A DNA stretch of 60,531 nucleotides from a virus, in IMG/VR virus record IMGVR_UViG_3300005294_000016, positions 1 to 60,531 of that record; one strand, given 5' to 3'. The notes beneath the pieces were generated by a model. The model ran no database searches and was not told where the DNA came from. It saw only the letters and a list, made by a program, of their open reading frames with translations. Within the stretch, counting starts at the first letter, position 1. Every line of letters begins with the position of its first letter. Of the stretch, positions 1-60,531 are shown piece after piece. The position numbers and the translations under genes were made by a program.

Positions 1-125
1 GTGGTAATTCTGGTGTCGGGTAGGCGACAGAACACTTGGCGAATCCGTGTTTTCCCTGGACCCTGGTCTTGCACCGGTCACAGCGACCGGACAGGAGAGA
101 GGAAGTGGTGGGGATGGGGACGGTG
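1..125. repeat. Inverted repeat B, left copy (promoter, leader and start)
   Basis: Bases 1-125 are the exact reverse complement of 7801-7925; the first mismatch is at base 126 against 7800. The match runs right up to base 1, so the true repeat may extend beyond the window. It holds a dyad operator (14-29), a purine-rich ribosome-binding region (AGGAGAGAGGA at 93-103) and the start codon used by the first gene. The partner copy does the same for the leftward operon starting at 7812, so both operons share 5' leader and first codons. Confidence 0.97.
14..29. promoter_or_regulatory. Dyad operator TGTC-N3-TACCCGACA (copy in repeat B)
   Basis: On the minus strand this reads TGTCGCCTACCCGACA, with arms TGTCG/CGACA. 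The same 16-mer is at 7897-7912, and close relatives are at 3994-4009 (TGTCAGATACCCGACA) and 4192-4207 (TGTCAGCTACCCGACA). Position upstream of early operons suggests a phage repressor or activator site; the binding protein is unknown. Confidence 0.55.
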
Positions 126-884
126 GAGCACAAGCTCAGCAAGGCACAGCGGGAAGCAATCGTGGCCATGGGTGACATGGGCATCATCCGTAGCAACCTT
201 GGTGGCGCCATGGGTGTTGACCTAGAGTGCCCCCCGGTAAACGGGCGTACCCTAGCGGTACTTGAACGCGAGGGTTACGCAATCCGCATCGGTCACGGAC
301 CGTGGCGCCTACGGCTTAAGGGTGTTCGGGAGTACGACCGACTGACCGGACACACTGCGGACAACGCGAACAAGGGTGCGGTGGACCCGATCGACGCGAC
401 CCCGGTTGAGTCGCCTCAGGTAGTGAAGGACTGTTTCGGCCGTGACGCCCTGGTGGTCACGGTTGATGGGCGCACCTACACCGTTACGTCCGTGGACGAG
501 TTCGGAGCCATCCGTACCGCCGAGGGTGCCACGGTCAACCCTGGCATGGTTGCCGAGCTTGACGCGGCGGTGTTCCAGTCGGGTCTGTGGGCTTTCGCCC
601 GCAAGGTGTCCTCCTCGTGTCAGGCACCTGCCGGAGCCGCCGATGAGATCAGCAACCTATCCCCGGGCGCGATCGAGATGCTTGGGGAGCTTGTGTTCGC
701 CGACCTCCGTGCCCGTGGGTACGACATCGTTGGCGTTGCGGCACCTGTCCCGACTGCCCAGGACGTCTCGGCGATGGTGGGCGACCCGGTGGGCTGGTTC
801 GCTGGTCTGATCGCTGCGCCGATCCGCACGAAGCTTGCGAAGCGTAAGCGGAAGGCGGGTAAGCGTCATGCGTTCGCGCGCTGA
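114..884 (+). CDS. Hypothetical early protein, first gene of rightward operon
   Basis: 256 aa from ATG 114, about ten bases after GAGGA; GTG codons at 105 and 108 and an upstream ATG at 36 are in frame, but 36 lacks a ribosome site. The residues up to MGTV are encoded inside repeat B and shared with the protein starting at 7812. The N-terminal part (MGTVEHKLSKAQREAIVAMG) looks helical and could be a winged-helix DNA-binding unit, but I do not recognise the family. Early position suggests host takeover or regulation; this is inference only. Confidence 0.75.
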   Translation: MGTVEHKLSKAQREAIVAMGDMGIIRSNLGGAMGVDLECPPVNGRTLAVLEREGYAIRIGHGPWRLRLKGVREYDRLTGHTADNANKGAVDPIDATPVESPQVVKDCFGRDALVVTVDGRTYTVTSVDEFGAIRTAEGATVNPGMVAELDAAVFQSGLWAFARKVSSSCQAPAGAADEISNLSPGAIEMLGELVFADLRARGYDIVGVAAPVPTAQDVSAMVGDPVGWFAGLIAAPIRTKLAKRKRKAGKRHAFAR

Positions 885-1017
885 TTGGGAGCGGTGGGAG
901 CGGGAGTTCAGGGGTGCTGAGCGGGTGTGGATCACCCGCGATGCGCGTACGCAGACGATTACGGTTTCTGACCAGTACGGCGGTATCGAAATCCGGACGA
1001 TGAAGGGCGGTAAGTGA
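868..1017 (+). CDS. Small hypothetical protein, 49 aa
   Basis: Starts at ATG 868, overlapping the previous stop by 17 bases, with GGAAGG upstream. Short, rich in arginine and tryptophan (MRSRADWERWEREFRGAERV). No domain recognised. The overlap with both neighbours supports translational coupling in the operon. Confidence 0.6.
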   Translation: MRSRADWERWEREFRGAERVWITRDARTQTITVSDQYGGIEIRTMKGGK

Positions 1018-1019
1018 TC

Positions 1020-1265
1020 ATGGGAACTGTCCAGTACGTGCACAGGTGCGGGAATGGTCTCGGCGTGTCCGTGATCCCCGACCGTGAGCTATACGAGATC
1101 GCGGTGATCCACTTCTACGGGCCGGGGGATGACGATTTCGATCTGATCTATGACACGCCGATCACGGGCGATGTCCTTCGGGGACTGACGGTAGGAGAGG
1201 TCAACGAGGTCATTCGGCGCGTTGCGGAGCTTCCGCACCGTCCTTACGCACTGGAGAGTGAGTGA
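1020..1265 (+). CDS. Hypothetical protein, 81 aa
   Basis: Starts at ATG 1020 in the junction GTGATCATG, immediately after the previous TGA; a GTG at 1014 is an alternative start. Mixed alpha/beta, acidic centre (GPGDDDFDLIYD). The same GTGATCATGGG junction recurs at the next gene. No family recognised. Confidence 0.7.
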   Translation: MGTVQYVHRCGNGLGVSVIPDRELYEIAVIHFYGPGDDDFDLIYDTPITGDVLRGLTVGEVNEVIRRVAELPHRPYALESE

Positions 1266-1267
1266 TC

Positions 1268-1609
1268 ATGGGTAAGCGTTACGCGGCCGAGATCGAGTAC
1301 GTCAAGGGCGCGTACATGATCGACCTTACGGATGCCCTTTACGACGCGGGACACCCCGACGCTGACCAGGCGTACGCGGTCATGATGATCACAAAGAACA
1401 TGCTGGCCATGCGTGCCGAGATGGCACGTGACATTGCGTACATCGCCAAGTATTCGGCCCTCGCAGTCAGCGAGCCGGACAGTCTCCTGTCGTCGACGTT
1501 CGCCAGCGTCCAGAACACCTACTCAAGGCACGAGACAGCGGCCGCTGTGTGGCGTGAAGCGCTTGACTTTGCCGTCCTCCCGATTCAGCGAAAGAAGGTC
1601 CTGCCATGA
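1268..1609 (+). CDS. Hypothetical helical protein, 113 aa
   Basis: ATG 1268 follows the previous stop in the same GTGATCATGGG arrangement. The sequence is rich in Ala and Met, predicted helical in the middle (residues about 30-60). No recognised family. It overlaps the next gene by ATGA. Confidence 0.7.
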   Translation: MGKRYAAEIEYVKGAYMIDLTDALYDAGHPDADQAYAVMMITKNMLAMRAEMARDIAYIAKYSALAVSEPDSLLSSTFASVQNTYSRHETAAAVWREALDFAVLPIQRKKVLP

Positions 1610-1830
1610 GTTACGAAATGCTGCGCATGCTGGCGTCGGGCACCCTCGTTGCCTTGATCTACGGGGTCGGAATCGTGATCGCCGTGGGCATCAACGGCGG
1701 TCCCGTGATCGGTCCCGCACTGGCGGGGATCACCGCTCCGGTACGCCGTCCCAACCGGTCCACGGGACGTCACCGGGCGTCGGGGACGGCTAAGCGCATT
1801 CACGTGTTCGGGGGTGCCCATCGTGCCTGA
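1606..1830 (+). CDS. Small membrane protein, 74 aa
   Basis: One hydrophobic segment at about residues 9-38 (LASGTLVALIYGVGIVIAVG) followed by a basic tail. ATGA overlap with the upstream gene. Probably an inner-membrane protein of the early operon; role unknown. Confidence 0.65.
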   Translation: MSYEMLRMLASGTLVALIYGVGIVIAVGINGGPVIGPALAGITAPVRRPNRSTGRHRASGTAKRIHVFGGAHRA

Positions 1831-2236
1831 GGAGCTTCCCCCGGTGGCTGAGTGCGTCACTCAGGTGTACTCCGATGACCAGGGAGGGTGGTGGCGCTAC
1901 TGCCTCACGTGTGATGACGGATCCAACAAGCACCGCCGTCACATCCGGGGACGCCAGGGTGAGAAGGACGCCCTGGTGTCGGCCCGCGATCACGCGGAAG
2001 CTAAGCGCAAGTACCGGATCATGTTGCGCGATTGGTTCATGTGGCGTGACGCGGTGATCGAAGCTACGGGCACCGGGGATTGGGATGCGTTCCTTGAGTT
2101 GGGACGCCAGCGTTTCCCGCGCAACTGGGCACCGGAACCGGTACAGGGTGCCGCCGAACGCGCCGAACGGATGCGTTTCGTTCACGAGCAGTACACAGCG
2201 ATTCGAGAGAGGGACACTCGGCAATGGAGATCCTGA
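1814..2236 (+). CDS. Hypothetical protein, 140 aa
   Basis: Starts at GTG 1814 or GTG 1823; the two genes overlap by up to 17 bases. The N-terminal part has a CLTCDD motif, then a long charged helical region (residues 45-140). A CxxC without a second pair is seen, so zinc binding is uncertain. Family not recognised. Confidence 0.65.
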   Translation: MPIVPEELPPVAECVTQVYSDDQGGWWRYCLTCDDGSNKHRRHIRGRQGEKDALVSARDHAEAKRKYRIMLRDWFMWRDAVIEATGTGDWDAFLELGRQRFPRNWAPEPVQGAAERAERMRFVHEQYTAIRERDTRQWRS

Positions 2237-2676
2237 GTTGTGCCACGTGCGGACAGTTGGCGTTCCGTGGGCACGAGCACATGAAGCCCACGACGGTGCC
2301 CGGTACACACTGGGTTGACGCGTTCATGGCTTCGCGTGACTGCGGTTGGTCGCATGGTTGGGAGGTGCTGGGCATCGTTGAGCCGGGGGTGTTGGTGCAT
2401 CTGGCGTTGTCGACGGTGCTGCGTCACGGAAGCATCGAAGCTTGGCGACGTGACGGCATTCACGTGGTGCAAGCCAGCCTCGGATACGGGAACCGTGTCC
2501 ATACCCGTCATCGGGTGGGCTGGCCTCTGCGAGTCCTTGACGGTCACGACATCACGCCGGAGGGTTTGACGCTGGCAAGGCATCTGGCCAAGCATTCGGC
2601 GTCACAGATCAACCGTACGGACGTGGCGTACGTGTGGCGTCAGGCTGCCGGACTGTTGGGTGTCACGCTTCCGTGA
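2224..2676 (+). CDS. Hypothetical protein with N-terminal CxxC, 150 aa
   Basis: ATG 2224 lies 13 bases before the upstream stop. It opens MEILSCATCGQLAF with a possible zinc-binding CxxC and a second cysteine-histidine area near residues 39-45. The C-terminal half is mixed helix/strand. No family recognised. Confidence 0.65.
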   Translation: MEILSCATCGQLAFRGHEHMKPTTVPGTHWVDAFMASRDCGWSHGWEVLGIVEPGVLVHLALSTVLRHGSIEAWRRDGIHVVQASLGYGNRVHTRHRVGWPLRVLDGHDITPEGLTLARHLAKHSASQINRTDVAYVWRQAAGLLGVTLP

Positions 2677-2867
2677 CGTTGCGGTGCTGGCAATGGCCGC
2701 TGTGCTGGTCCGCACCCAAGGTCGTTCACGGGGTCCGTGGACACCACGGGTACGGTTCGTGCCCTGATCATGCGGCGGCGCTGGTTAGGGCATTGTTGGA
2801 CACTCGCCCGTCAAGAGGACTGGTGAGTGAGGGGATCGAGAAAGGTGCGAATGATGGGCCTGTCTGA
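2673..2867 (+). CDS. Small Cys/His-rich protein, 64 aa
   Basis: GTG 2673 overlaps the upstream stop as GTGA, the junction type used widely here. The protein has several Cys and His residues (HGVRGHHGYGSCPDH) and might bind zinc. An upstream ATG at 2634 is in frame but would give a 43-base overlap. Confidence 0.5.
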   Translation: MTLRCWQWPLCWSAPKVVHGVRGHHGYGSCPDHAAALVRALLDTRPSRGLVSEGIEKGANDGPV

Positions 2868-3117
2868 GAACACGCGCGGCAACCAGTCTTCGGGGGGTGG
2901 TGTGGTTGCGTTGATCATGGCGTGTCTCGCCGTCGTGATCATCTTGTTGGTGATGCAGAACCACCGGGCACAGAACACCCCGACGCCGGTACCGTCCCCC
3001 TCCGTCTCGTTGTCGGCGACGTCGGAGGATGACGCATCCTGGTCTTGCCGCACCTCCGGCAACGGGCTGTGCGGGGACACGGACGTTTGGGTGTGGGGTA
3101 TCCGCTCGTTCGCGTGA
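2851..3117 (+). CDS. Single-pass membrane protein, 88 aa
   Basis: Starts at ATG 2851 or 2854 after GAGAAAGG. One transmembrane helix at about residues 18-35, then a Pro/Ser/Thr-rich linker and a Cys-containing C-terminal part (CRTSGNGLCGD), as in exported or periplasmic-side proteins. Last gene of the first rightward operon, followed by a strong terminator. Confidence 0.65.
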   Translation: MMGLSENTRGNQSSGGGVVALIMACLAVVIILLVMQNHRAQNTPTPVPSPSVSLSATSEDDASWSCRTSGNGLCGDTDVWVWGIRSFA

Positions 3118-3129
3118 CCAGCACTTCAA

Positions 3130-3163
3130 GGCACCCCTGGGCACGTAGCCCAGGGGTGCCTTT
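3130..3163 (+). terminator. Intrinsic terminator of first rightward operon
   Basis: 13-bp perfect stem (GGCACCCCTGGGC / GCCCAGGGGTGCC) with a 5-base loop followed by TTTCTG, 12 bases after the last stop codon. Confidence 0.9.
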
Positions 3164-3279
3164 CTGTGTGCTGTCTGAGTCCGTGGGCTTCCGTTGTTGC
3201 CGGGGGGTACCTCGGGTATGGGTACGGAAAAATCTTGGCTCAGTTTGGCTCTCAGGGCGTTTTCGCAGGTCAAGGGCAC

Positions 3280-3293
3280 GGAAAGCGCTTTCC
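3280..3293. promoter_or_regulatory. LacI/GalR-type palindrome GGAAAGCGCTTTCC, copy 1
   Basis: Perfect 14-bp palindrome with the central CG typical of LacI/GalR operators. A second identical copy is at 3628-3641, just upstream of the HTH gene. Binding factor not known. Confidence 0.6.
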
Positions 3294-3310
3294 CCGATAT
3301 CCCATGATCA

Positions 3311-3324
3311 TGGGAGCGCTCCCA
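3311..3324. promoter_or_regulatory. Perfect CebR-box palindrome TGGGAGCGCTCCCA
   Basis: This 14-bp palindrome equals the known operator of the Streptomyces cellobiose/cellulose repressor CebR (LacI family). It is embedded in overlapping palindromes: CCCATGATCATGGG (3301-3314) on the left and CCCATGGG (3321-3328) on the right, sharing arms. Host repressor binding, decoy or coincidence cannot be told from sequence. Confidence 0.6.
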
Positions 3325-3340
3325 TGGGTAGCATGGGAAA

Positions 3341-3366
3341 ACCCCCGACCCATGCAGGCCGGGGGT
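3341..3366 (-). terminator. Terminator of the leftward HTH operon
   Basis: Stem ACCCCCG/CGGGGGT (3341-3347 with 3360-3366), followed on the minus strand by TTTT. It lies 14 bases after the stop of the HTH gene. Confidence 0.8.
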
Positions 3367-3379
3367 CAGGGAGTGCTGA

Positions 3380-3610
3380 TCACATGCCCCCGTGTCCGCC
3401 CTGGGGATTCCAGCGGTGTCGGTCGTACCAGCGGATCACGTCCGCCATGATCCAAATGGGTCCACTGGACACCTCCGCCCAGGGCGCCGGGAAGTCGGGG
3501 TAGCGCTTGCGCCAATTGGACACGGTCGCTCCGGTGACATGGAAGAAGCTCGCGATGTCTCCGGCGCCCGCAATGTCACGGGGCCGGGCGGTACGGTTGG
3601 CCTGACTCAT
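3380..3610 (-). CDS. Small HTH DNA-binding protein (AlpA/MerR-like), 76 aa
   Basis: Contains a helix-turn-helix of the AlpA/MerR or HTH_17 kind: AGDIASFFHVTGATVSNWRKR (about residues 15-35) followed by a proline-rich wing. Excellent ribosome site GGGAGGAAAG before ATG 3610. The palindrome GGAAAGCGCTTTCC lies 18 bp upstream of its start, which suggests autoregulation. Likely an excisionase-like or regulatory protein; no integrase is present, so a transcriptional role is more likely. Confidence 0.75.
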   Translation of the reverse strand: MSQANRTARPRDIAGAGDIASFFHVTGATVSNWRKRYPDFPAPWAEVSSGPIWIMADVIRWYDRHRWNPQGGHGGM

Positions 3611-3627
3611 GATCTTCTTTCCTCCCT

Positions 3628-3641
3628 GGAAAGCGCTTTCC
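3628..3641. promoter_or_regulatory. LacI/GalR-type palindrome GGAAAGCGCTTTCC, copy 2
   Basis: Identical to 3280-3293, placed immediately upstream of the HTH gene (start 3610) and downstream of the 54-aa gene. The pair brackets the HTH gene, about 350 bp apart, compatible with looping by a multimeric repressor. Confidence 0.6.
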
Positions 3642-3665
3642 GGTGTCTTGACCTTGGGAATGGGC

Positions 3666-3685
3666 GGGACCCCTGCCGGGGTCCC
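3666..3685 (-). terminator. Hairpin between the 54-aa gene and the HTH gene
   Basis: 8-bp perfect stem GGGACCCC/GGGGTCCC with a 4-base loop. No T-run follows on either strand, so it is a weak terminator, attenuator or processing stem. Confidence 0.5.
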
Positions 3686-3693
3686 CGTGGTGT

Positions 3694-3858
3694 TCAGCGG
3701 GTCAGGTTCGCCAGCGTCACCTTGATTTCGTTGATCTTGCGCTCAGTCTGCGCCCGGAGGGGGTGGCCTTCGGGGCAGTCGATGATCAGTGCCTCCATGA
3801 GCTCTCGCGCATCGGCGAGCTTGTCGAGCAGGTCCCGCTCAATCTCCGTGTTCGTCAT
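3694..3858 (-). CDS. Small acidic helical protein, 54 aa
   Basis: ATG 3858 preceded by GGAGAGAGGA; the protein begins MTNTEIERDLLDKLADAREL and is almost all helix, ending NLTR. One coiled-coil-like helix pair around a CPEG turn. It shares the promoter at 3904-3932 with the HTH gene downstream. Possibly a partner or modulator of that protein; function unknown. Confidence 0.7.
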   Translation of the reverse strand: MTNTEIERDLLDKLADARELMEALIIDCPEGHPLRAQTERKINEIKVTLANLTR

Positions 3859-3903
3859 GTCCGTGATCCTCTCTCCTGGCGGGCTTCCTGCCCTCCTGTG
3901 AAC

Positions 3904-3932
3904 AGTCTACACGAGTCAACCCCCTATGCCAA
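3904..3932 (-). promoter_or_regulatory. Sigma-70-type promoter of the HTH operon
   Basis: On the minus strand TTGGCA, a 17-base spacer, TAGACT; about 46 bp before the ATG at 3858. Strong match to the housekeeping consensus. Confidence 0.75.
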
Positions 3933-3993
3933 CTGGGAAAACGGAGATCACGAGCCCGTGACCAGGACAAACGTAGACGTCCAAAAATTCCAG

Positions 3994-4009
3994 TGTCAGA
4001 TACCCGACA
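3994..4009. promoter_or_regulatory. Dyad operator TGTCAGATACCCGACA
   Basis: Shares 14 of 16 bases with the operator in repeats B (14-29 and 7897-7912). About 60 bp upstream of the promoter at 3904-3932. Confidence 0.55.
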
Positions 4010-4191
4010 GAACTGTGTTCACATGGCCCGGTGGCTGGGAGGCGCCCTCAGATCCACGCAGGCGCATCGGACCCCCGTTTGCACCCAGGGACACCGGGGA
4101 TGCCGTGATCATGCGCCTACGGCGTTTCCGCAGGTCAGAAGCCATGGCCAAAACGGACACAAGGGATACCGGGCCGGTCGGCAAGCCAAGT

Positions 4192-4207
4192 GTCAGCTAC
4201 CCGACAA
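4192..4207. promoter_or_regulatory. Dyad operator TGTCAGCTACCCGACA
   Basis: Differs by one base from the copy at 3994-4009, 198 bp away, in the same non-coding region. Confidence 0.55.
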
Positions 4208-4281
4208 AACCAGACGACACAGCATCCTAGGAAGCCAGTCAGCAAGCATCCCAGCATCCTAGGATGCCATCCCTGACCAGG

Positions 4282-4317
4282 AAAAAGCCCAGGATGATCA
4301 TGTCACCCTGGGCTTTT
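4282..4317. terminator. Bidirectional terminator
   Basis: Stem GCCCAGG/CCTGGGC (4287-4313) with A-run before and TTTT after, so functional on both strands. It closes the leftward operon 7812-4329. Confidence 0.8.
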
Positions 4318-4328
4318 CGCTCACTCGG

Positions 4329-4499
4329 CTAGGACAGCCGTTCCGGATCCTCCCGCAGTTGCCGGGCAACCCTGGACACAGCCCACCGGATAGCCCCAGC
4401 ACGCGACATCCGAACCCCGGTAGCCTCCGACAGCATCCGTGCCACCTCCTGAACCTCCCGTTCCTCTGCCTCCGTCACGTCAAGATGCCACGTTGCCAC
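4329..4499 (-). CDS. Ribbon-helix-helix-like small protein, 56 aa
   Basis: Start taken at GTG 4499, which overlaps the upstream stop by 20 bases; an ATG at 4538 or 4553 is possible. A short strand (VATWHLDVTEAE) followed by two helices with TGVRMSRAGAIRWAVSRVAR resembles RHH DNA-binding proteins. Last gene of the operon. Confidence 0.6.
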   Translation of the reverse strand: MATWHLDVTEAEEREVQEVARMLSEATGVRMSRAGAIRWAVSRVARQLREDPERLS

Positions 4500-4863
4500 C
4501 AGGCACCCCCGCACGCTCGCAGTGTTCACACTCGTCATTGGGATCCCAGCCATCCGACCGGCAGGCGGGAACCAGGGACAGTTCCCCCATGTCCCATGAC
4601 CAGTACAGGCCCGACTCGGTCACGGACTGAAGATGATTCGTGGCCGCGTCGCACAGTTCGTGCACGTAATCGAACTCACTGAAGGTCAGTTCGGGCACGT
4701 CGCGCCGGAAACGGTCCACGATGTCGTGTTCGCTGTCTTCCATGGTGAACCCGTGGGCTTCCGCGAGGTCGATTGCGCGGTACTCGTTGTGCCAGCCCAT
4801 GTGACCGCTGAGGTAGCAGCCGGTATCGGCATCCGTGAAAACGATCTTCGATTCTTCCGTCAT
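4480..4863 (-). CDS. Hypothetical acidic protein, 127 aa
   Basis: ATG 4863 after GGGAGGAGG. Contains two tryptophan-rich stretches and a C-terminal CEHCERAG that could bind metal. Highly acidic (DVPELTFSEFDYVHELCD). No recognised family. Confidence 0.7.
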   Translation of the reverse strand: MTEESKIVFTDADTGCYLSGHMGWHNEYRAIDLAEAHGFTMEDSEHDIVDRFRRDVPELTFSEFDYVHELCDAATNHLQSVTESGLYWSWDMGELSLVPACRSDGWDPNDECEHCERAGVPGGNVAS

Positions 4864-5294
4864 GCCCGTGCCTCCTCCCATGCGTCCACCAGCGCGTGAC
4901 AGAGCCGGTCGGCTATCTGATACAGGGCAATGGCCGCAGCCTCAGTGAGATCCTTCGGCCATTCCTCGCTGAACTCTGGCTCTTCCTGCCACGCCCCGAG
5001 GTCCGTGAACTGACGCCACCGCTCGAAGGTGTAGACGCTCGGGGCATCGTCGGCAATCTCGTGAAGCTGTCCCCTGTCGTTCCTGTCATCCTCGGTGATG
5101 TAGCCGCCCCGGATGCCCTCAACCACAGCATCCCGAACACGGGACAGGAACAGTGCCCCCGGTGTCCAACGCTTACGGTGCCGCGAACGTCCCTCGTCAG
5201 GTTCCGAGCAGCCTGCCAGTCTGGCAAGCTCGTAGGGATTGAGGGTCGTCAGGGCACGGATGCCCCTGACCGGCTTGATGCGCGTTTTGGCCAT
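4860..5294 (-). CDS. Hypothetical protein, 144 aa
   Basis: Overlaps its downstream neighbour by ATGA. Basic N-terminus (MAKTRIKPVRGIRALTTLNP) and acidic helical C-terminal half. No domain recognised. Confidence 0.7.
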   Translation of the reverse strand: MAKTRIKPVRGIRALTTLNPYELARLAGCSEPDEGRSRHRKRWTPGALFLSRVRDAVVEGIRGGYITEDDRNDRGQLHEIADDAPSVYTFERWRQFTDLGAWQEEPEFSEEWPKDLTEAAAIALYQIADRLCHALVDAWEEARA

Positions 5295-5297
5295 GGT

Positions 5298-6053
5298 CTA
5301 GTCCACTCCACTCTCGTTGATCGCCATCTGTCCGGGGGCCACGTGGCCCCCGATTTTCGCGCCCTCGTTGACCAGGACGGGCGCGAAATCCCGTGCCCTG
5401 TCTGCGATGTCCCCCCACACCACTTCCAAGCCGTTGTGCTCCGGATAGTTGCCGAACGCGCCAGCTGACATAGCCTCCCAGAAGAGGTCCTGTACCGTCG
5501 TGTCCCCGATGTAATCCCAGACATCGGCAGCCGGAGTGTCTTCCAACTCATGCCGAAGATCCCAAGCCATGTACCCCCAGGACTCTCCGATCTCGTCATG
5601 CTCCAGGGACGACATGTCGTCCTCATCGAAGACCGGGTACTCGGTCGCCAGCTTGCACAGGATATCCAGTAGGTCAGGACCGCACTCGGCATCCTCGGTG
5701 AACCACGTGCAGAAGACCCCCAGGGAGTCGACGTTCACATACGACACGTCCACCCATGGCACCTGCGGGAAGTCACGTCGCAGTGACCGATAGTTGGACC
5801 GGTGGACCGTGGACGTCTGCCCGTAGGCGTCCCTACCCCGGGCGACATTGCCTAGGCACACGTACGGGCGGAAGCGCGGGTTGTCGTAGGTGCCCGGGGT
5901 GGCCGAAACCTTGGGAACCCAGGATTGGGTCTCCCACTCCACCCATGTCGGAGGCAGATAGCCACGGTTGGCGGCGTCTGCCGGATCAGCCCAGCCCAGA
6001 TCGAAACTGGCGCCGCGTAGGCGCGTGATCACTTCGTCGAGTGTCAGGGTCAC
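5298..6053 (-). CDS. Hypothetical acidic protein, 251 aa
   Basis: Largest protein of this leftward arm, strongly acidic, tryptophan- and aspartate-rich (DEDDMSSLEHDEIGESWGYM). Such acidic early proteins sometimes act as DNA mimics, but nothing here proves it. ATGA junction with the upstream gene. Confidence 0.7.
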   Translation of the reverse strand: MTLTLDEVITRLRGASFDLGWADPADAANRGYLPPTWVEWETQSWVPKVSATPGTYDNPRFRPYVCLGNVARGRDAYGQTSTVHRSNYRSLRRDFPQVPWVDVSYVNVDSLGVFCTWFTEDAECGPDLLDILCKLATEYPVFDEDDMSSLEHDEIGESWGYMAWDLRHELEDTPAADVWDYIGDTTVQDLFWEAMSAGAFGNYPEHNGLEVVWGDIADRARDFAPVLVNEGAKIGGHVAPGQMAINESGVD

Positions 6054-6355
6054 GACAACTCCTTGATCATGCAGTCCACGTACTCATGCGAGAAAAGATC
6101 CTTCATGGAAACCGACACCTCCGGCGACAGGGTGCCGTATTCCATGCCCCAAACGGACTCGTCACGCCCGGTTTCCTCGTCGACGACGACCAGCCCGACA
6201 TATTGCCATTCCTCCCGTTCCCAGGAACGGATCACCTCCGGGGTGTAGCAGTCGAAGTCAGTGGGCTGGTTGAGACTGTCGGCGTACACCTTGACCGTGA
6301 ACGCCCGACCGTCACGGATGATCGCCTTCGCATCAATCAAGGTCACAGAACCCAC
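6050..6355 (-). CDS. Hypothetical protein, 101 aa
   Basis: Beta-rich N-terminal half (MGSVTLIDAKAIIRDGRAFT), helical acidic end. ATGA overlap with the next gene. Unrecognised. Confidence 0.7.
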   Translation of the reverse strand: MGSVTLIDAKAIIRDGRAFTVKVYADSLNQPTDFDCYTPEVIRSWEREEWQYVGLVVVDEETGRDESVWGMEYGTLSPEVSVSMKDLFSHEYVDCMIKELS

Positions 6356-6534
6356 CCACGATCGACGTCGTAGCGCGCGTCACAGTCGTCACAGGTGACC
6401 GATGGGATTCCCCGATCACGGCGCATGCGGGCCACCGTATCCAAATCTTCCGGATGCACGTGCATCATGCCCGCAACCGGAGTGTGCCCGTAGGTCACAC
6501 AGTACGGCTCGAAATCGATGTCCGGAATGTTCAT
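6343..6534 (-). CDS. Small zinc-ribbon-like protein, 63 aa
   Basis: ATG 6534 overlaps the upstream stop. C-terminal VTCDDCDARYD plus upstream HVHPEDL gives a possible CxxC/His metal site. Unrecognised family. Confidence 0.6.
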   Translation of the reverse strand: MNIPDIDFEPYCVTYGHTPVAGMMHVHPEDLDTVARMRRDRGIPSVTCDDCDARYDVDRGWVL

Positions 6535-6731
6535 CACTTCACGTCCCTCCAACCCTCAACGCCGTCCGCACCCCAACCGTAGACGGCCGTGGTCCCGTCA
6601 TCCTTGCTGAGATCCCGACGTTCCGCGCTCCAGCCGTTCGGGCTGGCGTTCGGCCGCAGACGGCTCTTGTCGTTCGCATCCGTATAGTCCGGCATGCGAC
6701 CGTCGTCACCCTTGCTCTTTGCCACGATCAT
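6534..6731 (-). CDS. Small hypothetical protein, 65 aa
   Basis: Polar, Asp- and Arg-rich, no hydrophobic core; likely disordered. Overlaps both neighbours by a few bases. Confidence 0.6.
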   Translation of the reverse strand: MIVAKSKGDDGRMPDYTDANDKSRLRPNASPNGWSAERRDLSKDDGTTAVYGWGADGVEGWRDVK

Positions 6732-6937
6732 TTCCCTTTCTCGTGAAACTCGACATCCCCGGACACCTCATCGAAACAGGGTGCCATCTGGACATGATTG
6801 CGGAAGTAGCTCCGGACATCGGCTTGGACGTCGTCCGTGCCGTATGTGGTAGCCCAGTCGTCAGGATCGACCGTGACCGTCATGACGATTCGGACCTTCA
6901 CCGGTTTACGCACCCCAACCCCTACCCTCTCGCGCAC
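6728..6937 (-). CDS. Small hypothetical protein, 69 aa
   Basis: GTG 6937 start, with an internal GTG at 6901 as an alternative. Beta strand VKVRIVMTVTVDPDDW followed by helix with DVQADVRSYFRNHV, an alpha/beta small domain. Unrecognised. Confidence 0.6.
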   Translation of the reverse strand: MRERVGVGVRKPVKVRIVMTVTVDPDDWATTYGTDDVQADVRSYFRNHVQMAPCFDEVSGDVEFHEKGK

Positions 6938-7134
6938 ATGGCGTCAGTGATCATGTCGCCCACGGCTTCCGCCGCATCCTCGCGGTCCGTCACTCCGTGA
7001 TTGAGCATGTAAGCCGCAACCAGAAGATCACTCGCGGACACGTTACGGTCACGGGCGCCCCGCGACACGTACACCTCAACCAGTCCCGCCAGCAAAGCAA
7101 GCCCAGTCATCGCCATCCCTTCCCGTGCCACCAT
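6922..7134 (-). CDS. Small hypothetical protein, 70 aa
   Basis: Start chosen at ATG 7134 behind GGCGGAAG; ATGs at 7116 and 7110 are alternatives. Hydrophobic helix at residues 8-22 (TGLALLAGLVEVYV) and acidic helical end. Confidence 0.55.
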   Translation of the reverse strand: MVAREGMAMTGLALLAGLVEVYVSRGARDRNVSASDLLVAAYMLNHGVTDREDAAEAVGDMITDAMCARG

Positions 7135-7183
7135 GGCACTTCCGCCACCCCCGGACATGCCGGGGATGACAGGAACGCCACGG

Positions 7184-7531
7184 TCACACAGTCTCGGCCA
7201 ACAGACGCTCAGATTCCCGCAGCACATCGGCCCACGTCTTACACGTGGTCCCGTAGTCGACGTTGAAGCCCTTGATGGTTGCCGTGAACACGCGCGTAAG
7301 GTTCATGCCCGTGGTTGCGCGCGTCCGGTACGCCCGAAGCCTCATGCGGTCCGCCACCTTACGGACGCCGTCCCCCGTGACCACCGCGTCAACACCCGTC
7401 GACTCCTGGGGGTCGATCTCCGGCACGTCCACCAGTACCTGACAGTCCAGACAGTACCGGTTGCCCCGATGCGTACCGGAAAGGTTCATCGTGTGCCCTT
7501 TGTGCTGCGCGTACGACTCGATGGTGCTCAT
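7184..7531 (-). CDS. Hypothetical protein with CLDC motif, 115 aa
   Basis: ATG 7531 with GGAGG, in the junction TGATCATG. Has NRYCLDCQVLVDVPEID near residues 24-40, a possible metal knuckle, and a basic C-terminal part. Unrecognised. Confidence 0.7.
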   Translation of the reverse strand: MSTIESYAQHKGHTMNLSGTHRGNRYCLDCQVLVDVPEIDPQESTGVDAVVTGDGVRKVADRMRLRAYRTRATTGMNLTRVFTATIKGFNVDYGTTCKTWADVLRESERLLAETV

Positions 7532-7533
7532 GA

Positions 7534-7611
7534 TCACTCGCCTCCGAGTGCGAGAAAAACTGCCAGGACAACGACGCCAAGCGCCATGATCAAAATCTGA
7601 GGAACGGTCAC
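7534..7611 (-). CDS. 25-aa membrane microprotein
   Basis: GTG start at 7611 with AGGGAG six bases upstream; its TGA lies just before the next ATG (7531). Nearly the whole peptide is one hydrophobic helix (MTVPQILIMALGVVVLAVFL). Good ribosome site and tight packing between genes argue that it is real. Confidence 0.55.
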   Translation of the reverse strand: MTVPQILIMALGVVVLAVFLALGGE

Positions 7612-7620
7612 GGAAACTCC

Positions 7621-7812
7621 CTAAGCAGCTGCGGGGGCAGCAACATCCGTAGCGTTCGCCCATGTGAACTCGCGGGTACGCTTGCACCCCTTACACGTAA
7701 CGGCACCCTTGTCCGCCGTCATGTGATATTCCAGACGGTAACGGCCACAAGATCCCTTGTGCGCGCCCTGAACAAGCTTCGCAGCCCCAGGGTGGTAGTG
7801 CACCGTCCCCAT
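7621..7812 (-). CDS. Small zinc-knuckle protein, 63 aa, first gene of leftward operon
   Basis: ATG 7812 lies inside repeat B', so ribosome site and the first residues MGTV are identical to those of the gene at 114. A CKGCKRTREF motif with an upstream cysteine (SCGRYRLEYH) suggests metal binding. Ends in an Ala-rich tail. Confidence 0.7.
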   Translation of the reverse strand: MGTVHYHPGAAKLVQGAHKGSCGRYRLEYHMTADKGAVTCKGCKRTREFTWANATDVAAPAAA

Positions 7813-7925
7813 CCCCACCACTTCCTCTCTCCTGTCCGGTCGCTGTGACCGGTGCAAGACCAGGGTCCAGGGAAAACACGGATTCGCCAAGTGTTCTGTC
7901 GCCTACCCGACACCAGAATTACCAC
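7801..7925. repeat. Inverted repeat B', internal copy
   Basis: Exact reverse complement of 1-125. Contains the operator at 7897-7912, leader, ribosome site and start codon of the 7812 operon. Confidence 0.97.
7897..7912. promoter_or_regulatory. Dyad operator TGTCGCCTACCCGACA (copy in B')
   Basis: Same 16-mer as at 14-29 in opposite orientation; about 85 bp before the ATG at 7812. Confidence 0.55.
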
Positions 7926-8260
7926 GGAGGTGCCACACCGCCACCACACATGTGCCACTGGTCTCCTGGACACCCCCCGGGGAGCATTGAAGTCCAGGGC
8001 ACGAGTCTGCCCTTTGGTGGTGGACGTCTGGCGCACCCGTTGCTCCGGTGCCATCAGGCGCCGCGCTGGTACGCGACACCGGGCACCGGGAATCCCGGCC
8101 CACCCTTGACCATGGGTTGCCCGAAGATCATGGCCGTACGTGGACTACAGGGTGTTGTGCCTGGTCACGGGCCTAAGGTGATCCATTAGCACAGAGCTGT
8201 GACCTGCGTAAACTCAAGGAACACCAGGTCAAGGGCACATCATCAACTCAGTAGAATATC

Positions 8261-8292
8261 GACTATGTTGTTGATCGATGAAGAACATAGTC
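8261..8292. promoter_or_regulatory. Inverted repeat GACTATGTT-N14-AACATAGTC
   Basis: 9-bp perfect arms just downstream of a TAGAAT -10-like hexamer; could be an operator or an mRNA hairpin. Confidence 0.5.
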
Positions 8293-8465
8293 AACCAAGC
8301 ATGATGATCAAGGAACCCAGAACCCCCCCCAACCCCTCCCAGACCCCCCAGGCAACGCAATTCGGACAATCCAGGCCCCGGAAGGCAAGGGAAGCCACAT
8401 CCCCGGTGGCCCGGAGGTCCTTCTGTCCTTGATCCGACAGTAATCATTGGCATCAATATTGGTGT

Positions 8466-8483
8466 ACTGAACGGTAGTTCAGT
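8466..8483. promoter_or_regulatory. Palindrome ACTGAAC-ggta-GTTCAGT
   Basis: 7-bp arms with a 4-base centre, in the A/T-rich stretch upstream of the gene at 8620. Typical dimension for an HTH dimer operator. Confidence 0.5.
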
Positions 8484-8619
8484 TGATTCCCTAATTTTGT
8501 ATGCACACGCAACCTTATGGTTTCCAGACTTTCTGTACCCCCGCAGCGGTAACCTAGTGCACTACGTTGTGCAGTATGCAATAGTATGTCCGAATCATGG
8601 GCTATGCAATCATGAACCT

Positions 8620-9012
8620 ATGAACGAGATCGAATACCTCCCCACCCACGAAGACCTCCGGGAACAGGTACGGATAAGAGCCGCCCGCGAAGCCGGGGCC
8701 GTCCTCGACGCCATGACCCCGTACGTCAACGGAGGCATGGGAGACATCAGCCCCGGACATGTCATGGCATGGGTGGCCGTCCAGAAGTTCCGGGCCTCCC
8801 TGTACCAGGCGACAACAGCACCCGCAGACAAAGGGGACCACATTCCGGTTGCCACAGTGGCCCGGATGGTTGAGGAAGCCCGCACTGTGGCGGCCCTGGA
8901 AGCCCGTGAGGCTGTCCTCGCCGAGCAGCGGGAGTTGCGTGCCCTGGAATCCGTGAGCGCGCGGGAGAAGCTGGTCGCGGAGTTGGCGAGGATCAAAGCC
9001 CAGGCTTCCTAG
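8620..9012 (+). CDS. Coiled-coil hypothetical protein, 130 aa
   Basis: Start at ATG 8620 without a clear ribosome site. Residues 1-75 are mixed helix; residues 80-130 form a long charged helix (VEEARTVAALEAREAVLAEQ) like a coiled coil. Sits in the hub between repeats B' and A, so would exist twice if the hub is duplicated. Role in replication or regulation is only a guess. Confidence 0.65.
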   Translation: MNEIEYLPTHEDLREQVRIRAAREAGAVLDAMTPYVNGGMGDISPGHVMAWVAVQKFRASLYQATTAPADKGDHIPVATVARMVEEARTVAALEAREAVLAEQRELRALESVSAREKLVAELARIKAQAS

Positions 9013-9033
9013 GATACTGGGATGCCTGGGCTT
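8996..9033. terminator. Hairpin shared by convergent genes in the hub
   Basis: 10-bp stem AAGCCCAGGC/GCCTGGGCTT spanning the stop codon of the 8620 gene. No T-run, but the location between convergent genes fits termination. Confidence 0.55.
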
Positions 9034-9041
9034 CGGGTAGG

Positions 9042-9401
9042 TCAGTTCTCGTAGTAGCAGGCATACCGGTGACACAGGCACGGCCACGACTCCGGGAACC
9101 GTCGTGGGCCTTCCAGCATGCCAGCCTTGCAGGCTTCCTCCATGATGCGGCGAAGCTGGTAGACGCCGTGGGCACTGGAGGCCCGGTGCTTGGTGCGCTT
9201 CCAGAACTGGGTGTCGGGGAGGGTTCGGACGGCTTCGCGGATCATGTCGTCCACTTTCCAGCGGGCCGTGACCTTCCAGGATCCGTCGTCGCCCATGACG
9301 TGCCAGTTGAGTGCGTGGTGGTGGGCTTTCCCGTCGATCAGGGGTGCGAGGGCCTGGGCCACGCGGCAGTCGTGGGCTGTCTGCTTCCAGTCAAGGGTCA
9401 T
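9042..9401 (-). CDS. Hypothetical protein, 119 aa
   Basis: ATG 9401 lies seven bases after the -10-like hexamer TATCAT, so it is probably translated from a leaderless mRNA; an in-frame ATG at 9431 is less likely. Contains a His-rich stretch (GKAHHHALNWHVM) and a C-terminal CLCHRYACYYEN. Basic helical centre. No family recognised. Confidence 0.65.
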   Translation of the reverse strand: MTLDWKQTAHDCRVAQALAPLIDGKAHHHALNWHVMGDDGSWKVTARWKVDDMIREAVRTLPDTQFWKRTKHRASSAHGVYQLRRIMEEACKAGMLEGPRRFPESWPCLCHRYACYYEN

Positions 9402-9471
9402 GGGAATAATGATACCAGGATGCCTGGGCATCTTATGTCACTGAGAGTAGCGACGCCCAAACGCCCACAAC

Positions 9472-9668
9472 TTGCCCAAGACTTGCCCAAGCCCAGGACC
9501 TGCGGAAACGGCTCGGATAGAGGGTCTTGGGCAAGTTGGGCATCTTGGAGGCGCCCAGCACTCTCTTCTTTCTCTCTCTCTCTACTCTTTTATTCTCTCT
9601 TACCTCCTAAGAAGCTTCAGAGGAAAGAGATGCCCAACTTGCCCAAAACCAGGTTTCCGCAGGTCAGA
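9472..9668. other. Origin-like region: TTGCCCAA octamers, inverted repeats, pyrimidine tract
   Basis: TTGCCCAA or its complement occurs at 9472, 9483, 9527 and 9639, with near copies at 9536, 9630, 9683 and 9702. A 19-bp perfect inverted repeat (9527-9545 and 9628-9646) and, nested outside it, a 13-bp one (GACCTGCGGAAAC 9497-9509, 9653-9665) surround a 48-base tract with 45 pyrimidines (9561-9608). No gene fits. Iterons, dyads and a strand-biased tract are what one expects of a replication origin or partition site; this is inference. Confidence 0.5.
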
Positions 9669-9689
9669 GCCTGTGCATTTGTCTGGGCA

Positions 9690-9819
9690 ACCCTGGGCAT
9701 CCTGGGCAAAGTGAGCCAGGACACATAGTCAAGTGTCGCATCGGGATGGTAGGGTTCTCGTTGGGTGCGGCACGACGATCCGCACCGCATACCGGAAGGG
9801 TGAAGAGGGAGAGAGGGAG
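9690..9819. repeat. Inverted repeat A, internal copy
   Basis: Exact reverse complement of 60402-60531 over 130 bases; the first mismatch is at 9820. The outer partner stops at the last base of the window. It covers leader and purine-rich ribosome site (GAGAGGGAG) of the two divergent early operons starting near 9733 and 60488. Confidence 0.97.
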
Positions 9820-10068
9820 GCTGTAATTGAGATCTTCGTTGACTGGTCCGGAAGCTTTTCGGACGAGGGGAACATGGGGACCTGGAGCACCATGTGTGCT
9901 GAGCATGGCAGGTTCTACGTCTCAGACGGCGGCATGGCTCCCGACCAGGATGACTGCGTGGCCGCTGCGATCGAGCATGCCCTGTACGACCACGGGATCG
10001 AGCTGGTGATCGAACCGAATGACTGGCTGACATCCCATGCCAGTCCCGAGTACATGGAGCGTGTGTAG
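9733..10068 (+). CDS. Hypothetical early protein, 111 aa, first gene of rightward operon
   Basis: The open frame starts at GTG 9733 inside repeat A, giving a 29-residue N-terminus (MSHRDGRVLVGCG onward) identical to that of the protein starting at 60488. The strong ribosome site GAGAGGGAGG at 9811-9820 suggests true initiation just after the repeat, but no ATG/GTG/TTG lies there in frame (only ATT 9826), so the start is uncertain. The unique part is an acidic alpha/beta domain. Family unknown. Confidence 0.65.
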   Translation: MSHRDGRVLVGCGTTIRTAYRKGEEGEREAVIEIFVDWSGSFSDEGNMGTWSTMCAEHGRFYVSDGGMAPDQDDCVAAAIEHALYDHGIELVIEPNDWLTSHASPEYMERV

Positions 10069-10289
10069 TGGATGCGGTGATTCGGCTGGAGACCGAGTGC
10101 AAGTGGGTCAACCGGGCCGAGAAGGGCAACAACTGGGACGAGTACTGCGAGGGCGGGTACGTCCTGAACGGTGACGGGCTCCGGGTGCGCCTGTGCCCTC
10201 GTTGTCACGGACGAGGATCCGTGCCGACCATAACCGGTTGGGAGCTGTTGGACTTCGTGAAGTTCTGGGCCGACAAGGAGGGGTCGTGA
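10068..10289 (+). CDS. Small zinc-ribbon-like protein, 73 aa
   Basis: GTG 10068 overlaps the previous TAG by one base. Contains CPRCHGRGSVP, the DnaJ-type CxxCxGxG motif once, plus other cysteines (C11, C27). Probably metal-binding. Confidence 0.7.
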   Translation: MDAVIRLETECKWVNRAEKGNNWDEYCEGGYVLNGDGLRVRLCPRCHGRGSVPTITGWELLDFVKFWADKEGS

Positions 10290-10492
10290 AGCGCTGGGTG
10301 GTGCAGGACAGCTACACGTTTCACGACGGAACTCTGTCCTACATGGATCTTTCGGAACACTGGTTCCGGTGGTCTGCCCGTAGTTACGCCAGGACTCTGT
10401 GCCGTTTCCTGCGCCCCAGGGACGGCAGGTTCGTGATCGTCGTGGCCGACCGTAAGCGCGAGTACAAGAACGAGAGGATCGGGGTGCAATGA
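10286..10492 (+). CDS. Small basic protein, 68 aa
   Basis: GTGA junction with the upstream gene. Starts MKRWVVQDSYTFHDGTLSYM, strongly basic and aromatic. Unrecognised. Confidence 0.65.
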   Translation: MKRWVVQDSYTFHDGTLSYMDLSEHWFRWSARSYARTLCRFLRPRDGRFVIVVADRKREYKNERIGVQ

Positions 10493-10692
10493 GGTTCGTG
10501 GTGTACCGCAGCATGTATTTCGGCAGTGTCCGGCGTGACTTGACGCATCGGACCTTCTGGTTGCGCGGGAACGCGCACGCGTACGTGTGGAACGAGGTTC
10601 CGGACGCGTCCGTGGTGAACCCGGTGGGCCGTCACGCGTGGGTGATCGAGGACCGCTGGAGCGGTGAAGAGGTGGAGGTGTTTCGCTGGTGA
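10489..10692 (+). CDS. Small hypothetical protein, 67 aa
   Basis: ATGA junction. Beta-rich, Arg/Trp-rich; resembles the preceding protein in size and composition but not clearly in sequence. Unrecognised. Confidence 0.65.
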   Translation: MRFVVYRSMYFGSVRRDLTHRTFWLRGNAHAYVWNEVPDASVVNPVGRHAWVIEDRWSGEEVEVFRW

Positions 10693-11039
10693 AGTACAAG
10701 ATCAAGGTGACCGAGGTGGACGCGGTCTTCTGGGACGGCACCAACCGTCAGGAGGTCATCGACTTCCTGAAGCCGTACCTGGCGCGTTACGGGGACTGGC
10801 AGGAATCGGGGCCGTACTTCGGGGCCGACGAGTGTCCGAGTTGCGACAGTCCGAACTGTCAGGACTGCAACTACGCCAACAACATGGTCCAGTTCTACTG
10901 GGGCGACGACATCGAAGTGGACGAGAAGTCCTGGATCGTGTTCTCCGTCAGCCCGGAGTCAGACCCCTCCGAGCCGGAGTTCGACGTCACGGTGGACTCG
11001 GACGAACTGTTCCGCATCCACCACGAGGTGCCGCAGTGA
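10689..11039 (+). CDS. Hypothetical protein with cysteine cluster, 116 aa
   Basis: GTG 10689 start in a GTGA overlap. Centre carries CPSCDSPNCQDC (four cysteines, residues 50-61), a compact metal knuckle, followed by an acidic beta-rich part. The N-terminus KYKIKVTEVDAVFWDG resembles phage proteins of unknown function that read V-x-A-x-x-W-D-G. Confidence 0.7.
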   Translation: MKYKIKVTEVDAVFWDGTNRQEVIDFLKPYLARYGDWQESGPYFGADECPSCDSPNCQDCNYANNMVQFYWGDDIEVDEKSWIVFSVSPESDPSEPEFDVTVDSDELFRIHHEVPQ

Positions 11040-11224
11040 CGTACGCGCCCTCAACGCACCGGATCAGGCAGCAGTACACCGGTCCTCGCCGACACGAGAT
11101 CACCGTCACGACCAGGGAGCCCGGCGTGGATGTGCGGCGCCAGGTCTCCGGTGGTGACCCGGAAGTCATCGCATGGCTTCGGGCACTGGCTGACGAACTG
11201 GAGCGAGGTACCGTAACCGCATGA
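11036..11224 (+). CDS. Small hypothetical protein, 62 aa
   Basis: GTGA overlap with upstream. Basic N-terminal half and an amphipathic C-terminal helix (EVIAWLRALADELERG). Unrecognised. Confidence 0.65.
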   Translation: MTYAPSTHRIRQQYTGPRRHEITVTTREPGVDVRRQVSGGDPEVIAWLRALADELERGTVTA

Positions 11225-11547
11225 ACGAACTGTTCCGGCCGAAGCCGTGGGAGTTCACCGGACGCCGGACGGAGCGCAATGCACCGTCCGGCACCTTGTG
11301 TTCGGTGTCCCCGTGGTGTACGGCCCCGAAGCCCCGAGGCAACATGGCACACTGCGCCACGTGTCATATGTCCTATTCGGGTGTTTGGGCATTCGACAAG
11401 CATCGCAAAGACGGGTGGTGCCTTGACCCCGTCAAGTGCGGACTGGTCCAAGACGACGAAGGCATCTGGCGCTGCCCGCCGATGTCCCCCGACTACAAGG
11501 CATCACGGGAGGTGCTGGCTGCGACCAGGAGACGTCGAAAGCCCTAG
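11221..11547 (+). CDS. FDxHR-type putative zinc-binding protein, 108 aa
   Basis: Has the phage signature HCATCHMSYSG...FDKHR...GWCLDP (residues 44-70), matching the FDxHR family of putative zinc-binding phage proteins. ATGA overlap with upstream. Ends in a basic RRRRK tail that may contact nucleic acid. Molecular role is not established for the family. Confidence 0.8.
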   Translation: MNELFRPKPWEFTGRRTERNAPSGTLCSVSPWCTAPKPRGNMAHCATCHMSYSGVWAFDKHRKDGWCLDPVKCGLVQDDEGIWRCPPMSPDYKASREVLAATRRRRKP

Positions 11548-11601
11548 ACCCATACCCGAGTAACCCCCCGAGGCTTCTGTGGCCTCAGATTGGAGAAGCG
11601 A

Positions 11602-12069
11602 GTGGAAATTCCTTGGGCCACCGAGCCCTACAGTGAGATCATTCCCGGCCTGTGGATGGGCGGACACTACCGGGCCGACAGAGACGACCAGACCCTCGGC
11701 GTGCCCGTGAAGGTCACCGACGAGTTCGGCCTCGTGGTGTCCCTGTTCCAGACGGACCTGCATGACTGCGGACCGGACCGGGGCATTCCGGAGATCGTGT
11801 TCCGGATCCCGGACGGCCCACTGGACAAGTGTCAGCGCCGGGTTGCCCAAGACTTGGCGAACCTGATCGTCCACGCCCTCTCCGGCAACCTGAAGGTCCT
11901 GGTCCGCTGCCAGGCCGGATACAACCGGTCCGGTCTGGTCGTCGCGTACGCCCTGATGGCTCTGGACTTCAGCCCAATTGGGGCTGTGCTACAGGTCCGG
12001 GAGAAGCGCTCATTCTGGGCGCTGTGCAACAGCGATTTTCTCGACTACCTGGAGGAAGATGATGTCTGA
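11602..12069 (+). CDS. Dual-specificity/tyrosine phosphatase-like protein, 155 aa
   Basis: GTG 11602 seven bases after GGAG. Carries the phosphatase P-loop CX5R as VLVRCQAGYNRSGLV (C near residue 107) with an upstream Asp-rich loop (RIPDGPL) that could supply the general acid, and the fold layout of small dual-specificity phosphatases. It would dephosphorylate proteins, nucleotides or RNA ends in the host early in infection. Substrate unknown; a phosphatase in a phage early operon is uncommon but known. Confidence 0.8.
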   Translation: MEIPWATEPYSEIIPGLWMGGHYRADRDDQTLGVPVKVTDEFGLVVSLFQTDLHDCGPDRGIPEIVFRIPDGPLDKCQRRVAQDLANLIVHALSGNLKVLVRCQAGYNRSGLVVAYALMALDFSPIGAVLQVREKRSFWALCNSDFLDYLEEDDV

Positions 12070-12253
12070 AGCCGCCATCCACGAGGTCCTGACCCCGTGC
12101 CGGTCGGTGCTCAAGCTTCCCGAGGAGGAGTACAACTGCGGACACTGGGACGATCACGAGGACGAGTTCCATGAGGCCCTGTTCCCCAACTTCATCATCC
12201 AGTGGAACGACGAAGGCCGCTGGATCCACATGTATCGAGGGATTCTGCGATGA
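12062..12253 (+). CDS. Small acidic protein, 63 aa
   Basis: ATG 12062 after GGAGGA, overlapping the phosphatase stop. Acidic centre HWDDHEDEFHEALF. Unrecognised. Confidence 0.65.
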   Translation: MSEAAIHEVLTPCRSVLKLPEEEYNCGHWDDHEDEFHEALFPNFIIQWNDEGRWIHMYRGILR

Positions 12254-12579
12254 GTGAGGTCGAGTACACGTACTGTCCCGGCGAGGACTGCGTCCGGAAG
12301 GTCGTGGTCTGGTCCCTGCCTGACGGGCAGCTCGGGGTCAACTTCTGCTGCGTGGACTGCTGGAATTACACGTACGCTCTGATGCTCCAGGACTTCGGGG
12401 CGGGCGGGGATGCCACCGAGGACGAGCTGTTCCACGGACACTCGGCCCAGTGCGTCAAGCGTGCCCAGCAGCGCGAGACGGCCCCGGTGACCGAACTCGC
12501 CACGTACGTCATCATGGGTCCGTCGCACCACCAGGCGATCCGGGACGCACACCGTGAACCCCCGGTGTCGGCGGTGTAA
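12250..12579 (+). CDS. Cysteine-rich hypothetical protein, 109 aa
   Basis: ATGA junction. CPGEDC (residues 9-14) and CCVDC (33-37) form a likely four-cysteine zinc site. The rest is helical. Unrecognised family. Confidence 0.7.
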   Translation: MSEVEYTYCPGEDCVRKVVVWSLPDGQLGVNFCCVDCWNYTYALMLQDFGAGGDATEDELFHGHSAQCVKRAQQRETAPVTELATYVIMGPSHHQAIRDAHREPPVSAV

Positions 12580-12736
12580 GAAGGTCAGCTATGCCAGCCA
12601 CTTGGAAGCCCGCTGGGCGATCCTGACCCAGTGGCGGTACTTCAAGGCCCCGGAGCTGTGGTTCTACGAATGCCCACACACTCCGGGGACCTGGCATCTG
12701 ACCAGCAGGAAAGGCTACAGCACCAACAGGCAGTGA
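12554..12736 (+). CDS. Small zinc-finger-like protein, 60 aa
   Basis: GTG 12554, overlapping upstream by 26 bases. CRRCKK (residues 5-10) and CPHTPGTWHLT (40-50) give a C-C-C-H type site. This arrangement, with WxLTSR near the end, resembles many small phage zinc proteins. Last gene before the terminator. Confidence 0.65.
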   Translation: MNPRCRRCKKVSYASHLEARWAILTQWRYFKAPELWFYECPHTPGTWHLTSRKGYSTNRQ

Positions 12737-12739
12737 ACC

Positions 12740-12766
12740 GGCCCCCAGGTTGCCCTGGGGGCCTTT
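12740..12766. terminator. Terminator between convergent operons
   Basis: 10-bp stem GGCCCCCAGG/CCTGGGGGCC, loop of 4, TTTCTC after it on the plus strand. Lies immediately before the 3' end of the leftward primase gene. Confidence 0.85.
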
Positions 12767-12767
12767 C

Positions 12768-15428
12768 TCATCTCCAGCCGACGTGGCTCTGGGGTCGTGT
12801 GCCGCCTTGTGCCTGTGCCTGCCACGTGTGCGGGTTGATGCCGATGCCTCTGCGGACCCGGATCCCTCCGGGGTTCTTGACGGCCTCGTACCCGAGTTCG
12901 GTCATTCGGTTACCGAACTTGATCTTGCCCATGGGGAAGCCGTTGTTCTGCCTCACCCACTCCACATACACCGAATACGCTTGGGCAACCGTCACCTCGG
13001 ACTTCGGGTCCAGGACGATGATGCCCTCATCGGACGCGTTGGCCAGGAACTCCGACACGCCATCCGACTCCTCCCGGTACTCCTTCACCGCCTCACGCAG
13101 CGCTGGAGGCTCACCGAGACCTTCGGTCAGGTAGGCGCGGACCCCTTCCAGGATCCAGTTGAAGATCCCCGCCAGTTCGTTGTCGATCATCCACTGGCCG
13201 AGCTTGCCCTCACGGGCCTCCTTGGCGCTGCCGTCCTCGTTGTAGAACGTGTTCGGGAACTCGATCGGCTTCACGCGGCGCCAAATCGCCCCATCGCCCG
13301 CGTTCAGCTTCGGCCTGAAGTTCGAGGCCATGAAGATCGTGAACTGCGGCTTCCAGGAGATGTTCGACTGGTACAGGGCGTGCGAGCTGATCTCATCACC
13401 ACCAGTAACCCGCTTCACCAGCTCCTCGTTCAACATCGTCCGCTCCGACGTCTCCGACGTCGCCACGAACCGGGTACCCCGAAGCGCGTGCAGATCATTG
13501 GCCCGCCGGGACCCGTCATCCTTCGTGTCCCGGAACGTGTTCGGGGCCGCCGTCGCCGCGAAATCCCCGAAAGCCTCCTGCATCACTTCGAAGAACACCG
13601 ACTTGCCGCAGCCCGTCTGCCCGTGCAGGACGAAGAACGCGGCCTCCGACGTGTCCCCCAGCAACGTCATCCCGATGGCCCGCTGAAGATAACCCCGATA
13701 CCCGGCATCAGGAAGGACCTCCTCCAGGTACCGGCGCCACCGGGGAGCCTGAGCATCCGGGTCGAACTTGACCCCGATCTTCTTCGTCAACATCAGCTCA
13801 GGAGCGTGCGGGTACGCCACCACATCCGGAACCGGGGTCACCGACAGGTCCGACAGGTCCAAGACCCCGTTGTCGACGGCGATCACATTCTTGTCGGCGT
13901 CAAACTGCTCCACCGAACAGGCCACAGCCTTCTGTGTACCGAACCGGCTCTTGACCGCCTTGTGCCCACGGTCCGACCGGCACCCGGCAGCGAAAGTGGC
14001 CAACTTCTCGGCGGACTTCAGTTCCTCCTTCGCCTCCGCGATCAGGTCCTTGTCCTCCGACAACCGGGCGTTCGCCAGGGCGATGCCAGCAGTGTCGACG
14101 AGTTTGCCGGTGTGGTCCTTGAGCTTCTTCGTCATGATCTCCACGGCGTCGTCAACCTCGGCACGCTTCGACTCGATCCACACACCGTCCTGGTAGACCC
14201 GCCACGCCTTCTCCTCGAAGACGTTGCGGAACTGACGGCCGTACAGGTTCACCATGGCGTGCGCGACGCCGGTCTCCGTGTACTCGTCGAGGGCGAACTT
14301 CGGGACGGCCGGGACGTCCATGGCTATCTCGATGTCCGTGAAGTCCGGCATCGTCAACGACTGAGACTTGACCCGTTCCGTCAGTGGGATCTCGTCAACC
14401 CAGTTCGACATCGGCTGCCTCTCCCCACCGAACCCTTGACGTCGCAGAGCACGGGCGGCGTCCGAGAAATTCCCGTTGTGTTCCATGAACGCGTAGAAGG
14501 CGAACTTCGAGATCGGTTCCTCGGTTGGCAGACCGGCCCCCGAAGACCAGACGTACAGGTTGTCCGACCCCTGGTAGTACAGCGAAGCCGACTGCCCGTC
14601 CCGCACCTCTTTACCCGGGCGGGTGTAGTACAGCTCCGAACCCGGGCCACGGGAGTGGAAGGTCCACCCGTACTCCGACAGCAACTGGCCCCAGTCGGTC
14701 TTCCGGTTGAAGTCGGCTCCCGGACCTTCCCCGTTGTCGGTGGGGATACCTGCCGGACGTGGGGGGGCTTCCGGCGTCTCCGGCATCTCATCCAGAGCTT
14801 CGTGGATCGCCGCGACCAGCAGCTCCCGCTGCTCCCACGTGATCGTGGGGACTTCCCCGATCCGTCCCGCCTGGCACGTCCACGCCTCACCGGACTTGTG
14901 GACCTTCCCCGACGACGGCGCGACGACCACGTAGCCTCCCTCACCCCGAGTCTCCGCCAAGGTGACGGACCGCAGCAGCGGGGAGGCTTTCAGCTCTTCA
15001 GCGTCCGGGGGGCGGTTGGCGATCTTCTGGTTGCCGGGCACCGGGTGGTCGGCGATGCGGTACAGAAAGTGCAGGCCACCGGATGGGGTGGACTCGCAGT
15101 AGCCGTCGTGGACCAGCAGCGTCCACAGCCACAGGATCCCGGCCTTCGCTGCGGCCTGGTCGATCTTGTCCAGGTGGTCCCCGGACGATGCGCGACCTTC
15201 CAGCTCCAGCATCTCCAGATTCCCGGACGCCTGCCCGCAGATCAGCCCGACACCCTGGTCCGGGGCCGTCTTGTACCAGCGCTCCACCTGCTCACGGGTG
15301 GGCCGGTCGCTCTGGAACTCCTTCCACCGGGCGAATGGGCGCTTCGTGCCGTCCGCGATGGTGGGGATCACCGTGAAACCCTTGTCGTGCCAGGTCAGGG
15401 CTCCGTCGAGGTGCGGGTTCAAGGTCAT
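12768..15428 (-). CDS. Primase-polymerase / SF3 (D5-like) helicase, 886 aa
   Basis: N-terminal prim-pol domain (residues about 15-200) with GVGLICGQASGNLEMLELEG and later STPSGGLHFLY and GYVVVAPSS signatures; C-terminal superfamily-3 helicase with Walker A GQTGCGKSVFFE (about residue 597), a long D5 N-terminal region before it and the sensor FMASNFRP. Such proteins make primers, may extend DNA, and unwind at the origin. It is the only replication polymerase seen, so the host polymerase is probably recruited. Start ATG 15428 after GGAGGAG. Confidence 0.93.
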   Translation of the reverse strand: MTLNPHLDGALTWHDKGFTVIPTIADGTKRPFARWKEFQSDRPTREQVERWYKTAPDQGVGLICGQASGNLEMLELEGRASSGDHLDKIDQAAAKAGILWLWTLLVHDGYCESTPSGGLHFLYRIADHPVPGNQKIANRPPDAEELKASPLLRSVTLAETRGEGGYVVVAPSSGKVHKSGEAWTCQAGRIGEVPTITWEQRELLVAAIHEALDEMPETPEAPPRPAGIPTDNGEGPGADFNRKTDWGQLLSEYGWTFHSRGPGSELYYTRPGKEVRDGQSASLYYQGSDNLYVWSSGAGLPTEEPISKFAFYAFMEHNGNFSDAARALRRQGFGGERQPMSNWVDEIPLTERVKSQSLTMPDFTDIEIAMDVPAVPKFALDEYTETGVAHAMVNLYGRQFRNVFEEKAWRVYQDGVWIESKRAEVDDAVEIMTKKLKDHTGKLVDTAGIALANARLSEDKDLIAEAKEELKSAEKLATFAAGCRSDRGHKAVKSRFGTQKAVACSVEQFDADKNVIAVDNGVLDLSDLSVTPVPDVVAYPHAPELMLTKKIGVKFDPDAQAPRWRRYLEEVLPDAGYRGYLQRAIGMTLLGDTSEAAFFVLHGQTGCGKSVFFEVMQEAFGDFAATAAPNTFRDTKDDGSRRANDLHALRGTRFVATSETSERTMLNEELVKRVTGGDEISSHALYQSNISWKPQFTIFMASNFRPKLNAGDGAIWRRVKPIEFPNTFYNEDGSAKEAREGKLGQWMIDNELAGIFNWILEGVRAYLTEGLGEPPALREAVKEYREESDGVSEFLANASDEGIIVLDPKSEVTVAQAYSVYVEWVRQNNGFPMGKIKFGNRMTELGYEAVKNPGGIRVRRGIGINPHTWQAQAQGGTRPQSHVGWR

Positions 15429-15482
15429 TTACTCCTCCGCATCTCCAGATGCTATACTGCACCTGGTCATTTAGTTCTCCAG

Positions 15483-15515
15483 AAAACCCCCAGGATCGAG
15501 CCCCTGGGGGTTTTT
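15483..15515. terminator. Bidirectional terminator upstream of primase
   Basis: 8-bp stem CCCCCAGG/CCTGGGGG with AAAA before and TTTTT after. It ends the leftward transcript from 16215, so the primase needs its own promoter; TATAGC near 15455 is a -10 candidate on the minus strand. Confidence 0.85.
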
Positions 15516-15572
15516 CACGTCTGGGGTAGATCTAGATCCTAGCGCTCCGGTCCGTCAGGTTCCACCGGCAGC

Positions 15573-15761
15573 TCACGTATCGGCTGACGATATATCGGGC
15601 GTCGTACGGTTCCCGCAGGCGTTGAAGCCGTCCCCGAACTCCGACTCGACCACCTTCATCGAGTAGTTGATGAGCCCCCCGGGCTTGATGTATCCGGTGA
15701 TGCCCAGGTTCACCCCCAGCTCCTCGACCTTCCCGTTGGCCAGCATTCCGGAAGGCTCCAT
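15573..15761 (-). CDS. Small hypothetical protein, 62 aa
   Basis: ATG 15761 chosen; an in-frame GTG at 15806 would extend it by 15 basic residues. Contains LGVNLGITGYIKPGGLINYS, a beta-rich glycine-containing domain. A poor ribosome site makes the start uncertain. Confidence 0.55.
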   Translation of the reverse strand: MEPSGMLANGKVEELGVNLGITGYIKPGGLINYSMKVVESEFGDGFNACGNRTTPDISSADT

Positions 15762-15815
15762 GTCGAAGGTCCCACGGCCCCGGCCACACGACCGGGGCCA
15801 ACTCACGCCTGCGGG

Positions 15816-16082
15816 TCAGGGCTGTGCGGGCACGTCTCGGCCGCATTCGGAGCAGTGCGGCCACGGGTGGTTGGGCGACAGGTGCTCGTGCTGGCACTGG
15901 GCGGGCCGGATGTCGGCGGTGCACGGCTTGTCTGCGGCGCCGTGGACGAGGCAGCGGTCACCGGGCGTCATCGACACCGCTCGGCCGGAGGTGGTGCAGT
16001 ACCGCTCCGGGTTGGCGATGGCGGGGACCGCCTCGGGGATCGGGCGGCTGTAGATGGTCTGGCAGGTGAGGCAGGTAGTCAC
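15816..16082 (-). CDS. Cysteine-rich zinc protein, 88 aa
   Basis: GTG 16082 after GGGAGA. CLTC near the start, further cysteines in the middle and CSECGRD at the end form probably two zinc sites. Unrecognised family. Confidence 0.65.
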   Translation of the reverse strand: MTTCLTCQTIYSRPIPEAVPAIANPERYCTTSGRAVSMTPGDRCLVHGAADKPCTADIRPAQCQHEHLSPNHPWPHCSECGRDVPAQP

Positions 16083-16113
16083 GGTGTCTCCCTTGCTGGT
16101 TGGGGCGGGCGGG

Positions 16114-16215
16114 TCAAGCGGAGGGCTGCCAGCGGACGGCACGGACCGAGAAGGTTCCGTCCTCGTTGCGCACGATCTCCGTGCACTTGCTGGTGAACCT
16201 CGCGTGCTTCAACAT
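16114..16215 (-). CDS. 33-aa basic peptide
   Basis: ATG 16215 overlaps the upstream TGA as TGATG. Begins MLKHARFTSKCTEIVRNEDG; short, basic, beta-like. Kept because of the tight junction and lack of another gene in the gap. Confidence 0.4.
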   Translation of the reverse strand: MLKHARFTSKCTEIVRNEDGTFSVRAVRWQPSA

Positions 16216-16475
16216 CACGACCACCGACCGTCGAGGTAGTGCCGGACCGCCTCGGTGAACTCGACCCGTGTCGTCGTCGTCCCCTGACAGTGCGTGATCA
16301 TGAACTCGCGCAGCACGTTGTCCAGGGAGCGGGGCTTGTCCAACACCCCCCGCAACACCTTCTTCTCCACCTCCGAAGCGGCCAGGACCACCACCTCCGT
16401 GGTCAACTCCCGTCCCTGCCACTGCGACACCTTGGACTCCTCGAACACGTCAGTTACAGTTGACACCAGTTCCAC
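16215..16475 (-). CDS. Hypothetical protein, 86 aa
   Basis: GTG 16475 behind GAGAGAGG. Mostly helical with ASEVEKKVLRGVLDKPRSLD. Unrecognised. First gene after an upstream terminator. Confidence 0.65.
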   Translation of the reverse strand: MELVSTVTDVFEESKVSQWQGRELTTEVVVLAASEVEKKVLRGVLDKPRSLDNVLREFMITHCQGTTTTRVEFTEAVRHYLDGRWS

Positions 16476-16486
16476 CCTCTCTCCAG

Positions 16487-16523
16487 CGAAGGCCCCCGGA
16501 CCAGCGAGGTCCAGGGGCCTTCG
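16487..16523. terminator. Terminator after SSB-like gene
   Basis: 10-bp outer stem CGAAGGCCCC/GGGGCCTTCG and 5-bp inner stem GGACC/GGTCC. T-run is weak; functional strength uncertain. Confidence 0.65.
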
Positions 16524-16535
16524 CGTATCTCATGA

Positions 16536-17132
16536 TCAGAACGGAGGCTCGTCCGAGTCGAAGCCATCCGAAGATCGCATCGAATCCAGGGTCGGCGCGG
16601 ACGTCTTCGGCTGCTGCTGGGCCATCTGGGCCGGAGGGTTGCCGAACAGCTCGTCGGTGTCCTCAACCCGGCGCGTCTTACGTGCCGCCATGGCGAACGC
16701 CTGAGCTTCCGTCTCCGTCGTCGGAGCCCAGTACTGCGAGACGTGCTGCTTCATCGGCTTACGCTTCGGGTTCGTGTTCGGCTTCAGCGAATCGACCCGG
16801 GACCGCAGCATCCCGCCGAGCCGGGGCTTCAGACCCTGCTCCCGCAGAGCGTTCTGGATCGACCACAGCAGGTTCCCCTTCGCCCACAGGCGCCGGGTGC
16901 CGTCGTCGTCCTCCACCTCCGGATTGCGCTGCTTAGTGATCAGGTGGAACACCAGCAGCGGCTTCGGCTTGTTGGTGCGCGGGTCCATGACCACGTTGCC
17001 GTCGTCGTCGGTCTCCGCGAGCCGATCCATCTTGTAGATGATGCCCTCGGCGGTGTCGCCGGGCCGCGAAAGCTTCGCAGTGGCCGGACCTCCACCAGCG
17101 CTGAACAGGTCATCGATGTCGTCGTACGACAT
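16536..17132 (-). CDS. Single-stranded-DNA-binding-like protein, 198 aa
   Basis: The C-terminal tip DSDEPPF resembles the acidic SSB tail (DDDIPF) that binds partner proteins, preceded by a long flexible Gln/Pro/Ser linker. The N-terminal 120 residues are beta-rich with LLVFHLITKQRNPEV, compatible with an OB-fold. Gene order beside nuclease and primase/helicase supports a replication or recombination role. No direct family signature was recognised. Confidence 0.6.
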   Translation of the reverse strand: MSYDDIDDLFSAGGGPATAKLSRPGDTAEGIIYKMDRLAETDDDGNVVMDPRTNKPKPLLVFHLITKQRNPEVEDDDGTRRLWAKGNLLWSIQNALREQGLKPRLGGMLRSRVDSLKPNTNPKRKPMKQHVSQYWAPTTETEAQAFAMAARKTRRVEDTDELFGNPPAQMAQQQPKTSAPTLDSMRSSDGFDSDEPPF

Positions 17133-17163
17133 GGGGTCTCCCCTGGTTTAGTTGAATCATGAA

Positions 17164-18063
17164 CTACTGGAAAAGGTCGTCCACGGGATCACCCGTGGTC
17201 TGCCCCGGACATCCCGTCCCGTCCGCAGGGGACGTTCCCCCGCGATAGAACTTGCACCAACCGCACAACCGGGAAGGTTCCGCAGGAATCCGGGCATAAT
17301 TCTCCGGATGGTTCTGGACATCCAGCTCCAGAGCCTCGCGACCAATCCGGCGCACCCGCTTCACCGCCTCCCAGGCGGCATCCCGGTCATAGGGCCACGT
17401 CTTGACCCACATCTCCTTCAGGTTCCCGTCCCTCGGGAGCATCACGACCCCGACCCGTTTCACCGGCCTGCCAGCCCGGACGTTCCCGGCCCCGTACAGT
17501 TGGAACTGGGTTTCGTAGACCTGCCCGACGCCTTCCTTCTTCATCTTGCGGTAGTTGGCGCGTGACGGGTTCTTCAAGTCCAGGACCGTCTGTGACGGCC
17601 GGTGGTACAGGTCCGTGTGGCCCGGCAGCTCGTCGGAAGGCCACACTTCCAGCTCGGTCAGCCATCCGGCATCCCCGTGGACCTGCTGGTACGCCTTGAT
17701 CTTGCTCTCAAGCCAGGTGTGGATCGAAGTGCCGACCGTCGAAGGCCACACTTCGATGTTGTGGTTCACCTGCTCGGAACCGGCCAAGGTGTATGCGATC
17801 TTCCGTTCGCACGGATCCCCGGCTTCCGAACATCCGAGCATCACCTGCTGTGATCGTCCCTCAGACCGGGCACCCCACAGGATGATGTCGGTCAGGTCCT
17901 CCCGCAGCGCTATGTCCCCGAGGGTGTCGTCCATGCCAGGCACGGTCACGTCGTCCGGGGCGCACGTGATGTGGTACGGGAACTGCTCGTACGGGTACAC
18001 GACGGTCATCTTCTTGCCGCACACCCGGCACAGATGGCTGAACTCGGTCACGCCATCATCCAC
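17164..18063 (-). CDS. Cas4/RecB-like PD-(D/E)XK nuclease, 299 aa
   Basis: Nuclease core: GTSIHTWLE (residues about 110-118), PGHTDLYH then VLDLKNPS (D and D-x-K), and QVYETQFQLYGAG (Q-x-x-x-Y motif). Cysteines at CSEAGDPCERK before the core and CGWC...C near the end match the four-Cys iron-sulfur clasp of Cas4/AddB-type exonucleases. An N-terminal CRVCGKK zinc knuckle is extra. Probably a 5'-3' exonuclease for recombination with the SSB-like neighbour. Start overlaps the upstream peptide. Confidence 0.85.
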   Translation of the reverse strand: MDDGVTEFSHLCRVCGKKMTVVYPYEQFPYHITCAPDDVTVPGMDDTLGDIALREDLTDIILWGARSEGRSQQVMLGCSEAGDPCERKIAYTLAGSEQVNHNIEVWPSTVGTSIHTWLESKIKAYQQVHGDAGWLTELEVWPSDELPGHTDLYHRPSQTVLDLKNPSRANYRKMKKEGVGQVYETQFQLYGAGNVRAGRPVKRVGVVMLPRDGNLKEMWVKTWPYDRDAAWEAVKRVRRIGREALELDVQNHPENYARIPAEPSRLCGWCKFYRGGTSPADGTGCPGQTTGDPVDDLFQ

Positions 18064-18209
18064 TTCGCCACCAGGAACAGGCAGAGGATCAGGGTCGTGG
18101 CATGTATACCGGCCTTGATGTGGGCTCCGGGTGCCGTCGACTTCAAGTGGCAGACCATGAACCCGAAACTTCCCGCAGCCATCAAGGCCCAGAACTGCTC
18201 ACCGAACAT
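18048..18209 (-). CDS. 53-aa membrane protein
   Basis: ATG 18209 after GAGAGGGGGAACGGA. Two hydrophobic stretches (residues 4-20 and 35-52, ATTLILCLFLVAKWMMA). Overlaps the nuclease start by 16 bases. Function unknown. Confidence 0.6.
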   Translation of the reverse strand: MFGEQFWALMAAGSFGFMVCHLKSTAPGAHIKAGIHATTLILCLFLVAKWMMA

Positions 18210-18280
18210 TCCGTTCCCCCTCTCGTGATCCAGACACTACCGGTCCGGTACGACATGGACCATGGTCGGCAAGTGTGACC

Positions 18281-18308
18281 TTGAATACAGATCACCGGAT
18301 GCTACAGT
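18281..18308 (+). promoter_or_regulatory. Promoter of tRNA-Met and following operon
   Basis: TTGAAT (18281-18286), 16-base spacer, TACAGT (18303-18308), six bases before the tRNA 5' end. Confidence 0.8.
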
Positions 18309-18313
18309 GGACC

Positions 18314-18387
18314 CGCAGGGTGGAGCAGTTCGGAAGCTCGGGAGACTCATAATCTTCAGGTCGTGGGTTCAAATCCCACCCCTGCGA
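18314..18387 (+). tRNA. tRNA-Met (CAT)
   Basis: Complete cloverleaf: acceptor CGCAGGG/CCCTGCG, D arm GAGC/GCTC, anticodon arm GGAGA-CTCATAA-TCTTC, T arm GTGGG-TTCAAAT-CCCAC. Anticodon CAT with T33 and A37. The CCA end is not encoded. Elongator or initiator type not decided. Confidence 0.95.
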
Positions 18388-18508
18388 CGAGAACGCACGG
18401 CATTCCCCCTGATCAGGGGAATGCTCGGGGCGCCCTGATCGAAGCCGTCGTGCCGGTACCGGGTAAATCCGGAGGGGGTCCACCAACTTCAAGCTCAGGG
18501 GAGTGGGC

Positions 18509-18697
18509 ATGGAAATCAACATCTGGCCGGACTTCGACGAACTTCCGGCTCAGGCTCAAGCAGACCTGGTCAAGTACTACAACATGTCGTTCGAGGAGCA
18601 GGCCGGGATGGCGTGGGTCGTCAAGGAACACGAGCGCCGGGTCCAGGAAGTCATGGAAGGCATGGCCGCAGCGCTGAAGGAACGGTTCCTGGCATGA
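18509..18697 (+). CDS. Small helical protein, 62 aa
   Basis: ATG 18509 behind AGGGGAG; GTG 18503 is an alternative. Helical and acidic, MEINIWPDFDELPAQAQADL. Unrecognised. Confidence 0.65.
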   Translation: MEINIWPDFDELPAQAQADLVKYYNMSFEEQAGMAWVVKEHERRVQEVMEGMAAALKERFLA

Positions 18698-18873
18698 GGA
18701 TCCGAACCTTTGAACTTCCGACGAGGGCCGAAGACCCGATCCGGTTCGTGATCGTCTTCGACCGCTTGGCACCCGCAGACGCTGACGAATTCATCGACAT
18801 CCTCAAAGATCTCAGTCGTTCCTGGGGAGCAGTGGACGCCCTCGTCTACGCGGACGAGGTGGAACTCGGATGA
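18694..18873 (+). CDS. Small hypothetical protein, 59 aa
   Basis: ATGA junction on both sides. A small alpha/beta domain, FVIVFDRLAPADADEFIDIL. Unrecognised. Confidence 0.65.
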   Translation: MRIRTFELPTRAEDPIRFVIVFDRLAPADADEFIDILKDLSRSWGAVDALVYADEVELG

Positions 18874-19403
18874 TCCTCGCCGACGCCGACATCCTGCACT
18901 TCCGCAACCTCGGACACCTCGGCATCCACCCGTGGGATCCGGAGTCCGTGCAGCCCGCATCCTATGATCTTCACCTGGCCCCGTACGTGAAGAAGAAAGC
19001 CTACGACACCTGGGCCGAGAAGCTGATCTGGCAGCAGGAGAAGTTTGAAGAACTTCGAGACGGTGAGTTCTGGTACTTTCTCGAACCGGGCGAATTCGGA
19101 CTGTTCAACACCGTCGAGACCGTCGAACTGTCCGCCAGTGTCGCAGGCCAGGTCATGGGCAAGTCCACGCTCGCCCGTGAGGCCCTGGCCGTCGAGACCG
19201 CAGGATGGGTGGACCCCGGCTTCAGTGGTGAACTGACCTTGGAGTTGAAGAACCACGGCGAGTTCCCGATCATGTTGACGGCCGGGATGAGGATCGCCCA
19301 GATCGTGTTCATGCAGACCCGCAGTGCCGCCCTACGGCCGTACGGTTCCGAAGGGCTCGGATCCAAGTATCAGCACCAGACCGGACCTACGGAGCCCCGA
19401 TGA
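18870..19403 (+). CDS. dcd: dCTP deaminase / dUTPase-fold protein, 177 aa
   Basis: Signatures of the dCTP deaminase family in order: VQPASYDLHL (residue about 28), GKSTLARE (about 99), GWVDPGFSGELTLEL with the catalytic glutamate (about 113-127), GMRIAQIVF and a GSKYQHQTGP tail. It deaminates dCTP to dUTP, feeding dTMP synthesis together with ThyX encoded at 21826-21077. Length is typical. Confidence 0.93.
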   Translation: MILADADILHFRNLGHLGIHPWDPESVQPASYDLHLAPYVKKKAYDTWAEKLIWQQEKFEELRDGEFWYFLEPGEFGLFNTVETVELSASVAGQVMGKSTLAREALAVETAGWVDPGFSGELTLELKNHGEFPIMLTAGMRIAQIVFMQTRSAALRPYGSEGLGSKYQHQTGPTEPR

Positions 19404-19717
19404 ACAAGCCCTGTACCCCGATCCCATGCCCCGGATGGGAGGAGGTCAGGATCTCCGACGTGCAGCCGATCGGCTGGTACGGCGTGGATCTCAAGTACCT
19501 TCAAGGGACCTACGAGTTCCTGGGCAGGGAACACGAGCAGCAGGTCAAGGACCTCGTGGACACCATCCACGCCCAGGCCCAGGACATTCGGGAACGGTGG
19601 GGATACACTGACGACACGATCATCCGCGTGAAGCTTCCGGACGACTCGAACGTGGCGCACCTGTTCAACCAGGTGAAGGAGGCCACCGATGATCGGATCG
19701 AGTATGTCGGGCGGTGA
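19400..19717 (+). CDS. Hypothetical protein, 105 aa
   Basis: ATGA overlap with dcd. Helical, charged, with RDIRERWGYTDDTIIRV-like centre. Last gene before the terminator. Unrecognised. Confidence 0.65.
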   Translation: MNKPCTPIPCPGWEEVRISDVQPIGWYGVDLKYLQGTYEFLGREHEQQVKDLVDTIHAQAQDIRERWGYTDDTIIRVKLPDDSNVAHLFNQVKEATDDRIEYVGR

Positions 19718-19722
19718 GTGAC

Positions 19723-19764
19723 ACACTGAAGCCCCAGGGCGCGAACCCTGGGGCTTCAGTGTTT
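19723..19764. terminator. Strong bidirectional terminator
   Basis: 17-bp perfect stem (19723-19739 with 19746-19762) and loop CGCGAA, with TTT following on plus. Between convergent operons. Confidence 0.9.
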
Positions 19765-19771
19765 CCTAAGG

Positions 19772-20206
19772 TCAGACCGCATCCCAGAACTTGACGGTCT
19801 TCTCGCGCTCCACCACCTGCGTCAAGTCCCCGGTCCAGTGGGTTCCGTCGTGCGAGTAGTAGGTGCCGGTTTTGCGGAAGGTCTGGTCACCGACCTTGAA
19901 CACGCACTGGACCCCGGAGGACAGTTCGAACTGTCCCGCAGTCTTCACGTGCGTGATCGGCAGGTTGCCCAGTGCCGGAACCCGGACCGTTCCGGTCTCC
20001 AGGTATTCGGTCAGCTCGGGCCAGCCGTCCACCTCAACGTTGCAGGGCGAGGTGTCCGGGTTCCACTTGGACACGTTCTCCAGGAACGAGAACGACTGTC
20101 CGTACTCGAACAGTGCCTCCAGGGCCTGCTCAACATGCTGGGCCGTGAACGGTGGCTGGAACATGTACTGCTCGATCGCTTCCTCAAGCGTTTCGGCGTC
20201 CATCAC
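19772..20206 (-). CDS. Hypothetical protein of a local three-member family, 144 aa
   Basis: Helical N-terminal third, then a beta-rich domain with GTVRVPALGNLPI and KTGTYYSHDGTHWTGDLTQV. The order 'GxLGNL ... YRKxGxYxS ... G.L..V' is shared with the proteins at 20203-20613 and 20722-21084, so the three are tandem paralogues. Function unknown. Confidence 0.75.
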   Translation of the reverse strand: MMDAETLEEAIEQYMFQPPFTAQHVEQALEALFEYGQSFSFLENVSKWNPDTSPCNVEVDGWPELTEYLETGTVRVPALGNLPITHVKTAGQFELSSGVQCVFKVGDQTFRKTGTYYSHDGTHWTGDLTQVVEREKTVKFWDAV

Positions 20207-20613
20207 TTCACCTCCTCGTACACGGTAGCGATGACCTTCTTGCGCTGGACCTGCTTGAAGTCCCCGTCGTAGTTCGACTCCCCGAATGAGGAGTAGAACC
20301 CGTCCTTGCGGAAGTAGGCAGTCCGTACTCGGTCACGGCCGTGGCTGTTGTCGATCCATGTGACGGTCAGGACAACCCACATCTGTTCGCCGTCACCTTC
20401 GGACCCGCCGTACGAGTCCTCGATGCGCAGGTTGCCGATGCCCGGCAGCGTGAAGGACTTGCTGCGGGAGCACTCGTCCAGCTCGAACCACGAGGACGGA
20501 AAGTCCCCGTACTGGTGGCCCTCGTCGCTGAACTCGTCGGTCTTCCGGTATTCGCCGTTGGCCTCGAACCAGGCGTCGATGGCCTGCTCGACCTGCTCTG
20601 CGGTGTACTTCAT
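20203..20613 (-). CDS. Hypothetical protein, second member of local family, 136 aa
   Basis: Shows SFTLPGIGNLRIED and YFRKDGFYSSFGESNYDGDF, matching its neighbours. N-terminal EQVEQAIDAWFEANG resembles EHVEQALEALFEYG in the 19772 protein. ATGA junction with the next gene. Confidence 0.75.
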   Translation of the reverse strand: MKYTAEQVEQAIDAWFEANGEYRKTDEFSDEGHQYGDFPSSWFELDECSRSKSFTLPGIGNLRIEDSYGGSEGDGEQMWVVLTVTWIDNSHGRDRVRTAYFRKDGFYSSFGESNYDGDFKQVQRKKVIATVYEEVK

Positions 20614-20626
20614 CTTCGTGGTCCTC

Positions 20627-20725
20627 TCAGTGTGCGGTGATCTGGCCGGTCAGATAGTGCACGAACACCTGCTTGTCCATGCCGAACGTGTAGAACTTGG
20701 CCTTCGCGACCTCAGTGGACGTCAC
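20627..20725 (-). CDS. 32-aa peptide
   Basis: GTG 20725 overlaps the upstream TGA as GTGA. Sequence ends DKQVFVHYLTGQITAH. Kept for its coupled start in a gap between family members. Confidence 0.4.
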   Translation of the reverse strand: MTSTEVAKAKFYTFGMDKQVFVHYLTGQITAH

Positions 20726-21084
20726 TTCCAGATCTCCTTCACGGTCTTGCTGGCCGTCACCTTCTTCAGGCCGTCGTTCCAGAAGTAGTTGCGGGCGTAC
20801 GAGTCGGTATAGCCGTCCTTGCGGTACAGGACGCCGTCGACGAGCAGGATCAGGAACGTCGGCGGTTCGGTGCCCTGGAATCCGTAGCCGTCGTCGTTGT
20901 TGAAGTCGCTCGGGTCCTGCTTTGCGACGACCACCACATCCCCGAGGTTCGGGACGTTCACGGTATAGCCGTATGCGTGACTGAACAGGCTGTCCCAGGG
21001 CCTGCGGTTCCATGCGTTCAGGGCCGTGATGATCCGGTTGTTCTCCGGCATGTCCTGGCCGCAGGCGGGGCACTTGTCACTCAT
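20722..21084 (-). CDS. Hypothetical protein, third member of local family with zinc knuckle, 120 aa
   Basis: Begins MSDKCPACGQDMPENN, a zinc knuckle absent from its paralogues, followed by the shared beta domain (YTVNVPNLGDVVVV, YRKDGYTDSYARNYFWNDGL). Confidence 0.75.
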   Translation of the reverse strand: MSDKCPACGQDMPENNRIITALNAWNRRPWDSLFSHAYGYTVNVPNLGDVVVVAKQDPSDFNNDDGYGFQGTEPPTFLILLVDGVLYRKDGYTDSYARNYFWNDGLKKVTASKTVKEIWK

Positions 21085-21826
21085 TGGTCTTCTCCTCCTT
21101 GACGAACTGCCACACGGCCTTGTTCTCGGGGAACCGGAGCTTCATGTCCTGGAAGGCGTTCGGGAACCTGACCTTCAAGTTCCCGGCGATCGTGTTCGCG
21201 ACATGCCGGATCTCGGCGTCGGCGTGGATCGACGACCGCTTGGTGATGAACTCCCGCCACGCCCGGAAGTTCCCGGTCACGAACAGCCGCGTCTCCGTCA
21301 TGCCGGGAAGCACCGAACGTGCCGCCTCCCGACATTCCTTCACCGTCAGGCCCTCGTCTTTCAGGAACTTCTCCAGCCGCCGGTACTCATCACGGGACTC
21401 ATCGAACCCCGCATCCCATGCGGGACCGATGTCACCCTCGACGTGCTGGGCGATCGTCGGATGCATCACGTAGTTCAGCTTCTCGACCGGCACGAACCGT
21501 TGCGACAGCTCCGAGTACGAGAAGTGCCGGTGCCGGATCATCTCGTGGCTGAAGTTGCGTGACACGCCCCGGATCCAGAACGTCGCCTGGGAATGCTCCA
21601 GGACCGAGAAGTGCTTGTGGTCCAGGATGTTGGCGATGTATCCGGCGTTCGTGGCCGTTGCCGGGTTCGGCTTGGACCACGACTCGTAGCAAGCCCTCCC
21701 AGCCGCCTCAATTAGGGCTTCGGCACCCGTGGCGTCCGTGGACCAGCCGGTGGCCTCCTCGATGACCCGTGGGTCGAACTCGGTCCAGGCCACCAGATCG
21801 ACCTTCATGGCGTATTCGACGATCAC
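21077..21826 (-). CDS. thyX: Flavin-dependent thymidylate synthase ThyX, 249 aa
   Basis: Contains the ThyX signature RHRHFSYSELSQRF (RHRxxSxxxxSxR form, about residues 100-113), HFSVLEHSQATFWIRGVSR before it, and ITKRSS...ADAEIRHVA near the C-terminus. Converts dUMP to dTMP with FAD and folate. Start GTG 21826 in a GTGA overlap; an upstream start is unlikely. Works with dCTP deaminase in thymidine supply. Confidence 0.96.
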   Translation of the reverse strand: MIVEYAMKVDLVAWTEFDPRVIEEATGWSTDATGAEALIEAAGRACYESWSKPNPATATNAGYIANILDHKHFSVLEHSQATFWIRGVSRNFSHEMIRHRHFSYSELSQRFVPVEKLNYVMHPTIAQHVEGDIGPAWDAGFDESRDEYRRLEKFLKDEGLTVKECREAARSVLPGMTETRLFVTGNFRAWREFITKRSSIHADAEIRHVANTIAGNLKVRFPNAFQDMKLRFPENKAVWQFVKEEKTNE

Positions 21827-22056
21827 TCGCACTCCTCGTTCAGTTCGAAACTGATCTTGCATGTGGCCGCAGGGAACTTCTTGTTGTACCGGTGGGCCAG
21901 GATCATCATGAAGTTCCTGGTCTGGGACTCGTTCAGGTATGCCGAAGGCCAGTCATCGTCGCCGCCCCAGGTGATATCGAAGGCCACCCCGTACACTTCC
22001 TCGAACACCCGGACCTTGACGCCGTCCGTCTCCGTATCTATCTCGTACGGTCCCAT
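21823..22056 (-). CDS. Small hypothetical protein, 77 aa
   Basis: ATG 22056 overlaps the upstream stop; acidic N-terminal half and helical end. Unrecognised. Coupled to thyX. Confidence 0.65.
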   Translation of the reverse strand: MGPYEIDTETDGVKVRVFEEVYGVAFDITWGGDDDWPSAYLNESQTRNFMMILAHRYNKKFPAATCKISFELNEECE

Positions 22057-22904
22057 CACTTCTCCAGGGGCTTCAGCAGGCCACGATTCTCTCGATGGCT
22101 GCGCATGTACCAGGCTTCCCCATGGCAGTCCAGGGGCATGTGCTTGAACACGTCGAAGTTGTCGATGATGAACCTCGACGACACGCCCTTCGTCAGGGAT
22201 GTGATCGTCTTCTTCAGGGCCAGGAAGTACGCCCTGGCCGGGGAGAACCGGTAGTCCGAAGGGATCATCCAGCGCTCCAGGGCCGTCGCGTAGATCTCCT
22301 CCCGGAACATTTTGATCTGGTCGGCCCAGGAGAGCGCCCAGACCTTCTTCATGTCCATGGCGACGTCCTGGCCGTCCTTCAGGACCTCCATCCACAGGGG
22401 TCGGTCGTAGTGGGCAACGGTGTCGTGGATGCTGTCGTGGTCGTAGATCCGGACCACGGCGTCGGTGAAGAATGCCCCCGACTCCTGGTTCAGGTTGACC
22501 TTCTTCTTCCCGTGCACATCGGACCAGATCGGGTACAGCAGCTCCCACATTTCGGGGATCAGCTTGGCGCCCCTGGACTTCAGCCACAGGACGTCCCACA
22601 TGTGCTTGTTCCAGGTGCCGTTGGGCAGTTCCCAGGAACTGTGGGAGACCTTCATGGTGTAAAGCTCGTCCGGGAACGCATAGGCCATGTTGCCCCGGTC
22701 CTGGTTGTAGAGGTTCGCCCACTCGGGGATGATCTTGTTGAGCCGGTCGTCCCAGAACACGTCGATCTTGCGGTCCGGGAACATGGCCTGAAGGTCATCC
22801 CGCGTGTCGGGAGACCAAAGGTCCAGGTCCTTGGACTCGCGCGGGAACTCCGAGAACCAGTTCCGGATCGCCGTCGATCCGATGATCAAGCCTCTCACTC
22901 GCAC
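22056..22904 (-). CDS. Nucleotidyltransferase-like protein, 282 aa
   Basis: Opens LIIGSTAIRNWFSEFPRESKD then LDLWS, the GS-x10-DLD pattern of the polymerase-beta nucleotidyltransferase fold. Similar predicted nucleotidyltransferases are common in actinophages. Lying directly beside the tRNA cluster, it could act on tRNA ends, but this is inference; a role in NMPylation or decay is equally open. Confidence 0.7.
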   Translation of the reverse strand: MRVRGLIIGSTAIRNWFSEFPRESKDLDLWSPDTRDDLQAMFPDRKIDVFWDDRLNKIIPEWANLYNQDRGNMAYAFPDELYTMKVSHSSWELPNGTWNKHMWDVLWLKSRGAKLIPEMWELLYPIWSDVHGKKKVNLNQESGAFFTDAVVRIYDHDSIHDTVAHYDRPLWMEVLKDGQDVAMDMKKVWALSWADQIKMFREEIYATALERWMIPSDYRFSPARAYFLALKKTITSLTKGVSSRFIIDNFDVFKHMPLDCHGEAWYMRSHRENRGLLKPLEK

Positions 22905-22923
22905 TCCTCTCTCCTTGAATGCG

Positions 22924-23010
22924 TGGACATGGCGGGGATCGAACCCGCGACCCCTCCTCCGGCCAGGGACCGGTCCACCGGGGAGTGCTCTACCGCTGAG
23001 CTACATGTCC
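22924..23010 (-). tRNA. tRNA-like gene with enlarged anticodon arm (identity unclear)
   Basis: Acceptor GGACATG/CATGTCC, D arm GCTC/GAGC and T arm GCGGG-TTCGATC-CCCGC are perfect. Between D and T arms lie 37 bases instead of about 22: stem CTCC/GGAG continues, after a bulged A, into CCGG/CCGG around a 15-base loop. No normal seven-base anticodon loop can be drawn, so the amino acid is not assigned. Confidence 0.6.
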
Positions 23011-23014
23011 AGCC

Positions 23015-23059
23015 CCCAGGGTTCGTTGACCAGCCGTCGCTGGCACATGGAACCCTGGG
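23015..23059. ncRNA. Two-tier hairpin between tRNAs
   Basis: 10-bp outer stem CCCAGGGTTC/GAACCCTGGG and 5-bp inner stem CCAGC/GCTGG. Lies in the spacer between the aberrant tRNA and tRNA-Glu. Could be a processing signal, a terminator-like structure or a decayed tRNA. Confidence 0.45.
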
Positions 23060-23115
23060 TCTCTCGGTGCTTAGCCCTCCGATGCCGTCGCATCTTTGAA
23101 CCGGCCGAGCCCGTC

Positions 23116-23184
23116 CTCCCAACGGGATTCGAACCCGTGCTACCCGATTGAAAGCCGGGCGTCCTGGACCACTAGACGATGGGA
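23116..23184 (-). tRNA. tRNA-Glu (TTC)
   Basis: Acceptor TCCCATC with GTTGGGA (one mismatch), anticodon arm with loop containing CTTTCAA, T arm ACGGG-TTCGAAT-CCCGT. Anticodon TTC. Confidence 0.9.
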
Positions 23185-23349
23185 AGTTGTGGTGGCCTTC
23201 GACCCACACGGGCCACCAGCGTGTGTCGTCCCCGGATGTTCACGTCATCCGGTGGGGTCTTGCGGTGTTGCCGGGCACAGGAACCGCCAGTCCTGCTGGA
23301 CCGTCGCGGCGACAGCAACCGCGACGTGCCCTGTAAAGCTTGTGTTTCG
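23185..23349. other. Spacer between tRNA-Glu and tRNA-Gly
   Basis: 165 bp without a gene. Contains two hairpins: GGTGGCC/GGCCACC with a 13-base loop (about 23190-23217) and CCGGATG/CATCCGG with a 7-base loop (about 23234-23254). No complete tRNA is recognised. Confidence 0.4.
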
Positions 23350-23424
23350 AGGGGTCGAAGAGACTCGAACTCTCATTCCCGTATTGGCAGTACGGGCGCA
23401 CTATTCCATTTGTGCTACCACCCC
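23350..23424 (-). tRNA. tRNA-Gly (GCC)
   Basis: Acceptor GGGGT.../...ACCCC, anticodon arm CCCGTA-CTGCCAA-TACGGG with T33 and anticodon GCC, T arm GAGAG-TTCGAGT-CTCTT. One acceptor mismatch. Confidence 0.85.
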
Positions 23425-23427
23425 AGT

Positions 23428-23544
23428 GAAGGCGAGTCTTCCAGAGGGATAGGTTTCTGGGTTCTGGCAGACTGGAACTCCCACTTTCCCCACCTTTTAA
23501 GCGCGCGCTCCCTGATCTGGTCACCCAGGTACTTACTCGCCTTC
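23428..23544 (-). ncRNA. Structured RNA, possibly degenerate tRNA
   Basis: Outer 10-bp stem GAAGGCGAGT/ACTCGCCTTC encloses a nested stem CTGGGT/ACCCAG and a T-arm-like element GGGAG-TTCCAGT-CTGCC. A CTTAAAA loop could be an anticodon loop (TAA) but its stem does not pair. I cannot assign a standard tRNA. Confidence 0.35.
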
Positions 23545-23545
23545 G

Positions 23546-23617
23546 CGGTCACACCAGGAGTTGAACCTGGGCGCACCGGGTTTCAACCGGTAGCTCTACC
23601 CTCTGAGCTATGTGACC
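23546..23617 (-). tRNA. tRNA-Phe (GAA)
   Basis: Perfect acceptor GGTCACA/TGTGACC, D arm GCTC/GAGC, anticodon arm ACCGG-TTGAAAC-CCGGT, T arm CCAGG-TTCAACT-CCTGG. Anticodon GAA. Confidence 0.95.
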
Positions 23618-23671
23618 TGGTGCCAGCGGGAGGTTCGGCGCTTGATAGGCCCCGCCTTTTCCGTTGGCAGT

Positions 23672-23770
23672 GAACGTCAGGGCGCACTTACCGCCTGTGC
23701 TACATGGACCCCGTGACCCGGAGGTCGCGGTTCCCATGCCGGGAGTTGAACCCGGTCCTCCCTGACGTTC
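23672..23770 (-). tRNA. Apparent circularly permuted tRNA gene (3' half before 5' half)
   Basis: Reading leftward, first comes a 3' half (23770-23732): CAGGG, variable AGGA, T arm CCGGG-TTCAACT-CCCGG, acceptor CATGGGA. After 22 bases comes a 5' half (23709-23672): acceptor GTCCATG, TA, D arm GCAC-AGGCGGTAA-GTGC, G, CCCTG. Anticodon stems match (CCCTG/CAGGG) and the pairing extends to 11 bp (CCCTGACGTTC/GAACGTCAGGG); acceptors match at five pairs plus a wobble, with one mismatch. No complementary half exists in normal order. U33 and a clear anticodon are not visible, so decay is possible. Confidence 0.55.
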
Positions 23771-23771
23771 G

Positions 23772-23837
23772 CGTGGCCCCCTGGAGTCGAACCAGAGATC
23801 TCGGTTTCACCCGTGTGTTGCCGTTACACCAGACCAC
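23772..23837 (-). tRNA. Truncated Gln-like tRNA, anticodon region shortened
   Basis: Acceptor GTGGTCT with GGGGCCAC, D arm GTGT-AACGGCA-ACAC and T arm TCTGG-TTCGACT-CCAGG look like phage tRNA-Gln. Only 18 bases lie between D and T arms, too few for an anticodon arm plus variable loop; a small GGGTGAAACC hairpin remains. Probably a pseudogene or a tRNA-like RNA. Confidence 0.5.
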
Positions 23838-23860
23838 TAGCACCGGTAGCGATCCGATGC

Positions 23861-23890
23861 CCAGAACCTCAGGCGCCCCCTCGGTTCTGG
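23861..23890 (-). other. Leader hairpin at the start of the tRNA transcript
   Basis: 8-bp stem CCAGAACC/GGTTCTGG immediately downstream (leftward) of the promoter at 23895-23925. Could protect or help process the pre-tRNA transcript. Confidence 0.5.
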
Positions 23891-23894
23891 AGAT

Positions 23895-23925
23895 ACCTTA
23901 ACACACTTCGACATCCTCCAGTCAA
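23895..23925 (-). promoter_or_regulatory. Promoter of the tRNA/thyX operon (N19 family)
   Basis: Leftward TTGACT, 19 bases, TAAGGT(AT). Spacer contains GGATGTC and GTGTGT, also present in the promoters at 54209-54239 and 58097-58127. Confidence 0.75.
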
Positions 23926-23969
23926 GGAGACTCCGGGTAGCCTCCGTCACAGTCGACTATGCTGACCAT

Positions 23970-25406
23970 ATGGGTATGAGCTTCGCACAGCAGATGGCAG
24001 CCATGGAGCCTGAAGAAGTCCAGGCCGTCATGGACCTCGCCACCGACGAACAGCTCCTGGAAATGGCCAGGGGCGAATGGTGGTACGTGGCCCGTCCCGA
24101 ACAGATCGCACCCCCCGGAGACTGGCAGCTCTGGCTCCTGCTGGCAGGCCGGGGCTTCGGAAAGTCCCGGTGCGTCTACGAATGGCTCATCGAACGCATC
24201 CTCGCCAACCCCCTGGATGTGGCGGGGATCCCGACTGAACATCTCGTGGTCGCCCCGAGCATCGCCGACTGTATCGGCATCTCGATCGAGGGGCCTTCGG
24301 GTCTGCTGAACATCTTGCGCCGCAAGGGCATCGAGTTCCACTACATCAAGAGCCCGAGGCCGCTGATCCTTGTCGGGCCTGCGGACGGCCCCAGACCCAA
24401 GATCCACTTCGTCGGCGCGGACAAGGGGGACGTGGGTCGCGGATCCAACCTGGCCACGATCGTCATGGACGAGTTGGTCAAGTTCCCCGACCCCGACAGC
24501 CTCTGGCGTCAGGGTCTCCTGCCCGCCCTGCGTGCCGCGCTACCCAACGACCACCCGCGTGCCGCATGTGCCACCACCCCGAAGCCCCTGAAGATCCTCA
24601 AAGACTGGGTGAAGGAAGCCGACGACCCCGAAGCTGAAGGGATCACCGTCGTCACCCGTGGCGCCACCTACGACAATGCGGCCAACCTGGACCAGCTGAC
24701 TCTGCGGCGACTCAAGAAACAGTACGAAGGCACCACAGTCGGACGTCAGGAACTTGAAGGCGCCCTCCTCGACGACATGGACGGCCCGCTGTTCTCGTAC
24801 TCGTGGATCGACGCCAAGCGCATCGGATCCGACGTCATCCCGGTCCTGGAACACATTGCGGTCGGCGTGGACCCGTGTCTCACGGGTGAGGAGGACTCCG
24901 ACCTCATGGGTGTCGTGGTCGTGGGTCGGGACGCCAACGAGCACATGTACGTCCTGGCCGACGAGTCCGTGCCGCTTACCTCGGGTGAGGCAGCTCGGCA
25001 TGCCTGGATGGTTTTCAACCGCTGGGACGCCGATACCCTGGTCATCGAAAACAACCTGGCCAAGGCGTGGCTGCGTAAGGTCATGGTCGACACGTATGAC
25101 GAAATGAAGAAGGAGGGGATCTTCCCCGAGTTCTCGAAGGCCAGGCTCAAGGAAGAACACGCCCAGCAGGGCAAGAAGACTCGTGCCGAACCAGTGGCCC
25201 TACGTTACGAGCAGGGGCGCGTTCACCATGTCGGGGTTTTCGAGAAATTGGAGTCGGAGATGGTCTCCTGGGATCCGATCTCGTCAAAGGTCTCCCCGGA
25301 CCGGATGGACGCCCTCGTGTGGGCCTGTTCCCACCTGATGTCCGGGGAGAAGCACAAGGTTCGGATCTTCAACCCTCTGAACCGGAAGATCGCCGGGCTT
25401 GGGTGA
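23970..25406 (+). CDS. terL: Terminase large subunit, 478 aa
   Basis: Walker A LLLAGRGFGKSR (residues about 51-62), Walker B TIVMDE (about 164-169), and a C-terminal RNase H-type nuclease with VGVDPCLTGEEDSDLMG, VIENN and SPDRMDALVWA. Packages DNA into the prohead. ATG 23970 lies six bases after TATGCT without a ribosome site, so probably leaderless. No small terminase recognised next to it. Confidence 0.95.
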   Translation: MGMSFAQQMAAMEPEEVQAVMDLATDEQLLEMARGEWWYVARPEQIAPPGDWQLWLLLAGRGFGKSRCVYEWLIERILANPLDVAGIPTEHLVVAPSIADCIGISIEGPSGLLNILRRKGIEFHYIKSPRPLILVGPADGPRPKIHFVGADKGDVGRGSNLATIVMDELVKFPDPDSLWRQGLLPALRAALPNDHPRAACATTPKPLKILKDWVKEADDPEAEGITVVTRGATYDNAANLDQLTLRRLKKQYEGTTVGRQELEGALLDDMDGPLFSYSWIDAKRIGSDVIPVLEHIAVGVDPCLTGEEDSDLMGVVVVGRDANEHMYVLADESVPLTSGEAARHAWMVFNRWDADTLVIENNLAKAWLRKVMVDTYDEMKKEGIFPEFSKARLKEEHAQQGKKTRAEPVALRYEQGRVHHVGVFEKLESEMVSWDPISSKVSPDRMDALVWACSHLMSGEKHKVRIFNPLNRKIAGLG

Positions 25407-25464
25407 GGCCGGATGGTAGCACGGTCCGTGGTGGTTCAGGAACACATGCCGTACCATCACAGAC

Positions 25465-25776
25465 ATGATCTACCTCATCGCTTATGTCATCCTGGTCGCT
25501 GGAATCGCCAGCACCACCAGGCTCGTCCGCGATGACCTGATCCTCGCCCAATGGCGGCTCAACTTGCTTGAGAAGCACGGACCCCTCTGGTTCTGGAACC
25601 GAGTCCTCGAATGTTCCCGCTGCACATCGGTGTGGACAGCCATTCCGTGGACTGTGGCCGCAACCGGATACGCCTGGGCGTTCGGGACCACCTGGTGGCA
25701 GCTTCTCGCAGCCCCGCTGGTCTGGTGGGCTGCCGCATACCACGCATACCTGCTGATCCTCAAGGGGGAGAACTGA
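25465..25776 (+). CDS. DUF1360-like membrane protein, 103 aa
   Basis: Hydrophobic N-terminal helix, CSRCTSVWTAI motif (residues 50-60) and a second long hydrophobic part. CxxCxSVW resembles DUF1360 phage membrane proteins. ATG 25465 is seven bases after TACCAT, a possible leaderless start. Function unknown. Confidence 0.6.
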   Translation: MIYLIAYVILVAGIASTTRLVRDDLILAQWRLNLLEKHGPLWFWNRVLECSRCTSVWTAIPWTVAATGYAWAFGTTWWQLLAAPLVWWAAAYHAYLLILKGEN

Positions 25777-27623
25777 TGGCCCTCGGGCGTCGCAAGGAAC
25801 TCGTCATCCCCCCACCGTCCCCGGACGCCCCGAAGTCGATCATCGCCTCGGCGGCACGGATCGACGTGGCCCTCGCGCGTTGGCCCATGTACCGGTTCAC
25901 CGACGAAGCCTGGCAGCGCGAAGCCTGGCAGTTCTACCAGTCCAACGGTGAACTGTCCTACACCGCCTCCTACATCGGGGCGGCCCTGAGCCTTGTGCGC
26001 TTCTACATGCGCCACGTCGATGACTACGGGGTTCCGCAGGGCGAAGTCGACGACGATCCGGCAGTCGCGGCCATCGCATCGACGATGCTCGGAGGCCCCG
26101 CCAAGCGCGGCAACGTCCTGTGCTCGTACGGCATCGGCATGACCGTCGCTGGGGACACGTACCTGATCGGCCGTGCCGCACGCCCGGGATACGGGGACCA
26201 GTGGACCATCGTGGCCTGCCAGTATGTCCGCATGTACGGGGGTGCTGTGCAGGTCGACTTCGGCCGGGGTCAGTGGGAGACCCTGGATCCGAACCGGGAC
26301 ATCATCATCCGGATCTGGAAGCAGTCCGCCGAGCGTCCGCTGCTCGCCGATGCTCCGACCCGTTCGCTGCTGCTGTCGTTCAGCCAGTTGCAGAAGCTGC
26401 GCATGTTCATGAACAGTGAACTGAACAGCCGTATCGCCAACGGTGTCCTGTACTTCCTGCCGCAGGAGTTGGCGTTCCCCGGTGATGCCGACAACAACAT
26501 CCCGCCCGGTGCGCCTGGTGTCGCCCAGATGATCTACGAGGCGATGGCGTCCAACATCGAAGGCCACGGCACTGCCGCAGCCATCGGCCCGGTCCTCGCC
26601 GAAGCTCCGATCGACATCATCGAACGGATGATGAAGGATCCGATCCGTTTCGACGTCCCGCTGTCCGACCACGCCATGGACTACCGCAAGGAACTGATCC
26701 AAGACGTCGCACGGGGCATGAACGTGCCCTCCGATGTCGTGGAAGGCATGCGCAACGCCAACCACTGGCAGTCCTGGTGGGCCACCGAAGAGTTCACAAC
26801 CAAAACGGTGGCCCCGCTGTGCGGGCTGTTCTGCGACGCCATGAACGAAGGCTACATCTACGGGGCGTTGAAGAAACTCGGCAAGGATCCGAGCAAGTAC
26901 ACGCTCTGGTATGACCTGGCCCCGCTGCACAACAGTGCCGACAAGTTCACCGACACCCTGAACCTGTTCCGCGAAGGAGCCGTATCGCTGGAAACCCTGC
27001 TGAAGTCCGCGAACTACACCCTTGCGAACGCGCCTGACGAGAAGGAGTTCGTGGTCCGGCAGCTCTGGGAAGTCGTGAAGCGTGACCCGACCCAGTTGCA
27101 GTCCGAAGGTCTGCGCAAGTTCATCGGCGCCGACATCCCCGACTACGCCCCTTCGCTGGAAACACAGCTTCCGCCACCCCCGCCGACCCCGGACCGGGTG
27201 CCACAGGACCGCCAGGTCGGCACGAAGCCGACCCAGGACACGGGCGGTCAGTTGGTCGATGACCTTCAGGCTGCCCTGGTCCACACTTCACCGGTAGTTC
27301 CTGTGGCCCATGCGGTGGTTCTGGGTGCCCTGGCTGTCGCGGGTCGGAAGTTGCGGACGACGCAGAACGAGTTCCGGACCTTGTTCCGGGATGTGGATCC
27401 GACACTCCTGCACACCAAGATCAAGGTGGGGGGTCCGGACAAGGCAGAAGACCTGCTGTCTGCGGCGTTCGTCACCGCCAGTGCCTCACTGGAACCTTTG
27501 AACGTGGACGTCCCCACCGTCACCGGTCATCTGAGGCAGTACACGAAGGGCCTGCTCGTCAACGGCATCCCCCACAATGCCGAACTTCTGCGCGCCTACC
27601 TGACCTCAGCGGGTGTCCGATGA
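25776..27623 (+). CDS. Portal protein, 615 aa
   Basis: Position between TerL and MuF, and size fit a siphovirus portal. Features: SYTASYIGAALSLVRFY near residue 60, GDTYLIGRA, DPNRDIIIRIWKQ and a long helical C-terminal stem region. Forms the dodecameric DNA channel. Overlaps the upstream stop by one base and MuF by ATGA. Confidence 0.9.
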   Translation: MALGRRKELVIPPPSPDAPKSIIASAARIDVALARWPMYRFTDEAWQREAWQFYQSNGELSYTASYIGAALSLVRFYMRHVDDYGVPQGEVDDDPAVAAIASTMLGGPAKRGNVLCSYGIGMTVAGDTYLIGRAARPGYGDQWTIVACQYVRMYGGAVQVDFGRGQWETLDPNRDIIIRIWKQSAERPLLADAPTRSLLLSFSQLQKLRMFMNSELNSRIANGVLYFLPQELAFPGDADNNIPPGAPGVAQMIYEAMASNIEGHGTAAAIGPVLAEAPIDIIERMMKDPIRFDVPLSDHAMDYRKELIQDVARGMNVPSDVVEGMRNANHWQSWWATEEFTTKTVAPLCGLFCDAMNEGYIYGALKKLGKDPSKYTLWYDLAPLHNSADKFTDTLNLFREGAVSLETLLKSANYTLANAPDEKEFVVRQLWEVVKRDPTQLQSEGLRKFIGADIPDYAPSLETQLPPPPPTPDRVPQDRQVGTKPTQDTGGQLVDDLQAALVHTSPVVPVAHAVVLGALAVAGRKLRTTQNEFRTLFRDVDPTLLHTKIKVGGPDKAEDLLSAAFVTASASLEPLNVDVPTVTGHLRQYTKGLLVNGIPHNAELLRAYLTSAGVR

Positions 27624-28372
27624 CCCAACCGCAGACGGTGGAACCGCCACCTCCCGAGGAGGTCCAGGGCGCCGAGAATGAGTTCACGGCACTGGTCCTG
27701 GCCGCACTCACGGTGTGGCTGGCCCTGGTGTTCCCGGCCGTCATGGCTTCGGTTGTTCCGAACCCTGCCGCGATCTGGCAGTTCCAGCCCGTCTGGGTCC
27801 GTGAAGTCGACAAGCTGATGCCGTACCTGGAACGTCTGGCACGGCGCGGATGGCAGCAGACGATGCGGCAGTTCGGGATGGATTTGCCGTTCCAGGCTGA
27901 TCCGCTGCTGCTGGACCAGTTGGCCAGGACCCGGAATCTGCTGGTCCGGATCCCGGACGAAACCTACCAGCAGTTGATCAAGTCGCTGGCTACGGGTGTG
28001 GATGCGGGGCAATCCCGTGCCCAGCTTGAGCAGCGGATCCGCAACATCCTCACCATCACCGGCTCCGAGAACTGGCCCGCGAGAGCCGCGACCATCGGGC
28101 GGACCGAAGTCAACAGGTTCTTCAACGCCGGAGCACTCGCGGCAGCCCAGCGGGTACAGGCCGACACGGGACGTCGGATCGTCAAGCGGTGGCGGGACGA
28201 GAACGACAACCGGGTCCGTCCGGCACATGCCCGGGTGGACGGGAAGTTCCGGCCGCTGGGGGAGCCGTTCGAGGTCGGCGGTTCGTTGCTTCAGTATCCG
28301 GGGGATCCGAGTGGACTTCCATCGACGGTTATAAATTGCCGTTGTGATCTTGTATTCAAGGAGGCGTCATGA
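27620..28372 (+). CDS. MuF/SPP1 gp7-like minor capsid protein, 250 aa
   Basis: C-terminal MuF signature: RTEVNRFFNAGALAA, then RVRPAHARVDG, GGSLLQYPGDP and NCRCDL. The N-terminal part is Pro-rich then hydrophobic (residues 25-48), possibly for ejection. Ordinary length for a single-domain MuF, no toxin fusion. Confidence 0.92.
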   Translation: MTQPQTVEPPPPEEVQGAENEFTALVLAALTVWLALVFPAVMASVVPNPAAIWQFQPVWVREVDKLMPYLERLARRGWQQTMRQFGMDLPFQADPLLLDQLARTRNLLVRIPDETYQQLIKSLATGVDAGQSRAQLEQRIRNILTITGSENWPARAATIGRTEVNRFFNAGALAAAQRVQADTGRRIVKRWRDENDNRVRPAHARVDGKFRPLGEPFEVGGSLLQYPGDPSGLPSTVINCRCDLVFKEAS

Positions 28373-30198
28373 GCGACGACATCCAGGCCGCTGCGGGCCA
28401 GATGCCCCGGCAACTCCGCGCCTACTGGACTCACGGCAAGGGGGCTGCCGAAATCGCATGGGGGACCCCAAATGATTTTGATCGTTGCGTGAGTCACCTG
28501 AATGACTACGTAACGGACGCCAAGGGCCTGTGCAACGAACTGCACCACGACGCCCTCGGATACTATCCGGCAACGCACGCGAAGATGGAACGTGCGGCAC
28601 ACACGGCTGCCGTGAACTCCCGATCGTGGCAGTCCATGCCCATCGCGGCCCGTGAAACCACCTTCCGCGCCCAGGATGCGGTAGCTCGGGGACTGGAATG
28701 GGCCGGATCTTCGGCATCGAAGTTCAACAGCCTGTTCCTGTGGCGCAAGAGCGACGGGAACGCGGGAAGCCCTGACTCGTACCGGCTCCCGATCGCCGAC
28801 ATCATCAACGGCAAACCCGTCATGATCCCGAGGGCCGTGTTCTCGGCAGGTGTCATCCTGTCCGGTGGCCACGGGGAACTAGAAGGTGTCGTCGATGACC
28901 AGGAGAAGCTGGAACTGAAGCGGGTCGTGTCGGAAATCTACGACAAGCTGCGTGACGAATATCAGGACCCCCGGGTTGTGGCCCCATGGGAACGAGGCGG
29001 AAACGATCGAGAGGATGTCACAGCCGCCATGGACGATTTCAAGAAGGACTGGGAAGTCCTGTTCGGTGACCAGGTGTGGACCCCCGAAGGTCTCGTCGCC
29101 TCCGTCAACTCCAGCGGCTGGACCTCCATGCCGATCGCCGACGTGTCGCGTCCCTGGGACTCCGGCGCCGCGAAAGCCCGCGTGTGGTCGTGGGCGGACG
29201 GGGACTTCCGCAAGTACCGGCGTGCGTTCCTCTGGTACGACCCGGAACACGCCGAACAGAAGAACGGATTCAAGCTCCCGATCGCTGACGTCATCGACGG
29301 GGAGTTGACGATCATCCCGCGTGCCGTCAACGCTGTTGCCGCTGTCCTCGGTGGCGCCCGTGGCGGTGTCGACATCCCCGACTCGGACATGTCGGCTGTC
29401 GAGAACCTGGTGAACCGGATCCAGAAGCGGTTCCCGGACGGCGAGGACTCACAGACCGCATCAGCGGCACCCGTGAAGCCCCCCAGGTCCGCGTTCGAGT
29501 ACAACCACAGTGCCGTGACCGGTCCGCAGCCGTTCACGGTGTCCGCTGACGGCCAGACCGCCTCAGGGCATCTGTGGCTGTGGAACAAGTGCCACGCCGG
29601 TATCGGCAACGAATGTGTCGTGGCACCCCGGACCGCCACCGACTACGCATACTTCCACAACGGCCAGGTGTTGACCGCAGACGGTGCCCTGGTGAAGGTC
29701 GGAAAGATCACGATGGGTACCGGGCATGCGGCACCGGGGCTGCGGTGGATTCCGGCAGCCGACCACTACGACAACACAGGTGTCCAGGCCGCTGTAGGCC
29801 GGGTCACCGAGGACCGCTGGGGTGGCTACTTCAACGGTGTCCCCGTGTCGACGATGACCGAGGAGCAGATCGCCGAGCTGCGGCGTTCCCCGATCTCCGG
29901 GGACTGGCGGCGCATCAACGGGAACCTGGAACTGGTCGCGGCCCTGGCCGTCAATACCCCCGGGTACCCGATCGTGGCATCCCTGGCCGGTGAAGTGCTG
30001 TCGATCACGGCTGCCGGGGTTCTCCTCGCCGATGGCACTGTCGCCAACGAGTACACCGATGGCGCGGACAACGAGGCTGAGTCACGTTATGCTGCGATCA
30101 TCGACGAAGTGGATTCGCAGATGTCCGAGCTGCTGGCGAAGGGCCGGGCTCGGATGGTGCGCAAGATGATCGGGGTCATCCCGGAACGGAGGAAGTGA
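28369..30198 (+). CDS. Capsid maturation protease-like protein with duplicated domain, 609 aa
   Basis: Contains two copies of a domain: W-x-SMPIA...FLW...LPIADIINGKPVMIPRAV (about residues 85-170) and W-x-SMPIADV...AFLWYD...LPIADVIDGELTIIPRAV (about 245-325). The C-terminal 200 residues include FEYNHSAVTGPQPFTVSADG and H-containing motifs typical of actinophage head proteases. Position after MuF and before the capsid fits a maturation protease; catalytic residues not proven. Confidence 0.75.
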   Translation: MSDDIQAAAGQMPRQLRAYWTHGKGAAEIAWGTPNDFDRCVSHLNDYVTDAKGLCNELHHDALGYYPATHAKMERAAHTAAVNSRSWQSMPIAARETTFRAQDAVARGLEWAGSSASKFNSLFLWRKSDGNAGSPDSYRLPIADIINGKPVMIPRAVFSAGVILSGGHGELEGVVDDQEKLELKRVVSEIYDKLRDEYQDPRVVAPWERGGNDREDVTAAMDDFKKDWEVLFGDQVWTPEGLVASVNSSGWTSMPIADVSRPWDSGAAKARVWSWADGDFRKYRRAFLWYDPEHAEQKNGFKLPIADVIDGELTIIPRAVNAVAAVLGGARGGVDIPDSDMSAVENLVNRIQKRFPDGEDSQTASAAPVKPPRSAFEYNHSAVTGPQPFTVSADGQTASGHLWLWNKCHAGIGNECVVAPRTATDYAYFHNGQVLTADGALVKVGKITMGTGHAAPGLRWIPAADHYDNTGVQAAVGRVTEDRWGGYFNGVPVSTMTEEQIAELRRSPISGDWRRINGNLELVAALAVNTPGYPIVASLAGEVLSITAAGVLLADGTVANEYTDGADNEAESRYAAIIDEVDSQMSELLAKGRARMVRKMIGVIPERRK

Positions 30199-30386
30199 TG
30201 GCTGGTGGATGCTGCGGTGGTGCGGCGGCTCAGGCTGCTTCGGTGGCTTCGCCGTACAACGTGAAGCTCCCGGACGGCACGACTGTCACGGTGAAGAGCA
30301 AGGCTGAGGAACGCGTGGAGCGTGACAAGGCATGGGTTCGGATGCGCAAGGATGCCCGTAACGGCGGGTACACTGTGACCCGGTAG
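30198..30386 (+). CDS. Small head-region protein, 62 aa
   Basis: Starts MAGGCCGGAAA; then a DGTTVTVKSKAEERV stretch. GTG 30195 is an alternative start behind GGAGGAA. Similar small glycine-cysteine proteins occur next to actinophage capsid genes; role unknown. Confidence 0.65.
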   Translation: MAGGCCGGAAAQAASVASPYNVKLPDGTTVTVKSKAEERVERDKAWVRMRKDARNGGYTVTR

Positions 30387-30406
30387 GTGCGGGAGTGCCG
30401 AGCCGA

Positions 30407-30446
30407 CAGGAAGCCCAGGGAGCTGAGACCCTGGGCTTCCTGCTTT
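30407..30446. terminator. Terminator between head genes and leftward block
   Basis: 14-bp perfect stem CAGGAAGCCCAGGG/CCCTGGGCTTCCTG with an 8-base loop, then CTTTC. Confidence 0.85.
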
Positions 30447-30733
30447 CACGCTTTCAGTGCCTGTACGATCGCCGCGTACGCCATGGTCTCGTTGCGGTGG
30501 TATGAGGTGTCTTTGATCGCCTTCTTGATCCGTGGGTCTTCGGCGGCCCGGTCCAGGGCGACGCCCTGTTCCCGTGGGGTCATTTCGTCGCTGACGTACG
30601 AGGCTCGCAGGGCTGCGTAGTCCTGTTTCGCGTTCTCCCATGCCGCCCATGACATGATCATGGACTTCTTGGCCTCGTGGGCACTCTTGGATACGCTCAC
30701 GCTTCCGTCTGCCGTGAAGATCGGCTTTCCCAC
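30446..30733 (-). CDS. Hypothetical helical protein, 95 aa
   Basis: GTG 30733 right after AAGGAGGAG. Helical, with AAWENAKQDYAALRASYVSD. Unrecognised; part of the leftward block inserted between head genes. Confidence 0.65.
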   Translation of the reverse strand: MGKPIFTADGSVSVSKSAHEAKKSMIMSWAAWENAKQDYAALRASYVSDEMTPREQGVALDRAAEDPRIKKAIKDTSYHRNETMAYAAIVQALKA

Positions 30734-30852
30734 TTCTCCTCCTTGATCCACTGCTTCTTCTCGCGCTTGCGGGCGATCCTGCGCGCCTTCAACACCGCCG
30801 GACCGCAGCACCACCAGGGCCACGGCCCCGAGGACCCCAGCATCCGACTCAT
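30697..30852 (-). CDS. Small very basic protein, 51 aa
   Basis: ATG 30852 in an ATGA overlap. Trp/Cys-containing N-terminus then KARRIARKREKKQWIKEEK, a basic helix that may bind nucleic acid. Confidence 0.45.
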   Translation of the reverse strand: MSRMLGSSGPWPWWCCGPAVLKARRIARKREKKQWIKEEKWESRSSRQTEA

Positions 30853-30959
30853 CCCAGCATCATCGCCAGGATCGACAACCCGGCACCCAGGGCTGCGAAG
30901 AATCCCGCTACCCACATGCCGCATGACGGTCCGGTCTTTCCCGGCTTGCCTTCAGACAT
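30849..30959 (-). CDS. 36-aa membrane microprotein
   Basis: MSEGKPGKTGPSCGM then one hydrophobic helix (WVAGFFAALGAGLSILAMML). ATGA coupling with the next gene. Confidence 0.55.
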   Translation of the reverse strand: MSEGKPGKTGPSCGMWVAGFFAALGAGLSILAMMLG

Positions 30960-30984
30960 GCCCATCAGAATCCTCGCTTCGGAA

Positions 30985-31191
30985 TCAGCACTCGAACAGG
31001 ATGTGTCGGCGGTCCGGGAAGTCGGCGCACAGAACCTCCGGCTCCGCCTCCGTACCGTCGTAGAGCTGCCAGCCGTACGAGGTTCCGCTTGGCGGCAGGG
31101 ATGCTGCAACGTGCTCGGTTTCCACAGACTCGTGGACGCAGGCACGCATGTGCAGCATGTTCTCGCTGATGATCTCGATCAGTTCCATCAT
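30985..31191 (-). CDS. Hypothetical protein, 68 aa
   Basis: ATG 31191 overlaps the XRE gene stop. Acidic with MELIEIISENMLHMRACVHE. Might be the partner of the HTH protein just upstream, but no toxin family is recognised. Confidence 0.6.
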   Translation of the reverse strand: MMELIEIISENMLHMRACVHESVETEHVAASLPPSGTSYGWQLYDGTEAEPEVLCADFPDRRHILFEC

Positions 31192-31403
31192 TCCTCCATC
31201 GGTACGAGCGCTACGCGGAAGCCCAGCGCTGCCGCCATGATCATGTATGTCCCCAGGTTCATGGAACCTGCGGTCTCTGACTCGGAAATGGCAGACTGCT
31301 TGGTTCCGGTGGCTTGCGCCAGTTCGTGCTGCGTAAAACCCTGCACGATCCGAGACCTGCGCAGTAGGTCCACACCGTGACGTGGATCCTCGATCAGTTC
31401 CAT
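31188..31403 (-). CDS. XRE-type HTH regulator, 71 aa
   Basis: ATG 31403 behind GGAGGG. Cro/C1 HTH: QGFTQHELAQATGTKQSAIS (about residues 22-41) followed by NLGTYMIMAAALGFRV. Resembles antitoxin-type or phage repressor HTHs. Driven by the leftward promoter at 31427-31455, back to back with the capsid promoter, which it could control. Confidence 0.85.
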   Translation of the reverse strand: MELIEDPRHGVDLLRRSRIVQGFTQHELAQATGTKQSAISESETAGSMNLGTYMIMAAALGFRVALVPMEE

Positions 31404-31426
31404 CAACCCTCCTCGGTTACACATGA

Positions 31427-31455
31427 CGATACTCAGACATCCCCGCTTCTGTCAA
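31427..31455 (-). promoter_or_regulatory. Leftward promoter of the XRE block
   Basis: TTGACA, 17 bases, GTATCG (or 16 bases, AGTATC) on the minus strand. Confidence 0.7.
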
Positions 31456-31465
31456 CCCAGACTTT

Positions 31466-31494
31466 TTGACGAAGTAGACCAAGTCGGCTATCTT
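31466..31494 (+). promoter_or_regulatory. Promoter of the major capsid operon
   Basis: TTGACG (31466-31471), 17-base spacer, TATCTT (31489-31494). The best sigma-70-type promoter in the structural region. A four-codon ORF (ATG 31499 to TAG 31513) follows. Confidence 0.8.
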
Positions 31495-31561
31495 GACCAT
31501 GGAGCCAAGCTAGCTCCCCAGGGTGATGCGCCTAGAGCCTGCCCGAAGAACCGGACCCCCA

Positions 31562-31582
31562 TCCGGCCTTCGGAAGGCCGGA
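31562..31582 (+). other. Leader hairpin before the capsid gene
   Basis: 9-bp stem TCCGGCCTT/AAGGCCGGA with loop CGG, 22 bases before ATG 31605 and upstream of the ribosome site GAAGGAG. May stabilise the abundant capsid mRNA. Confidence 0.6.
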
Positions 31583-31604
31583 CACCCTGAAGGAGAAGCC
31601 AGCA

Positions 31605-33395
31605 ATGGCATTCGAGATTCCGGGCGAGGACACGCTCAAGCGACTGTCCGCAAACGCCCTCGAAGAACTGCGCGAACTCGCAGTCCAGGAACACACCAGC
31701 CTCCGGGCCTCCCTCGCCGACGACGCCACCAAGACCACCGAAGAGAACGTCGCGGCACTCCAGAGCCTCGTCGCGTTCGTCGGCCAGGTTGACGGGCTCA
31801 TCGACACCGCCGAAGCCAACGCGGCTGCCGTAGCGACCGAGATCCCCGCCCGTCCGAAGAAGACCGAAGTCGTGGCGGCCAACACCCCCGTGGACGGCCC
31901 GAAGTTCGGCGAGGACGGCACCAAGGACGTCGCATCCCAGGTGAGCGCCCCGACTGTTGCCGGAACCACCGCGACTGTCGTGGAAGCCACCGTCACCGCA
32001 GCGTCGGCAGCCCCGACGATTGCCGACCTGGCCCCGTATGTGCCGACCCCGGCGATCGAAGAAGGCACCGAGCCGAAGCAGTTCTCGATCATCGCTTCGG
32101 CGACCCTGGACACCAAGGCCGGTTCCGTCACCTCCGGTGCCGAACTGGACTGGACCCAGCTTGCCGAAGCGTTCCAGAGCCTCGCCGAAGGCAACAAGAG
32201 CCTCGCCCAGTTCGGTGGCCCCGCCACCCGCCAGCGGACCCGGCTCGCCTCGATCCGTCGTGAGGCCACCGCAGACCGGGTGATCCTCGGCAACGAGACC
32301 TCCGAGCAGGCTTACGAAAAGCTCCGTGCCATGTCGAACGGCTACGGCAAGGACCTCGTTGCGGGTCGGATCTCCCAGACGGCCGCGAACGGCTTCTGCA
32401 CCCCGTCCACGCCGATCTACGACACCTGTTCGCCGATCACCGCCACGGGCCTGCTGAACGCCCCGCGCATGGTGGTTCCGCGTGGTGGCGTGATCCACAA
32501 CCAGGGCCTGGACTTCGCCGACTTCTTCGGCGACGACTTCGTCCTGCCGATCCCCGGCCACAACATCCTCACCGAGGCCCAGGTCATCGCCGACACCGCG
32601 AAGACCTGCTTCGAGATCCCGTGTCCGCCGTTCGTGGACGACCGCCTGAACATCGCGGCCCTCTGCCTCACCGGGTCGATTCTCCAGAACCGGACCTACC
32701 CCGAGTTCGTGTCGACGTTCGTCCAGGGTTCCATCGCCGCGATGGCCCACCTGGTGAACCGTGAGATCATCGCCGCGATCGTCACCGGTTCGACGGCGGT
32801 CACGCTGAGCACCGTTGACCCGTGGGTCTCGGACGGCACGGTCCTGTCGCAGCTCATGTCCGCCGTGGAAATGGCGGTCTGGGACCTGCGCTACATCTAC
32901 CGCACCGACCCGAACCAGGTGTTCACGGTGGTGCTGCCCCTGTGGATCCAGGCTCAGCTCCGCGCCGACTACCTGCGCCAGAACGCGCGGGTCTCGGATG
33001 ATCTTGCGGACAGTCTCATCCTGTCGATGTTTCGTACCCGTGGTGCCCTTGTGCAGTACGTCTACGACTGGCAGGACGCCTTCGCCCCGGGCGCCATCCC
33101 GGCCGCGAACCAGGCCGGTTCCATCGCAGCCCCGATCCTGTCGCTCCCGTTCAACGTGAGCTTCCTGATCTACCTGCCGGGTACGTGGGTCGTCGGTGAG
33201 CTGGACATCATCCGACTTGATCTTGTGTACGATTCGACCCTTTTGGCCCAGAACCAGGTGACCCAGCTCTTCATGGAAGACGGCTGGAAGCCCATGAGGA
33301 TGTGCCAGCACTCCCGGGTCTACACGGTCAACATCTGCCCGAACGGTTCCACCGGCGTCCAGCGCGCCGTGACCTGCACGGACATCATCCCGTAA
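31605..33395 (+). CDS. Major capsid protein with N-terminal scaffold-like domain, 596 aa
   Basis: Residues 1-200 are Ala/Thr/Glu-rich with helices (NALEELRELAVQEHTSLRAS), like a fused scaffolding or delta domain; residues about 210-596 have the HK97-like layout with VPRGGVIHNQG and GALVQYVYDWQDA. Forms the icosahedral shell; the N-terminal part is probably cleaved by the upstream protease-like protein. Strong own promoter and ribosome site. Confidence 0.85.
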   Translation: MAFEIPGEDTLKRLSANALEELRELAVQEHTSLRASLADDATKTTEENVAALQSLVAFVGQVDGLIDTAEANAAAVATEIPARPKKTEVVAANTPVDGPKFGEDGTKDVASQVSAPTVAGTTATVVEATVTAASAAPTIADLAPYVPTPAIEEGTEPKQFSIIASATLDTKAGSVTSGAELDWTQLAEAFQSLAEGNKSLAQFGGPATRQRTRLASIRREATADRVILGNETSEQAYEKLRAMSNGYGKDLVAGRISQTAANGFCTPSTPIYDTCSPITATGLLNAPRMVVPRGGVIHNQGLDFADFFGDDFVLPIPGHNILTEAQVIADTAKTCFEIPCPPFVDDRLNIAALCLTGSILQNRTYPEFVSTFVQGSIAAMAHLVNREIIAAIVTGSTAVTLSTVDPWVSDGTVLSQLMSAVEMAVWDLRYIYRTDPNQVFTVVLPLWIQAQLRADYLRQNARVSDDLADSLILSMFRTRGALVQYVYDWQDAFAPGAIPAANQAGSIAAPILSLPFNVSFLIYLPGTWVVGELDIIRLDLVYDSTLLAQNQVTQLFMEDGWKPMRMCQHSRVYTVNICPNGSTGVQRAVTCTDIIP

Positions 33396-33401
33396 TCCCT
33401 G

Positions 33402-33434
33402 AGTGGCGGGGACCCGGACAGGATCCCCGCCACT
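33402..33434 (+). other. Intercistronic hairpin after the capsid gene
   Basis: 11-bp stem AGTGGCGGGGA/TCCCCGCCACT, no T-run. Probably an attenuator or mRNA-stabilising stem limiting expression downstream. Confidence 0.6.
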
Positions 33435-33470
33435 GCTCGGATTCAAGATCCTTAAGGAGGTGTACAGCAG

Positions 33471-34325
33471 ATGGTAGCGATCATCCCGGCTCCGGTAATC
33501 CCGAAGCCGACCCCCGAAAGCCCACTCCGGTACGGCCTGTTCCAGGCCGCCATCGGCCCCCTGAACTTCCCTGACCGCCACATGCGCGGCGGGGGCCTGA
33601 AGTACTGGGAAGTCATGTGCGGTGGCGGCTCCGGGTATGAGATCGAATGCCTGGCGGCACTGGACACGAAGACGTTCAACACCGCCGGACTGAACGTGAT
33701 CACAGCAGTGCCGTTCGTCGTGAAGTCGAACTTCACCTGCTCCCCGGTCGGCCTGAGCCAGCAGGAACTCGACGCCCTGGCACTCCAGAAGCTCCACTCC
33801 GTGGAGCAGGCCGTCCTGGAGTCGGTCTTCGACTCCGGCGACTTCGCACAGGCCCCGAGCCTGGCGAACAACCCGGCAGTCGTGAACCTGTCCGCGACAT
33901 CCCCGAACGCCACCAGCGTCGTGGACGTCACGTCAGTGCTGGAACGCGCCATGTACTGCACCAGCCAGTACGGCGTCCCCGCCTACCTGCACGTCCCGAT
34001 CCCGGTGTTCAACCGGATGAAGTTCGACCACCTGATCGAATTCGACGGTCTGCGCTGGCGGACCCCGATGGGTTCAGTGGTGTCGGCGGGCTGCTACGCG
34101 GGTCTCACACCTGTCGGAGCTGCCCCCGCTGAGGGAACGTTCTGGATGTACGCGACCGGCCAGACGGTCGTGTGGCGCACCGGTAACGGGGAAGAAGAGG
34201 TCATCCCGGTACAGGGTGCCCTCAACCGGACCACGAACCAGTACACGGCTCTCGTGGAACGGGAATACGCGGTCACTTTCGAGTGCGCGGTGTACGCGAA
34301 GCCGGTGACCCTGTGGGCACCGTGA
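33471..34325 (+). CDS. Capsid-associated (minor capsid) protein, 284 aa
   Basis: Strong ribosome site AAGGAGG. C-terminal half LHVPIPVFNRM...TFWMYATGQTVVWR...ALVEREYAVTFECAVYA resembles the second capsid-type protein found after the major capsid gene in actinophages. Role in shell decoration or vertex is inferred from position. Confidence 0.6.
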   Translation: MVAIIPAPVIPKPTPESPLRYGLFQAAIGPLNFPDRHMRGGGLKYWEVMCGGGSGYEIECLAALDTKTFNTAGLNVITAVPFVVKSNFTCSPVGLSQQELDALALQKLHSVEQAVLESVFDSGDFAQAPSLANNPAVVNLSATSPNATSVVDVTSVLERAMYCTSQYGVPAYLHVPIPVFNRMKFDHLIEFDGLRWRTPMGSVVSAGCYAGLTPVGAAPAEGTFWMYATGQTVVWRTGNGEEEVIPVQGALNRTTNQYTALVEREYAVTFECAVYAKPVTLWAP

Positions 34326-34588
34326 TCGTTCACCCTGACACGCAGGAGCTGCTGCCGGTGATCGGCCGGGAACTCCTGGCCCTGGCCGACAACGTCTACC
34401 AGGTCGAATACGTGATGTGGCCGAGCCCCGGCTTCCGGGTGCCGGAGGAACTGTTCAACCGGTGGGAAGCTCTCGGCTCGATCAGCGTTCCGGAATCTTC
34501 ACAGACCCTGGAGCCGGAAGCCACCGAAACGCCTGAACCGGCCAAGCGTAAGCCCGGTCGGCCGAGAAAGAACACGGAGGGTCAGTAA
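34322..34588 (+). CDS. Head-tail connector-like protein with AT-hook tail, 88 aa
   Basis: GTG 34322 in a GTGA overlap. Small helical domain, then a Pro/Glu/Ser linker and KRKPGRPRKN, an AT-hook motif able to bind DNA. Such tails occur on small head-completion proteins. Confidence 0.6.
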   Translation: MIVHPDTQELLPVIGRELLALADNVYQVEYVMWPSPGFRVPEELFNRWEALGSISVPESSQTLEPEATETPEPAKRKPGRPRKNTEGQ

Positions 34589-35529
34589 TGGCCAGCGAGT
34601 GCCACAGTGTAGTCCGGGCACCCGCGATGCGGGTGACCCGTCTCGACGCGTGCGGTGTACCCGTGGAGTCCGCGTGCTCCTCGGCCACAACGGACGGTTT
34701 CGTGGAGATCGCCCTGACGAAGATCCTTCAGGAACGTCAGGACGCTCTCCAGCTCAACGCCAACGGAGACATCTGCGTCGACAAGCCGAAGGAGCCGATC
34801 CTTCGCTGGTATGAGGCGAACATTCAGTTCTGCCGCGTGGACCCGGAACTGTTCAACATCATGACCAACGAGCCGCTGGTCCTCAACGACGCCGTGGCCC
34901 CGGTCGCGGTCGGTTGGGATACCGCCGTTGGTTCGGCATCGGCCGCGAACTTCGCCCTGGAGTTCTGGGTCGGTACCGAAGACGACTGCGACGACACTGA
35001 CGTCGTGTACGGCTACGGTCTCCTGCCGTTCCTGCGTCAGGGCTACCTCACCGATGTCACGTTCAACAACGGTGTCGTCACATTCACCGTGAACGCGATC
35101 ACCCGAGGCAACTCGCAGTGGGGGGTCGGCCCGTACAACGTGCTGATCAACCAGACCGGAGCCAACGCGGGCCTCCCCGGTCCGCTGCTGACCGCCATCG
35201 GCCCCCTGGTGCACAAGCGGTTCTTCTGGACCACCCTGGGTCCGCCGCTGTCCCAGTGCGGATGCATGGACGCCACGCCGCTGCTGGTTAACACGCCAGC
35301 CGGTGGTACGGCACCCGAGGACATCACGTTCACGATCCCCACGGACCTGAGCGGCAACCCACTGGTTCCGGGCATCCTGGACTTCGACGACCTGACCGCC
35401 GACCAGGTGGTGACCACCGGAACCCCGGTGGTCCACAGCTACACGGTTGCGGGCACCTACAACGCCACCTACCGCCTGACGACACAGTCCGGTCCGACCT
35501 GGACCTCGGCGAACATCGTCATCACCTGA
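34588..35529 (+). CDS. Major tail protein-like with C-terminal Ig-like domain, 313 aa
   Basis: Beta-rich throughout. Residues about 230-313 (APEDITFTIPTDLSG to SANIVIT) look like a bacterial Ig/PKD-type surface domain, frequent at the end of tail tube proteins. Followed by a terminator, as for a highly expressed gene. Confidence 0.7.
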   Translation: MASECHSVVRAPAMRVTRLDACGVPVESACSSATTDGFVEIALTKILQERQDALQLNANGDICVDKPKEPILRWYEANIQFCRVDPELFNIMTNEPLVLNDAVAPVAVGWDTAVGSASAANFALEFWVGTEDDCDDTDVVYGYGLLPFLRQGYLTDVTFNNGVVTFTVNAITRGNSQWGVGPYNVLINQTGANAGLPGPLLTAIGPLVHKRFFWTTLGPPLSQCGCMDATPLLVNTPAGGTAPEDITFTIPTDLSGNPLVPGILDFDDLTADQVVTTGTPVVHSYTVAGTYNATYRLTTQSGPTWTSANIVIT

Positions 35530-35546
35530 TCCGCACCTAGACGGAG

Positions 35547-35580
35547 CCCCCTGGCACACCTCCCCGTGGCCAGGGGGTTT
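35547..35580 (+). terminator. Terminator after major tail gene
   Basis: 9-bp stem CCCCCTGGC/GCCAGGGGG followed by TTTCTCG. Confidence 0.85.
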
Positions 35581-35606
35581 CTCGTTGCGTCAGCTAGACT
35601 TCCGGC

Positions 35607-35825
35607 ATGATCGATAGACATGGAAAGAGATTCGAGAACTGCTCTGGGTGCGGTTCAACTTTTTGGGCAGAGCGCGGGGCGCCCCAGGTACTCTACGACA
35701 TCCACTTCTGCGCATGCGGTACGGCAGATCGGATCACGGCGGCGCCGGAACCCTCAACGATCCAGAGAACTCGGCGCCGTCGCAGCGGTCATGCCTTGCG
35801 GAAGTTCGCGCCGTCAAGGGAGTAG
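35607..35825 (+). CDS. Small zinc-ribbon protein, 72 aa
   Basis: ATG 35607 is six bases after TAGACT, a possible leaderless start. CSGC (residues 12-15) and CACG (35-38) fit a zinc ribbon; basic tail RTRRRRSG. Its end overlaps the convergent tail-fibre gene by 37 bases. Confidence 0.5.
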   Translation: MIDRHGKRFENCSGCGSTFWAERGAPQVLYDIHFCACGTADRITAAPEPSTIQRTRRRRSGHALRKFAPSRE

Positions 35826-36802
35826 GTGATCCCGGTTCCGATGGCCTGGTCGGCGACACACACTCCGGTGGCACCTTTGCAGGTGAACCGGACGGCAAGG
35901 TTGCCGCTGGTCCTGCCGACGAACTGGACCCAGGCTGCCGGACGGTGCGCGGCGTCAATGGTGAACAGGGTTGTCTGGGCGGGCACGGATGCGCCCGTGT
36001 TCGTGAAATTCCCATCCATCCACACCCGGTTGTCCGAAGGCACGTAGGTGCTGGTCACCGGATACGGGGCACCCGTGTTGAGCGGATTGCCGTCGTTGAT
36101 CAGGGTCGCGTTGGCTATGGTGCCGTTGAACGCGACACCCAGGGGCGCGCTGGGCAGCATTGACCGGCCACCGGCCGACAGGATGTCACCGTTTCCCAGG
36201 ACCTGGAACATGTGCGTCGCGGCATCGGACAATGTCGCCTGGGCGATTGCCGTGGACAGGCCGTCACGGGCCGCGTTGCTCATGAACCGTGCGGGCACCT
36301 GGTCTTCTGGTACGCCACGGACCCGAAGTAGGTTGAATTCGTTGCCGTACACGGTCCTGGTGCCGTTATACAGCCAACGCCACGAGTCCTTCGCCGTGCC
36401 AGGAGTCACCAAAGTCGGCCGATTCCACAGGACGATCGTATCGTTTTCGGGAATCGTCCCGGCAAGCCGCTGATACGGCAGGGTACCGGTGGTGATCCAC
36501 GCCGCATCCTGGTTGAACGGATCAATGGGTCCGCTGGCCGGTTCGACCTGGATGTAGTCGGAAGGCCAGGACCCGTCCTGGCGCACCACGAGGACCGGGT
36601 TGGTGCCGGGGATCGGGTTCGTGGTTGGTGAGCCTTTGGTGGAGTTGGGCAGGACAAGACCCGTCCCGACGAAGGATGCTTCCTTGATCCGCAGGGTGCC
36701 GATGGGGTCGCCGGGTACTTCGTCAACGGTGATGGTCAGGTCTTGGCCGAAAGCGTTGACGGTGGTGTCGACAGGCCCGGCCCAGTGGATGTGATCGGTC
36801 AT
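35789..36802 (-). CDS. Tail fibre or receptor-binding protein, 337 aa
   Basis: Beta-rich, Gly/Asn/Thr-rich C-terminal domain (GNFTNTGASVPAQTTLFTID) like trimeric fibre tips; N-terminal strand-rich domain. Adjacent to a longer fibre gene in the same leftward unit, so host-range function is likely. Confidence 0.65.
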   Translation of the reverse strand: MTDHIHWAGPVDTTVNAFGQDLTITVDEVPGDPIGTLRIKEASFVGTGLVLPNSTKGSPTTNPIPGTNPVLVVRQDGSWPSDYIQVEPASGPIDPFNQDAAWITTGTLPYQRLAGTIPENDTIVLWNRPTLVTPGTAKDSWRWLYNGTRTVYGNEFNLLRVRGVPEDQVPARFMSNAARDGLSTAIAQATLSDAATHMFQVLGNGDILSAGGRSMLPSAPLGVAFNGTIANATLINDGNPLNTGAPYPVTSTYVPSDNRVWMDGNFTNTGASVPAQTTLFTIDAAHRPAAWVQFVGRTSGNLAVRFTCKGATGVCVADQAIGTGITYSLDGANFRKA

Positions 36803-36811
36803 CGGATGCTC

Positions 36812-38584
36812 CTACGGGGTCGCGAATTTCCCGGCCTGAACGAAGATGGCCTGGGTGGGATCGGACAGGTTCGTGGCGGTACGGGTCACGGAAACCCAGC
36901 CCAGCAGTGCCATACCAACGGTAAGCGGGTTCGGAATGTAGGTTCCGGAGCCGATGCCGTCGCGGGCTGCGGTCAGGGATGCGTAGGTCCGCTGCCCGTA
37001 CTGCACAAGGATCTGTTCGTTCACAGTGTTGTTGGCTACGGCCCAGACCCGGAAGTTCGTGGACGTGTTGGCTCCACCACCGACCGGGGTGATGACTCCG
37101 GCACCGTTCGGGTCGTAGTTGGCCACGTCAAAGATCGTCGTGACGCCGGAGGCGAACCCGGGCTGCCCGGTGAGGCGCCGGAAAGTCATCGGCGCCTGGG
37201 CTGGCAGGACTGCTTCGTGGGGGTTGAGGTAGGTGGGGACCTGGGAGAACGCACGAGCGAACAATTGCCCTGATGCCTTGCTGATGGTCAGGGTGGCTCC
37301 GTTGGGACTGAGAAGGTTCCCGCTGGTCGAGAACGGCCTCAGGTTGTTCATCAGGTCAACGAGCTGGTTGTTGAGCTGCGACGGAATGACGGGGATCGTC
37401 TGGTCGACGATGATGTTCCCGGCTTCGGTGACCGTGAATCCGAGAAGCAGGTTCTGGCGCCGTTGTGCTGGTGTCGCTACTGTGGCCTGCTGGATAAGGG
37501 TGCCGGTGGAGTCGATGAGGTAGAAAGTGATGGGCGCGAAGGTGGGGACGAGTCCGGTGGTTCCGGGGTAGGTGACGTAGGTGATTTTCGGGTTGGTTGG
37601 TCCGATGGCTGCGTTGGTTGAGTTGTAGTCGATGATCCATCCGGTTGTCGCCGAAATGTCGATCTTCGTGAGGTCGACGTTCGGAATCAGTTCGCCACCG
37701 GAAGTGACGTTCGTTGACAGTACCGAGGACAGCAGCCGCATCACGTCACCGTTGACGCCCTGGTATTCGGCAGTCAGGGTGCCGTCAACGTTCAAGTCCC
37801 CGGTGATCTGGGCATCGTCGGTGACGGTCAGGTCGTCGGTAACGTTCAGGTCCCCGAACGTGCCGGTGGTGAAGTTCGCCGTCAGGCCGGACAGTGTGCC
37901 GATGCTGGCACTGTTGGCGGTCAGCAGCCCTGTAACTCCGACATCTCCGAGGACGCTCAAGTCATCATTGACGGTCAAGTCGTCACCGACCGTGACATCG
38001 AGGCTGAATGTTGCATTTCCAGCAACGCTGATCTGGCTGTTGAACGCCGCATCCCCGCCGAATGCGGACAGCCCGCCCACTCCGAGCTGGTCCCCGACCG
38101 CCAAGTCATCGGACACCCCGGCATCCCCGTTAACCTGAAGGTTCGCGTTGATGATCAGGTTGCCGGTCATCGTGTCGCCGGATTTGCGGACGAACAGGTC
38201 ACTGTCGGACGGCGGGATCGGAACTGCCGCAGGTGACGTGCCCGCACAGGGGTCGAAGTCCAGTGGCACCAGGTCCGCGAACTCGGTCACACCGGGTGCG
38301 AACGGGATCTGAACGTAGATGACTTCCTTCAACTGGTCGGTGTTCACATACACCTGGTAGACCCAGTTGGTCGGGGACAGGTCCGGGTTGTCTGTGGCCG
38401 GGAGGACGATCGTGAACTCGCCGTTGACGTCCAGGGTGGCCGTGAACACTTTCCGGGTGTAGACGATGTTGTCCACGACGTCGCGCAGGTCCTGAAGCGT
38501 GTCGAAGGTTACGGTGCCCACTGCGGGCACGTTCGTGACGGGGGCGAGGATTTCGCCGTGAACTGTGACCGTGGTGAGTGCCAT
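36812..38584 (-). CDS. Tail fibre protein with repeat shaft, 590 aa
   Basis: N-terminal domain for attachment (residues 1-125), then FVRKSGDTMTGNLIINANLQ, the classic fibre motif, leading into repeats such as DDLTVNDDLSVLGDVGVTG (about 140-265), a triple beta-helix shaft. The C-terminal part is a beta-rich tip. Leftward orientation within rightward tail genes is unusual. Confidence 0.85.
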   Translation of the reverse strand: MALTTVTVHGEILAPVTNVPAVGTVTFDTLQDLRDVVDNIVYTRKVFTATLDVNGEFTIVLPATDNPDLSPTNWVYQVYVNTDQLKEVIYVQIPFAPGVTEFADLVPLDFDPCAGTSPAAVPIPPSDSDLFVRKSGDTMTGNLIINANLQVNGDAGVSDDLAVGDQLGVGGLSAFGGDAAFNSQISVAGNATFSLDVTVGDDLTVNDDLSVLGDVGVTGLLTANSASIGTLSGLTANFTTGTFGDLNVTDDLTVTDDAQITGDLNVDGTLTAEYQGVNGDVMRLLSSVLSTNVTSGGELIPNVDLTKIDISATTGWIIDYNSTNAAIGPTNPKITYVTYPGTTGLVPTFAPITFYLIDSTGTLIQQATVATPAQRRQNLLLGFTVTEAGNIIVDQTIPVIPSQLNNQLVDLMNNLRPFSTSGNLLSPNGATLTISKASGQLFARAFSQVPTYLNPHEAVLPAQAPMTFRRLTGQPGFASGVTTIFDVANYDPNGAGVITPVGGGANTSTNFRVWAVANNTVNEQILVQYGQRTYASLTAARDGIGSGTYIPNPLTVGMALLGWVSVTRTATNLSDPTQAIFVQAGKFATP

Positions 38585-38629
38585 GGGATCATTCTAGGCT
38601 ATAGACTTGGTTGACGAAGGAGGTGCGAA

Positions 38630-39412
38630 GTGTCCATGTGCCCTTGGGTGGTTGCGGATCCGCTGTGCTGCGACTGCTGGAACACGGCCGATCCGCGCAT
38701 GAAGGAACAGGCACACATCTGGGCGTCGTCGATCATGTACGCCCGGACCGGTCGGCAGTTCGGCACCTGCGAGGTCACTGTGCGTCCGTGCGGCTACGAC
38801 CAGTGCGGTGACGGAACCATGGCCTGGTACGGGGCCTGGTGGAACGGTGGCCTGTGGACCCCGTACATCCTCGACGGCGTGTGGTTCAACTGTGCCTGTC
38901 CTGGCCTGTGCAACTGTGAACCCGATTCCCAGATGCGTCTCGACGGCCCCGTAGCTTCGATCACTGAGGTGACGATTGGCGGCGTTGTCGTGGACCCGGA
39001 CAACTACCGGGTCGATGACTTCCAGTGGCTGGTCGCGGAGAACGGGTTCAAGTGGCCCCGCTGCCCGAACATGAACAACAGCTCCGGTGGCGTGGACGTC
39101 CTTGAGGTCACGTACGCGAAGGGGACTGCTGTTCCGGCTGACGTGCTGCTGGCTGAGGCGATCCTGGCCTGCGAGTACGTCAAGATGTGCAAGGGTGACT
39201 CGTCATGCCAGTTGTCGTCGCGGGTTGTCGCAATGTCCCGGCAGGGCACGGACTTCCAGATGGTTCCCCTGGATGACATGTTGAAGGCGGGTCTGCTGGG
39301 TCCGAACCTGGTGGACCAGGTGATCCTAGGGTATAATCCCAACCATCTGATGTTTCGGCCTCGGGTGTGGGCACAGAACGTGAAGCATCCCAGGCAAACA
39401 ACTTTTGCTTAG
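38630..39412 (+). CDS. Head-tail connector/adaptor protein, 260 aa
   Basis: GTG 38630 behind AAGGAGGT; ATG 38636 alternative. Cysteine-rich (CPWVVADPLCCDCW; CACPGLCNCEP) yet built like a head-tail adaptor with PADVLLAEAILACEYVKMC. First gene of the connector block. TATAGA at 38600 is a promoter candidate. Confidence 0.65.
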   Translation: MSMCPWVVADPLCCDCWNTADPRMKEQAHIWASSIMYARTGRQFGTCEVTVRPCGYDQCGDGTMAWYGAWWNGGLWTPYILDGVWFNCACPGLCNCEPDSQMRLDGPVASITEVTIGGVVVDPDNYRVDDFQWLVAENGFKWPRCPNMNNSSGGVDVLEVTYAKGTAVPADVLLAEAILACEYVKMCKGDSSCQLSSRVVAMSRQGTDFQMVPLDDMLKAGLLGPNLVDQVILGYNPNHLMFRPRVWAQNVKHPRQTTFA

Positions 39413-39419
39413 GATTGTC

Positions 39420-39908
39420 ATGATTTCAGTGGAATACGAGAAGCTTCTGTCCTGGGGGTTCATCCCCCAGGGGGAATGTCTTATATCTCGTGCGACCCGG
39501 AACAAGTCCGGGTATCGGGTTATTTCGATTAAGAAGAGGCTGTCGTACGCCCACCGAGTTTCATACACTCAGTGGTTTGGGGACATCCCGCAGGGCTATG
39601 TGATAGATCACGAATGTCATAATCATGATGCTGCCCTGGGGCTGTGTTCCGGTGGAAATGCCTGTTTCCACCGGTCCTGCATCAACCCCGACCATCTAGC
39701 GGTTAAGCTTCCAGGGGAAAACCTGTCCTCCAGTGCCCTTGTGCAGCAGCACTACTCCCGTGGAGCCGTGCTTACCCACTGCAAGATGGGTCACGAGTTC
39801 ACCAAGGAGAACACGTACACCCCGAAGTCCGGCTCACCCCGGCACTGTCGGGAGTGTAGGAGAACGAGGCTCCGAAGCTACTACTGGGCGAAAAAGGACT
39901 CTCGATGA
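39420..39908 (+). CDS. HNH homing endonuclease, 162 aa
   Basis: HNH core: HRVSYTQWFGDIPQGYVIDHECHN...CINPDHLAV with paired cysteines, and a C-terminal CKMGHEFTKENTY...CRECRR repeat (NUMOD-like). Free-standing endonuclease between connector genes; its A/T content is higher than neighbours, which suggests recent arrival. Confidence 0.9.
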   Translation: MISVEYEKLLSWGFIPQGECLISRATRNKSGYRVISIKKRLSYAHRVSYTQWFGDIPQGYVIDHECHNHDAALGLCSGGNACFHRSCINPDHLAVKLPGENLSSSALVQQHYSRGAVLTHCKMGHEFTKENTYTPKSGSPRHCRECRRTRLRSYYWAKKDSR

Positions 39909-40441
39909 CTGCTGAGGATCCGGTCTGGATCGTCTCGAACCTGCTGCTGGACTGTCTCCAGGCCCAGTTCACTACTGGCGATCCGGATCTGGCAACGCCC
40001 GTAAATTTCTGTTGGCGCAGCGGTGAGGAGATTTCGGAGGACATCGACCCGTGGACTGGCGCGGACCTGTGCTGTGAAGGTCTGGGCTGGGTCAGGGTCG
40101 GTAACACGTTCCCGTCGTCGAACTTCCCGAACCCGGACGAGGTGAGCGTCAAGTGCCTGCCGACCGGCTGGGCTCAGGTGTTCGAGGTGGGTCTGCTGGG
40201 ATGCTATGTGCCTGGCGGTCAGGAACACATGCCCACGTGTGCCCAGCACACTACGGCTTCGGTGCAGGACATGGCACGTCTGCGGATCTTGAAGCAGGCC
40301 CTGTGTTGTTTCGACGCCACGGATTGGATCACCAAGCGCGGTAGGCTGTGGACGATACAGTCGATCGAGGTTTCGGGGCCAAGATCAAATTGCATTTCAC
40401 GAGTTGCAACGATTCTCGTGAATATCCCCAAATGCTGCTGA
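39905..40441 (+). CDS. Head-tail connector protein, 178 aa
   Basis: ATGA junction with the HNH gene. Contains several cysteines and a helix near QDMARLRILKQALCCFD. Position between adaptor and tail chaperones fits a stopper or neck protein. Confidence 0.6.
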   Translation: MTAEDPVWIVSNLLLDCLQAQFTTGDPDLATPVNFCWRSGEEISEDIDPWTGADLCCEGLGWVRVGNTFPSSNFPNPDEVSVKCLPTGWAQVFEVGLLGCYVPGGQEHMPTCAQHTTASVQDMARLRILKQALCCFDATDWITKRGRLWTIQSIEVSGPRSNCISRVATILVNIPKCC

Positions 40442-40452
40442 ATGGGACAAAA

Positions 40453-40677
40453 ATGGCACACAGTGATGAAGCTCAGCGTCGTCTCGGATACCACCCAGTC
40501 GGCTCCGAGAGCCAGAAGATCCGCTACGAAACGAACCGGGAACTCTACATGTCCCTGTTCGACTACGTCCAGAGCGTCGGAACCCCGAGCCGGGAACTGT
40601 CCCTGGCCCTGACCGCACTCCAGGAGTCCCTGATGTGGCTGAACGCCCACGTGGCCTGCAACGGAGTGGACGCATGA
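40453..40677 (+). CDS. Acb2-like anti-CBASS protein (cyclic nucleotide sponge), 74 aa
   Basis: The pattern RLGYHPV...K...YETNRELYMSLFDYV...SRELSLALTALQESLMWLNAHVA matches the Acb2/Tad1-hairpin helical family, whose typical actinophage form is YHP...REKSLALTKLEEAMMWANAAIA. Acb2 hexamers bind cyclic di- and trinucleotides and block CBASS. Located among late structural genes, a common place for this family. Confidence 0.75.
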   Translation: MAHSDEAQRRLGYHPVGSESQKIRYETNRELYMSLFDYVQSVGTPSRELSLALTALQESLMWLNAHVACNGVDA

Positions 40678-40970
40678 GTGTCTACACCATCCTCGTGGCG
40701 TTCGAGAACTACAGGGTCGGGCAGCTCGTGTTCGTTGACGGTCCCCAGGAACGCTGGCTCGGTCTGGAGAAGTCTGGGTACGTGAAGCAGGCGGCTGCCA
40801 TTACCCTCGATGCCCCGGTTGACCTGGCTCGTGTCGACGAGTTCCTGAACAGTCCCGAGTCCGGCGTCAAGGTCAAGCGCCCCCGCAAGCGCAAGGAGGT
40901 CGGAGATGGCACGGATCAGGTTGAACCCGGTCCAGGTCCATCGGACGGCCAGGAACAAGGGCTGGACTGA
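40674..40970 (+). CDS. Tail-region hypothetical protein, 98 aa
   Basis: ATGA junction. N-terminal beta domain with LVAFENYRVGQLVFVD, then a basic KRPRKRK stretch and a low-complexity Gly/Pro/Asp tail that overlaps the next gene by 65 bases. Unrecognised. Confidence 0.6.
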   Translation: MSVYTILVAFENYRVGQLVFVDGPQERWLGLEKSGYVKQAAAITLDAPVDLARVDEFLNSPESGVKVKRPRKRKEVGDGTDQVEPGPGPSDGQEQGLD

Positions 40971-41409
40971 AGTCAAAGGGCTGACCAAGGACGTCTTCGC
41001 CTACTCGAAGTACCTGGCGCCCCGTGGCACGCGCCGTCACGGCTCCGGCAAAAGCGTGGCCGCTACACGTCTGGCCGACACCGGGAAGGTCACCTACCGG
41101 GAGACTGCCCGCAGCGTCCACGGCTATGTGACGTACACGGCCGACTGGGCTGCCACGGTTGCCGTAGGGTCCCAGCCGCACCGGATCCCGAAGCGTGGCA
41201 AGAAGCTCATGGGCTTCTACTGGGCTCGGGCTCAGGCATCACCGACGTTGCGTAGGCACACGTGGCGTGGGAAGTCGTTCTTCACGAAGGTCCGACATCC
41301 GGGCAACAAGCGTCCGGTACGCTATCTTCAAACACCTCTGGCCCAGTTCGGGCGTAAGAGGAATTTCAGGGTTGTGACGGTCCGCAACAGCCGTAGTCGT
41401 CTGCCATGA
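40906..41409 (+). CDS. Tail completion (gp10-like) protein, 167 aa
   Basis: Very basic, with VTYTADWAATVAVGSQPHRIP, the layout of HK97 gp10-like neck or tail completion proteins. Position directly before the tail chaperones supports this. Confidence 0.6.
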   Translation: MARIRLNPVQVHRTARNKGWTEVKGLTKDVFAYSKYLAPRGTRRHGSGKSVAATRLADTGKVTYRETARSVHGYVTYTADWAATVAVGSQPHRIPKRGKKLMGFYWARAQASPTLRRHTWRGKSFFTKVRHPGNKRPVRYLQTPLAQFGRKRNFRVVTVRNSRSRLP

Positions 41410-41419
41410 TGGGGAGATC

Positions 41420-41908
41420 ATGATCAACGAAGAGTTCGACGAAGAAGCAGCCGAAGACTTCGACCCTGCCGTGCTCGTCCGCGAAGCCGAAGAACCAGCA
41501 CGTCCCGAAGGTGCCTGGTCCCGGACCCTGGCAGGGCGGGAAATCTGGTTCCGGCCGATCACGTCAACCCAGCGGTCCGCGCTGCGCCGGTTCCACCAGG
41601 CAACCGTGAAACAGCTCAACGTCCTCGCTCCCGGAGACGACGACGCTGCGATCAAGCTCGCCAACGAGTTCTACGACGCCGTCCACGAATTCGTCGACTC
41701 CCTGTTCCTCGACGACGCCGATCGTCGCGAACTGCTGAAAGCCCAGCTCCGGGGCGACATGGACGACCAGGAACTGCTCAAGTTCGTCCTGTACGGCGAG
41801 GATCCCGCCGATGACGATGCGGAGCCCGTGTCCAAGCCGAAGCCGGTGAAGGCAGCGAATCCCGCGAAGGCGAAGAAGGCTGCCAATGCCAGCCGGACCC
41901 GGCGATGA
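41420..41908 (+). CDS. Tail assembly chaperone, N-terminal (G-like), 162 aa
   Basis: Acidic helical protein with FRPITSTQRSALRRFHQATV and a Lys/Ala-rich tail. Upstream of the second chaperone and tape measure, as in lambda G/T. It ends CGA TGA C at 41903-41909, where a +1 shift would enter the next frame. Confidence 0.75.
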   Translation: MINEEFDEEAAEDFDPAVLVREAEEPARPEGAWSRTLAGREIWFRPITSTQRSALRRFHQATVKQLNVLAPGDDDAAIKLANEFYDAVHEFVDSLFLDDADRRELLKAQLRGDMDDQELLKFVLYGEDPADDDAEPVSKPKPVKAANPAKAKKAANASRTRR

Positions 41909-42419
41909 CGCGTACGGCCGTGTCCTCATCCGAGCCTTCGGACGACCATGGCTTCTTCGTGATGTCCCAGCCCTCGACTGGATCCTCGGGGCTGGAGAGC
42001 CAGGTCTCGCAGGAATCTTTCCTGGACTTGTTGATGACGATGATTCGTACGCAGCGTTCGTCATCTTCTCCAGTGGCCATGATCCCGATACGGATCTGCG
42101 AGGACTACGTGCCGCTCGCGTCGCTCTGGAACGAGCCGGACGACGCGAATGGTTCTGGACCTACAACCTGATCGACGAATGCCTACAGTCCTGGACTCAG
42201 GTCAACGGACTGCTGGTGCGCCAGGGCGTCTGGGCTGACCGGACATCGCTGCCGGACTGGCTCGATGCGGCGTTCACGCAGATCCTGGAGCTGTACCACG
42301 ACAAGAAGGAACGGACCGCTTTCGAGACCAGGCTGCGTAAGGTTCCGAAGGACGCCCTCGGCACGGTGAAGCCGAAGTTCTCCGACCGTAACGCACTTAT
42401 GGCTTTCGCGGCCCCGTAA
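41886..42419 (+). CDS. Tail assembly chaperone, C-terminal (T-like), 177 aa
   Basis: Open from 41850 in the +1 frame of the G-like gene. Helical with FWTYNLIDECLQSWTQVNGL. Could be made separately from ATG 41886 or as a G-T fusion by +1 frameshift at the G stop. Confidence 0.7.
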   Translation: MPAGPGDDAYGRVLIRAFGRPWLLRDVPALDWILGAGEPGLAGIFPGLVDDDDSYAAFVIFSSGHDPDTDLRGLRAARVALERAGRREWFWTYNLIDECLQSWTQVNGLLVRQGVWADRTSLPDWLDAAFTQILELYHDKKERTAFETRLRKVPKDALGTVKPKFSDRNALMAFAAP

Positions 42420-42449
42420 CCCTTCATCAACATGGTCTACGATTGACCC

Positions 42450-44405
42450 ATGGCGAAGTTGGGTGAAGCGTACGTTGAGGTCCGGGCCGACCTGGACAAG
42501 TTCGGCAAGGACCTTGACCGTGGACTTCTCGCGCTCACCAACAAGTTCGAGAAGTCACTGAACTCGTCCCTGGGCAAGAAGCTCGGCACCGATGTGGGCA
42601 GGGGCACCCGCGAAGGTATCGTGTCCGAGTTCAACGGCATCGGCAAGGAACTCGACAAGGCCCTGTCGGGCGTGAACTCGGTCAAGTCCCGAGGGCGCAA
42701 GGTCGGCCGGGAGCTGTCGCAGGGCATCGGGGACGGGATCGACGAACACGGTCCGATTGCCAAGGCCCTATCGAACGTCATCACCGCATTCGAGGACGGC
42801 TTCTCTTCCCTGCCCGTGGAAGCCAAGGCTGCTGTAGCCGGTGCCATCCTGGCCTTGACCCCTATCGTCCTGGGCGGTGTCGCGGCCCTGGTGAACGTGG
42901 CGACTCTTGGGCTTGCCACTACCGTGGGTACGATTTTGGCTTTCCAGTTCAAGGAGGTTCAGGACCGGGGGCAGGAAACTCTCGACAATCTGCGGGAGCG
43001 TGCCGTCAGTGCGGCCCGGTTCTTCATCGATCCGTTGGACAAGGCATTCGACACGATCGACTACCGTTTGGCGCTTCTACAGCCGACCCTTGACCGCCTG
43101 TTCGAGCGGGCTTCCCAGTTCGTCGGTCCGCTGACCGACGCAACTCTGGGGCTGGTCGATGAAACGATCCGTGGTATCGAGCGGGGGCTTGAGGCACTTG
43201 ACATCCCCGGCGTCGGTGAGGCGACAGTTCAGGGCCTGCGCGATATCGGTGTTGAGCTTGGTGAGCTGTTCGAGACGTTGCTTGCCAATGAGAACACCGA
43301 TGAGGTTCTTCTGGACTTGTTCGAGTCGGTGGCCACGCTCGTTGCCGGGCTGAAGGTCTTCCTGAATTTCGGCTTGGACGTGTACGGGTTCATGATCGAC
43401 CTGGCGAACGTGATGGGCAACGTCGCCGATGCCATTGGCGATGTCGTTTCGGCCCTTGTGGACCTGGCGACGTTCAACGGGACCCTCGACAACCTGACCG
43501 CCAAAATCAAGGGGGTCGGTGACGCCTGGCTCCAGGATGACATGATCACCAAGAACGTCATCAAGACCACGGACGAGTACAACGTCGCCGCTGACGGAAC
43601 GCTCAGGTTGACGAAGAAGCAGGAAAAGGCCCAGAAGGAACTGATCAAGCAGCTCAAGGCCCAAAACGACCTCGTCAACGACCTGATCTCCACAAACGTC
43701 GACTACCAGGAAGCCGTCGACAACACGATCGCAGGCTTCAAGGAGTACAAGACCAGCCTCGACGCCGGAGAAGAGGCCGGTCGCGGCAACATCCGCAACA
43801 TCCAAAGCCAGATCGACAAGCTGAAAGAGTACGTGACCGCGCAGGTGACCTCGGGCAAAATGACCGAAGGACAGGCGCGGACCTACTACAACAACGAGAT
43901 CCAGCGCCTCAGGGACGAGTTCACGAAGCGTGGCGGGAACATCAAGCAGTTTGAGGAGATTTTCGGCTGGTTGACGAAACTGGCAGGCTTCCAGAACATC
44001 CCTGACAAGTTCGGGCCGTTCCGGATCAGTCTCCAGGACACCGCGACCCTGCTGAACGCGGTGACAACCGCAGTCACCGCCCTCGCGAACGCCCCGAAGC
44101 CAGCAGCCCCGAAGCACGGAACGGGGCGTGGACCGCAGCCGTACGCGGACGGCGGATTCATCAACGAGCCGACGTTCGGGATGCTCGGGGAGAACTACCG
44201 TCGCGAAGTGGTGCTTCCGTTGACCCAGCCGCAGCGTTCCATGAGTCTCCTAGCCAAATCTCCATTGGCCGGGATGTTGGGGGGCACCCCGAACGTGAAC
44301 GTGTTCGTCGGCAACGAACAGCTCGCCAGTCGACAGTTCGCGGTGGCCACCGGGGTGTCACGCGCCAATGCACGTTCCATGACCCAGCGTCCCAGGAGTA
44401 TCTGA
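42450..44405 (+). CDS. Tape measure protein, 651 aa
   Basis: Largest protein of the tail block. Coiled N-terminal part, hydrophobic segments (residues about 125-165, VAGAILALTPIVLGGVAALV), long helices with Lys/Gln, and a C-terminal GGFINEPTFGMLGENYRREV motif typical of tape measures. At about 1.5 angstrom per residue it predicts a tail near 100 nm. ATG six bases after TACGAT. Confidence 0.92.
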   Translation: MAKLGEAYVEVRADLDKFGKDLDRGLLALTNKFEKSLNSSLGKKLGTDVGRGTREGIVSEFNGIGKELDKALSGVNSVKSRGRKVGRELSQGIGDGIDEHGPIAKALSNVITAFEDGFSSLPVEAKAAVAGAILALTPIVLGGVAALVNVATLGLATTVGTILAFQFKEVQDRGQETLDNLRERAVSAARFFIDPLDKAFDTIDYRLALLQPTLDRLFERASQFVGPLTDATLGLVDETIRGIERGLEALDIPGVGEATVQGLRDIGVELGELFETLLANENTDEVLLDLFESVATLVAGLKVFLNFGLDVYGFMIDLANVMGNVADAIGDVVSALVDLATFNGTLDNLTAKIKGVGDAWLQDDMITKNVIKTTDEYNVAADGTLRLTKKQEKAQKELIKQLKAQNDLVNDLISTNVDYQEAVDNTIAGFKEYKTSLDAGEEAGRGNIRNIQSQIDKLKEYVTAQVTSGKMTEGQARTYYNNEIQRLRDEFTKRGGNIKQFEEIFGWLTKLAGFQNIPDKFGPFRISLQDTATLLNAVTTAVTALANAPKPAAPKHGTGRGPQPYADGGFINEPTFGMLGENYRREVVLPLTQPQRSMSLLAKSPLAGMLGGTPNVNVFVGNEQLASRQFAVATGVSRANARSMTQRPRSI

Positions 44406-45898
44406 TGGCATCCTTGACCGCCACTGCTGATGCGACCACCGGCACGATCCGGATCGACATCGAACAGACGACCCTGCGGGACCTGTTCACCCGTGTCGTT
44501 GCGAACGGTTGGGGTTCCCCGACTGCCGGTCCGGCGTGGAGCACTTCCGGTGGTGTGGCTGGGGACTACGCCGTCAACGGAACCCAGGGAACGCACACAT
44601 TCTCAGCGACGAACAGTCCACGGCGCACGTTCTCCCTGGCGGCAGCGGACGCGGACATGGGTATCACGGGCCAGGTGACGATCGCCGTGGCTGCCCTGAC
44701 TCAGCCGATCCAGCCCGGTTTCATGGTCCGTTACACCGACTCCAGCAACCACTACTTCGTCGAGATTTCGATCGCCCCCAGCAACACGGTCACCATGAAC
44801 CTGCGCAAGAACGTCCTCGGGGTCCTCACCACCCTCAACTCGGTCGTTCTGGGGCAGGTCCACGCCGCTGGGGCCACCTGGCTTGCCAGACTTGAGGTGT
44901 GCGGGCACACGTTGAAAGCGAAGGCGTGGAGGTCCACGGTCACCGAACCGGGCTGGCTGGCGACGGTCAACGACTTTGACCTGACAACCGGGCAGGGCAT
45001 GGGTGCCCGTAGTGTCCTGGCCACCGGGAACACGAACGGGTCCACGGTGTTCGCGTACGACAACTTCGCGGGCTACGTGTCCCAGCCGATCCGGTTGTGG
45101 CGGGTTCTGCCGGACGGCACGAGGACCGAAGTCAGGGGTTCGCCGGGCAGCACCGAGAACGCCACGGCTGCCGCAGCCACGGCGACAGCGACGTTCTACG
45201 ACAATGAGGCACCGTTCGATGTGAACGTGTTCTACGAGCTGACGTCCGGGTGCAACACGGTTGTGGAGGCCACGTCGAACACGGTGGTGCTGGACTCCAA
45301 CGATGACGGCTGGCTGCGGGATCCGGTGGATCCGACCCGCAACATCCGGATCGTCATGTCGTCGTTCTTCAACGAATGCGTGGACGTGGACACTGTCGTG
45401 TTCTCCGGTCTCGGGGCCAGGGAGTATGCGAACTCGGCGGGGATCTTCGACATCATCGACGATCGACGCCCGGTGACGGTCTCGCAGACACGGAAGAACT
45501 ATGCCTCAGGGCTGACCCTGACCTCGTACACCTTGGATGACATCGACAGCTTGGAGGACCTGTTCGACCCGAACCGGATCCTGTTGCTGTCCCTGCCTGT
45601 TTCGGGAAACTACGGGTGGGCTCACCGCAGCTCCGGAACCGACTACATCACATGCTTCGACATCACCCAGTCCGTGATCGGCGTGGACCAGGGGGTGACG
45701 TCGCGGGTATGGGATATCCCGTTCCGGTTGTCTTACGCACCACCGGACACGTCCGAGGGTGGTACGGGCGGTAACGGTATCGGGGGCGCTGGGGCCACCT
45801 ACGACGATCTGGCGGCTTCGGCGCTGGGGTTGACGTACAACTCTTTGACAGCTTCGGGTGAGACGTACCTTCAGGTCGCGCAGGGGGTCGGATACTGA
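44405..45898 (+). CDS. Minor tail protein, 497 aa
   Basis: Beta-rich; N-terminal LTATADATTGTIRIDIEQTT, a central concanavalin-like stretch (residues 35-230) and a C-terminal domain in the style of distal tail proteins. One-base overlap with tape measure. Confidence 0.7.
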   Translation: MASLTATADATTGTIRIDIEQTTLRDLFTRVVANGWGSPTAGPAWSTSGGVAGDYAVNGTQGTHTFSATNSPRRTFSLAAADADMGITGQVTIAVAALTQPIQPGFMVRYTDSSNHYFVEISIAPSNTVTMNLRKNVLGVLTTLNSVVLGQVHAAGATWLARLEVCGHTLKAKAWRSTVTEPGWLATVNDFDLTTGQGMGARSVLATGNTNGSTVFAYDNFAGYVSQPIRLWRVLPDGTRTEVRGSPGSTENATAAAATATATFYDNEAPFDVNVFYELTSGCNTVVEATSNTVVLDSNDDGWLRDPVDPTRNIRIVMSSFFNECVDVDTVVFSGLGAREYANSAGIFDIIDDRRPVTVSQTRKNYASGLTLTSYTLDDIDSLEDLFDPNRILLLSLPVSGNYGWAHRSSGTDYITCFDITQSVIGVDQGVTSRVWDIPFRLSYAPPDTSEGGTGGNGIGGAGATYDDLAASALGLTYNSLTASGETYLQVAQGVGY

Positions 45899-46995
45899 TG
45901 GCATTCCCGGTCACTGACGCCCAGAAGGCGATGCTGCTGGGATCTCATGAGATGTCGGCCCGGACGGTGGTGTTGCGTAACGGCCAGAGTCTGGGCCAGA
46001 TTCCGGTTGTCGATGCCCAGATTTCGGCCACCTTGCGGACCCAGGGCGGCCGGGACGGCGTCCTCACCGTACCCAGGACCGTGATCGATTCGGGGCTGCT
46101 GAACCCCCTCTCGGACCAGGTGATCATATACACGGGCGTGAAGGGGCAGTTCGACGTCCCGGTCTTCACGGGACGTGTCGACACGAACGAGGACTCTTCG
46201 GAGGGCCTGGTCCGGTGCCTACTGCTGTCGACGGGTGCGGAAGCTATCCGTGCCCAGTTCGAGGTTCCGTGGGCGGCGACGAACGGGGCTCAGGCACGGG
46301 TGGAGATGGCCCGGATCCTGCACAGCATCAACGCATCCTGGGGCGTCGACTTCATGGATGCCGATGCGACCACCATCCCCCCGAATCTGGTTTGGGAGGT
46401 TGATCCCGGCCAGGCTCTGGATCAGATGGCGCAGGCAGCTTCACTGATCTGGCAGCCTGACCGGGTCGGCGGGTTCGTCATCTACAACAACCCGTATGCG
46501 ATCGGCCCCAGTCTTGGGGCGTTCCCTGTGGTCACGTTACGGGACGGGGTTGGTGGAACCACGGTGACCGTGACCAACACTTCGTCTCGGGACGGCATGT
46601 GGAATTCGGTTACGGTGGTGACGGAGCGTGTGAACAACACGGATCCGATCCGGGTTACGGTGAAGGATACGGATCCGGCTTCCGCGACGTTCTGGGGTGG
46701 TCCGTTCGGTAAGCAGAACCTGGTGGTGAAGAATCAGGTTCCGCTGGATGTCACCCAGTCGCAGAGTGTGGCCACGCGGATTCTACGGCAGTCGCTGGCT
46801 CTGGTCCGGTCGTTCGGTATCACGTGTCCGCATATGCCGATTCTGGATCCGGGGGATGTGTTCACCCTCTGGTATCAGAATGTGGTGTATTCGCTGGTGG
46901 TGGAGTCGATCGACTATTCGTACAATGCGGACATGGAGACGTTCATCACGGCCAGGGAGCTGCGGGAGATCGCATTACTGGAGATGTTCGTGTGA
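45898..46995 (+). CDS. Minor tail protein (tail hub-like), 365 aa
   Basis: Contains VPVFTGRVDTNEDSSEGLVR and VLTVPRTVIDSGLLNPL, a pattern of siphophage hub proteins that resemble T4 gp27 or DUF5047. One-base overlap with the previous gene. Confidence 0.65.
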   Translation: MAFPVTDAQKAMLLGSHEMSARTVVLRNGQSLGQIPVVDAQISATLRTQGGRDGVLTVPRTVIDSGLLNPLSDQVIIYTGVKGQFDVPVFTGRVDTNEDSSEGLVRCLLLSTGAEAIRAQFEVPWAATNGAQARVEMARILHSINASWGVDFMDADATTIPPNLVWEVDPGQALDQMAQAASLIWQPDRVGGFVIYNNPYAIGPSLGAFPVVTLRDGVGGTTVTVTNTSSRDGMWNSVTVVTERVNNTDPIRVTVKDTDPASATFWGGPFGKQNLVVKNQVPLDVTQSQSVATRILRQSLALVRSFGITCPHMPILDPGDVFTLWYQNVVYSLVVESIDYSYNADMETFITARELREIALLEMFV

Positions 46996-47017
46996 CACAT
47001 GGTGTTACATTGACATC

Positions 47018-47908
47018 ATGAACCTGTTTGCACGTATCATGCCCAGGGGGTACTGGATCGCAGCAGCCCTCACCATCACTACCCTCGGAGCCACCATGAC
47101 CATGCCCGGAACCCCGAACCTGCCCGAATCGGTAGCCAACTCCACCGAATCCCCGGCCGTCATGCGCATCGGGGTCGTCGCCGACATTGTTGAATCGGAC
47201 AGCATCACCGTTCGGATCTCCGGCACACCCGTACTCGTCCAAGCCTCCTACCTTTTCCCCCAGTACCTTCCCGTACTCGGGGACCTGGTGGCCGTCATCA
47301 AACAGGACGCCCAATGGCTGGTCCTGGGCACCATGTCCGGCTCCATCAACTCCCTGGCCATGAACCCGTCCTTCGAAAACGGGGCCACCGGGGCGACACC
47401 GAGCGACTGGAACATCACCTCAGTTTCCGGAGCCGGTGGCACCATCACGTTCCAGAAGCAGGCAGGAAGCTACCTGGGGCAGCCGATCGCCGGTAACTTC
47501 GTCGGAGCCGTCGACTTCACCAGCAACGGTGTAGCTGCCGCATCCCAGTCGAACATCACCTCCGACATGATCCCGGCCGATGGGAACGAACAGTGGACCG
47601 GCGCCCTGTGGATCGCCGGAGGCATCATGTCTTCGGGAACCCTGTCGCTCCAGACCCTGTTCCTGGAATTCTTCGACCCCAGCTCCGCACTGCTGTCCAG
47701 CAACACGATCGCCCAATACACTCTCGGCGACGTCACCATCCCAAGGACATACCTACGCCCGCAGGCCACAAACCCGAGCTTCACCTCACCCGTGGACACC
47801 GCATTCGTCCGTCTGCGACTCAACGTTCAGTTCGTGATGCCCGCCCCTGCCGGTGGCACCGTATCCACGGTGTTCTACGACTACGCCATCCTGCGCGGAC
47901 CGGTGTAA
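47018..47908 (+). CDS. Minor tail protein, 296 aa
   Basis: ATG 47018 lies seven bases after TTACAT with no ribosome site; a later ATG at 47096 (MTMPGTPNLPES) removes an N-terminal hydrophobic stretch and would also work. Residues about 110-296 look like a carbohydrate-binding jelly roll. Confidence 0.65.
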   Translation: MNLFARIMPRGYWIAAALTITTLGATMTMPGTPNLPESVANSTESPAVMRIGVVADIVESDSITVRISGTPVLVQASYLFPQYLPVLGDLVAVIKQDAQWLVLGTMSGSINSLAMNPSFENGATGATPSDWNITSVSGAGGTITFQKQAGSYLGQPIAGNFVGAVDFTSNGVAAASQSNITSDMIPADGNEQWTGALWIAGGIMSSGTLSLQTLFLEFFDPSSALLSSNTIAQYTLGDVTIPRTYLRPQATNPSFTSPVDTAFVRLRLNVQFVMPAPAGGTVSTVFYDYAILRGPV

Positions 47909-47944
47909 CCGGGAGCATCAACTAAGTCAAGGTATGATCAGGTC

Positions 47945-48595
47945 ATGCTCACCACGAACCAGGGCCTGATCCTGCCGGACGGCACCGACAATGCGAACGT
48001 CCCGTTGACGTTCACCGACTTCGTGACCACGGCAGGCTCCGGCATGGAGAACCGCCTGGTTCAACGGTACCTGAGCGCCGCCGACCGTACGGCACGCAAC
48101 GGCGCCCCGAACGAAGGCGAACTGTCGTACCTGTCGGACTCCGACGCCTACTTCTTCTACAACGGCACGACGTGGATTCCGTTGGCGAAAGGGTTCGTGG
48201 CCGACACAACCCGCACCTCGTCCAGCGCCGGGTTCACGAACGTGGAGATCGTCACCGACTCGCTCACGTTCACTTCGAACGGCCCGGCAGTCATCTACAA
48301 ACTGAGCTACTTCGGTGTCGTACAGTCGACGGTGGCCAACGACCTGGCACAGCCCCGGTTCCGGTGGCAGACCGGCGGCACCCTGACCACCGCTGGCACC
48401 CAGTTCTCCACGGTCACCGTCAACTGTGACGTCGCGGGACGTGGTGCCCTTTTCAGCTTCTTCAAGACCGTGACCGGCATTCCCGCAGGCACAGCATCCA
48501 TTGGTGTGACGATGGTCCGGAACTCGGGGACCGGGACCCTGACTTCGGTCGGTAGCGCGAACAACGAATGCTACCTGCTGCTGGAGATCGACTAA
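47945..48595 (+). CDS. Tail tip / fibre-like protein, 216 aa
   Basis: ATG 47945 six bases after TATGAT, probably leaderless. N-terminal LTTNQGLILPDGTDNANVP and GELSYLSDSDAYFFYNGTTW are typical of fibre attachment regions; C-terminal beta domain. Last gene of the tail operon. Confidence 0.65.
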   Translation: MLTTNQGLILPDGTDNANVPLTFTDFVTTAGSGMENRLVQRYLSAADRTARNGAPNEGELSYLSDSDAYFFYNGTTWIPLAKGFVADTTRTSSSAGFTNVEIVTDSLTFTSNGPAVIYKLSYFGVVQSTVANDLAQPRFRWQTGGTLTTAGTQFSTVTVNCDVAGRGALFSFFKTVTGIPAGTASIGVTMVRNSGTGTLTSVGSANNECYLLLEID

Positions 48596-48601
48596 AACAC
48601 C

Positions 48602-48634
48602 GATGGCCTCGACCCTTGTGGGGTGGAGGCCATC
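48602..48634. terminator. Terminator between tail operon and endolysin
   Basis: 9-bp stem GATGGCCTC/GAGGCCATC; on the minus strand GGTGTTTTAG follows. Serves both convergent operons. Confidence 0.7.
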
Positions 48635-48650
48635 TCGTGGTTTCACTATC

Positions 48651-49286
48651 CTACAGGACGCCCTTGGTGGTCCGGAACGCCTTGCGGGTCTTCGGGCCGA
48701 CAATTTTGTCAGTCTTGAGCCCGTATCTGCGCTGAAACGCCTCGACACATCGGCCGGTACCTTCGCCGAACACGCCGTCGAGTTCCAGGGCGTACCCGTA
48801 GGCCAGCAGGAACGCCTGCGTGTAGCGAACCTCTTTACCTTCGGAACCCTGCTGGATGCTCTTGCTCCACACCGGCTCGGACTCCAGGAACAGCCACTTC
48901 TCCACCGAGGTTTCAGCCTTCGGATCCTGGTGGATCGAAGTGTGCTGGTGATCCGGGTGTTTGTTCTCGCCCTTGTACGTCCGGGGGTAGAAGTTCCGGT
49001 AGTCGGCATCCCAGATGCGGGCACGGTGGATCACGTAGTTCGTGGAGCCGTGCAGGAACGATGAGGCCAGCATCGTCGGGACGTGGCAGTCGCCTCGGGT
49101 GTCGTCGTCTTCGGCATCGACCCGGTTTCGGCGGTTCGGATTGTGGTCCGAGCCGCCGTTCTCGGGGGAACCGGACGTCTGGTGTTTCGGGTCCCCGATC
49201 CAGCCGTCGTTCTCCCGTAGGCGCTTGGGATACTTGGCGCGCAGGGCTGTGCGGCGCCGGACGAGTACGGGTGCCAGGACAGCCAT
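48651..49286 (-). CDS. Endolysin: metallopeptidase plus peptidoglycan-binding domain, 211 aa
   Basis: N-terminal DGWIGDPKH...GGSDHNP...VDAEDDD and DHQHTSIH supply histidines and aspartates of a phage LysA/M15-type D-Ala-D-Ala or L-Ala-D-Glu metallopeptidase. C-terminal SEGKEVRYTQAFLLAYGY...GVFGEGTGRCVEAFQRRYGL...VGPKT is a PG_binding_1 domain. Cleaves cell-wall peptides at lysis. Confidence 0.88.
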   Translation of the reverse strand: MAVLAPVLVRRRTALRAKYPKRLRENDGWIGDPKHQTSGSPENGGSDHNPNRRNRVDAEDDDTRGDCHVPTMLASSFLHGSTNYVIHRARIWDADYRNFYPRTYKGENKHPDHQHTSIHQDPKAETSVEKWLFLESEPVWSKSIQQGSEGKEVRYTQAFLLAYGYALELDGVFGEGTGRCVEAFQRRYGLKTDKIVGPKTRKAFRTTKGVL

Positions 49287-49444
49287 CAGTCGCCCCACCC
49301 ATCGGTGTCCTCGGGGAAGTCGGAACCGTAGTATGCCTCGATGTCGACTTCCTCTTCCTGTTCGGCGACGTAGTGTTCCCCGACCTGCTTGAGCCGGACG
49401 GCGTCGAAGTCGGATGTGTCGTAGAACTTCTGTTCGCGGATCAT
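49286..49444 (-). CDS. Small acidic protein, 52 aa
   Basis: Start ATG 49444; stop shared with the endolysin start. Acidic (EQEEEVDIEAYYGSDFPED). Unrecognised. Confidence 0.55.
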   Translation of the reverse strand: MIREQKFYDTSDFDAVRLKQVGEHYVAEQEEEVDIEAYYGSDFPEDTDGWGD

Positions 49445-49454
49445 GTATTCGAGC

Positions 49455-49988
49455 TTACTGGGCGTCGGGGGTGGTTTCCACACCCTTTGACAGTATCTCG
49501 ACCATGCGCTCGTGGTCGCGCCAAAGGCCATAGATCTCGTGTTCGGTGCGGATGCCTTGATCGCACTCGATCTCTTCGATCCGGCTGAGCACGAACGCAT
49601 GGGTGTAGAGGTGCGCGAACACCCGTGGCACCTTGCGCAGGCCCATGAACGTGTTCAGCAGGTGCATGCTGCTGGGGAGCATGACGTACGCGGAGGCCAC
49701 GTTCACTGAAACCTCAGTGGTGCCGTGGACTCGGCGCCAGTGGTCATGCAGGGCATCCATGCGCCACTTGGCCAGGTAGTGCTCGATGGCCCCGTACAGC
49801 CGGTCGTTGAGGGCCTGGTCGCCGTGGTTGCTGAAGTTCAGTTCGCTGAGGGCGTCACCGAGAGCCATCAGGAAGTCGTCGTAGTTGCGCCAGTAGTTCA
49901 GGCTGGCACAGATGACGTCCTGGCCGGTGTAGTTCGGGCGTAGCGCGTAGCCCCCAGGAAGCATGATGATCTTTACTGTCTCGCTCAC
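49455..49988 (-). CDS. Hypothetical protein, 177 aa
   Basis: Helical, no signal peptide or transmembrane segment. ATGA overlap with the upstream gene. Co-transcribed with the endolysin but unrecognised. Confidence 0.7.
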   Translation of the reverse strand: MSETVKIIMLPGGYALRPNYTGQDVICASLNYWRNYDDFLMALGDALSELNFSNHGDQALNDRLYGAIEHYLAKWRMDALHDHWRRVHGTTEVSVNVASAYVMLPSSMHLLNTFMGLRKVPRVFAHLYTHAFVLSRIEEIECDQGIRTEHEIYGLWRDHERMVEILSKGVETTPDAQ

Positions 49989-50395
49989 GCCTCGGTCTCC
50001 GTGTTCTCGTCGATGAAGTCCTGGAGTAGGGCCGCCAGGTTGCCCCAGATGGACTGGTGGCCCAGTAGGTGGTGGATGTGCCAGATGTAGGTGATCAGAA
50101 TGCCGGTGAGTGGGGTGATCTGGCTCTGGCAGGCTTCGTGGTCCGCAACGACTGGCAGTTGCTTGAGGCAGATGCTGATGGCCTCGTCGAGTTCCTGCTC
50201 AGAGGTGTCGGCAGCGTACTTCTCCAGCATCTGAACACCGAGACCTTCAAGGTAGACGTCCAGGGAGTCTTCGAGGATCCGCAGGGCTGCGGGTCCACCG
50301 TTCTTCTTGATGGTTCGGTATGCCTGACCGAGGCCCTTGAGGCGTGTGTCCCAGTCTTCGGCGATGTCGAGAAGTTCCGCGTTCAGGTCGATCAT
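49985..50395 (-). CDS. Hypothetical helical protein, 136 aa
   Basis: First gene after the promoter at 50429-50458, with AGGATCTG before ATG. All-helical; residues 93-112 are moderately hydrophobic (TGILITYIWHIHHLLG). Unrecognised. Confidence 0.7.
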   Translation of the reverse strand: MIDLNAELLDIAEDWDTRLKGLGQAYRTIKKNGGPAALRILEDSLDVYLEGLGVQMLEKYAADTSEQELDEAISICLKQLPVVADHEACQSQITPLTGILITYIWHIHHLLGHQSIWGNLAALLQDFIDENTETEA

Positions 50396-50428
50396 CAGAT
50401 CCTCCGTTACAGATGTCGTTACTTGACG

Positions 50429-50458
50429 ATACTAAGTCATCCCATGCGATCACGTCAA
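50429..50458 (-). promoter_or_regulatory. Promoter of the leftward endolysin operon
   Basis: Leftward TTGACG, 18 bases, TAGTAT. Similar in wording to the XRE promoter (GGGATG.CT.AGTATCGTCA). Confidence 0.75.
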
Positions 50459-50564
50459 CCCAACAGATGAGGCGTACGCCATGTGTCGCGCAATATCATG
50501 ACCACGTTTGGGCATCTTGTATGCACGTGCAGCTAACTGGCATGATCGAGGAGTGACGCGACCC

Positions 50565-50834
50565 ATGGGCTATGAAGAGGATGCTCCACGTTTGTCCGAG
50601 ATCGGCAGACACATCGGCAGCATCGACCGAAAGATCGACGACTTCCGCAACGAGGTCCGCCAGGCCCTCAACGACAAGGTGAGCAAAGAAACCTACGAGG
50701 CTCAGCGGGCAGCACAGAGTGACCGGATCGCGAACCTGGAACTCACGATCCGCAACGCGAACGCCAGGTTCTGGGGCGGCTTCGGAACCCTGGCGGTAGC
50801 CCTCATCCTCGCCATACTGAAGCTGAACGCATGA
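50565..50834 (+). CDS. Holin-like single-pass membrane protein, 89 aa
   Basis: ATG 50565 with GAGGAG. N-terminal coiled coil (IGSIDRKIDDFRNEVRQAL) and one C-terminal transmembrane helix (FWGGFGTLAVALILAILKLN), like XhlA-type phage membrane proteins. Location across from the endolysin operon supports a lysis role. Confidence 0.55.
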   Translation: MGYEEDAPRLSEIGRHIGSIDRKIDDFRNEVRQALNDKVSKETYEAQRAAQSDRIANLELTIRNANARFWGGFGTLAVALILAILKLNA

Positions 50835-51265
50835 TCCAGAACTTCCACTTCCGTGGACTGCTCACCGGCCGGGAAGGTTCCGATGTCGTCAAGCACCTGT
50901 CGATCAGGGGGCAGGAGATCGTCAAGAGACGCCTGGAGCTTCTGTCGGTCCGAGCCGCCCACGGCGATGGGATCGTGGACCTGTACCTTCGCGTACAGGG
51001 CTTGGATCGGTGGCGGATCGCCCAGCATGCCCGCAAGTTCGCGACGTTCCTGCTCGCCGGGCAGGGCCTGGGGTTCAACAAGCCCCTACAGCCGTACTCG
51101 GTATCTACCGAGGGTAACCGTAGGGGCTTGACGATCGAGGAGGGTCGGACTATTCGGGAACGTCCACGCAACGGTCACGGGCGCGGTCGCCTAGTGGAGT
51201 GCTCCGATCAGGAATCCGCAGCCGAAGCAGGCGACGGAACAGATGACGACCCAGACGGCCAGTAG
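50831..51265 (+). CDS. Hypothetical protein, 144 aa
   Basis: ATGA junction with the holin-like gene. Basic alpha/beta N-terminal part, acidic disordered C-terminus (ESAAEAGDGTDDDPDG). Its last 75 bases oppose a small leftward gene. Unrecognised. Confidence 0.6.
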   Translation: MIQNFHFRGLLTGREGSDVVKHLSIRGQEIVKRRLELLSVRAAHGDGIVDLYLRVQGLDRWRIAQHARKFATFLLAGQGLGFNKPLQPYSVSTEGNRRGLTIEEGRTIRERPRNGHGRGRLVECSDQESAAEAGDGTDDDPDGQ

Positions 51266-51298
51266 GATCTTGAAGTAGTTCTGGGCGTCATGCTGCAT
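51191..51298 (-). CDS. 35-aa membrane microprotein
   Basis: ATG 51298 just before the stop of the HTH gene. One helix (FKILLAVWVVICSVACFGCG). Overlaps the 3' end of the convergent gene, so one of the two may be wrong. Confidence 0.4.
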   Translation of the reverse strand: MQHDAQNYFKILLAVWVVICSVACFGCGFLIGALH

Positions 51299-51542
51299 GC
51301 GATGACCGGTCACCATCGACTCCGGCTTCCACGCGGAGCTTCTGTAGGTTCGCGAGGAACGCGTCCCGTTCGATGAGGTACCGTCCGCGCTTGGTGGGGA
51401 CCCGGGTGGCCGTGATGCGTCCCGATTTGATCCACATGACGATGGTTCTGGGCTTGACCACTCCACCGAGAAGGTCGGCTGCCTGCTGGGTCGTGAGGTA
51501 GAGGGCACGTTCCTCCTCCGAGGAAATGCTGAAAGTGTCCAC
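51288..51542 (-). CDS. Excisionase/HTH_17-like DNA-binding protein, 84 aa
   Basis: Winged HTH: LTTQQAADLLGGVVKPRTIV then MWIKSGRITATRVPTKRGRYLIERD, the usual excisionase/HTH_17 pattern. No integrase found, so probably a transcription regulator. Confidence 0.85.
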   Translation of the reverse strand: MDTFSISSEEERALYLTTQQAADLLGGVVKPRTIVMWIKSGRITATRVPTKRGRYLIERDAFLANLQKLRVEAGVDGDRSSHAA

Positions 51543-51556
51543 AAGTGCTCCGCTCG

Positions 51557-51952
51557 TTACAGTGTTTCACTTGACGATACAGGACCATCGTCAACGTCGG
51601 CAAGGGTCACATACCCCGCCTTGGCCAGCAGCATCAGGAAATCCTGCGGCCTCATCACCACCACCCCGTCACGGGCCTTAGGCTTCCCGTTGAGCCGGAA
51701 CCAAACCACACCCAGATCGGCTCGGGCGTTCCCGGCTTCCCGGACAGCTTCCCGGATCCACTCCGGGATCTTGTACGTCCGTTCGTTCTTGGCCTCGATG
51801 ACGACGTTGCGGATCCCTGCGATGTCGCCCTTGTCGTTGACCCCAGACAGTCGACGGCGCTCGGTCTCCTCAGCGATCATCTCGTCCAGGAACGCGACGA
51901 TCGCGTTCTCCCAGAGCCTGCCTTTAGACTTCGAATATGCCGGACTCGGCAT
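51557..51952 (-). CDS. Hjc-like Holliday junction resolvase (PD-(D/E)XK), 131 aa
   Basis: Pattern KSKGRLWENAIVAFLDE ... GDIAGIRNVVIEAKNER gives E, D and E-x-K of Hjc/RusA-independent resolvase-type nucleases, then GVVWFRLNGKPKARDGVVVM. Would resolve branched DNA before packaging. Confidence 0.8.
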   Translation of the reverse strand: MPSPAYSKSKGRLWENAIVAFLDEMIAEETERRRLSGVNDKGDIAGIRNVVIEAKNERTYKIPEWIREAVREAGNARADLGVVWFRLNGKPKARDGVVVMRPQDFLMLLAKAGYVTLADVDDGPVSSSETL

Positions 51953-51970
51953 AGATCCTCCTTACGGGAA

Positions 51971-51994
51971 AGCCCCCGGACGGATCCGGGGGCT
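51971..51994 (-). terminator. Terminator after the 52008 gene
   Basis: 10-bp stem AGCCCCCGGA/TCCGGGGGCT with a 4-base loop, followed by TTCCC on minus. Confidence 0.75.
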
Positions 51995-52007
51995 ACGTGC
52001 CGTGCCG

Positions 52008-52448
52008 CTACTCGGTAACGTTGAACAGTTCAAGCATTGCGTGGGCGTTCGCCAGAGCCTTGCCCCAGGTGAGCCCAGAATCCTGGGCCATCTGCGCTGC
52101 CAGCAGTGCGGCGGCAGCCGCACGGTCCAGGCGGAACACGGACGTATCCACAACCGCCAACGAGTCCAGGTGCCGGAGTGTCGAGTGCACGCCTCCCTCC
52201 ACCCGGATCCAGTACTTGCGGTCCAGGCCCCAGAAGTCCAGGACGTGGCCGACGATGCAAGACGGCTCCGTGGGCGGATCGTAATCCAAGTAGGAGCCCA
52301 TCGGATGCCCAGCCTCGTCGAGGCCCTTCTGGAAATTCCAGCACCGTTCGACCTCGGCGCCTGGGTACACGTAGTCTTCGCGGTCCAGCGTATCCACCAC
52401 GTGGCGCAGGGCCACCACGGCGTCCTTGCCGGTCTTGATGTCAGACAT
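52008..52448 (-). CDS. Hypothetical protein, tandem paralogue 2, 146 aa
   Basis: ATG 52448 overlaps the upstream stop. Begins MSDIKTGKDAVVALRHVVD and keeps REDYVYPGA, CIVGHVL.FWGLDR and AQMAQD.G.TWG..L, all also in the neighbouring protein 52441-52884. Local duplication; function unknown. Confidence 0.75.
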   Translation of the reverse strand: MSDIKTGKDAVVALRHVVDTLDREDYVYPGAEVERCWNFQKGLDEAGHPMGSYLDYDPPTEPSCIVGHVLDFWGLDRKYWIRVEGGVHSTLRHLDSLAVVDTSVFRLDRAAAAALLAAQMAQDSGLTWGKALANAHAMLELFNVTE

Positions 52449-52884
52449 CTGTATCCTCCTCAACTGCGTGCCGGTATACGCCTTCGGACCGTCGTAGGGA
52501 CTGACCCCAGGTTGCTCCCTGATCCTGGGCCATCTGGGCTAGGTACAGGACCGCGTACGCCCCCGGGTCAACCTGGGGCACCTCGTGATTCTCCCTTGCC
52601 AGGTAGTCCAGGGCCTCCTGGGTCGTCTGCATCCCGCCCTCAACAAAAGGCCAGTGCTCACGGTCCAGACCCCACAGGGCCAGGACGTGGCCGACGATGC
52701 ATGATGGCCGCAGGTCGTCGATGCGGGCGAAGGCCGGGTTGCTCGGATATCCAGCATCGTTGAGTCCGCCGCTGAAGTTGAAGCAGGCGTTGGCGTTCGC
52801 ACCGGGATACACGTAGTCCTCACGTCCGGCAACGACCTGGCGCAGGGCTTCGATGGCGTCCTTGCCGGTCTTGATGTCAGGCAT
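52441..52884 (-). CDS. Hypothetical protein, tandem paralogue 1, 147 aa
   Basis: MPDIKTGKDAIEALRQVV start and motifs CIVGHVLALWGLDREHW, AQMAQDQGATWGQSL. Similar phage and actinobacterial proteins of this type exist but without known function. Confidence 0.75.
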   Translation of the reverse strand: MPDIKTGKDAIEALRQVVAGREDYVYPGANANACFNFSGGLNDAGYPSNPAFARIDDLRPSCIVGHVLALWGLDREHWPFVEGGMQTTQEALDYLARENHEVPQVDPGAYAVLYLAQMAQDQGATWGQSLRRSEGVYRHAVEEDTDV

Positions 52885-53281
52885 CGAGCAGCCCCTTAGC
52901 CCGTGCCTCTGCGAGCATCCGCATCATGGTCTCGACGGCGGTTTCCTTGCCATCGCGTTCGATGCTGTTGCGCTCCAGGAACTTCTGGGCCATCCGGATC
53001 TGCCGCTGGTCGGGGGTGTCGGTGTGCTTCTTCCCGGGACGTCGGGCGACGATGAAGTCCTCGACCTTGGCTCCGAGCCACTTGACGATGCTGACGGTCA
53101 GGTCGACACCGAGGGTTTCGGTTTCGGTGTTCAGGAACCGGGTGAGCTGGGTGACGTGGACGCCGGAAGATTCGGCGACCTTCGTCAGGTACAGGCCCCG
53201 GACTTCCTTCTCGTTCTTGACGACGGTACGGAGCTTGTCGAAGTCGAAGTAGTGGCTGGACTTCTCGGACACGGTGGGCAT
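52877..53281 (-). CDS. XRE-like HTH protein, 134 aa
   Basis: HTH at about residues 30-60: LTKVAESSGVHVTQLTRFLN, then VDLTVSIVKWLGAKVEDFI as in XRE regulators. C-terminal extension (EGK..AVETMMRMLAEARAKG) is charged. Ribosome site GGAGAGAAG. Confidence 0.75.
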   Translation of the reverse strand: MPTVSEKSSHYFDFDKLRTVVKNEKEVRGLYLTKVAESSGVHVTQLTRFLNTETETLGVDLTVSIVKWLGAKVEDFIVARRPGKKHTDTPDQRQIRMAQKFLERNSIERDGKETAVETMMRMLAEARAKGLLDA

Positions 53282-53304
53282 GTTCTTCTCTCTCCTGTGG
53301 TGTT

Positions 53305-53697
53305 TCAGGCGTCGGCGACGGGCCGAAGCGAACGGGTGCGGTAGCTCAGGTACAGGCCGGGATTCTCTTTCTCGAACTTGGCCTTGTCGAACTCTTCGAC
53401 AACGACGGGGCGCATGTACTTGCCCGCGATGCCGGGCTGCTCCTTGAGGAACTTGGCGGTGTTGAACGCGCCGGGGGTGTGGTTGGCCACAACGTTGCCG
53501 TTGATCACGATCTCGTCGGCGTCACCGATCCGAAGTCCGAGCCGGTCCCGGTACTTCTCGTATGCCTTCTTGGCGTCGTCGTACCGCTGCTTCAGGACCC
53601 GAAGCTCGTACCAGTGCTGGGAGTAGTCGGTCAGATCGACCTGCTTGAGCTTGCGTTCCTGCTGTTCGGGGGTTTCCGGGAGGGTTTCCAGGACCAC
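53305..53697 (-). CDS. Hypothetical protein, exonuclease-associated type, 130 aa
   Basis: GTG 53697 after AAGGAG. Coiled helix (VLKQRYDDAKKAYEKYRDRL) then INGNVVANHTPGAFNTAKFL and EEFDKAKFEKENPGLYLSYR, a pattern seen in phage proteins beside YqaJ-type exonucleases. Function unproven. Confidence 0.6.
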   Translation of the reverse strand: MVLETLPETPEQQERKLKQVDLTDYSQHWYELRVLKQRYDDAKKAYEKYRDRLGLRIGDADEIVINGNVVANHTPGAFNTAKFLKEQPGIAGKYMRPVVVEEFDKAKFEKENPGLYLSYRTRSLRPVADA

Positions 53698-53707
53698 GGT
53701 GTTCTCC

Positions 53708-53929
53708 TTACCAGAGTGGTTCGTCATCGAAGGTTTGGGGTTTGCGTGGTGCACGCTTCCTTGACTGCCCGCGACAGGCCGGACACGATACGTAGATGAC
53801 TTCGTCTCCCCGGCCGGTCATGGTTTCCAGGTATCCCCAGCCGAGTGCTATCGCTGTCGACGGTGTTCCGGGGAACTCCCGAGGGCACGTGTCGCACGTT
53901 GCCGGGTAGCTTGGACCTGAGGTGGACAA
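53708..53929 (-). CDS. Zinc-ribbon protein, 73 aa
   Basis: TTG 53929 with GGAGGCGGAGA upstream. CDTCPREF and CPACRGQ form a CxxC...CxxC ribbon. Lies in another frame over the end of the coiled-coil gene 53724-54023. Confidence 0.65.
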   Translation of the reverse strand: MSTSGPSYPATCDTCPREFPGTPSTAIALGWGYLETMTGRGDEVIYVSCPACRGQSRKRAPRKPQTFDDEPLW

Positions 53930-54023
53930 TCTCCGCCTCCAGTTCTAGGAGGGCCTGCTCGGTCCGGCGGATCCGGAATTCGAGGTCGGCGACGATCTGG
54001 TTGATGGAACGCGGAGGTGTCAT
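53724..54023 (-). CDS. Coiled-coil protein overlapping the zinc-ribbon gene, 99 aa
   Basis: ATG 54023 in an ATGA overlap with the upstream gene. Residues 5-42 form a coiled coil (IRRTEQALLELEAEIVHLRS); the rest overlaps the zinc-ribbon frame for 206 bases and looks non-native. The C-terminal part may be a by-product of overlap. Confidence 0.5.
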   Translation of the reverse strand: MTPPRSINQIVADLEFRIRRTEQALLELEAEIVHLRSKLPGNVRHVPSGVPRNTVDSDSTRLGIPGNHDRPGRRSHLRIVSGLSRAVKEACTTQTPNLR

Positions 54024-54202
54024 CGGCTGTGTTGTGTCTTCCGGTAGTAGCGGGGGTCTCCGGTGTGCCGCATCATGCGGCAGAATGCGGTGAGCCAGAG
54101 GTCCCATGCGGCTGTCAGGGGCACTAGGTAGATGCCGGGTTTCCATGAGCCCAGTACCACCAGTGTCAGTGAGCCGAAGTAGCTCCAGTACAACGCCTTC
54201 AT
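54020..54202 (-). CDS. Membrane protein, 60 aa
   Basis: ATG 54202 exactly six bases after TAGAGT of the promoter at 54209-54239, so leaderless. Two hydrophobic segments (YFGSLTLVVLGSW, IYLVPLTAAWDLWLTAF) and basic tail. Confidence 0.65.
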   Translation of the reverse strand: MKALYWSYFGSLTLVVLGSWKPGIYLVPLTAAWDLWLTAFCRMMRHTGDPRYYRKTQHSR

Positions 54203-54208
54203 GGTGAT

Positions 54209-54239
54209 ACTCTAACACACTTAGACATGCTCCTGGCAA
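54209..54239 (-). promoter_or_regulatory. Leftward promoter, N19 family
   Basis: TTGCCA, 19 bases, TAGAGT(AT); spacer contains GCATGTC and GTGTGT as in the 23895 and 58097 promoters. Confidence 0.75.
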
Positions 54240-54395
54240 GTTCAGAAAACGAGACGACCATCACATCCAGAACCTTGACTTGATCTGGGTCCAAGGCGGA
54301 CACTGGACACTTCACCAGTGGAGCAACCCCACCCCGGTACACCAGACGCACGGGTCGGTGCCGGGGCATCCGGACCACCGGAGAGCGGAAACACG
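54240..54395. other. Non-coding gap
   Basis: 155 bp between a promoter and a terminator with no gene or clear motif that I can support. Confidence 0.5.
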
Positions 54396-54423
54396 AAGGC
54401 CCCCAGGAAACCCTGGGGGCCTT
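54396..54423. terminator. Terminator of the 58061-54428 operon
   Basis: Stem AAGGCCCCCAGG/CCTGGGGGCCTT with a 4-base loop; symmetrical, usable on both strands. Confidence 0.85.
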
Positions 54424-54427
54424 ACCC

Positions 54428-54856
54428 TTACTCGGGAACAGCAGCCCTGAACAGCGGAGTAACCTCGCGCATTCGAGCCCTGGTCTCAATGTCCTTCTGG
54501 ACCTGGGCGGCATGCTGGACCATCCGCGCCCTGTCCTCAGCTTCCTGGAACTTGCCCTCCCAGAACTCGTACACATCCTTGTACTTCTCGCGCATGGCGT
54601 AGTGCTCGGACTGGTACAGGTTCCAGTTCAGCCCAAAGAACTCCAGAATCAGCCTCTGCGGCTCCGTGGTATCCCCGATGATCGCGCCGGTCTTCGGAAC
54701 GTATCGGGCCAGGAACAGTCCACGTTCCTGGAGCCACGCCAGGAACTGGCGCAACGCATCCTCTTCAGTTGAGAGCCGCGACAGAGCCTCCATGGTCGGA
54801 TAGTCGGTGGCTACCCGTGGCTTCTCGCAACACTCGAAGATCTTCTCGTACGTCAT
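54428..54856 (-). CDS. Hypothetical protein, 142 aa
   Basis: Helical; N-terminal FECCEKPRV and a long C-terminal helix (FQEAEDRARMVQHAAQVQKD). ATGA with upstream. Unrecognised. Confidence 0.7.
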   Translation of the reverse strand: MTYEKIFECCEKPRVATDYPTMEALSRLSTEEDALRQFLAWLQERGLFLARYVPKTGAIIGDTTEPQRLILEFFGLNWNLYQSEHYAMREKYKDVYEFWEGKFQEAEDRARMVQHAAQVQKDIETRARMREVTPLFRAAVPE

Positions 54857-55056
54857 GCTCCATCGTCCTCGCCGAGCAGGAACGTGGTCGCCGGGAACGC
54901 CGTCTCCAGATGCTCCCGGAACCGCCGAACCCCGGCCGCGTTGTTGACGTACCTGCGCTTCTTCATGGCCTTCTCGAACACTTCGGACTCGGCGAGGATC
55001 AGCTCCAGCATCATCTTCTTGCCCGCGAAGTACCCGGCGTCGAAGTCTAGGCTCAC
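54853..55056 (-). CDS. Small hypothetical protein, 67 aa
   Basis: Helical and basic, MSLDFDAGYFAGKKMMLELI. ATGA junctions on both sides. Confidence 0.65.
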   Translation of the reverse strand: MSLDFDAGYFAGKKMMLELILAESEVFEKAMKKRRYVNNAAGVRRFREHLETAFPATTFLLGEDDGA

Positions 55057-55283
55057 TCGATCACCTGCTTGTAGTCGCCGTACTCGACGGTCACCTTAAC
55101 GCCCAGCGCCGACAGGATGCCGAACATCGTCGAAGCCGAGAAACCCTGGGCGCTCTGCTCCACCAGCCACATCGTGGACGCGGCAACACCGGCCTTGTCC
55201 GCAACCTCGGCCCGTGTCAGGCCCTTGGTGGTACGGACGTCGCGGATCAAGTCCGCAACGGCCTGAGTCTGTGGTGTCTTCAC
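55053..55283 (-). CDS. XRE-type HTH regulator, 76 aa
   Basis: HTH: KGLTRAEVADKAGVAASTMW (about residues 19-38) then the recognition helix and SASTMFGILSALGVKVTVEY. Typical small Cro/C1 family protein. Confidence 0.85.
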   Translation of the reverse strand: MKTPQTQAVADLIRDVRTTKGLTRAEVADKAGVAASTMWLVEQSAQGFSASTMFGILSALGVKVTVEYGDYKQVIE

Positions 55284-55816
55284 TGGAAACCTTTCAGTCT
55301 GTACTCGACCCGGCCCTGAAGGGCGCGGGCATGACGTTGGATCGTGGACAGGCGCGGATTGTCGGAGTGCTCAACCTGCCAGACGATGGTGCGCTCAACA
55401 CCCAGAGCTTCGGCAACCTGGGCGTCGGTGGTGCCGTCTTTGGTGCGCTGCGCCATCATCAGGTCCAGGACCCCGACCCCGAGAAGGTCAGGGTTGCGCT
55501 GAGCCGCCTCCCACATGACGGAGGATGCGTCGAAGTTCGTGACACGCAGGTACGGGATGGCCATGACTGCCTTGCACACGCCGATGACCGTGTTCCAGGT
55601 CCACGATCCGATCGGTTTGGTAACCGGGCGCCCCAGGTCGTACAGGGTCGTTTCGGAGATCCCGCCACTACGGGCGATCGTCTCCATCTTCAGCCCTTGG
55701 CGGCGCCGATCGTGCAGGGCTGCCCAGAGACGCATCTGGAACAGTTCCCGGTTTCGGAAGTCCAGGGCGTGCCCTTCCTCCCACCGGTTTACTCCAGCCT
55801 GCCGCTGCTCGTTCAC
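55280..55816 (-). CDS. Protein with two HTH-like regions, 178 aa
   Basis: First HTH near residues 42-62 (KMETIARSGGISETTLYDLG), second near 130-150 (TDAQVAEALGVERTIVWQVE). A two-HTH architecture suggests a regulator; ATGA coupled to the XRE gene. Confidence 0.75.
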   Translation of the reverse strand: MNEQRQAGVNRWEEGHALDFRNRELFQMRLWAALHDRRRQGLKMETIARSGGISETTLYDLGRPVTKPIGSWTWNTVIGVCKAVMAIPYLRVTNFDASSVMWEAAQRNPDLLGVGVLDLMMAQRTKDGTTDAQVAEALGVERTIVWQVEHSDNPRLSTIQRHARALQGRVEYRLKGFQ

Positions 55817-56058
55817 GCCGCAACCTCCGTGCTGCTCGGATCCTGGACACGGTGACCAGGATCAGGATCTGTCTGCGAAGGTGCTTTGGCCAGTCGGTGT
55901 CGGGCACCTTTAGATCGTTTGCGTCGAGCACGACGCTGCACCCCCCTGAGCTTGTCGCGGATCTCGGTGATGCCCGGCGACAGGCACATGATGACGAAGA
56001 TCGCGGTCGCGGAGCATGTCGTCCACGCCAGGATCTCCAGGAGATCACGGGCGCTCAT
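55813..56058 (-). CDS. Membrane protein with basic tail, 81 aa
   Basis: ATG 56058 with GGAAGGA. One transmembrane helix (LEILAWTTCSATAIFVIMCL) and a very basic tail (RRARRKRSKGARHRLAK). Confidence 0.6.
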   Translation of the reverse strand: MSARDLLEILAWTTCSATAIFVIMCLSPGITEIRDKLRGVQRRARRKRSKGARHRLAKAPSQTDPDPGHRVQDPSSTEVAA

Positions 56059-56239
56059 GGCGGTCCTTCCAGTCCTGGTATTCGGCGAGGATGTGGTCAT
56101 GGATGCGGAACGCTGCCGTGCCCATAACGGGCAGGAGCACCACGAGGACGAGGAACCACGGGCCTATGAGGACCAGCCCGCAGATGACGGCGAGGAGTCC
56201 GAACCACATCCACAGCCACACTTTGTGTTCGTCAGACAC
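56045..56239 (-). CDS. Two-pass membrane protein, 64 aa
   Basis: GTG 56239. Hydrophobic stretches VWLWMWFGLLAVICGLVLI and FLVLVVLLPVMGTAAF. Overlaps neighbours on both sides. Confidence 0.6.
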   Translation of the reverse strand: MSDEHKVWLWMWFGLLAVICGLVLIGPWFLVLVVLLPVMGTAAFRIHDHILAEYQDWKDRHERP

Positions 56240-56552
56240 GGGACTTCTCCCATTCGAAGAACCGGTATCCGGCACGCCGGAGGTTATTGATCGCCGCGAC
56301 CCGGTCTTTGCGGATCGGCGGGTCCTGGCGCTTCGGGCGCTCCATCGCCACCTTGAACCCGGCCTCATGGCCGCAGCCCTCGCACTTCCAGTAGGCGTAC
56401 AAGGGTCTGGTCATCCAGACCAGGGACTTGCGCAGCTCGTAACGCCGTCGCTCCGCCGAGTCCAGGGTGCGGAAGTTCTGGTACGAACTGTTGCCACACC
56501 TGGAACACCGCTCCGTGTGTGCCCGAGGCTGGGCTGCTGGGCTCAGGGTCAC
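56232..56552 (-). CDS. Zinc-ribbon protein, 106 aa
   Basis: GTG 56552 in a GTGA overlap. CSRCGN (residues 16-21) and CEGCGH (57-62) make a ribbon. Basic C-terminal half. Unrecognised. Confidence 0.7.
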   Translation of the reverse strand: MTLSPAAQPRAHTERCSRCGNSSYQNFRTLDSAERRRYELRKSLVWMTRPLYAYWKCEGCGHEAGFKVAMERPKRQDPPIRKDRVAAINNLRRAGYRFFEWEKSRV

Positions 56553-56677
56553 AGCGCCCACTGGGCCAGTGCCCACGCGCTCCCGACGCCGATGGCTGTG
56601 ATGCCCAGCAGCGCGATGACGATGACCAGGCACGGGGACTTGTCGTTCTCAGGCCACTTGATCTCTGACTTGCGCAC
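56549..56677 (-). CDS. 42-aa membrane microprotein
   Basis: GTG 56677 behind AGGAAG. Basic start, then one helix (LVIVIALLGITAIGVGSAWA). Confidence 0.5.
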   Translation of the reverse strand: MRKSEIKWPENDKSPCLVIVIALLGITAIGVGSAWALAQWAL

Positions 56678-56894
56678 GTTTCTGCTTCCTTTCGTATGCC
56701 TTGGTTTCCATGTAGATGATGGCGTCCATCCATCCTTCGGCGTATGCGCCGATGATGGGTTCCCGGAACACGGGCCGCTGGGCCACCTCGTTGATCGCAA
56801 GGTCGGAGGCCCGGTTGCCCATCAGTTCGGCACGTCGCTGTGCCGCCCGGACGATGACGGCTTCGGGAACGTCGAGTCGGTCCTTGGACTTCAT
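56649..56894 (-). CDS. Hypothetical protein, 81 aa
   Basis: ATG 56894 overlaps the upstream stop. Helical: PEAVIVRAAQRRAELMGNRA; acidic/basic mix. Unrecognised. Confidence 0.65.
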   Translation of the reverse strand: MKSKDRLDVPEAVIVRAAQRRAELMGNRASDLAINEVAQRPVFREPIIGAYAEGWMDAIIYMETKAYERKQKRAQVRDQVA

Positions 56895-57118
56895 GTCAGC
56901 TCCAGGACCAGCTCGGAATGTTCGTCCACCATCTGGTGGATCATGTCGTCGAGGTCCAGCGGGTCCAGGGTCGGCCACGGGTCCGTGACGACCGGTAGGC
57001 GCGTGTCCCAGACATAGTTGCCGACCTCCTTCAGGCCGGGCGTGGACAGGTAGGTCAGCAGGCCACGGTCGTCGGTGCCGTCGAGTTTCGCGAACAGTTC
57101 GGTGAAGTAGTCGGTCAC
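56891..57118 (-). CDS. Acidic hypothetical protein, 75 aa
   Basis: Acidic helical protein; ATGA overlap. MTDYFTELFAKLDGTDDRGL. Unrecognised. Confidence 0.65.
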   Translation of the reverse strand: MTDYFTELFAKLDGTDDRGLLTYLSTPGLKEVGNYVWDTRLPVVTDPWPTLDPLDLDDMIHQMVDEHSELVLELT

Positions 57119-57453
57119 GGAATCACCTCATATGACCCGGAAAGTTCGTGCTCACTCAGGGCCTTGATGTCACGACCGTTGAAGATCGCGTACTTTCCGT
57201 CATCGACGGACGTGTAGGCACTGCCGTCGTTCGGGAAGATGTTCAACTCCATGTCACCATCGAAGTCAGACTCGATCATGAAGTCGAAGTTGTTCTTGGA
57301 CAGGTAGTTGAAGAGTGCCCGGTTGGCCACCCTGCTTTCCAGGTCCACCCGGTATGCGACCAGGACGTTCCGTTCCCTCGGAATCAGCAGGGCCGCACCG
57401 GGCGCCTCCTGCTTCAACTGGGCGACGATGACGTCACGTGCGCTGGGACTCAT
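57115..57453 (-). CDS. Hypothetical alpha/beta protein, 112 aa
   Basis: Beta-rich centre FMIESDFDGDMELNIFPNDG and helical N-terminal half. Overlaps neighbour on each side. Unrecognised. Confidence 0.65.
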   Translation of the reverse strand: MSPSARDVIVAQLKQEAPGAALLIPRERNVLVAYRVDLESRVANRALFNYLSKNNFDFMIESDFDGDMELNIFPNDGSAYTSVDDGKYAIFNGRDIKALSEHELSGSYEVIP

Positions 57454-57745
57454 GTCTCTTCTCCTTCGCCATGTTCTTCAGGGCCTGGGTGATCCCGTGC
57501 TGTAGGTCGTACAGGGTCGCCGGGGCTTTCGTGGTGCGCTCGGGCATCCAGGCACTCGGGGCGCTGGTTTCCAGCATCTCCGCGATGTGCTCGAATGCCT
57601 GGGCTTGGATCTCGGCGTGACGTTGCGGGGTCAGCAGGACCCCTTCGCGGTCAAGGACTTCGGCAAGGTCGAGGCCCTTGTCTCGGGCACGGTTCGCAAG
57701 GGTCCAGAACTCGGTCCTCGCCAGTTCGCGGATCTTGTGGCTCAT
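57434..57745 (-). CDS. Hypothetical helical protein, 103 aa
   Basis: ATG 57745. Helical: SHKIRELARTEFWTLANRAR. ATGA overlap with the membrane peptide. Unrecognised. Confidence 0.65.
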   Translation of the reverse strand: MSHKIRELARTEFWTLANRARDKGLDLAEVLDREGVLLTPQRHAEIQAQAFEHIAEMLETSAPSAWMPERTTKAPATLYDLQHGITQALKNMAKEKRHESQRT

Positions 57746-57837
57746 CGGCCGCACACGAACCAAACGATGAAGCAGAACACCAGGGCTTCCACCAGATATA
57801 TGAACGCCTTCGGCCACGAGTCTTCTTCGTTGCTCAC
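57742..57837 (-). CDS. 31-aa membrane microprotein
   Basis: GTG 57837 in a GTGA overlap. Polar start, then one helix (AFIYLVEALVFCFIVWFVCG). Confidence 0.5.
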   Translation of the reverse strand: MSNEEDSWPKAFIYLVEALVFCFIVWFVCGR

Positions 57838-58061
57838 AGACCGTCTCCTAGCCCGCAGTTGCAGAGAGCCTTGTGGGTCTCCTGGTTGATGATGTAGGCG
57901 TCCCACAGACGGTGGGCGCTCATGAGTCCGGCTTCCAGGACCATGGCTCCGGCCTGGTAGATGATGGCCCGGTCGGTGTCCTGGGGGTCCTTCGGTCCGA
58001 TGCCCTCGTCCACCAGGGCATACTGCATGCGGCAGATCAGGTGCGCGGTCTGGATGTCCAC
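57834..58061 (-). CDS. Hypothetical protein, 75 aa
   Basis: GTG 58061 with GAGGAGAGA; first gene after the promoter at 58097-58127. Cysteines near the end (CNCGLGDG). Unrecognised. Confidence 0.65.
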   Translation of the reverse strand: MDIQTAHLICRMQYALVDEGIGPKDPQDTDRAIIYQAGAMVLEAGLMSAHRLWDAYIINQETHKALCNCGLGDGL

Positions 58062-58096
58062 ATCTCTCCTCAGTTCGTTTTTGAACTCCTGGAGAT

Positions 58097-58127
58097 ACAC
58101 TAACACACAATGACATCCTGGAGTCAA
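58097..58127 (-). promoter_or_regulatory. Leftward promoter, N19 family
   Basis: TTGACT, 19 bases, TAGTGT(AT), spacer with GGATGTC and GTGTGT. Drives 58061-54428. Confidence 0.75.
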
Positions 58128-58402
58128 GTCCTGCGACGGATGTCACGGGGACGCCCCGCAGACCACAGACGACCAGCGCGGATACAATACGACTCCTTCG
58201 TCCGCCTGGCCTCCTGGGCGCACAGCTCGAACACCGGACACCGAGCACACAGCTCCGCCGCATCAAGGCACAGCCAGCAGTCCGAGCTTCCGAGACGATT
58301 GTGGTGGTGGAAGTCCAGATCCCACAACGCCGGATCGTGACGGGCGCACACGGCACCCTTCAAATCGCCCAAAGTGATCACAGGCCCATGATGCCCGGAC
58401 AT
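58124..58402 (-). CDS. WhiB-type iron-sulfur regulator, 92 aa
   Basis: ATG 58402 with GGAGG further upstream. Cysteines at GAVCARHDP, CWLC, ELCARCPVFELC match the four-Cys WhiB cluster; IRAGRLW replaces the usual G[VI]WGG turn; arginine-rich end. Phage WhiB proteins control host or phage promoters with sigma-A. The motif is diverged. Confidence 0.8.
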   Translation of the reverse strand: MSGHHGPVITLGDLKGAVCARHDPALWDLDFHHHNRLGSSDCWLCLDAAELCARCPVFELCAQEARRTKESYCIRAGRLWSAGRPRDIRRRT

Positions 58403-58473
58403 GGAGAAGCCCACCACCTCCAAAGAGACAGTGGGCCTCAGAAAGCCGGGCTCCCGCCCTGAAGGATGCCAGC

Positions 58474-58686
58474 CTACAGTACGTCCGCCCACTCCCCTGA
58501 GTCGATCTTCGACTGACGGTATCTCCGCCAGTCCGAATCCTTCTTGCACACCTGCGTGCAGAACCTCTGCACCTCAGTGGTCTTCATGAACGTCGTGCCG
58601 CACCCGGCACACTGCGTCGTCCCGTACCAGCCGGGAGAACACACACACGTGCGGCACTCCCGGTGCATCCGCGCCTTGCGGGTCAT
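58474..58686 (-). CDS. Zinc-finger protein, 70 aa
   Basis: Cysteines: CRTCVC, CAGCGTTFM, FCTQVCKK; a TTFMKT/FCT pattern like phage HNH-less zinc fingers. Unrecognised subfamily. Confidence 0.7.
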   Translation of the reverse strand: MTRKARMHRECRTCVCSPGWYGTTQCAGCGTTFMKTTEVQRFCTQVCKKDSDWRRYRQSKIDSGEWADVL

Positions 58687-59030
58687 GAACCCAGCTCCTT
58701 CCGAGGCCGTATGACCTCACCCTCGATCACCAGCGGATCGGCCGTACAGGTATGGATGCCGCAGCACCCGTGCACCGTGTCCGCACACCACAGGGCTTCC
58801 TCGGCCGCAGGATGCCCAACGCCGCACGGGCACACACGTTCCATGATGCGCCGATCGTAACGCCACCTGGTGGGCCACGACTCCCACGGACCCGGCATCG
58901 GCCGGTGGATCACACACCAGTCCCCGATACAGGACCACTGGGCGTGGACCGTGAGCTTCTGGCCCACGCCCGTCGTGTAGGTCGGGCGGGAGCTGGGATC
59001 CCCGAGGATCGGCTTACCCCTGCCGACCAT
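58683..59030 (-). CDS. Cysteine-rich hypothetical protein, 115 aa
   Basis: ATGA overlap. Several cysteines (CIGDWCV, CPCGVGH, CCGIHTC) and a basic/aromatic centre. May bind metal. Confidence 0.65.
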   Translation of the reverse strand: MVGRGKPILGDPSSRPTYTTGVGQKLTVHAQWSCIGDWCVIHRPMPGPWESWPTRWRYDRRIMERVCPCGVGHPAAEEALWCADTVHGCCGIHTCTADPLVIEGEVIRPRKELGS

Positions 59031-59215
59031 CAGATCACCTGTCCCCGCTGGTTCATCTGCCGCAGGGACTCAGCGATGGCCAGCAGCGCATACGTCTGGG
59101 CTTCCGCCAACTTAGTGGAGATGATCCGGGTGTCGGCACGGTCCGGTGCCTCGTCAAGGATCTCGTATGCCGTGTTGATGCAGGCATCCACGTTGATCTT
59201 GATCGACCTAGGCAT
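59030..59215 (-). CDS. Small helical protein, 61 aa
   Basis: Helical: TKLAEAQTYALLAIAESLRQ. One-base overlap with the downstream gene. Unrecognised. Confidence 0.65.
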   Translation of the reverse strand: MPRSIKINVDACINTAYEILDEAPDRADTRIISTKLAEAQTYALLAIAESLRQMNQRGQVI

Positions 59216-59660
59216 CGCAGCCCTCCCCGGTCACCATGGTCCCGTACGGCAGCAAATCCATCGCCTCCTGGATCCGGTTCAGGGAACCGTTGATCCGCGC
59301 CAGCACCCCCAACGCCCGGAAGTCGGCGATATCCGCAAGTTCCGCGACAGCGGCACGGAAGTTCGGCATCTCCTCATGCAAAGGATGGAACAGTGTCGCC
59401 GCCTCATCGGTGCGGACGTTGATCTCGTGGGCCAGGTGCAGGACCATCGACGGCAGCGCCCCCATGGTCATCGAGAATACCGCCCGCGACAGCTCAGCAC
59501 TCAGGCGCCCCAGATCCTCCACGTCCCCGTTGTGCTGGGCGTCGTGCATCGCCAGGGCCAGGTTCGCGAAGCCGCCCACGGCTTCCTTGAACTGGTCACG
59601 GAGCATGCCCGTCGCGACATCGATGAACTGCTCGTTCTCCTGCTCACTGAACTCGCTCAC
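59208..59660 (-). CDS. Hypothetical helical protein, 150 aa
   Basis: All-helical, acidic N-terminus (MSEFSEQENEQFIDVATGML). ATGA overlap with upstream. Unrecognised. Confidence 0.7.
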   Translation of the reverse strand: MSEFSEQENEQFIDVATGMLRDQFKEAVGGFANLALAMHDAQHNGDVEDLGRLSAELSRAVFSMTMGALPSMVLHLAHEINVRTDEAATLFHPLHEEMPNFRAAVAELADIADFRALGVLARINGSLNRIQEAMDLLPYGTMVTGEGCDA

Positions 59661-59878
59661 TGCTTGGTCTCCTCATCCTCACTGTCGACCTGGTTCAGGA
59701 ACTTGTTGAAGTCGCGGGCCAGGTAGCCCGCCGTCCCCGTGAGCACGGCCGCCACGAGCACCCAGTCCCATGGGGCTGGGATCTTCGACACGGCCCAGAA
59801 TGCGACGCTGAGCAGGACGTACAGGACTGCGACGACCACGGTCGACACGGCCACACTGATGATCTTGTTCTTCACCAT
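59657..59878 (-). CDS. Two-pass membrane protein, 73 aa
   Basis: ATG 59878. Hydrophobic segments IISVAVSTVVVAVLYVLLSV and WDWVLVAAVLTGTAGYLA, acidic tail. Unrecognised. Confidence 0.65.
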   Translation of the reverse strand: MVKNKIISVAVSTVVVAVLYVLLSVAFWAVSKIPAPWDWVLVAAVLTGTAGYLARDFNKFLNQVDSEDEETKQ

Positions 59879-60189
59879 TCCACCTTCTGCTTGACCGGCT
59901 CCGGGTAGAACCGGTGTTCCAGTGCCGCCACCCATAGCGGCTTGCTGTGCTCCTGGGCAGCCCAGGTCCTGCTGACCAGCTCACCCCGACAGGATGCCGA
60001 GGTTCCGAACCCTGCGGCTGTGGACTGCTGCGCCCGCCAGAATCCGCGCTCAGGAAACCACTCGTACGTGATCTCCAGAACCTGGGGCTCGAACTCGTAG
60101 AACTTGCCGTGATCCTTGTTGCCCCACAACACCCTCTCCTTGCCGGTCACGTCGAGGGCCACGATCGTCGTGATCTTGCTGATCTTCAC
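59872..60189 (-). CDS. Hypothetical protein, 105 aa
   Basis: GTG 60189 overlaps the stop of the first gene. Beta-rich with KISKITTIVALDVTGKER. Unrecognised. Confidence 0.65.
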   Translation of the reverse strand: MKISKITTIVALDVTGKERVLWGNKDHGKFYEFEPQVLEITYEWFPERGFWRAQQSTAAGFGTSASCRGELVSRTWAAQEHSKPLWVAALEHRFYPEPVKQKVEW

Positions 60190-60488
60190 GGCGCCTCCGG
60201 ATACTCGACGACCCGCCAGTGGGTCACCGCGTCGTACCCCACGTCCGGCGTCCAACGGAAGCCGTCCACGGTCCACAGGGAACCGTCGAACCATCCGAGC
60301 CCCGTACGTCCGGACTTGGTGTGGACATACACCCACATGTGCCGGGGCGCTCCGAAGTCTCCCCGGAGCCACCCGTGCTTGAACCCGATCTCCTCCGCCA
60401 ACTCCCTCTCTCCCTCTTCACCCTTCCGGTATGCGGTGCGGATCGTCGTGCCGCACCCAACGAGAACCCTACCATCCCGATGCGACAC
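60186..60488 (-). CDS. Hypothetical early protein, 100 aa, first gene of leftward arm
   Basis: Frame opens at GTG 60488 inside repeat A', sharing 29 N-terminal residues with the 9733 protein. A TTG at 60401 follows the purine-rich ribosome site and is an alternative start. The unique part is beta/Trp-rich (WLRGDFGAPRHMWVYVHTKS). Confidence 0.65.
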   Translation of the reverse strand: MSHRDGRVLVGCGTTIRTAYRKGEEGERELAEEIGFKHGWLRGDFGAPRHMWVYVHTKSGRTGLGWFDGSLWTVDGFRWTPDVGYDAVTHWRVVEYPEAP

Positions 60489-60531
60489 TTGACTATGTGT
60501 CCTGGCTCACTTTGCCCAGGATGCCCAGGGT
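60402..60531. repeat. Inverted repeat A', right-end copy
   Basis: Exact reverse complement of 9690-9819 for 130 bases, ending precisely at the last base of the window. Carries leader and ribosome site of the leftward arm. Confidence 0.97.

Follow-up and report, generated by a model that had tools for sequence, protein, structure and literature searches.

The window, i.e. the complete 60,531-nucleotide stretch of the IMG/VR virus contig IMGVR_UViG_3300005294_000016 analysed here, is best explained by a circular map in which two copies of an origin-like promoter hub separate two arms whose flipping is tolerated; we assign this overall reading a probability of roughly 0.88. Its geometrical core is directly observed, as in the window and in its clade the hub, designated R, borders on the small arm with one of its edges and on the large arm with the other, and this holds for either end of each arm. 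That the map is circular (of a molecule which may itself be circular or linear and circularly permuted), about 62.3 kb in size and equipped with R twice, in inverted and essentially identical copies of which the second is inferred, appears very likely to us. Two copies of 2,019 bp would then lie between arm A (7.7 kb) and arm B (50.6 kb); the second copy, whose interior is inferred, would have been collapsed by the assembler, leaving a record without its inner 1,764 bp. Whether R serves as a hub of both regulation and replication we consider evenly poised: promoter and origin activity are inferred, the latter from architecture alone, namely from an inverted pair and an iteron-like cluster.

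The window, which represents a soil phage, encodes the proteins expected of tailed phages (terminase, portal, major head protein and maturation protease, together with a Prim-Pol/D5 primase) and satisfies what is required of the Caudoviricetes with an HK97-type major capsid protein, a portal and a terminase large subunit (phrog_777, phrog_776, phrog_979/phrog_38). Its closest cultured relatives, recognisable by the capsid only, are actinobacteriophages, e.g. Actinoplanes phage phiAsp2 (40% identity over 65%), and a search of genome contigs for a prophage or host returned merely one distant Streptomyces contig. The cultured phages searched yielded no match to the hub DNA or the hub proteins, and a search of IMG/VR by exact pattern likewise revealed no close relatives of them. 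Cluster-B-like or Rosebush-like actinobacteriophages and phiAsp2 resemble the window in possessing a related major capsid protein. Unlike the window, phiAsp2 has no long inverted repeat, the matches between separate sites being no longer than 72–78 bp at 85% and a single self-overlapping match comprising 106 bp at 75%.

Inverted ends and the implied map

Each end of the window is a perfect inverted copy of an internal stretch, over 125 and 130 bases, respectively, and right up to the window edge (Table 1), just as the sequence-only reading made earlier of this DNA had stated. The two ends pair with two different internal sites and not with each other, and both matches stop inward, the sequences diverging after base 125 and before base 60402. 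BLAST revealed no further inverted repeat of comparable size within the 60,531-base record. Chance matching can be excluded because only 5 of 10,600 random internal 40-mers from the genomes compared have an exact inverted copy in their own contig. A path continued beyond base 60531 would run through 9689..7926 in reverse complement and then reach base 1, and we could reproduce from the coordinates the closed circle of 62,295 bp which had been proposed on the same occasion.

Table 1. Features of the window; gene calls were made with a simple purpose-written script.
Feature	Position	Strand	Remark
Hub R, complete copy, 2,019 bp; small arm to its left, large arm to its right	7801..9819	.	edges from inverted matches; equivalent hubs at the same place in relatives
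Second hub copy R', small-arm edge, cut at contig end	1..125	-	exact reverse complement of 7801-7925
Second hub copy R', large-arm edge, cut at contig end	60402..60531	-	exact reverse complement of 9690-9819
Small arm A, 7,675 bp	126..7800	.	A arms of relatives have genes in common
Gene calls of small arm A, inward from both hub copies	105-2236 and 7531-3380	+ and -	
Large arm B, 50,582 bp	9820..60401	.	all structural and replication genes
Conserved hub gene, 130 aa	8620..9012	+	family present in every hub examined
Second hub gene, 119 aa	9042..9401	-	no relatives found
Inverted pair, left arm, 23 bp	9523..9545	+	pair flanks pyrimidine/AT-rich spacer
Inverted pair, right arm, 23 bp	9628..9650	-	
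Iteron-like GCCCA / TGGGC cluster around the inverted pair	9455..9708	.	candidate initiator-binding array
Operon outward from R into B, 9 predicted genes	9892..12579	+	
Operon outward from R' into B, 22 predicted genes	51288..60401	-	first start codon at hub edge (60401)
Prim-Pol / D5-type primase-helicase	12768..15428	-	about 3 kb from hub edge
Phage exonuclease (phrog_1674), recombination gene	17164..18051	-	
RusA-like Holliday junction resolvase	51557..51952	-	
Terminase large subunit	23970-25406		

A second assembly of the window virus, the 35,349-base contig IMGVR 2162886007_000112, is identical to window positions 9757–45104 except for its final base and has its start within the hub, at a distance of 63 bases from the right edge. 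A shift of the break from 125–130 to 63 bases is what the edge of a repeat produces in an assembly graph, whereas a fixed physical end would stay in place. The related contig G022 (55,457 bases with 123-base inverted ends) resembles, taken by itself, a linear genome with terminal inverted repeats. G034, which originates from another metagenome and is 100% identical to G022 over 28,389 bases, runs beyond the right end of the latter through a hub of 1,412 bp and a small arm of 3,292 bp into an inverted copy of the far edge of this hub. Since G034 reads through one of the apparent ends, the ends of G022 have to be considered assembly breaks at a repeat rather than termini; G054, from a third metagenome, ends at the same 123 bases. 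Combining G022 with G034 places the two ends of the large arm at one edge of the hub and those of the small arm at the opposite edge. The alternative retained by the sequence-only reading, namely real short terminal inverted repeats, is contradicted for this virus by the read-through, and the window does not qualify as a case of terminal inverted repeats of the PRD1 or phi29 kind either, its ends matching two internal sites.

Several further features of the window were recorded. Genes for Glu, Gly and Phe tRNAs are clustered at 23113–23617 with a separate Met tRNA gene at 18314–18388, and a ThyX-type thymidylate synthase (PF02511) is encoded at 21077–21826. A 590-aa gene without any Pfam match occupies the minus strand (36812–38584) within the mostly plus-strand structural region, and two adjacent genes at 52008–52884, whose DNA is about 72% identical, resemble a tandem duplication.

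Recurrence in related viruses

The clade comprises those relatives which share the major capsid protein and the Prim-Pol/D5 primase. The ends of each related contig were compared with the remainder of the same contig, the signature being a contig end which recurs in exactly inverted form, either internally or at the opposite end. It is present in 24 contigs, the window included, which represent about 22 viruses (G020 and G035 derive from the same virus, as do G022 and G034), and in 22 of the 29 clade contigs of at least 50 kb; the other seven of this size have no inverted ends, as expected of fragments. In six contigs (the window, G011, G018, G030, G031 and G047) one internal hub carries the signature at its left as well as its right edge. 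The window and these five relatives fulfil one criterion of a quadripartite map, namely that a given unique arm borders with both of its ends on one repeat, in inverted orientation. Throughout the clade, full hubs measure 1,172–2,019 bp, small arms 3.3–9.3 kb and large arms about 50–58 kb, and many of the overlaps amount to exactly 127 bases. An outgroup of six contigs with related capsid and without matching primase was inspected in the same way, and the inverted signature is absent from all six. Direct end repeats of 123–127 bases, the usual sign of a circular map, are found in five of them (G024, G025, G026, G029 and G053); the sixth, G023, is without end repeats and constitutes a fragment identical to G024. 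As a side observation, the primase reading frame of G050 (43369–45969) is interrupted by one TGA.

The interpretation put forward from the letters alone, namely that a longer inverted repeat of a circular quadripartite map had been collapsed, gains support from four results. In the second assembly of the window virus, the break again falls inside the right hub edge, now with an overlap of 63 bases, and about 22 viruses display the inverted signature. A length of exactly 127 bases, as the k-mer of an assembler would give, is frequent among the overlaps, and the direct end repeats of the related phages with ordinary circular map comprise 123–127 bases. Finally, the apparent terminus in the virus represented by G022 and G034 is read through into hub and small arm. 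No clade contig examined holds both complete copies of the hub; identity is seen at the edges over up to 130 bases, the interior presumably having been collapsed by the assemblers.

The hub leads to the primase end of the large arm in the window, G011, G015, G020, G027, G030, G032 and G034, and to the opposite end in G014, G017, G018, G021, G031 and G033. The small arm, too, meets the internal hub by either of its ends, since shared small-arm genes place G033 against G011, G014, G018, G030, G031 and G034. If P and D denote the primase-proximal and primase-distal end of B, and x and y the two ends of A, the paths in different relatives are (y,P) in G011, G030 and G034, (x,D) in G033 and (y,D) in G014, G018 and G031; the orientation of arm A in G020 was omitted because its markers conflict. 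Both kinds of path among relatives fit two inverted hub copies. This diversity does not show that molecules flip, as an assembler may choose either route through a collapsed repeat. In G017, the two B edges are 100% identical over 82 bp, while the hubs of G017 and G021, two viruses with 89% identity, are 88% identical to each other. The identity of the G017 edges despite the divergence of its hub from that of G021 points to concerted evolution.

We consider it somewhat probable that homologous recombination encoded by the phage maintains the identity of the copies and permits A to flip with respect to B, whereby the flipping itself is inferred. Recombination between the inverted hubs would flip one arm. 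Such flipping would be harmless and gene control would remain unchanged because each arm end always meets the same hub edge, and this would also explain the stability of such repeats. Homologous exchange is likelier than a site-specific reaction, since an exonuclease and a RusA-like resolvase are present and neither a tyrosine nor a large serine recombinase (PF00589, PF07508) was found in the window; small resolvase/invertase domains were outside this search. As a tyrosine recombinase was not found in 26 related records either, inversion driven by an integrase was rejected. Invertible segments of the Mu G or P1 C kind make use of short recombination sites and of a DNA invertase (a small serine recombinase); the repeats of the present case comprise 1.2–2.0 kb, and PF00589 and PF07508 are absent.

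Anatomy of the hub and its gene family

In most relatives the palindromic element TGCATGTTGATATGCATC is located just upstream of the hub gene, and an AT-rich stretch flanked by inverted short repeats is often found near the large-arm edge of the hub. When each record was scanned as a whole, the top-ranking wide-loop inverted pair fell inside the hub in 8 of 13 viruses, and for short-repeat clusters the same was true of 7 of 14. The window belongs to both groups, and outside its hub none of 967 test windows contains an inverted pair and none of 1160 a repeat cluster which is as good. The inverted-pair test, the repeat-cluster test or both are unremarkable in G017, G027, G033, G034 and G030, and the sequence of the iterons is not conserved among relatives. 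According to our model, each copy of R would contain an origin-like element consisting of inverted iterons around an AT-rich stretch. In the hubs of G017 and G021, the spacer between the inverted arms near the large-arm edge is mostly replaced and the flanking arms are conserved; this spacer behaves as if it were free to change. Tandem repeat arrays were noticed in two relatives (G005, 2245–3014; G028, 21509–21988).

On the outward strand, G is enriched in the final 60 bases of the hub next to the large arm, with a mean skew of +0.53 in 20 viruses compared to 0 in the control. The edge itself coincides with the start of the first gene, whose leader and often also start codon are inside the hub (at many large-arm edges the start codon is no more than about 30 bases away), with divergence of the coding sequences setting in right after the edge. 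The first gene is directed outward at 23 of 24 large-arm edges (one-sided binomial 1.5e-6 versus a coin toss). A corresponding rule for the arm-A edges is unsupported (5/16). The large-arm edges thus meet the criterion of a herpesvirus-type arrangement, in which the repeat carries leader and gene start and the unique arm the gene body. The outward leaders with their start codons in R may switch on the operons at both B ends together, in which case the window operons at 9892–12579 and 60401–51288 would be fired from the same control sequence.

One gene of 105–130 aa, directed toward the large arm, is present in every hub examined. A single-sequence comparison of the window hub gene with the family of the relatives did not reveal any link, and intermediates from G047 and G037 (both from hubs) and G043 were needed to join it to the family. 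By means of these homologues the link is established in hhalign with a probability of 94.5 and an E-value of 8e-8, and the ten best matches of the G047/G037/G043 profile are the window gene and nine hub-family genes of relatives. The AlphaFold model of the window hub gene product is all-helical with a mean pLDDT of 86. Foldseek, run with two separate models, ranks terminase small subunits among the best named matches (probabilities of 0.94 and 0.75 for one, and of 0.90 and 0.80 for the other), the E-values being 0.08 or worse. No sequence match of the hub gene to known small terminases was found, and the only notable family match is phrog_645, which is labelled RNase E. On the basis of these predicted models, the hub gene possibly encodes a terminase small subunit, which we regard as a lead; each copy of R would then carry such a gene and perhaps a packaging site too. 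The PacA-like small terminase of phiAsp2 was tried as a homologue of the hub gene or of any other clade gene and gave no match.

The same observations bear on a packaging-centred variant of our model, in which R would mainly be a pac region and the hub gene a small terminase, packaging would start from either copy and enter the large arm from either end, and the functions as promoter and origin would be secondary. Apart from the Foldseek ranking obtained with both models, this variant can invoke that no small terminase was recognised beside the large terminase gene among the genes checked. Yet, Foldseek E-values of at least 0.08 and a sole notable family match to an RNase E do not recommend it, and we hold it to be rather unlikely.

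Competing explanations and known parallels

Linear virion DNA with real short terminal inverted repeats, ending at 1 and 60531, or, in another version, a linear genome which corresponds to the large arm and bears inverted termini of 70–127 bp, would agree with the appearance of G009, G022, G038, G039, G042, G046, G048 and G050, which look exactly like that. Neither version, however, accounts for window ends matching internal sites instead of one another, for overlaps which are often exactly 127 bases long and have equally long direct repeats as their counterpart in the outgroup, for the passage of G034 through the G022 'terminus', or for the halt of the other assembly of the window virus at 63 instead of 125–130 bases; even jointly they retain a negligible probability. 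We attach as little weight to a chimeric or fold-back artefact, brought about, e.g., by whole-genome amplification or a misjoin. Admittedly, every sequence compared, like the window record itself, is a metagenome assembly, but a hub with the same gene family is situated at the large-arm ends in about 22 viruses and different assemblies break at identical edges.

A slight chance, hardly larger, remains that each molecule carries one hub only and that the population is a mixture in which a mobile or excisable hub occupies either arm junction. While two full copies are indeed contained in no single contig, an empty A–B junction does not occur in any contig examined either, the hub always lying between A and B; moreover, the window is devoid of a recognised integrase or large serine recombinase, the 26 related records are devoid of a recognised tyrosine recombinase, and no obvious target-site duplication is discernible at the hub flanks. 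Similarly improbable is an inserted IS-like or homing element present twice by happenstance and without any role of its own. A repeat of 1–2 kb which encodes small genes may suggest such an element, but neither a transposase nor a homing nuclease was found among the hub genes, the hub edges coincide with gene starts, and location, gene family and orientation are constant across divergent viruses, indicating vertical inheritance.

The circular map with two inverted hubs, which we prefer, has parallels in quite different systems. Chloroplast genomes have a circular map with two identical inverted copies, which are kept identical, and with small and large single-copy arms. The window phage would, as inferred, share this quadripartite circular plan, but is a virus, and its repeat comprises 1–2 kb instead of about 20–25 kb and is probably regulatory rather than rRNA-bearing. 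The yeast 2-micron plasmid is a small circle whose two inverted repeats give rise to flip isomers. Its flipping relies on the site-specific recombinase Flp, whereas no tyrosine or large serine recombinase was detected in the window. Terminal inverted repeats of the PRD1 or phi29 type are mimicked by contigs of the large arm alone; in contrast to those of PRD1 and phi29, the 'termini' in the present case are assembly breaks within an internal repeat.

The repeats of herpes simplex virus hold oriS as well as the promoters and leaders of US1 and US12, whose coding parts are in the unique arm; the arms invert, the capsid has the HK97 fold and packaging is accomplished by a terminase. The capsid and packaging machineries of herpesviruses and tailed phages are of common ancestry. 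The herpes simplex genome comprises two unique arms between inverted repeats (PMC7824580). The map inferred for the window resembles it in that two unique arms are separated by inverted repeats. In contrast, the repeats have no recognisable homology, the host of the window virus is presumably a bacterium, its map is a circle with one repeat type instead of linear with two, and origin, packaging role and isomers are unproven in the window phage. Only tentatively do we suggest that an actinophage-like clade of tailed phages has evolved a herpesvirus-like plan with two inverted hubs which unite origin, promoter-leader and perhaps packaging functions and remain identical through recombination, with free flipping of arms during infection and with joint firing of the early operons at the two ends of the large arm. 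A full-text word search of the open-access literature yielded no description of a tailed phage with an inverted-repeat two-arm map, so we regard the arrangement as a known genome plan in a group for which no earlier report was found. An independent phage case would offer a simpler system for asking what purpose such repeats serve.

Finally, a contig which holds nothing but the large arm looks like a complete genome bounded by inverted terminal repeats, and collapsed internal inverted repeats are one concrete cause of falsely assigned completeness. CheckV counts it as evidence of a closed genome if a contig ends in inverted repeats of 20 bp or longer; it reports 624 such contigs in IMG/VR, and only 33.2% of those with estimated completeness are of high quality (PMC8116208). 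With inverted ends of 70–127 bp, the eight pseudo-terminal contigs listed above would meet the CheckV rule, and each of them is without the small arm (3–9 kb where seen) and the hub interior.
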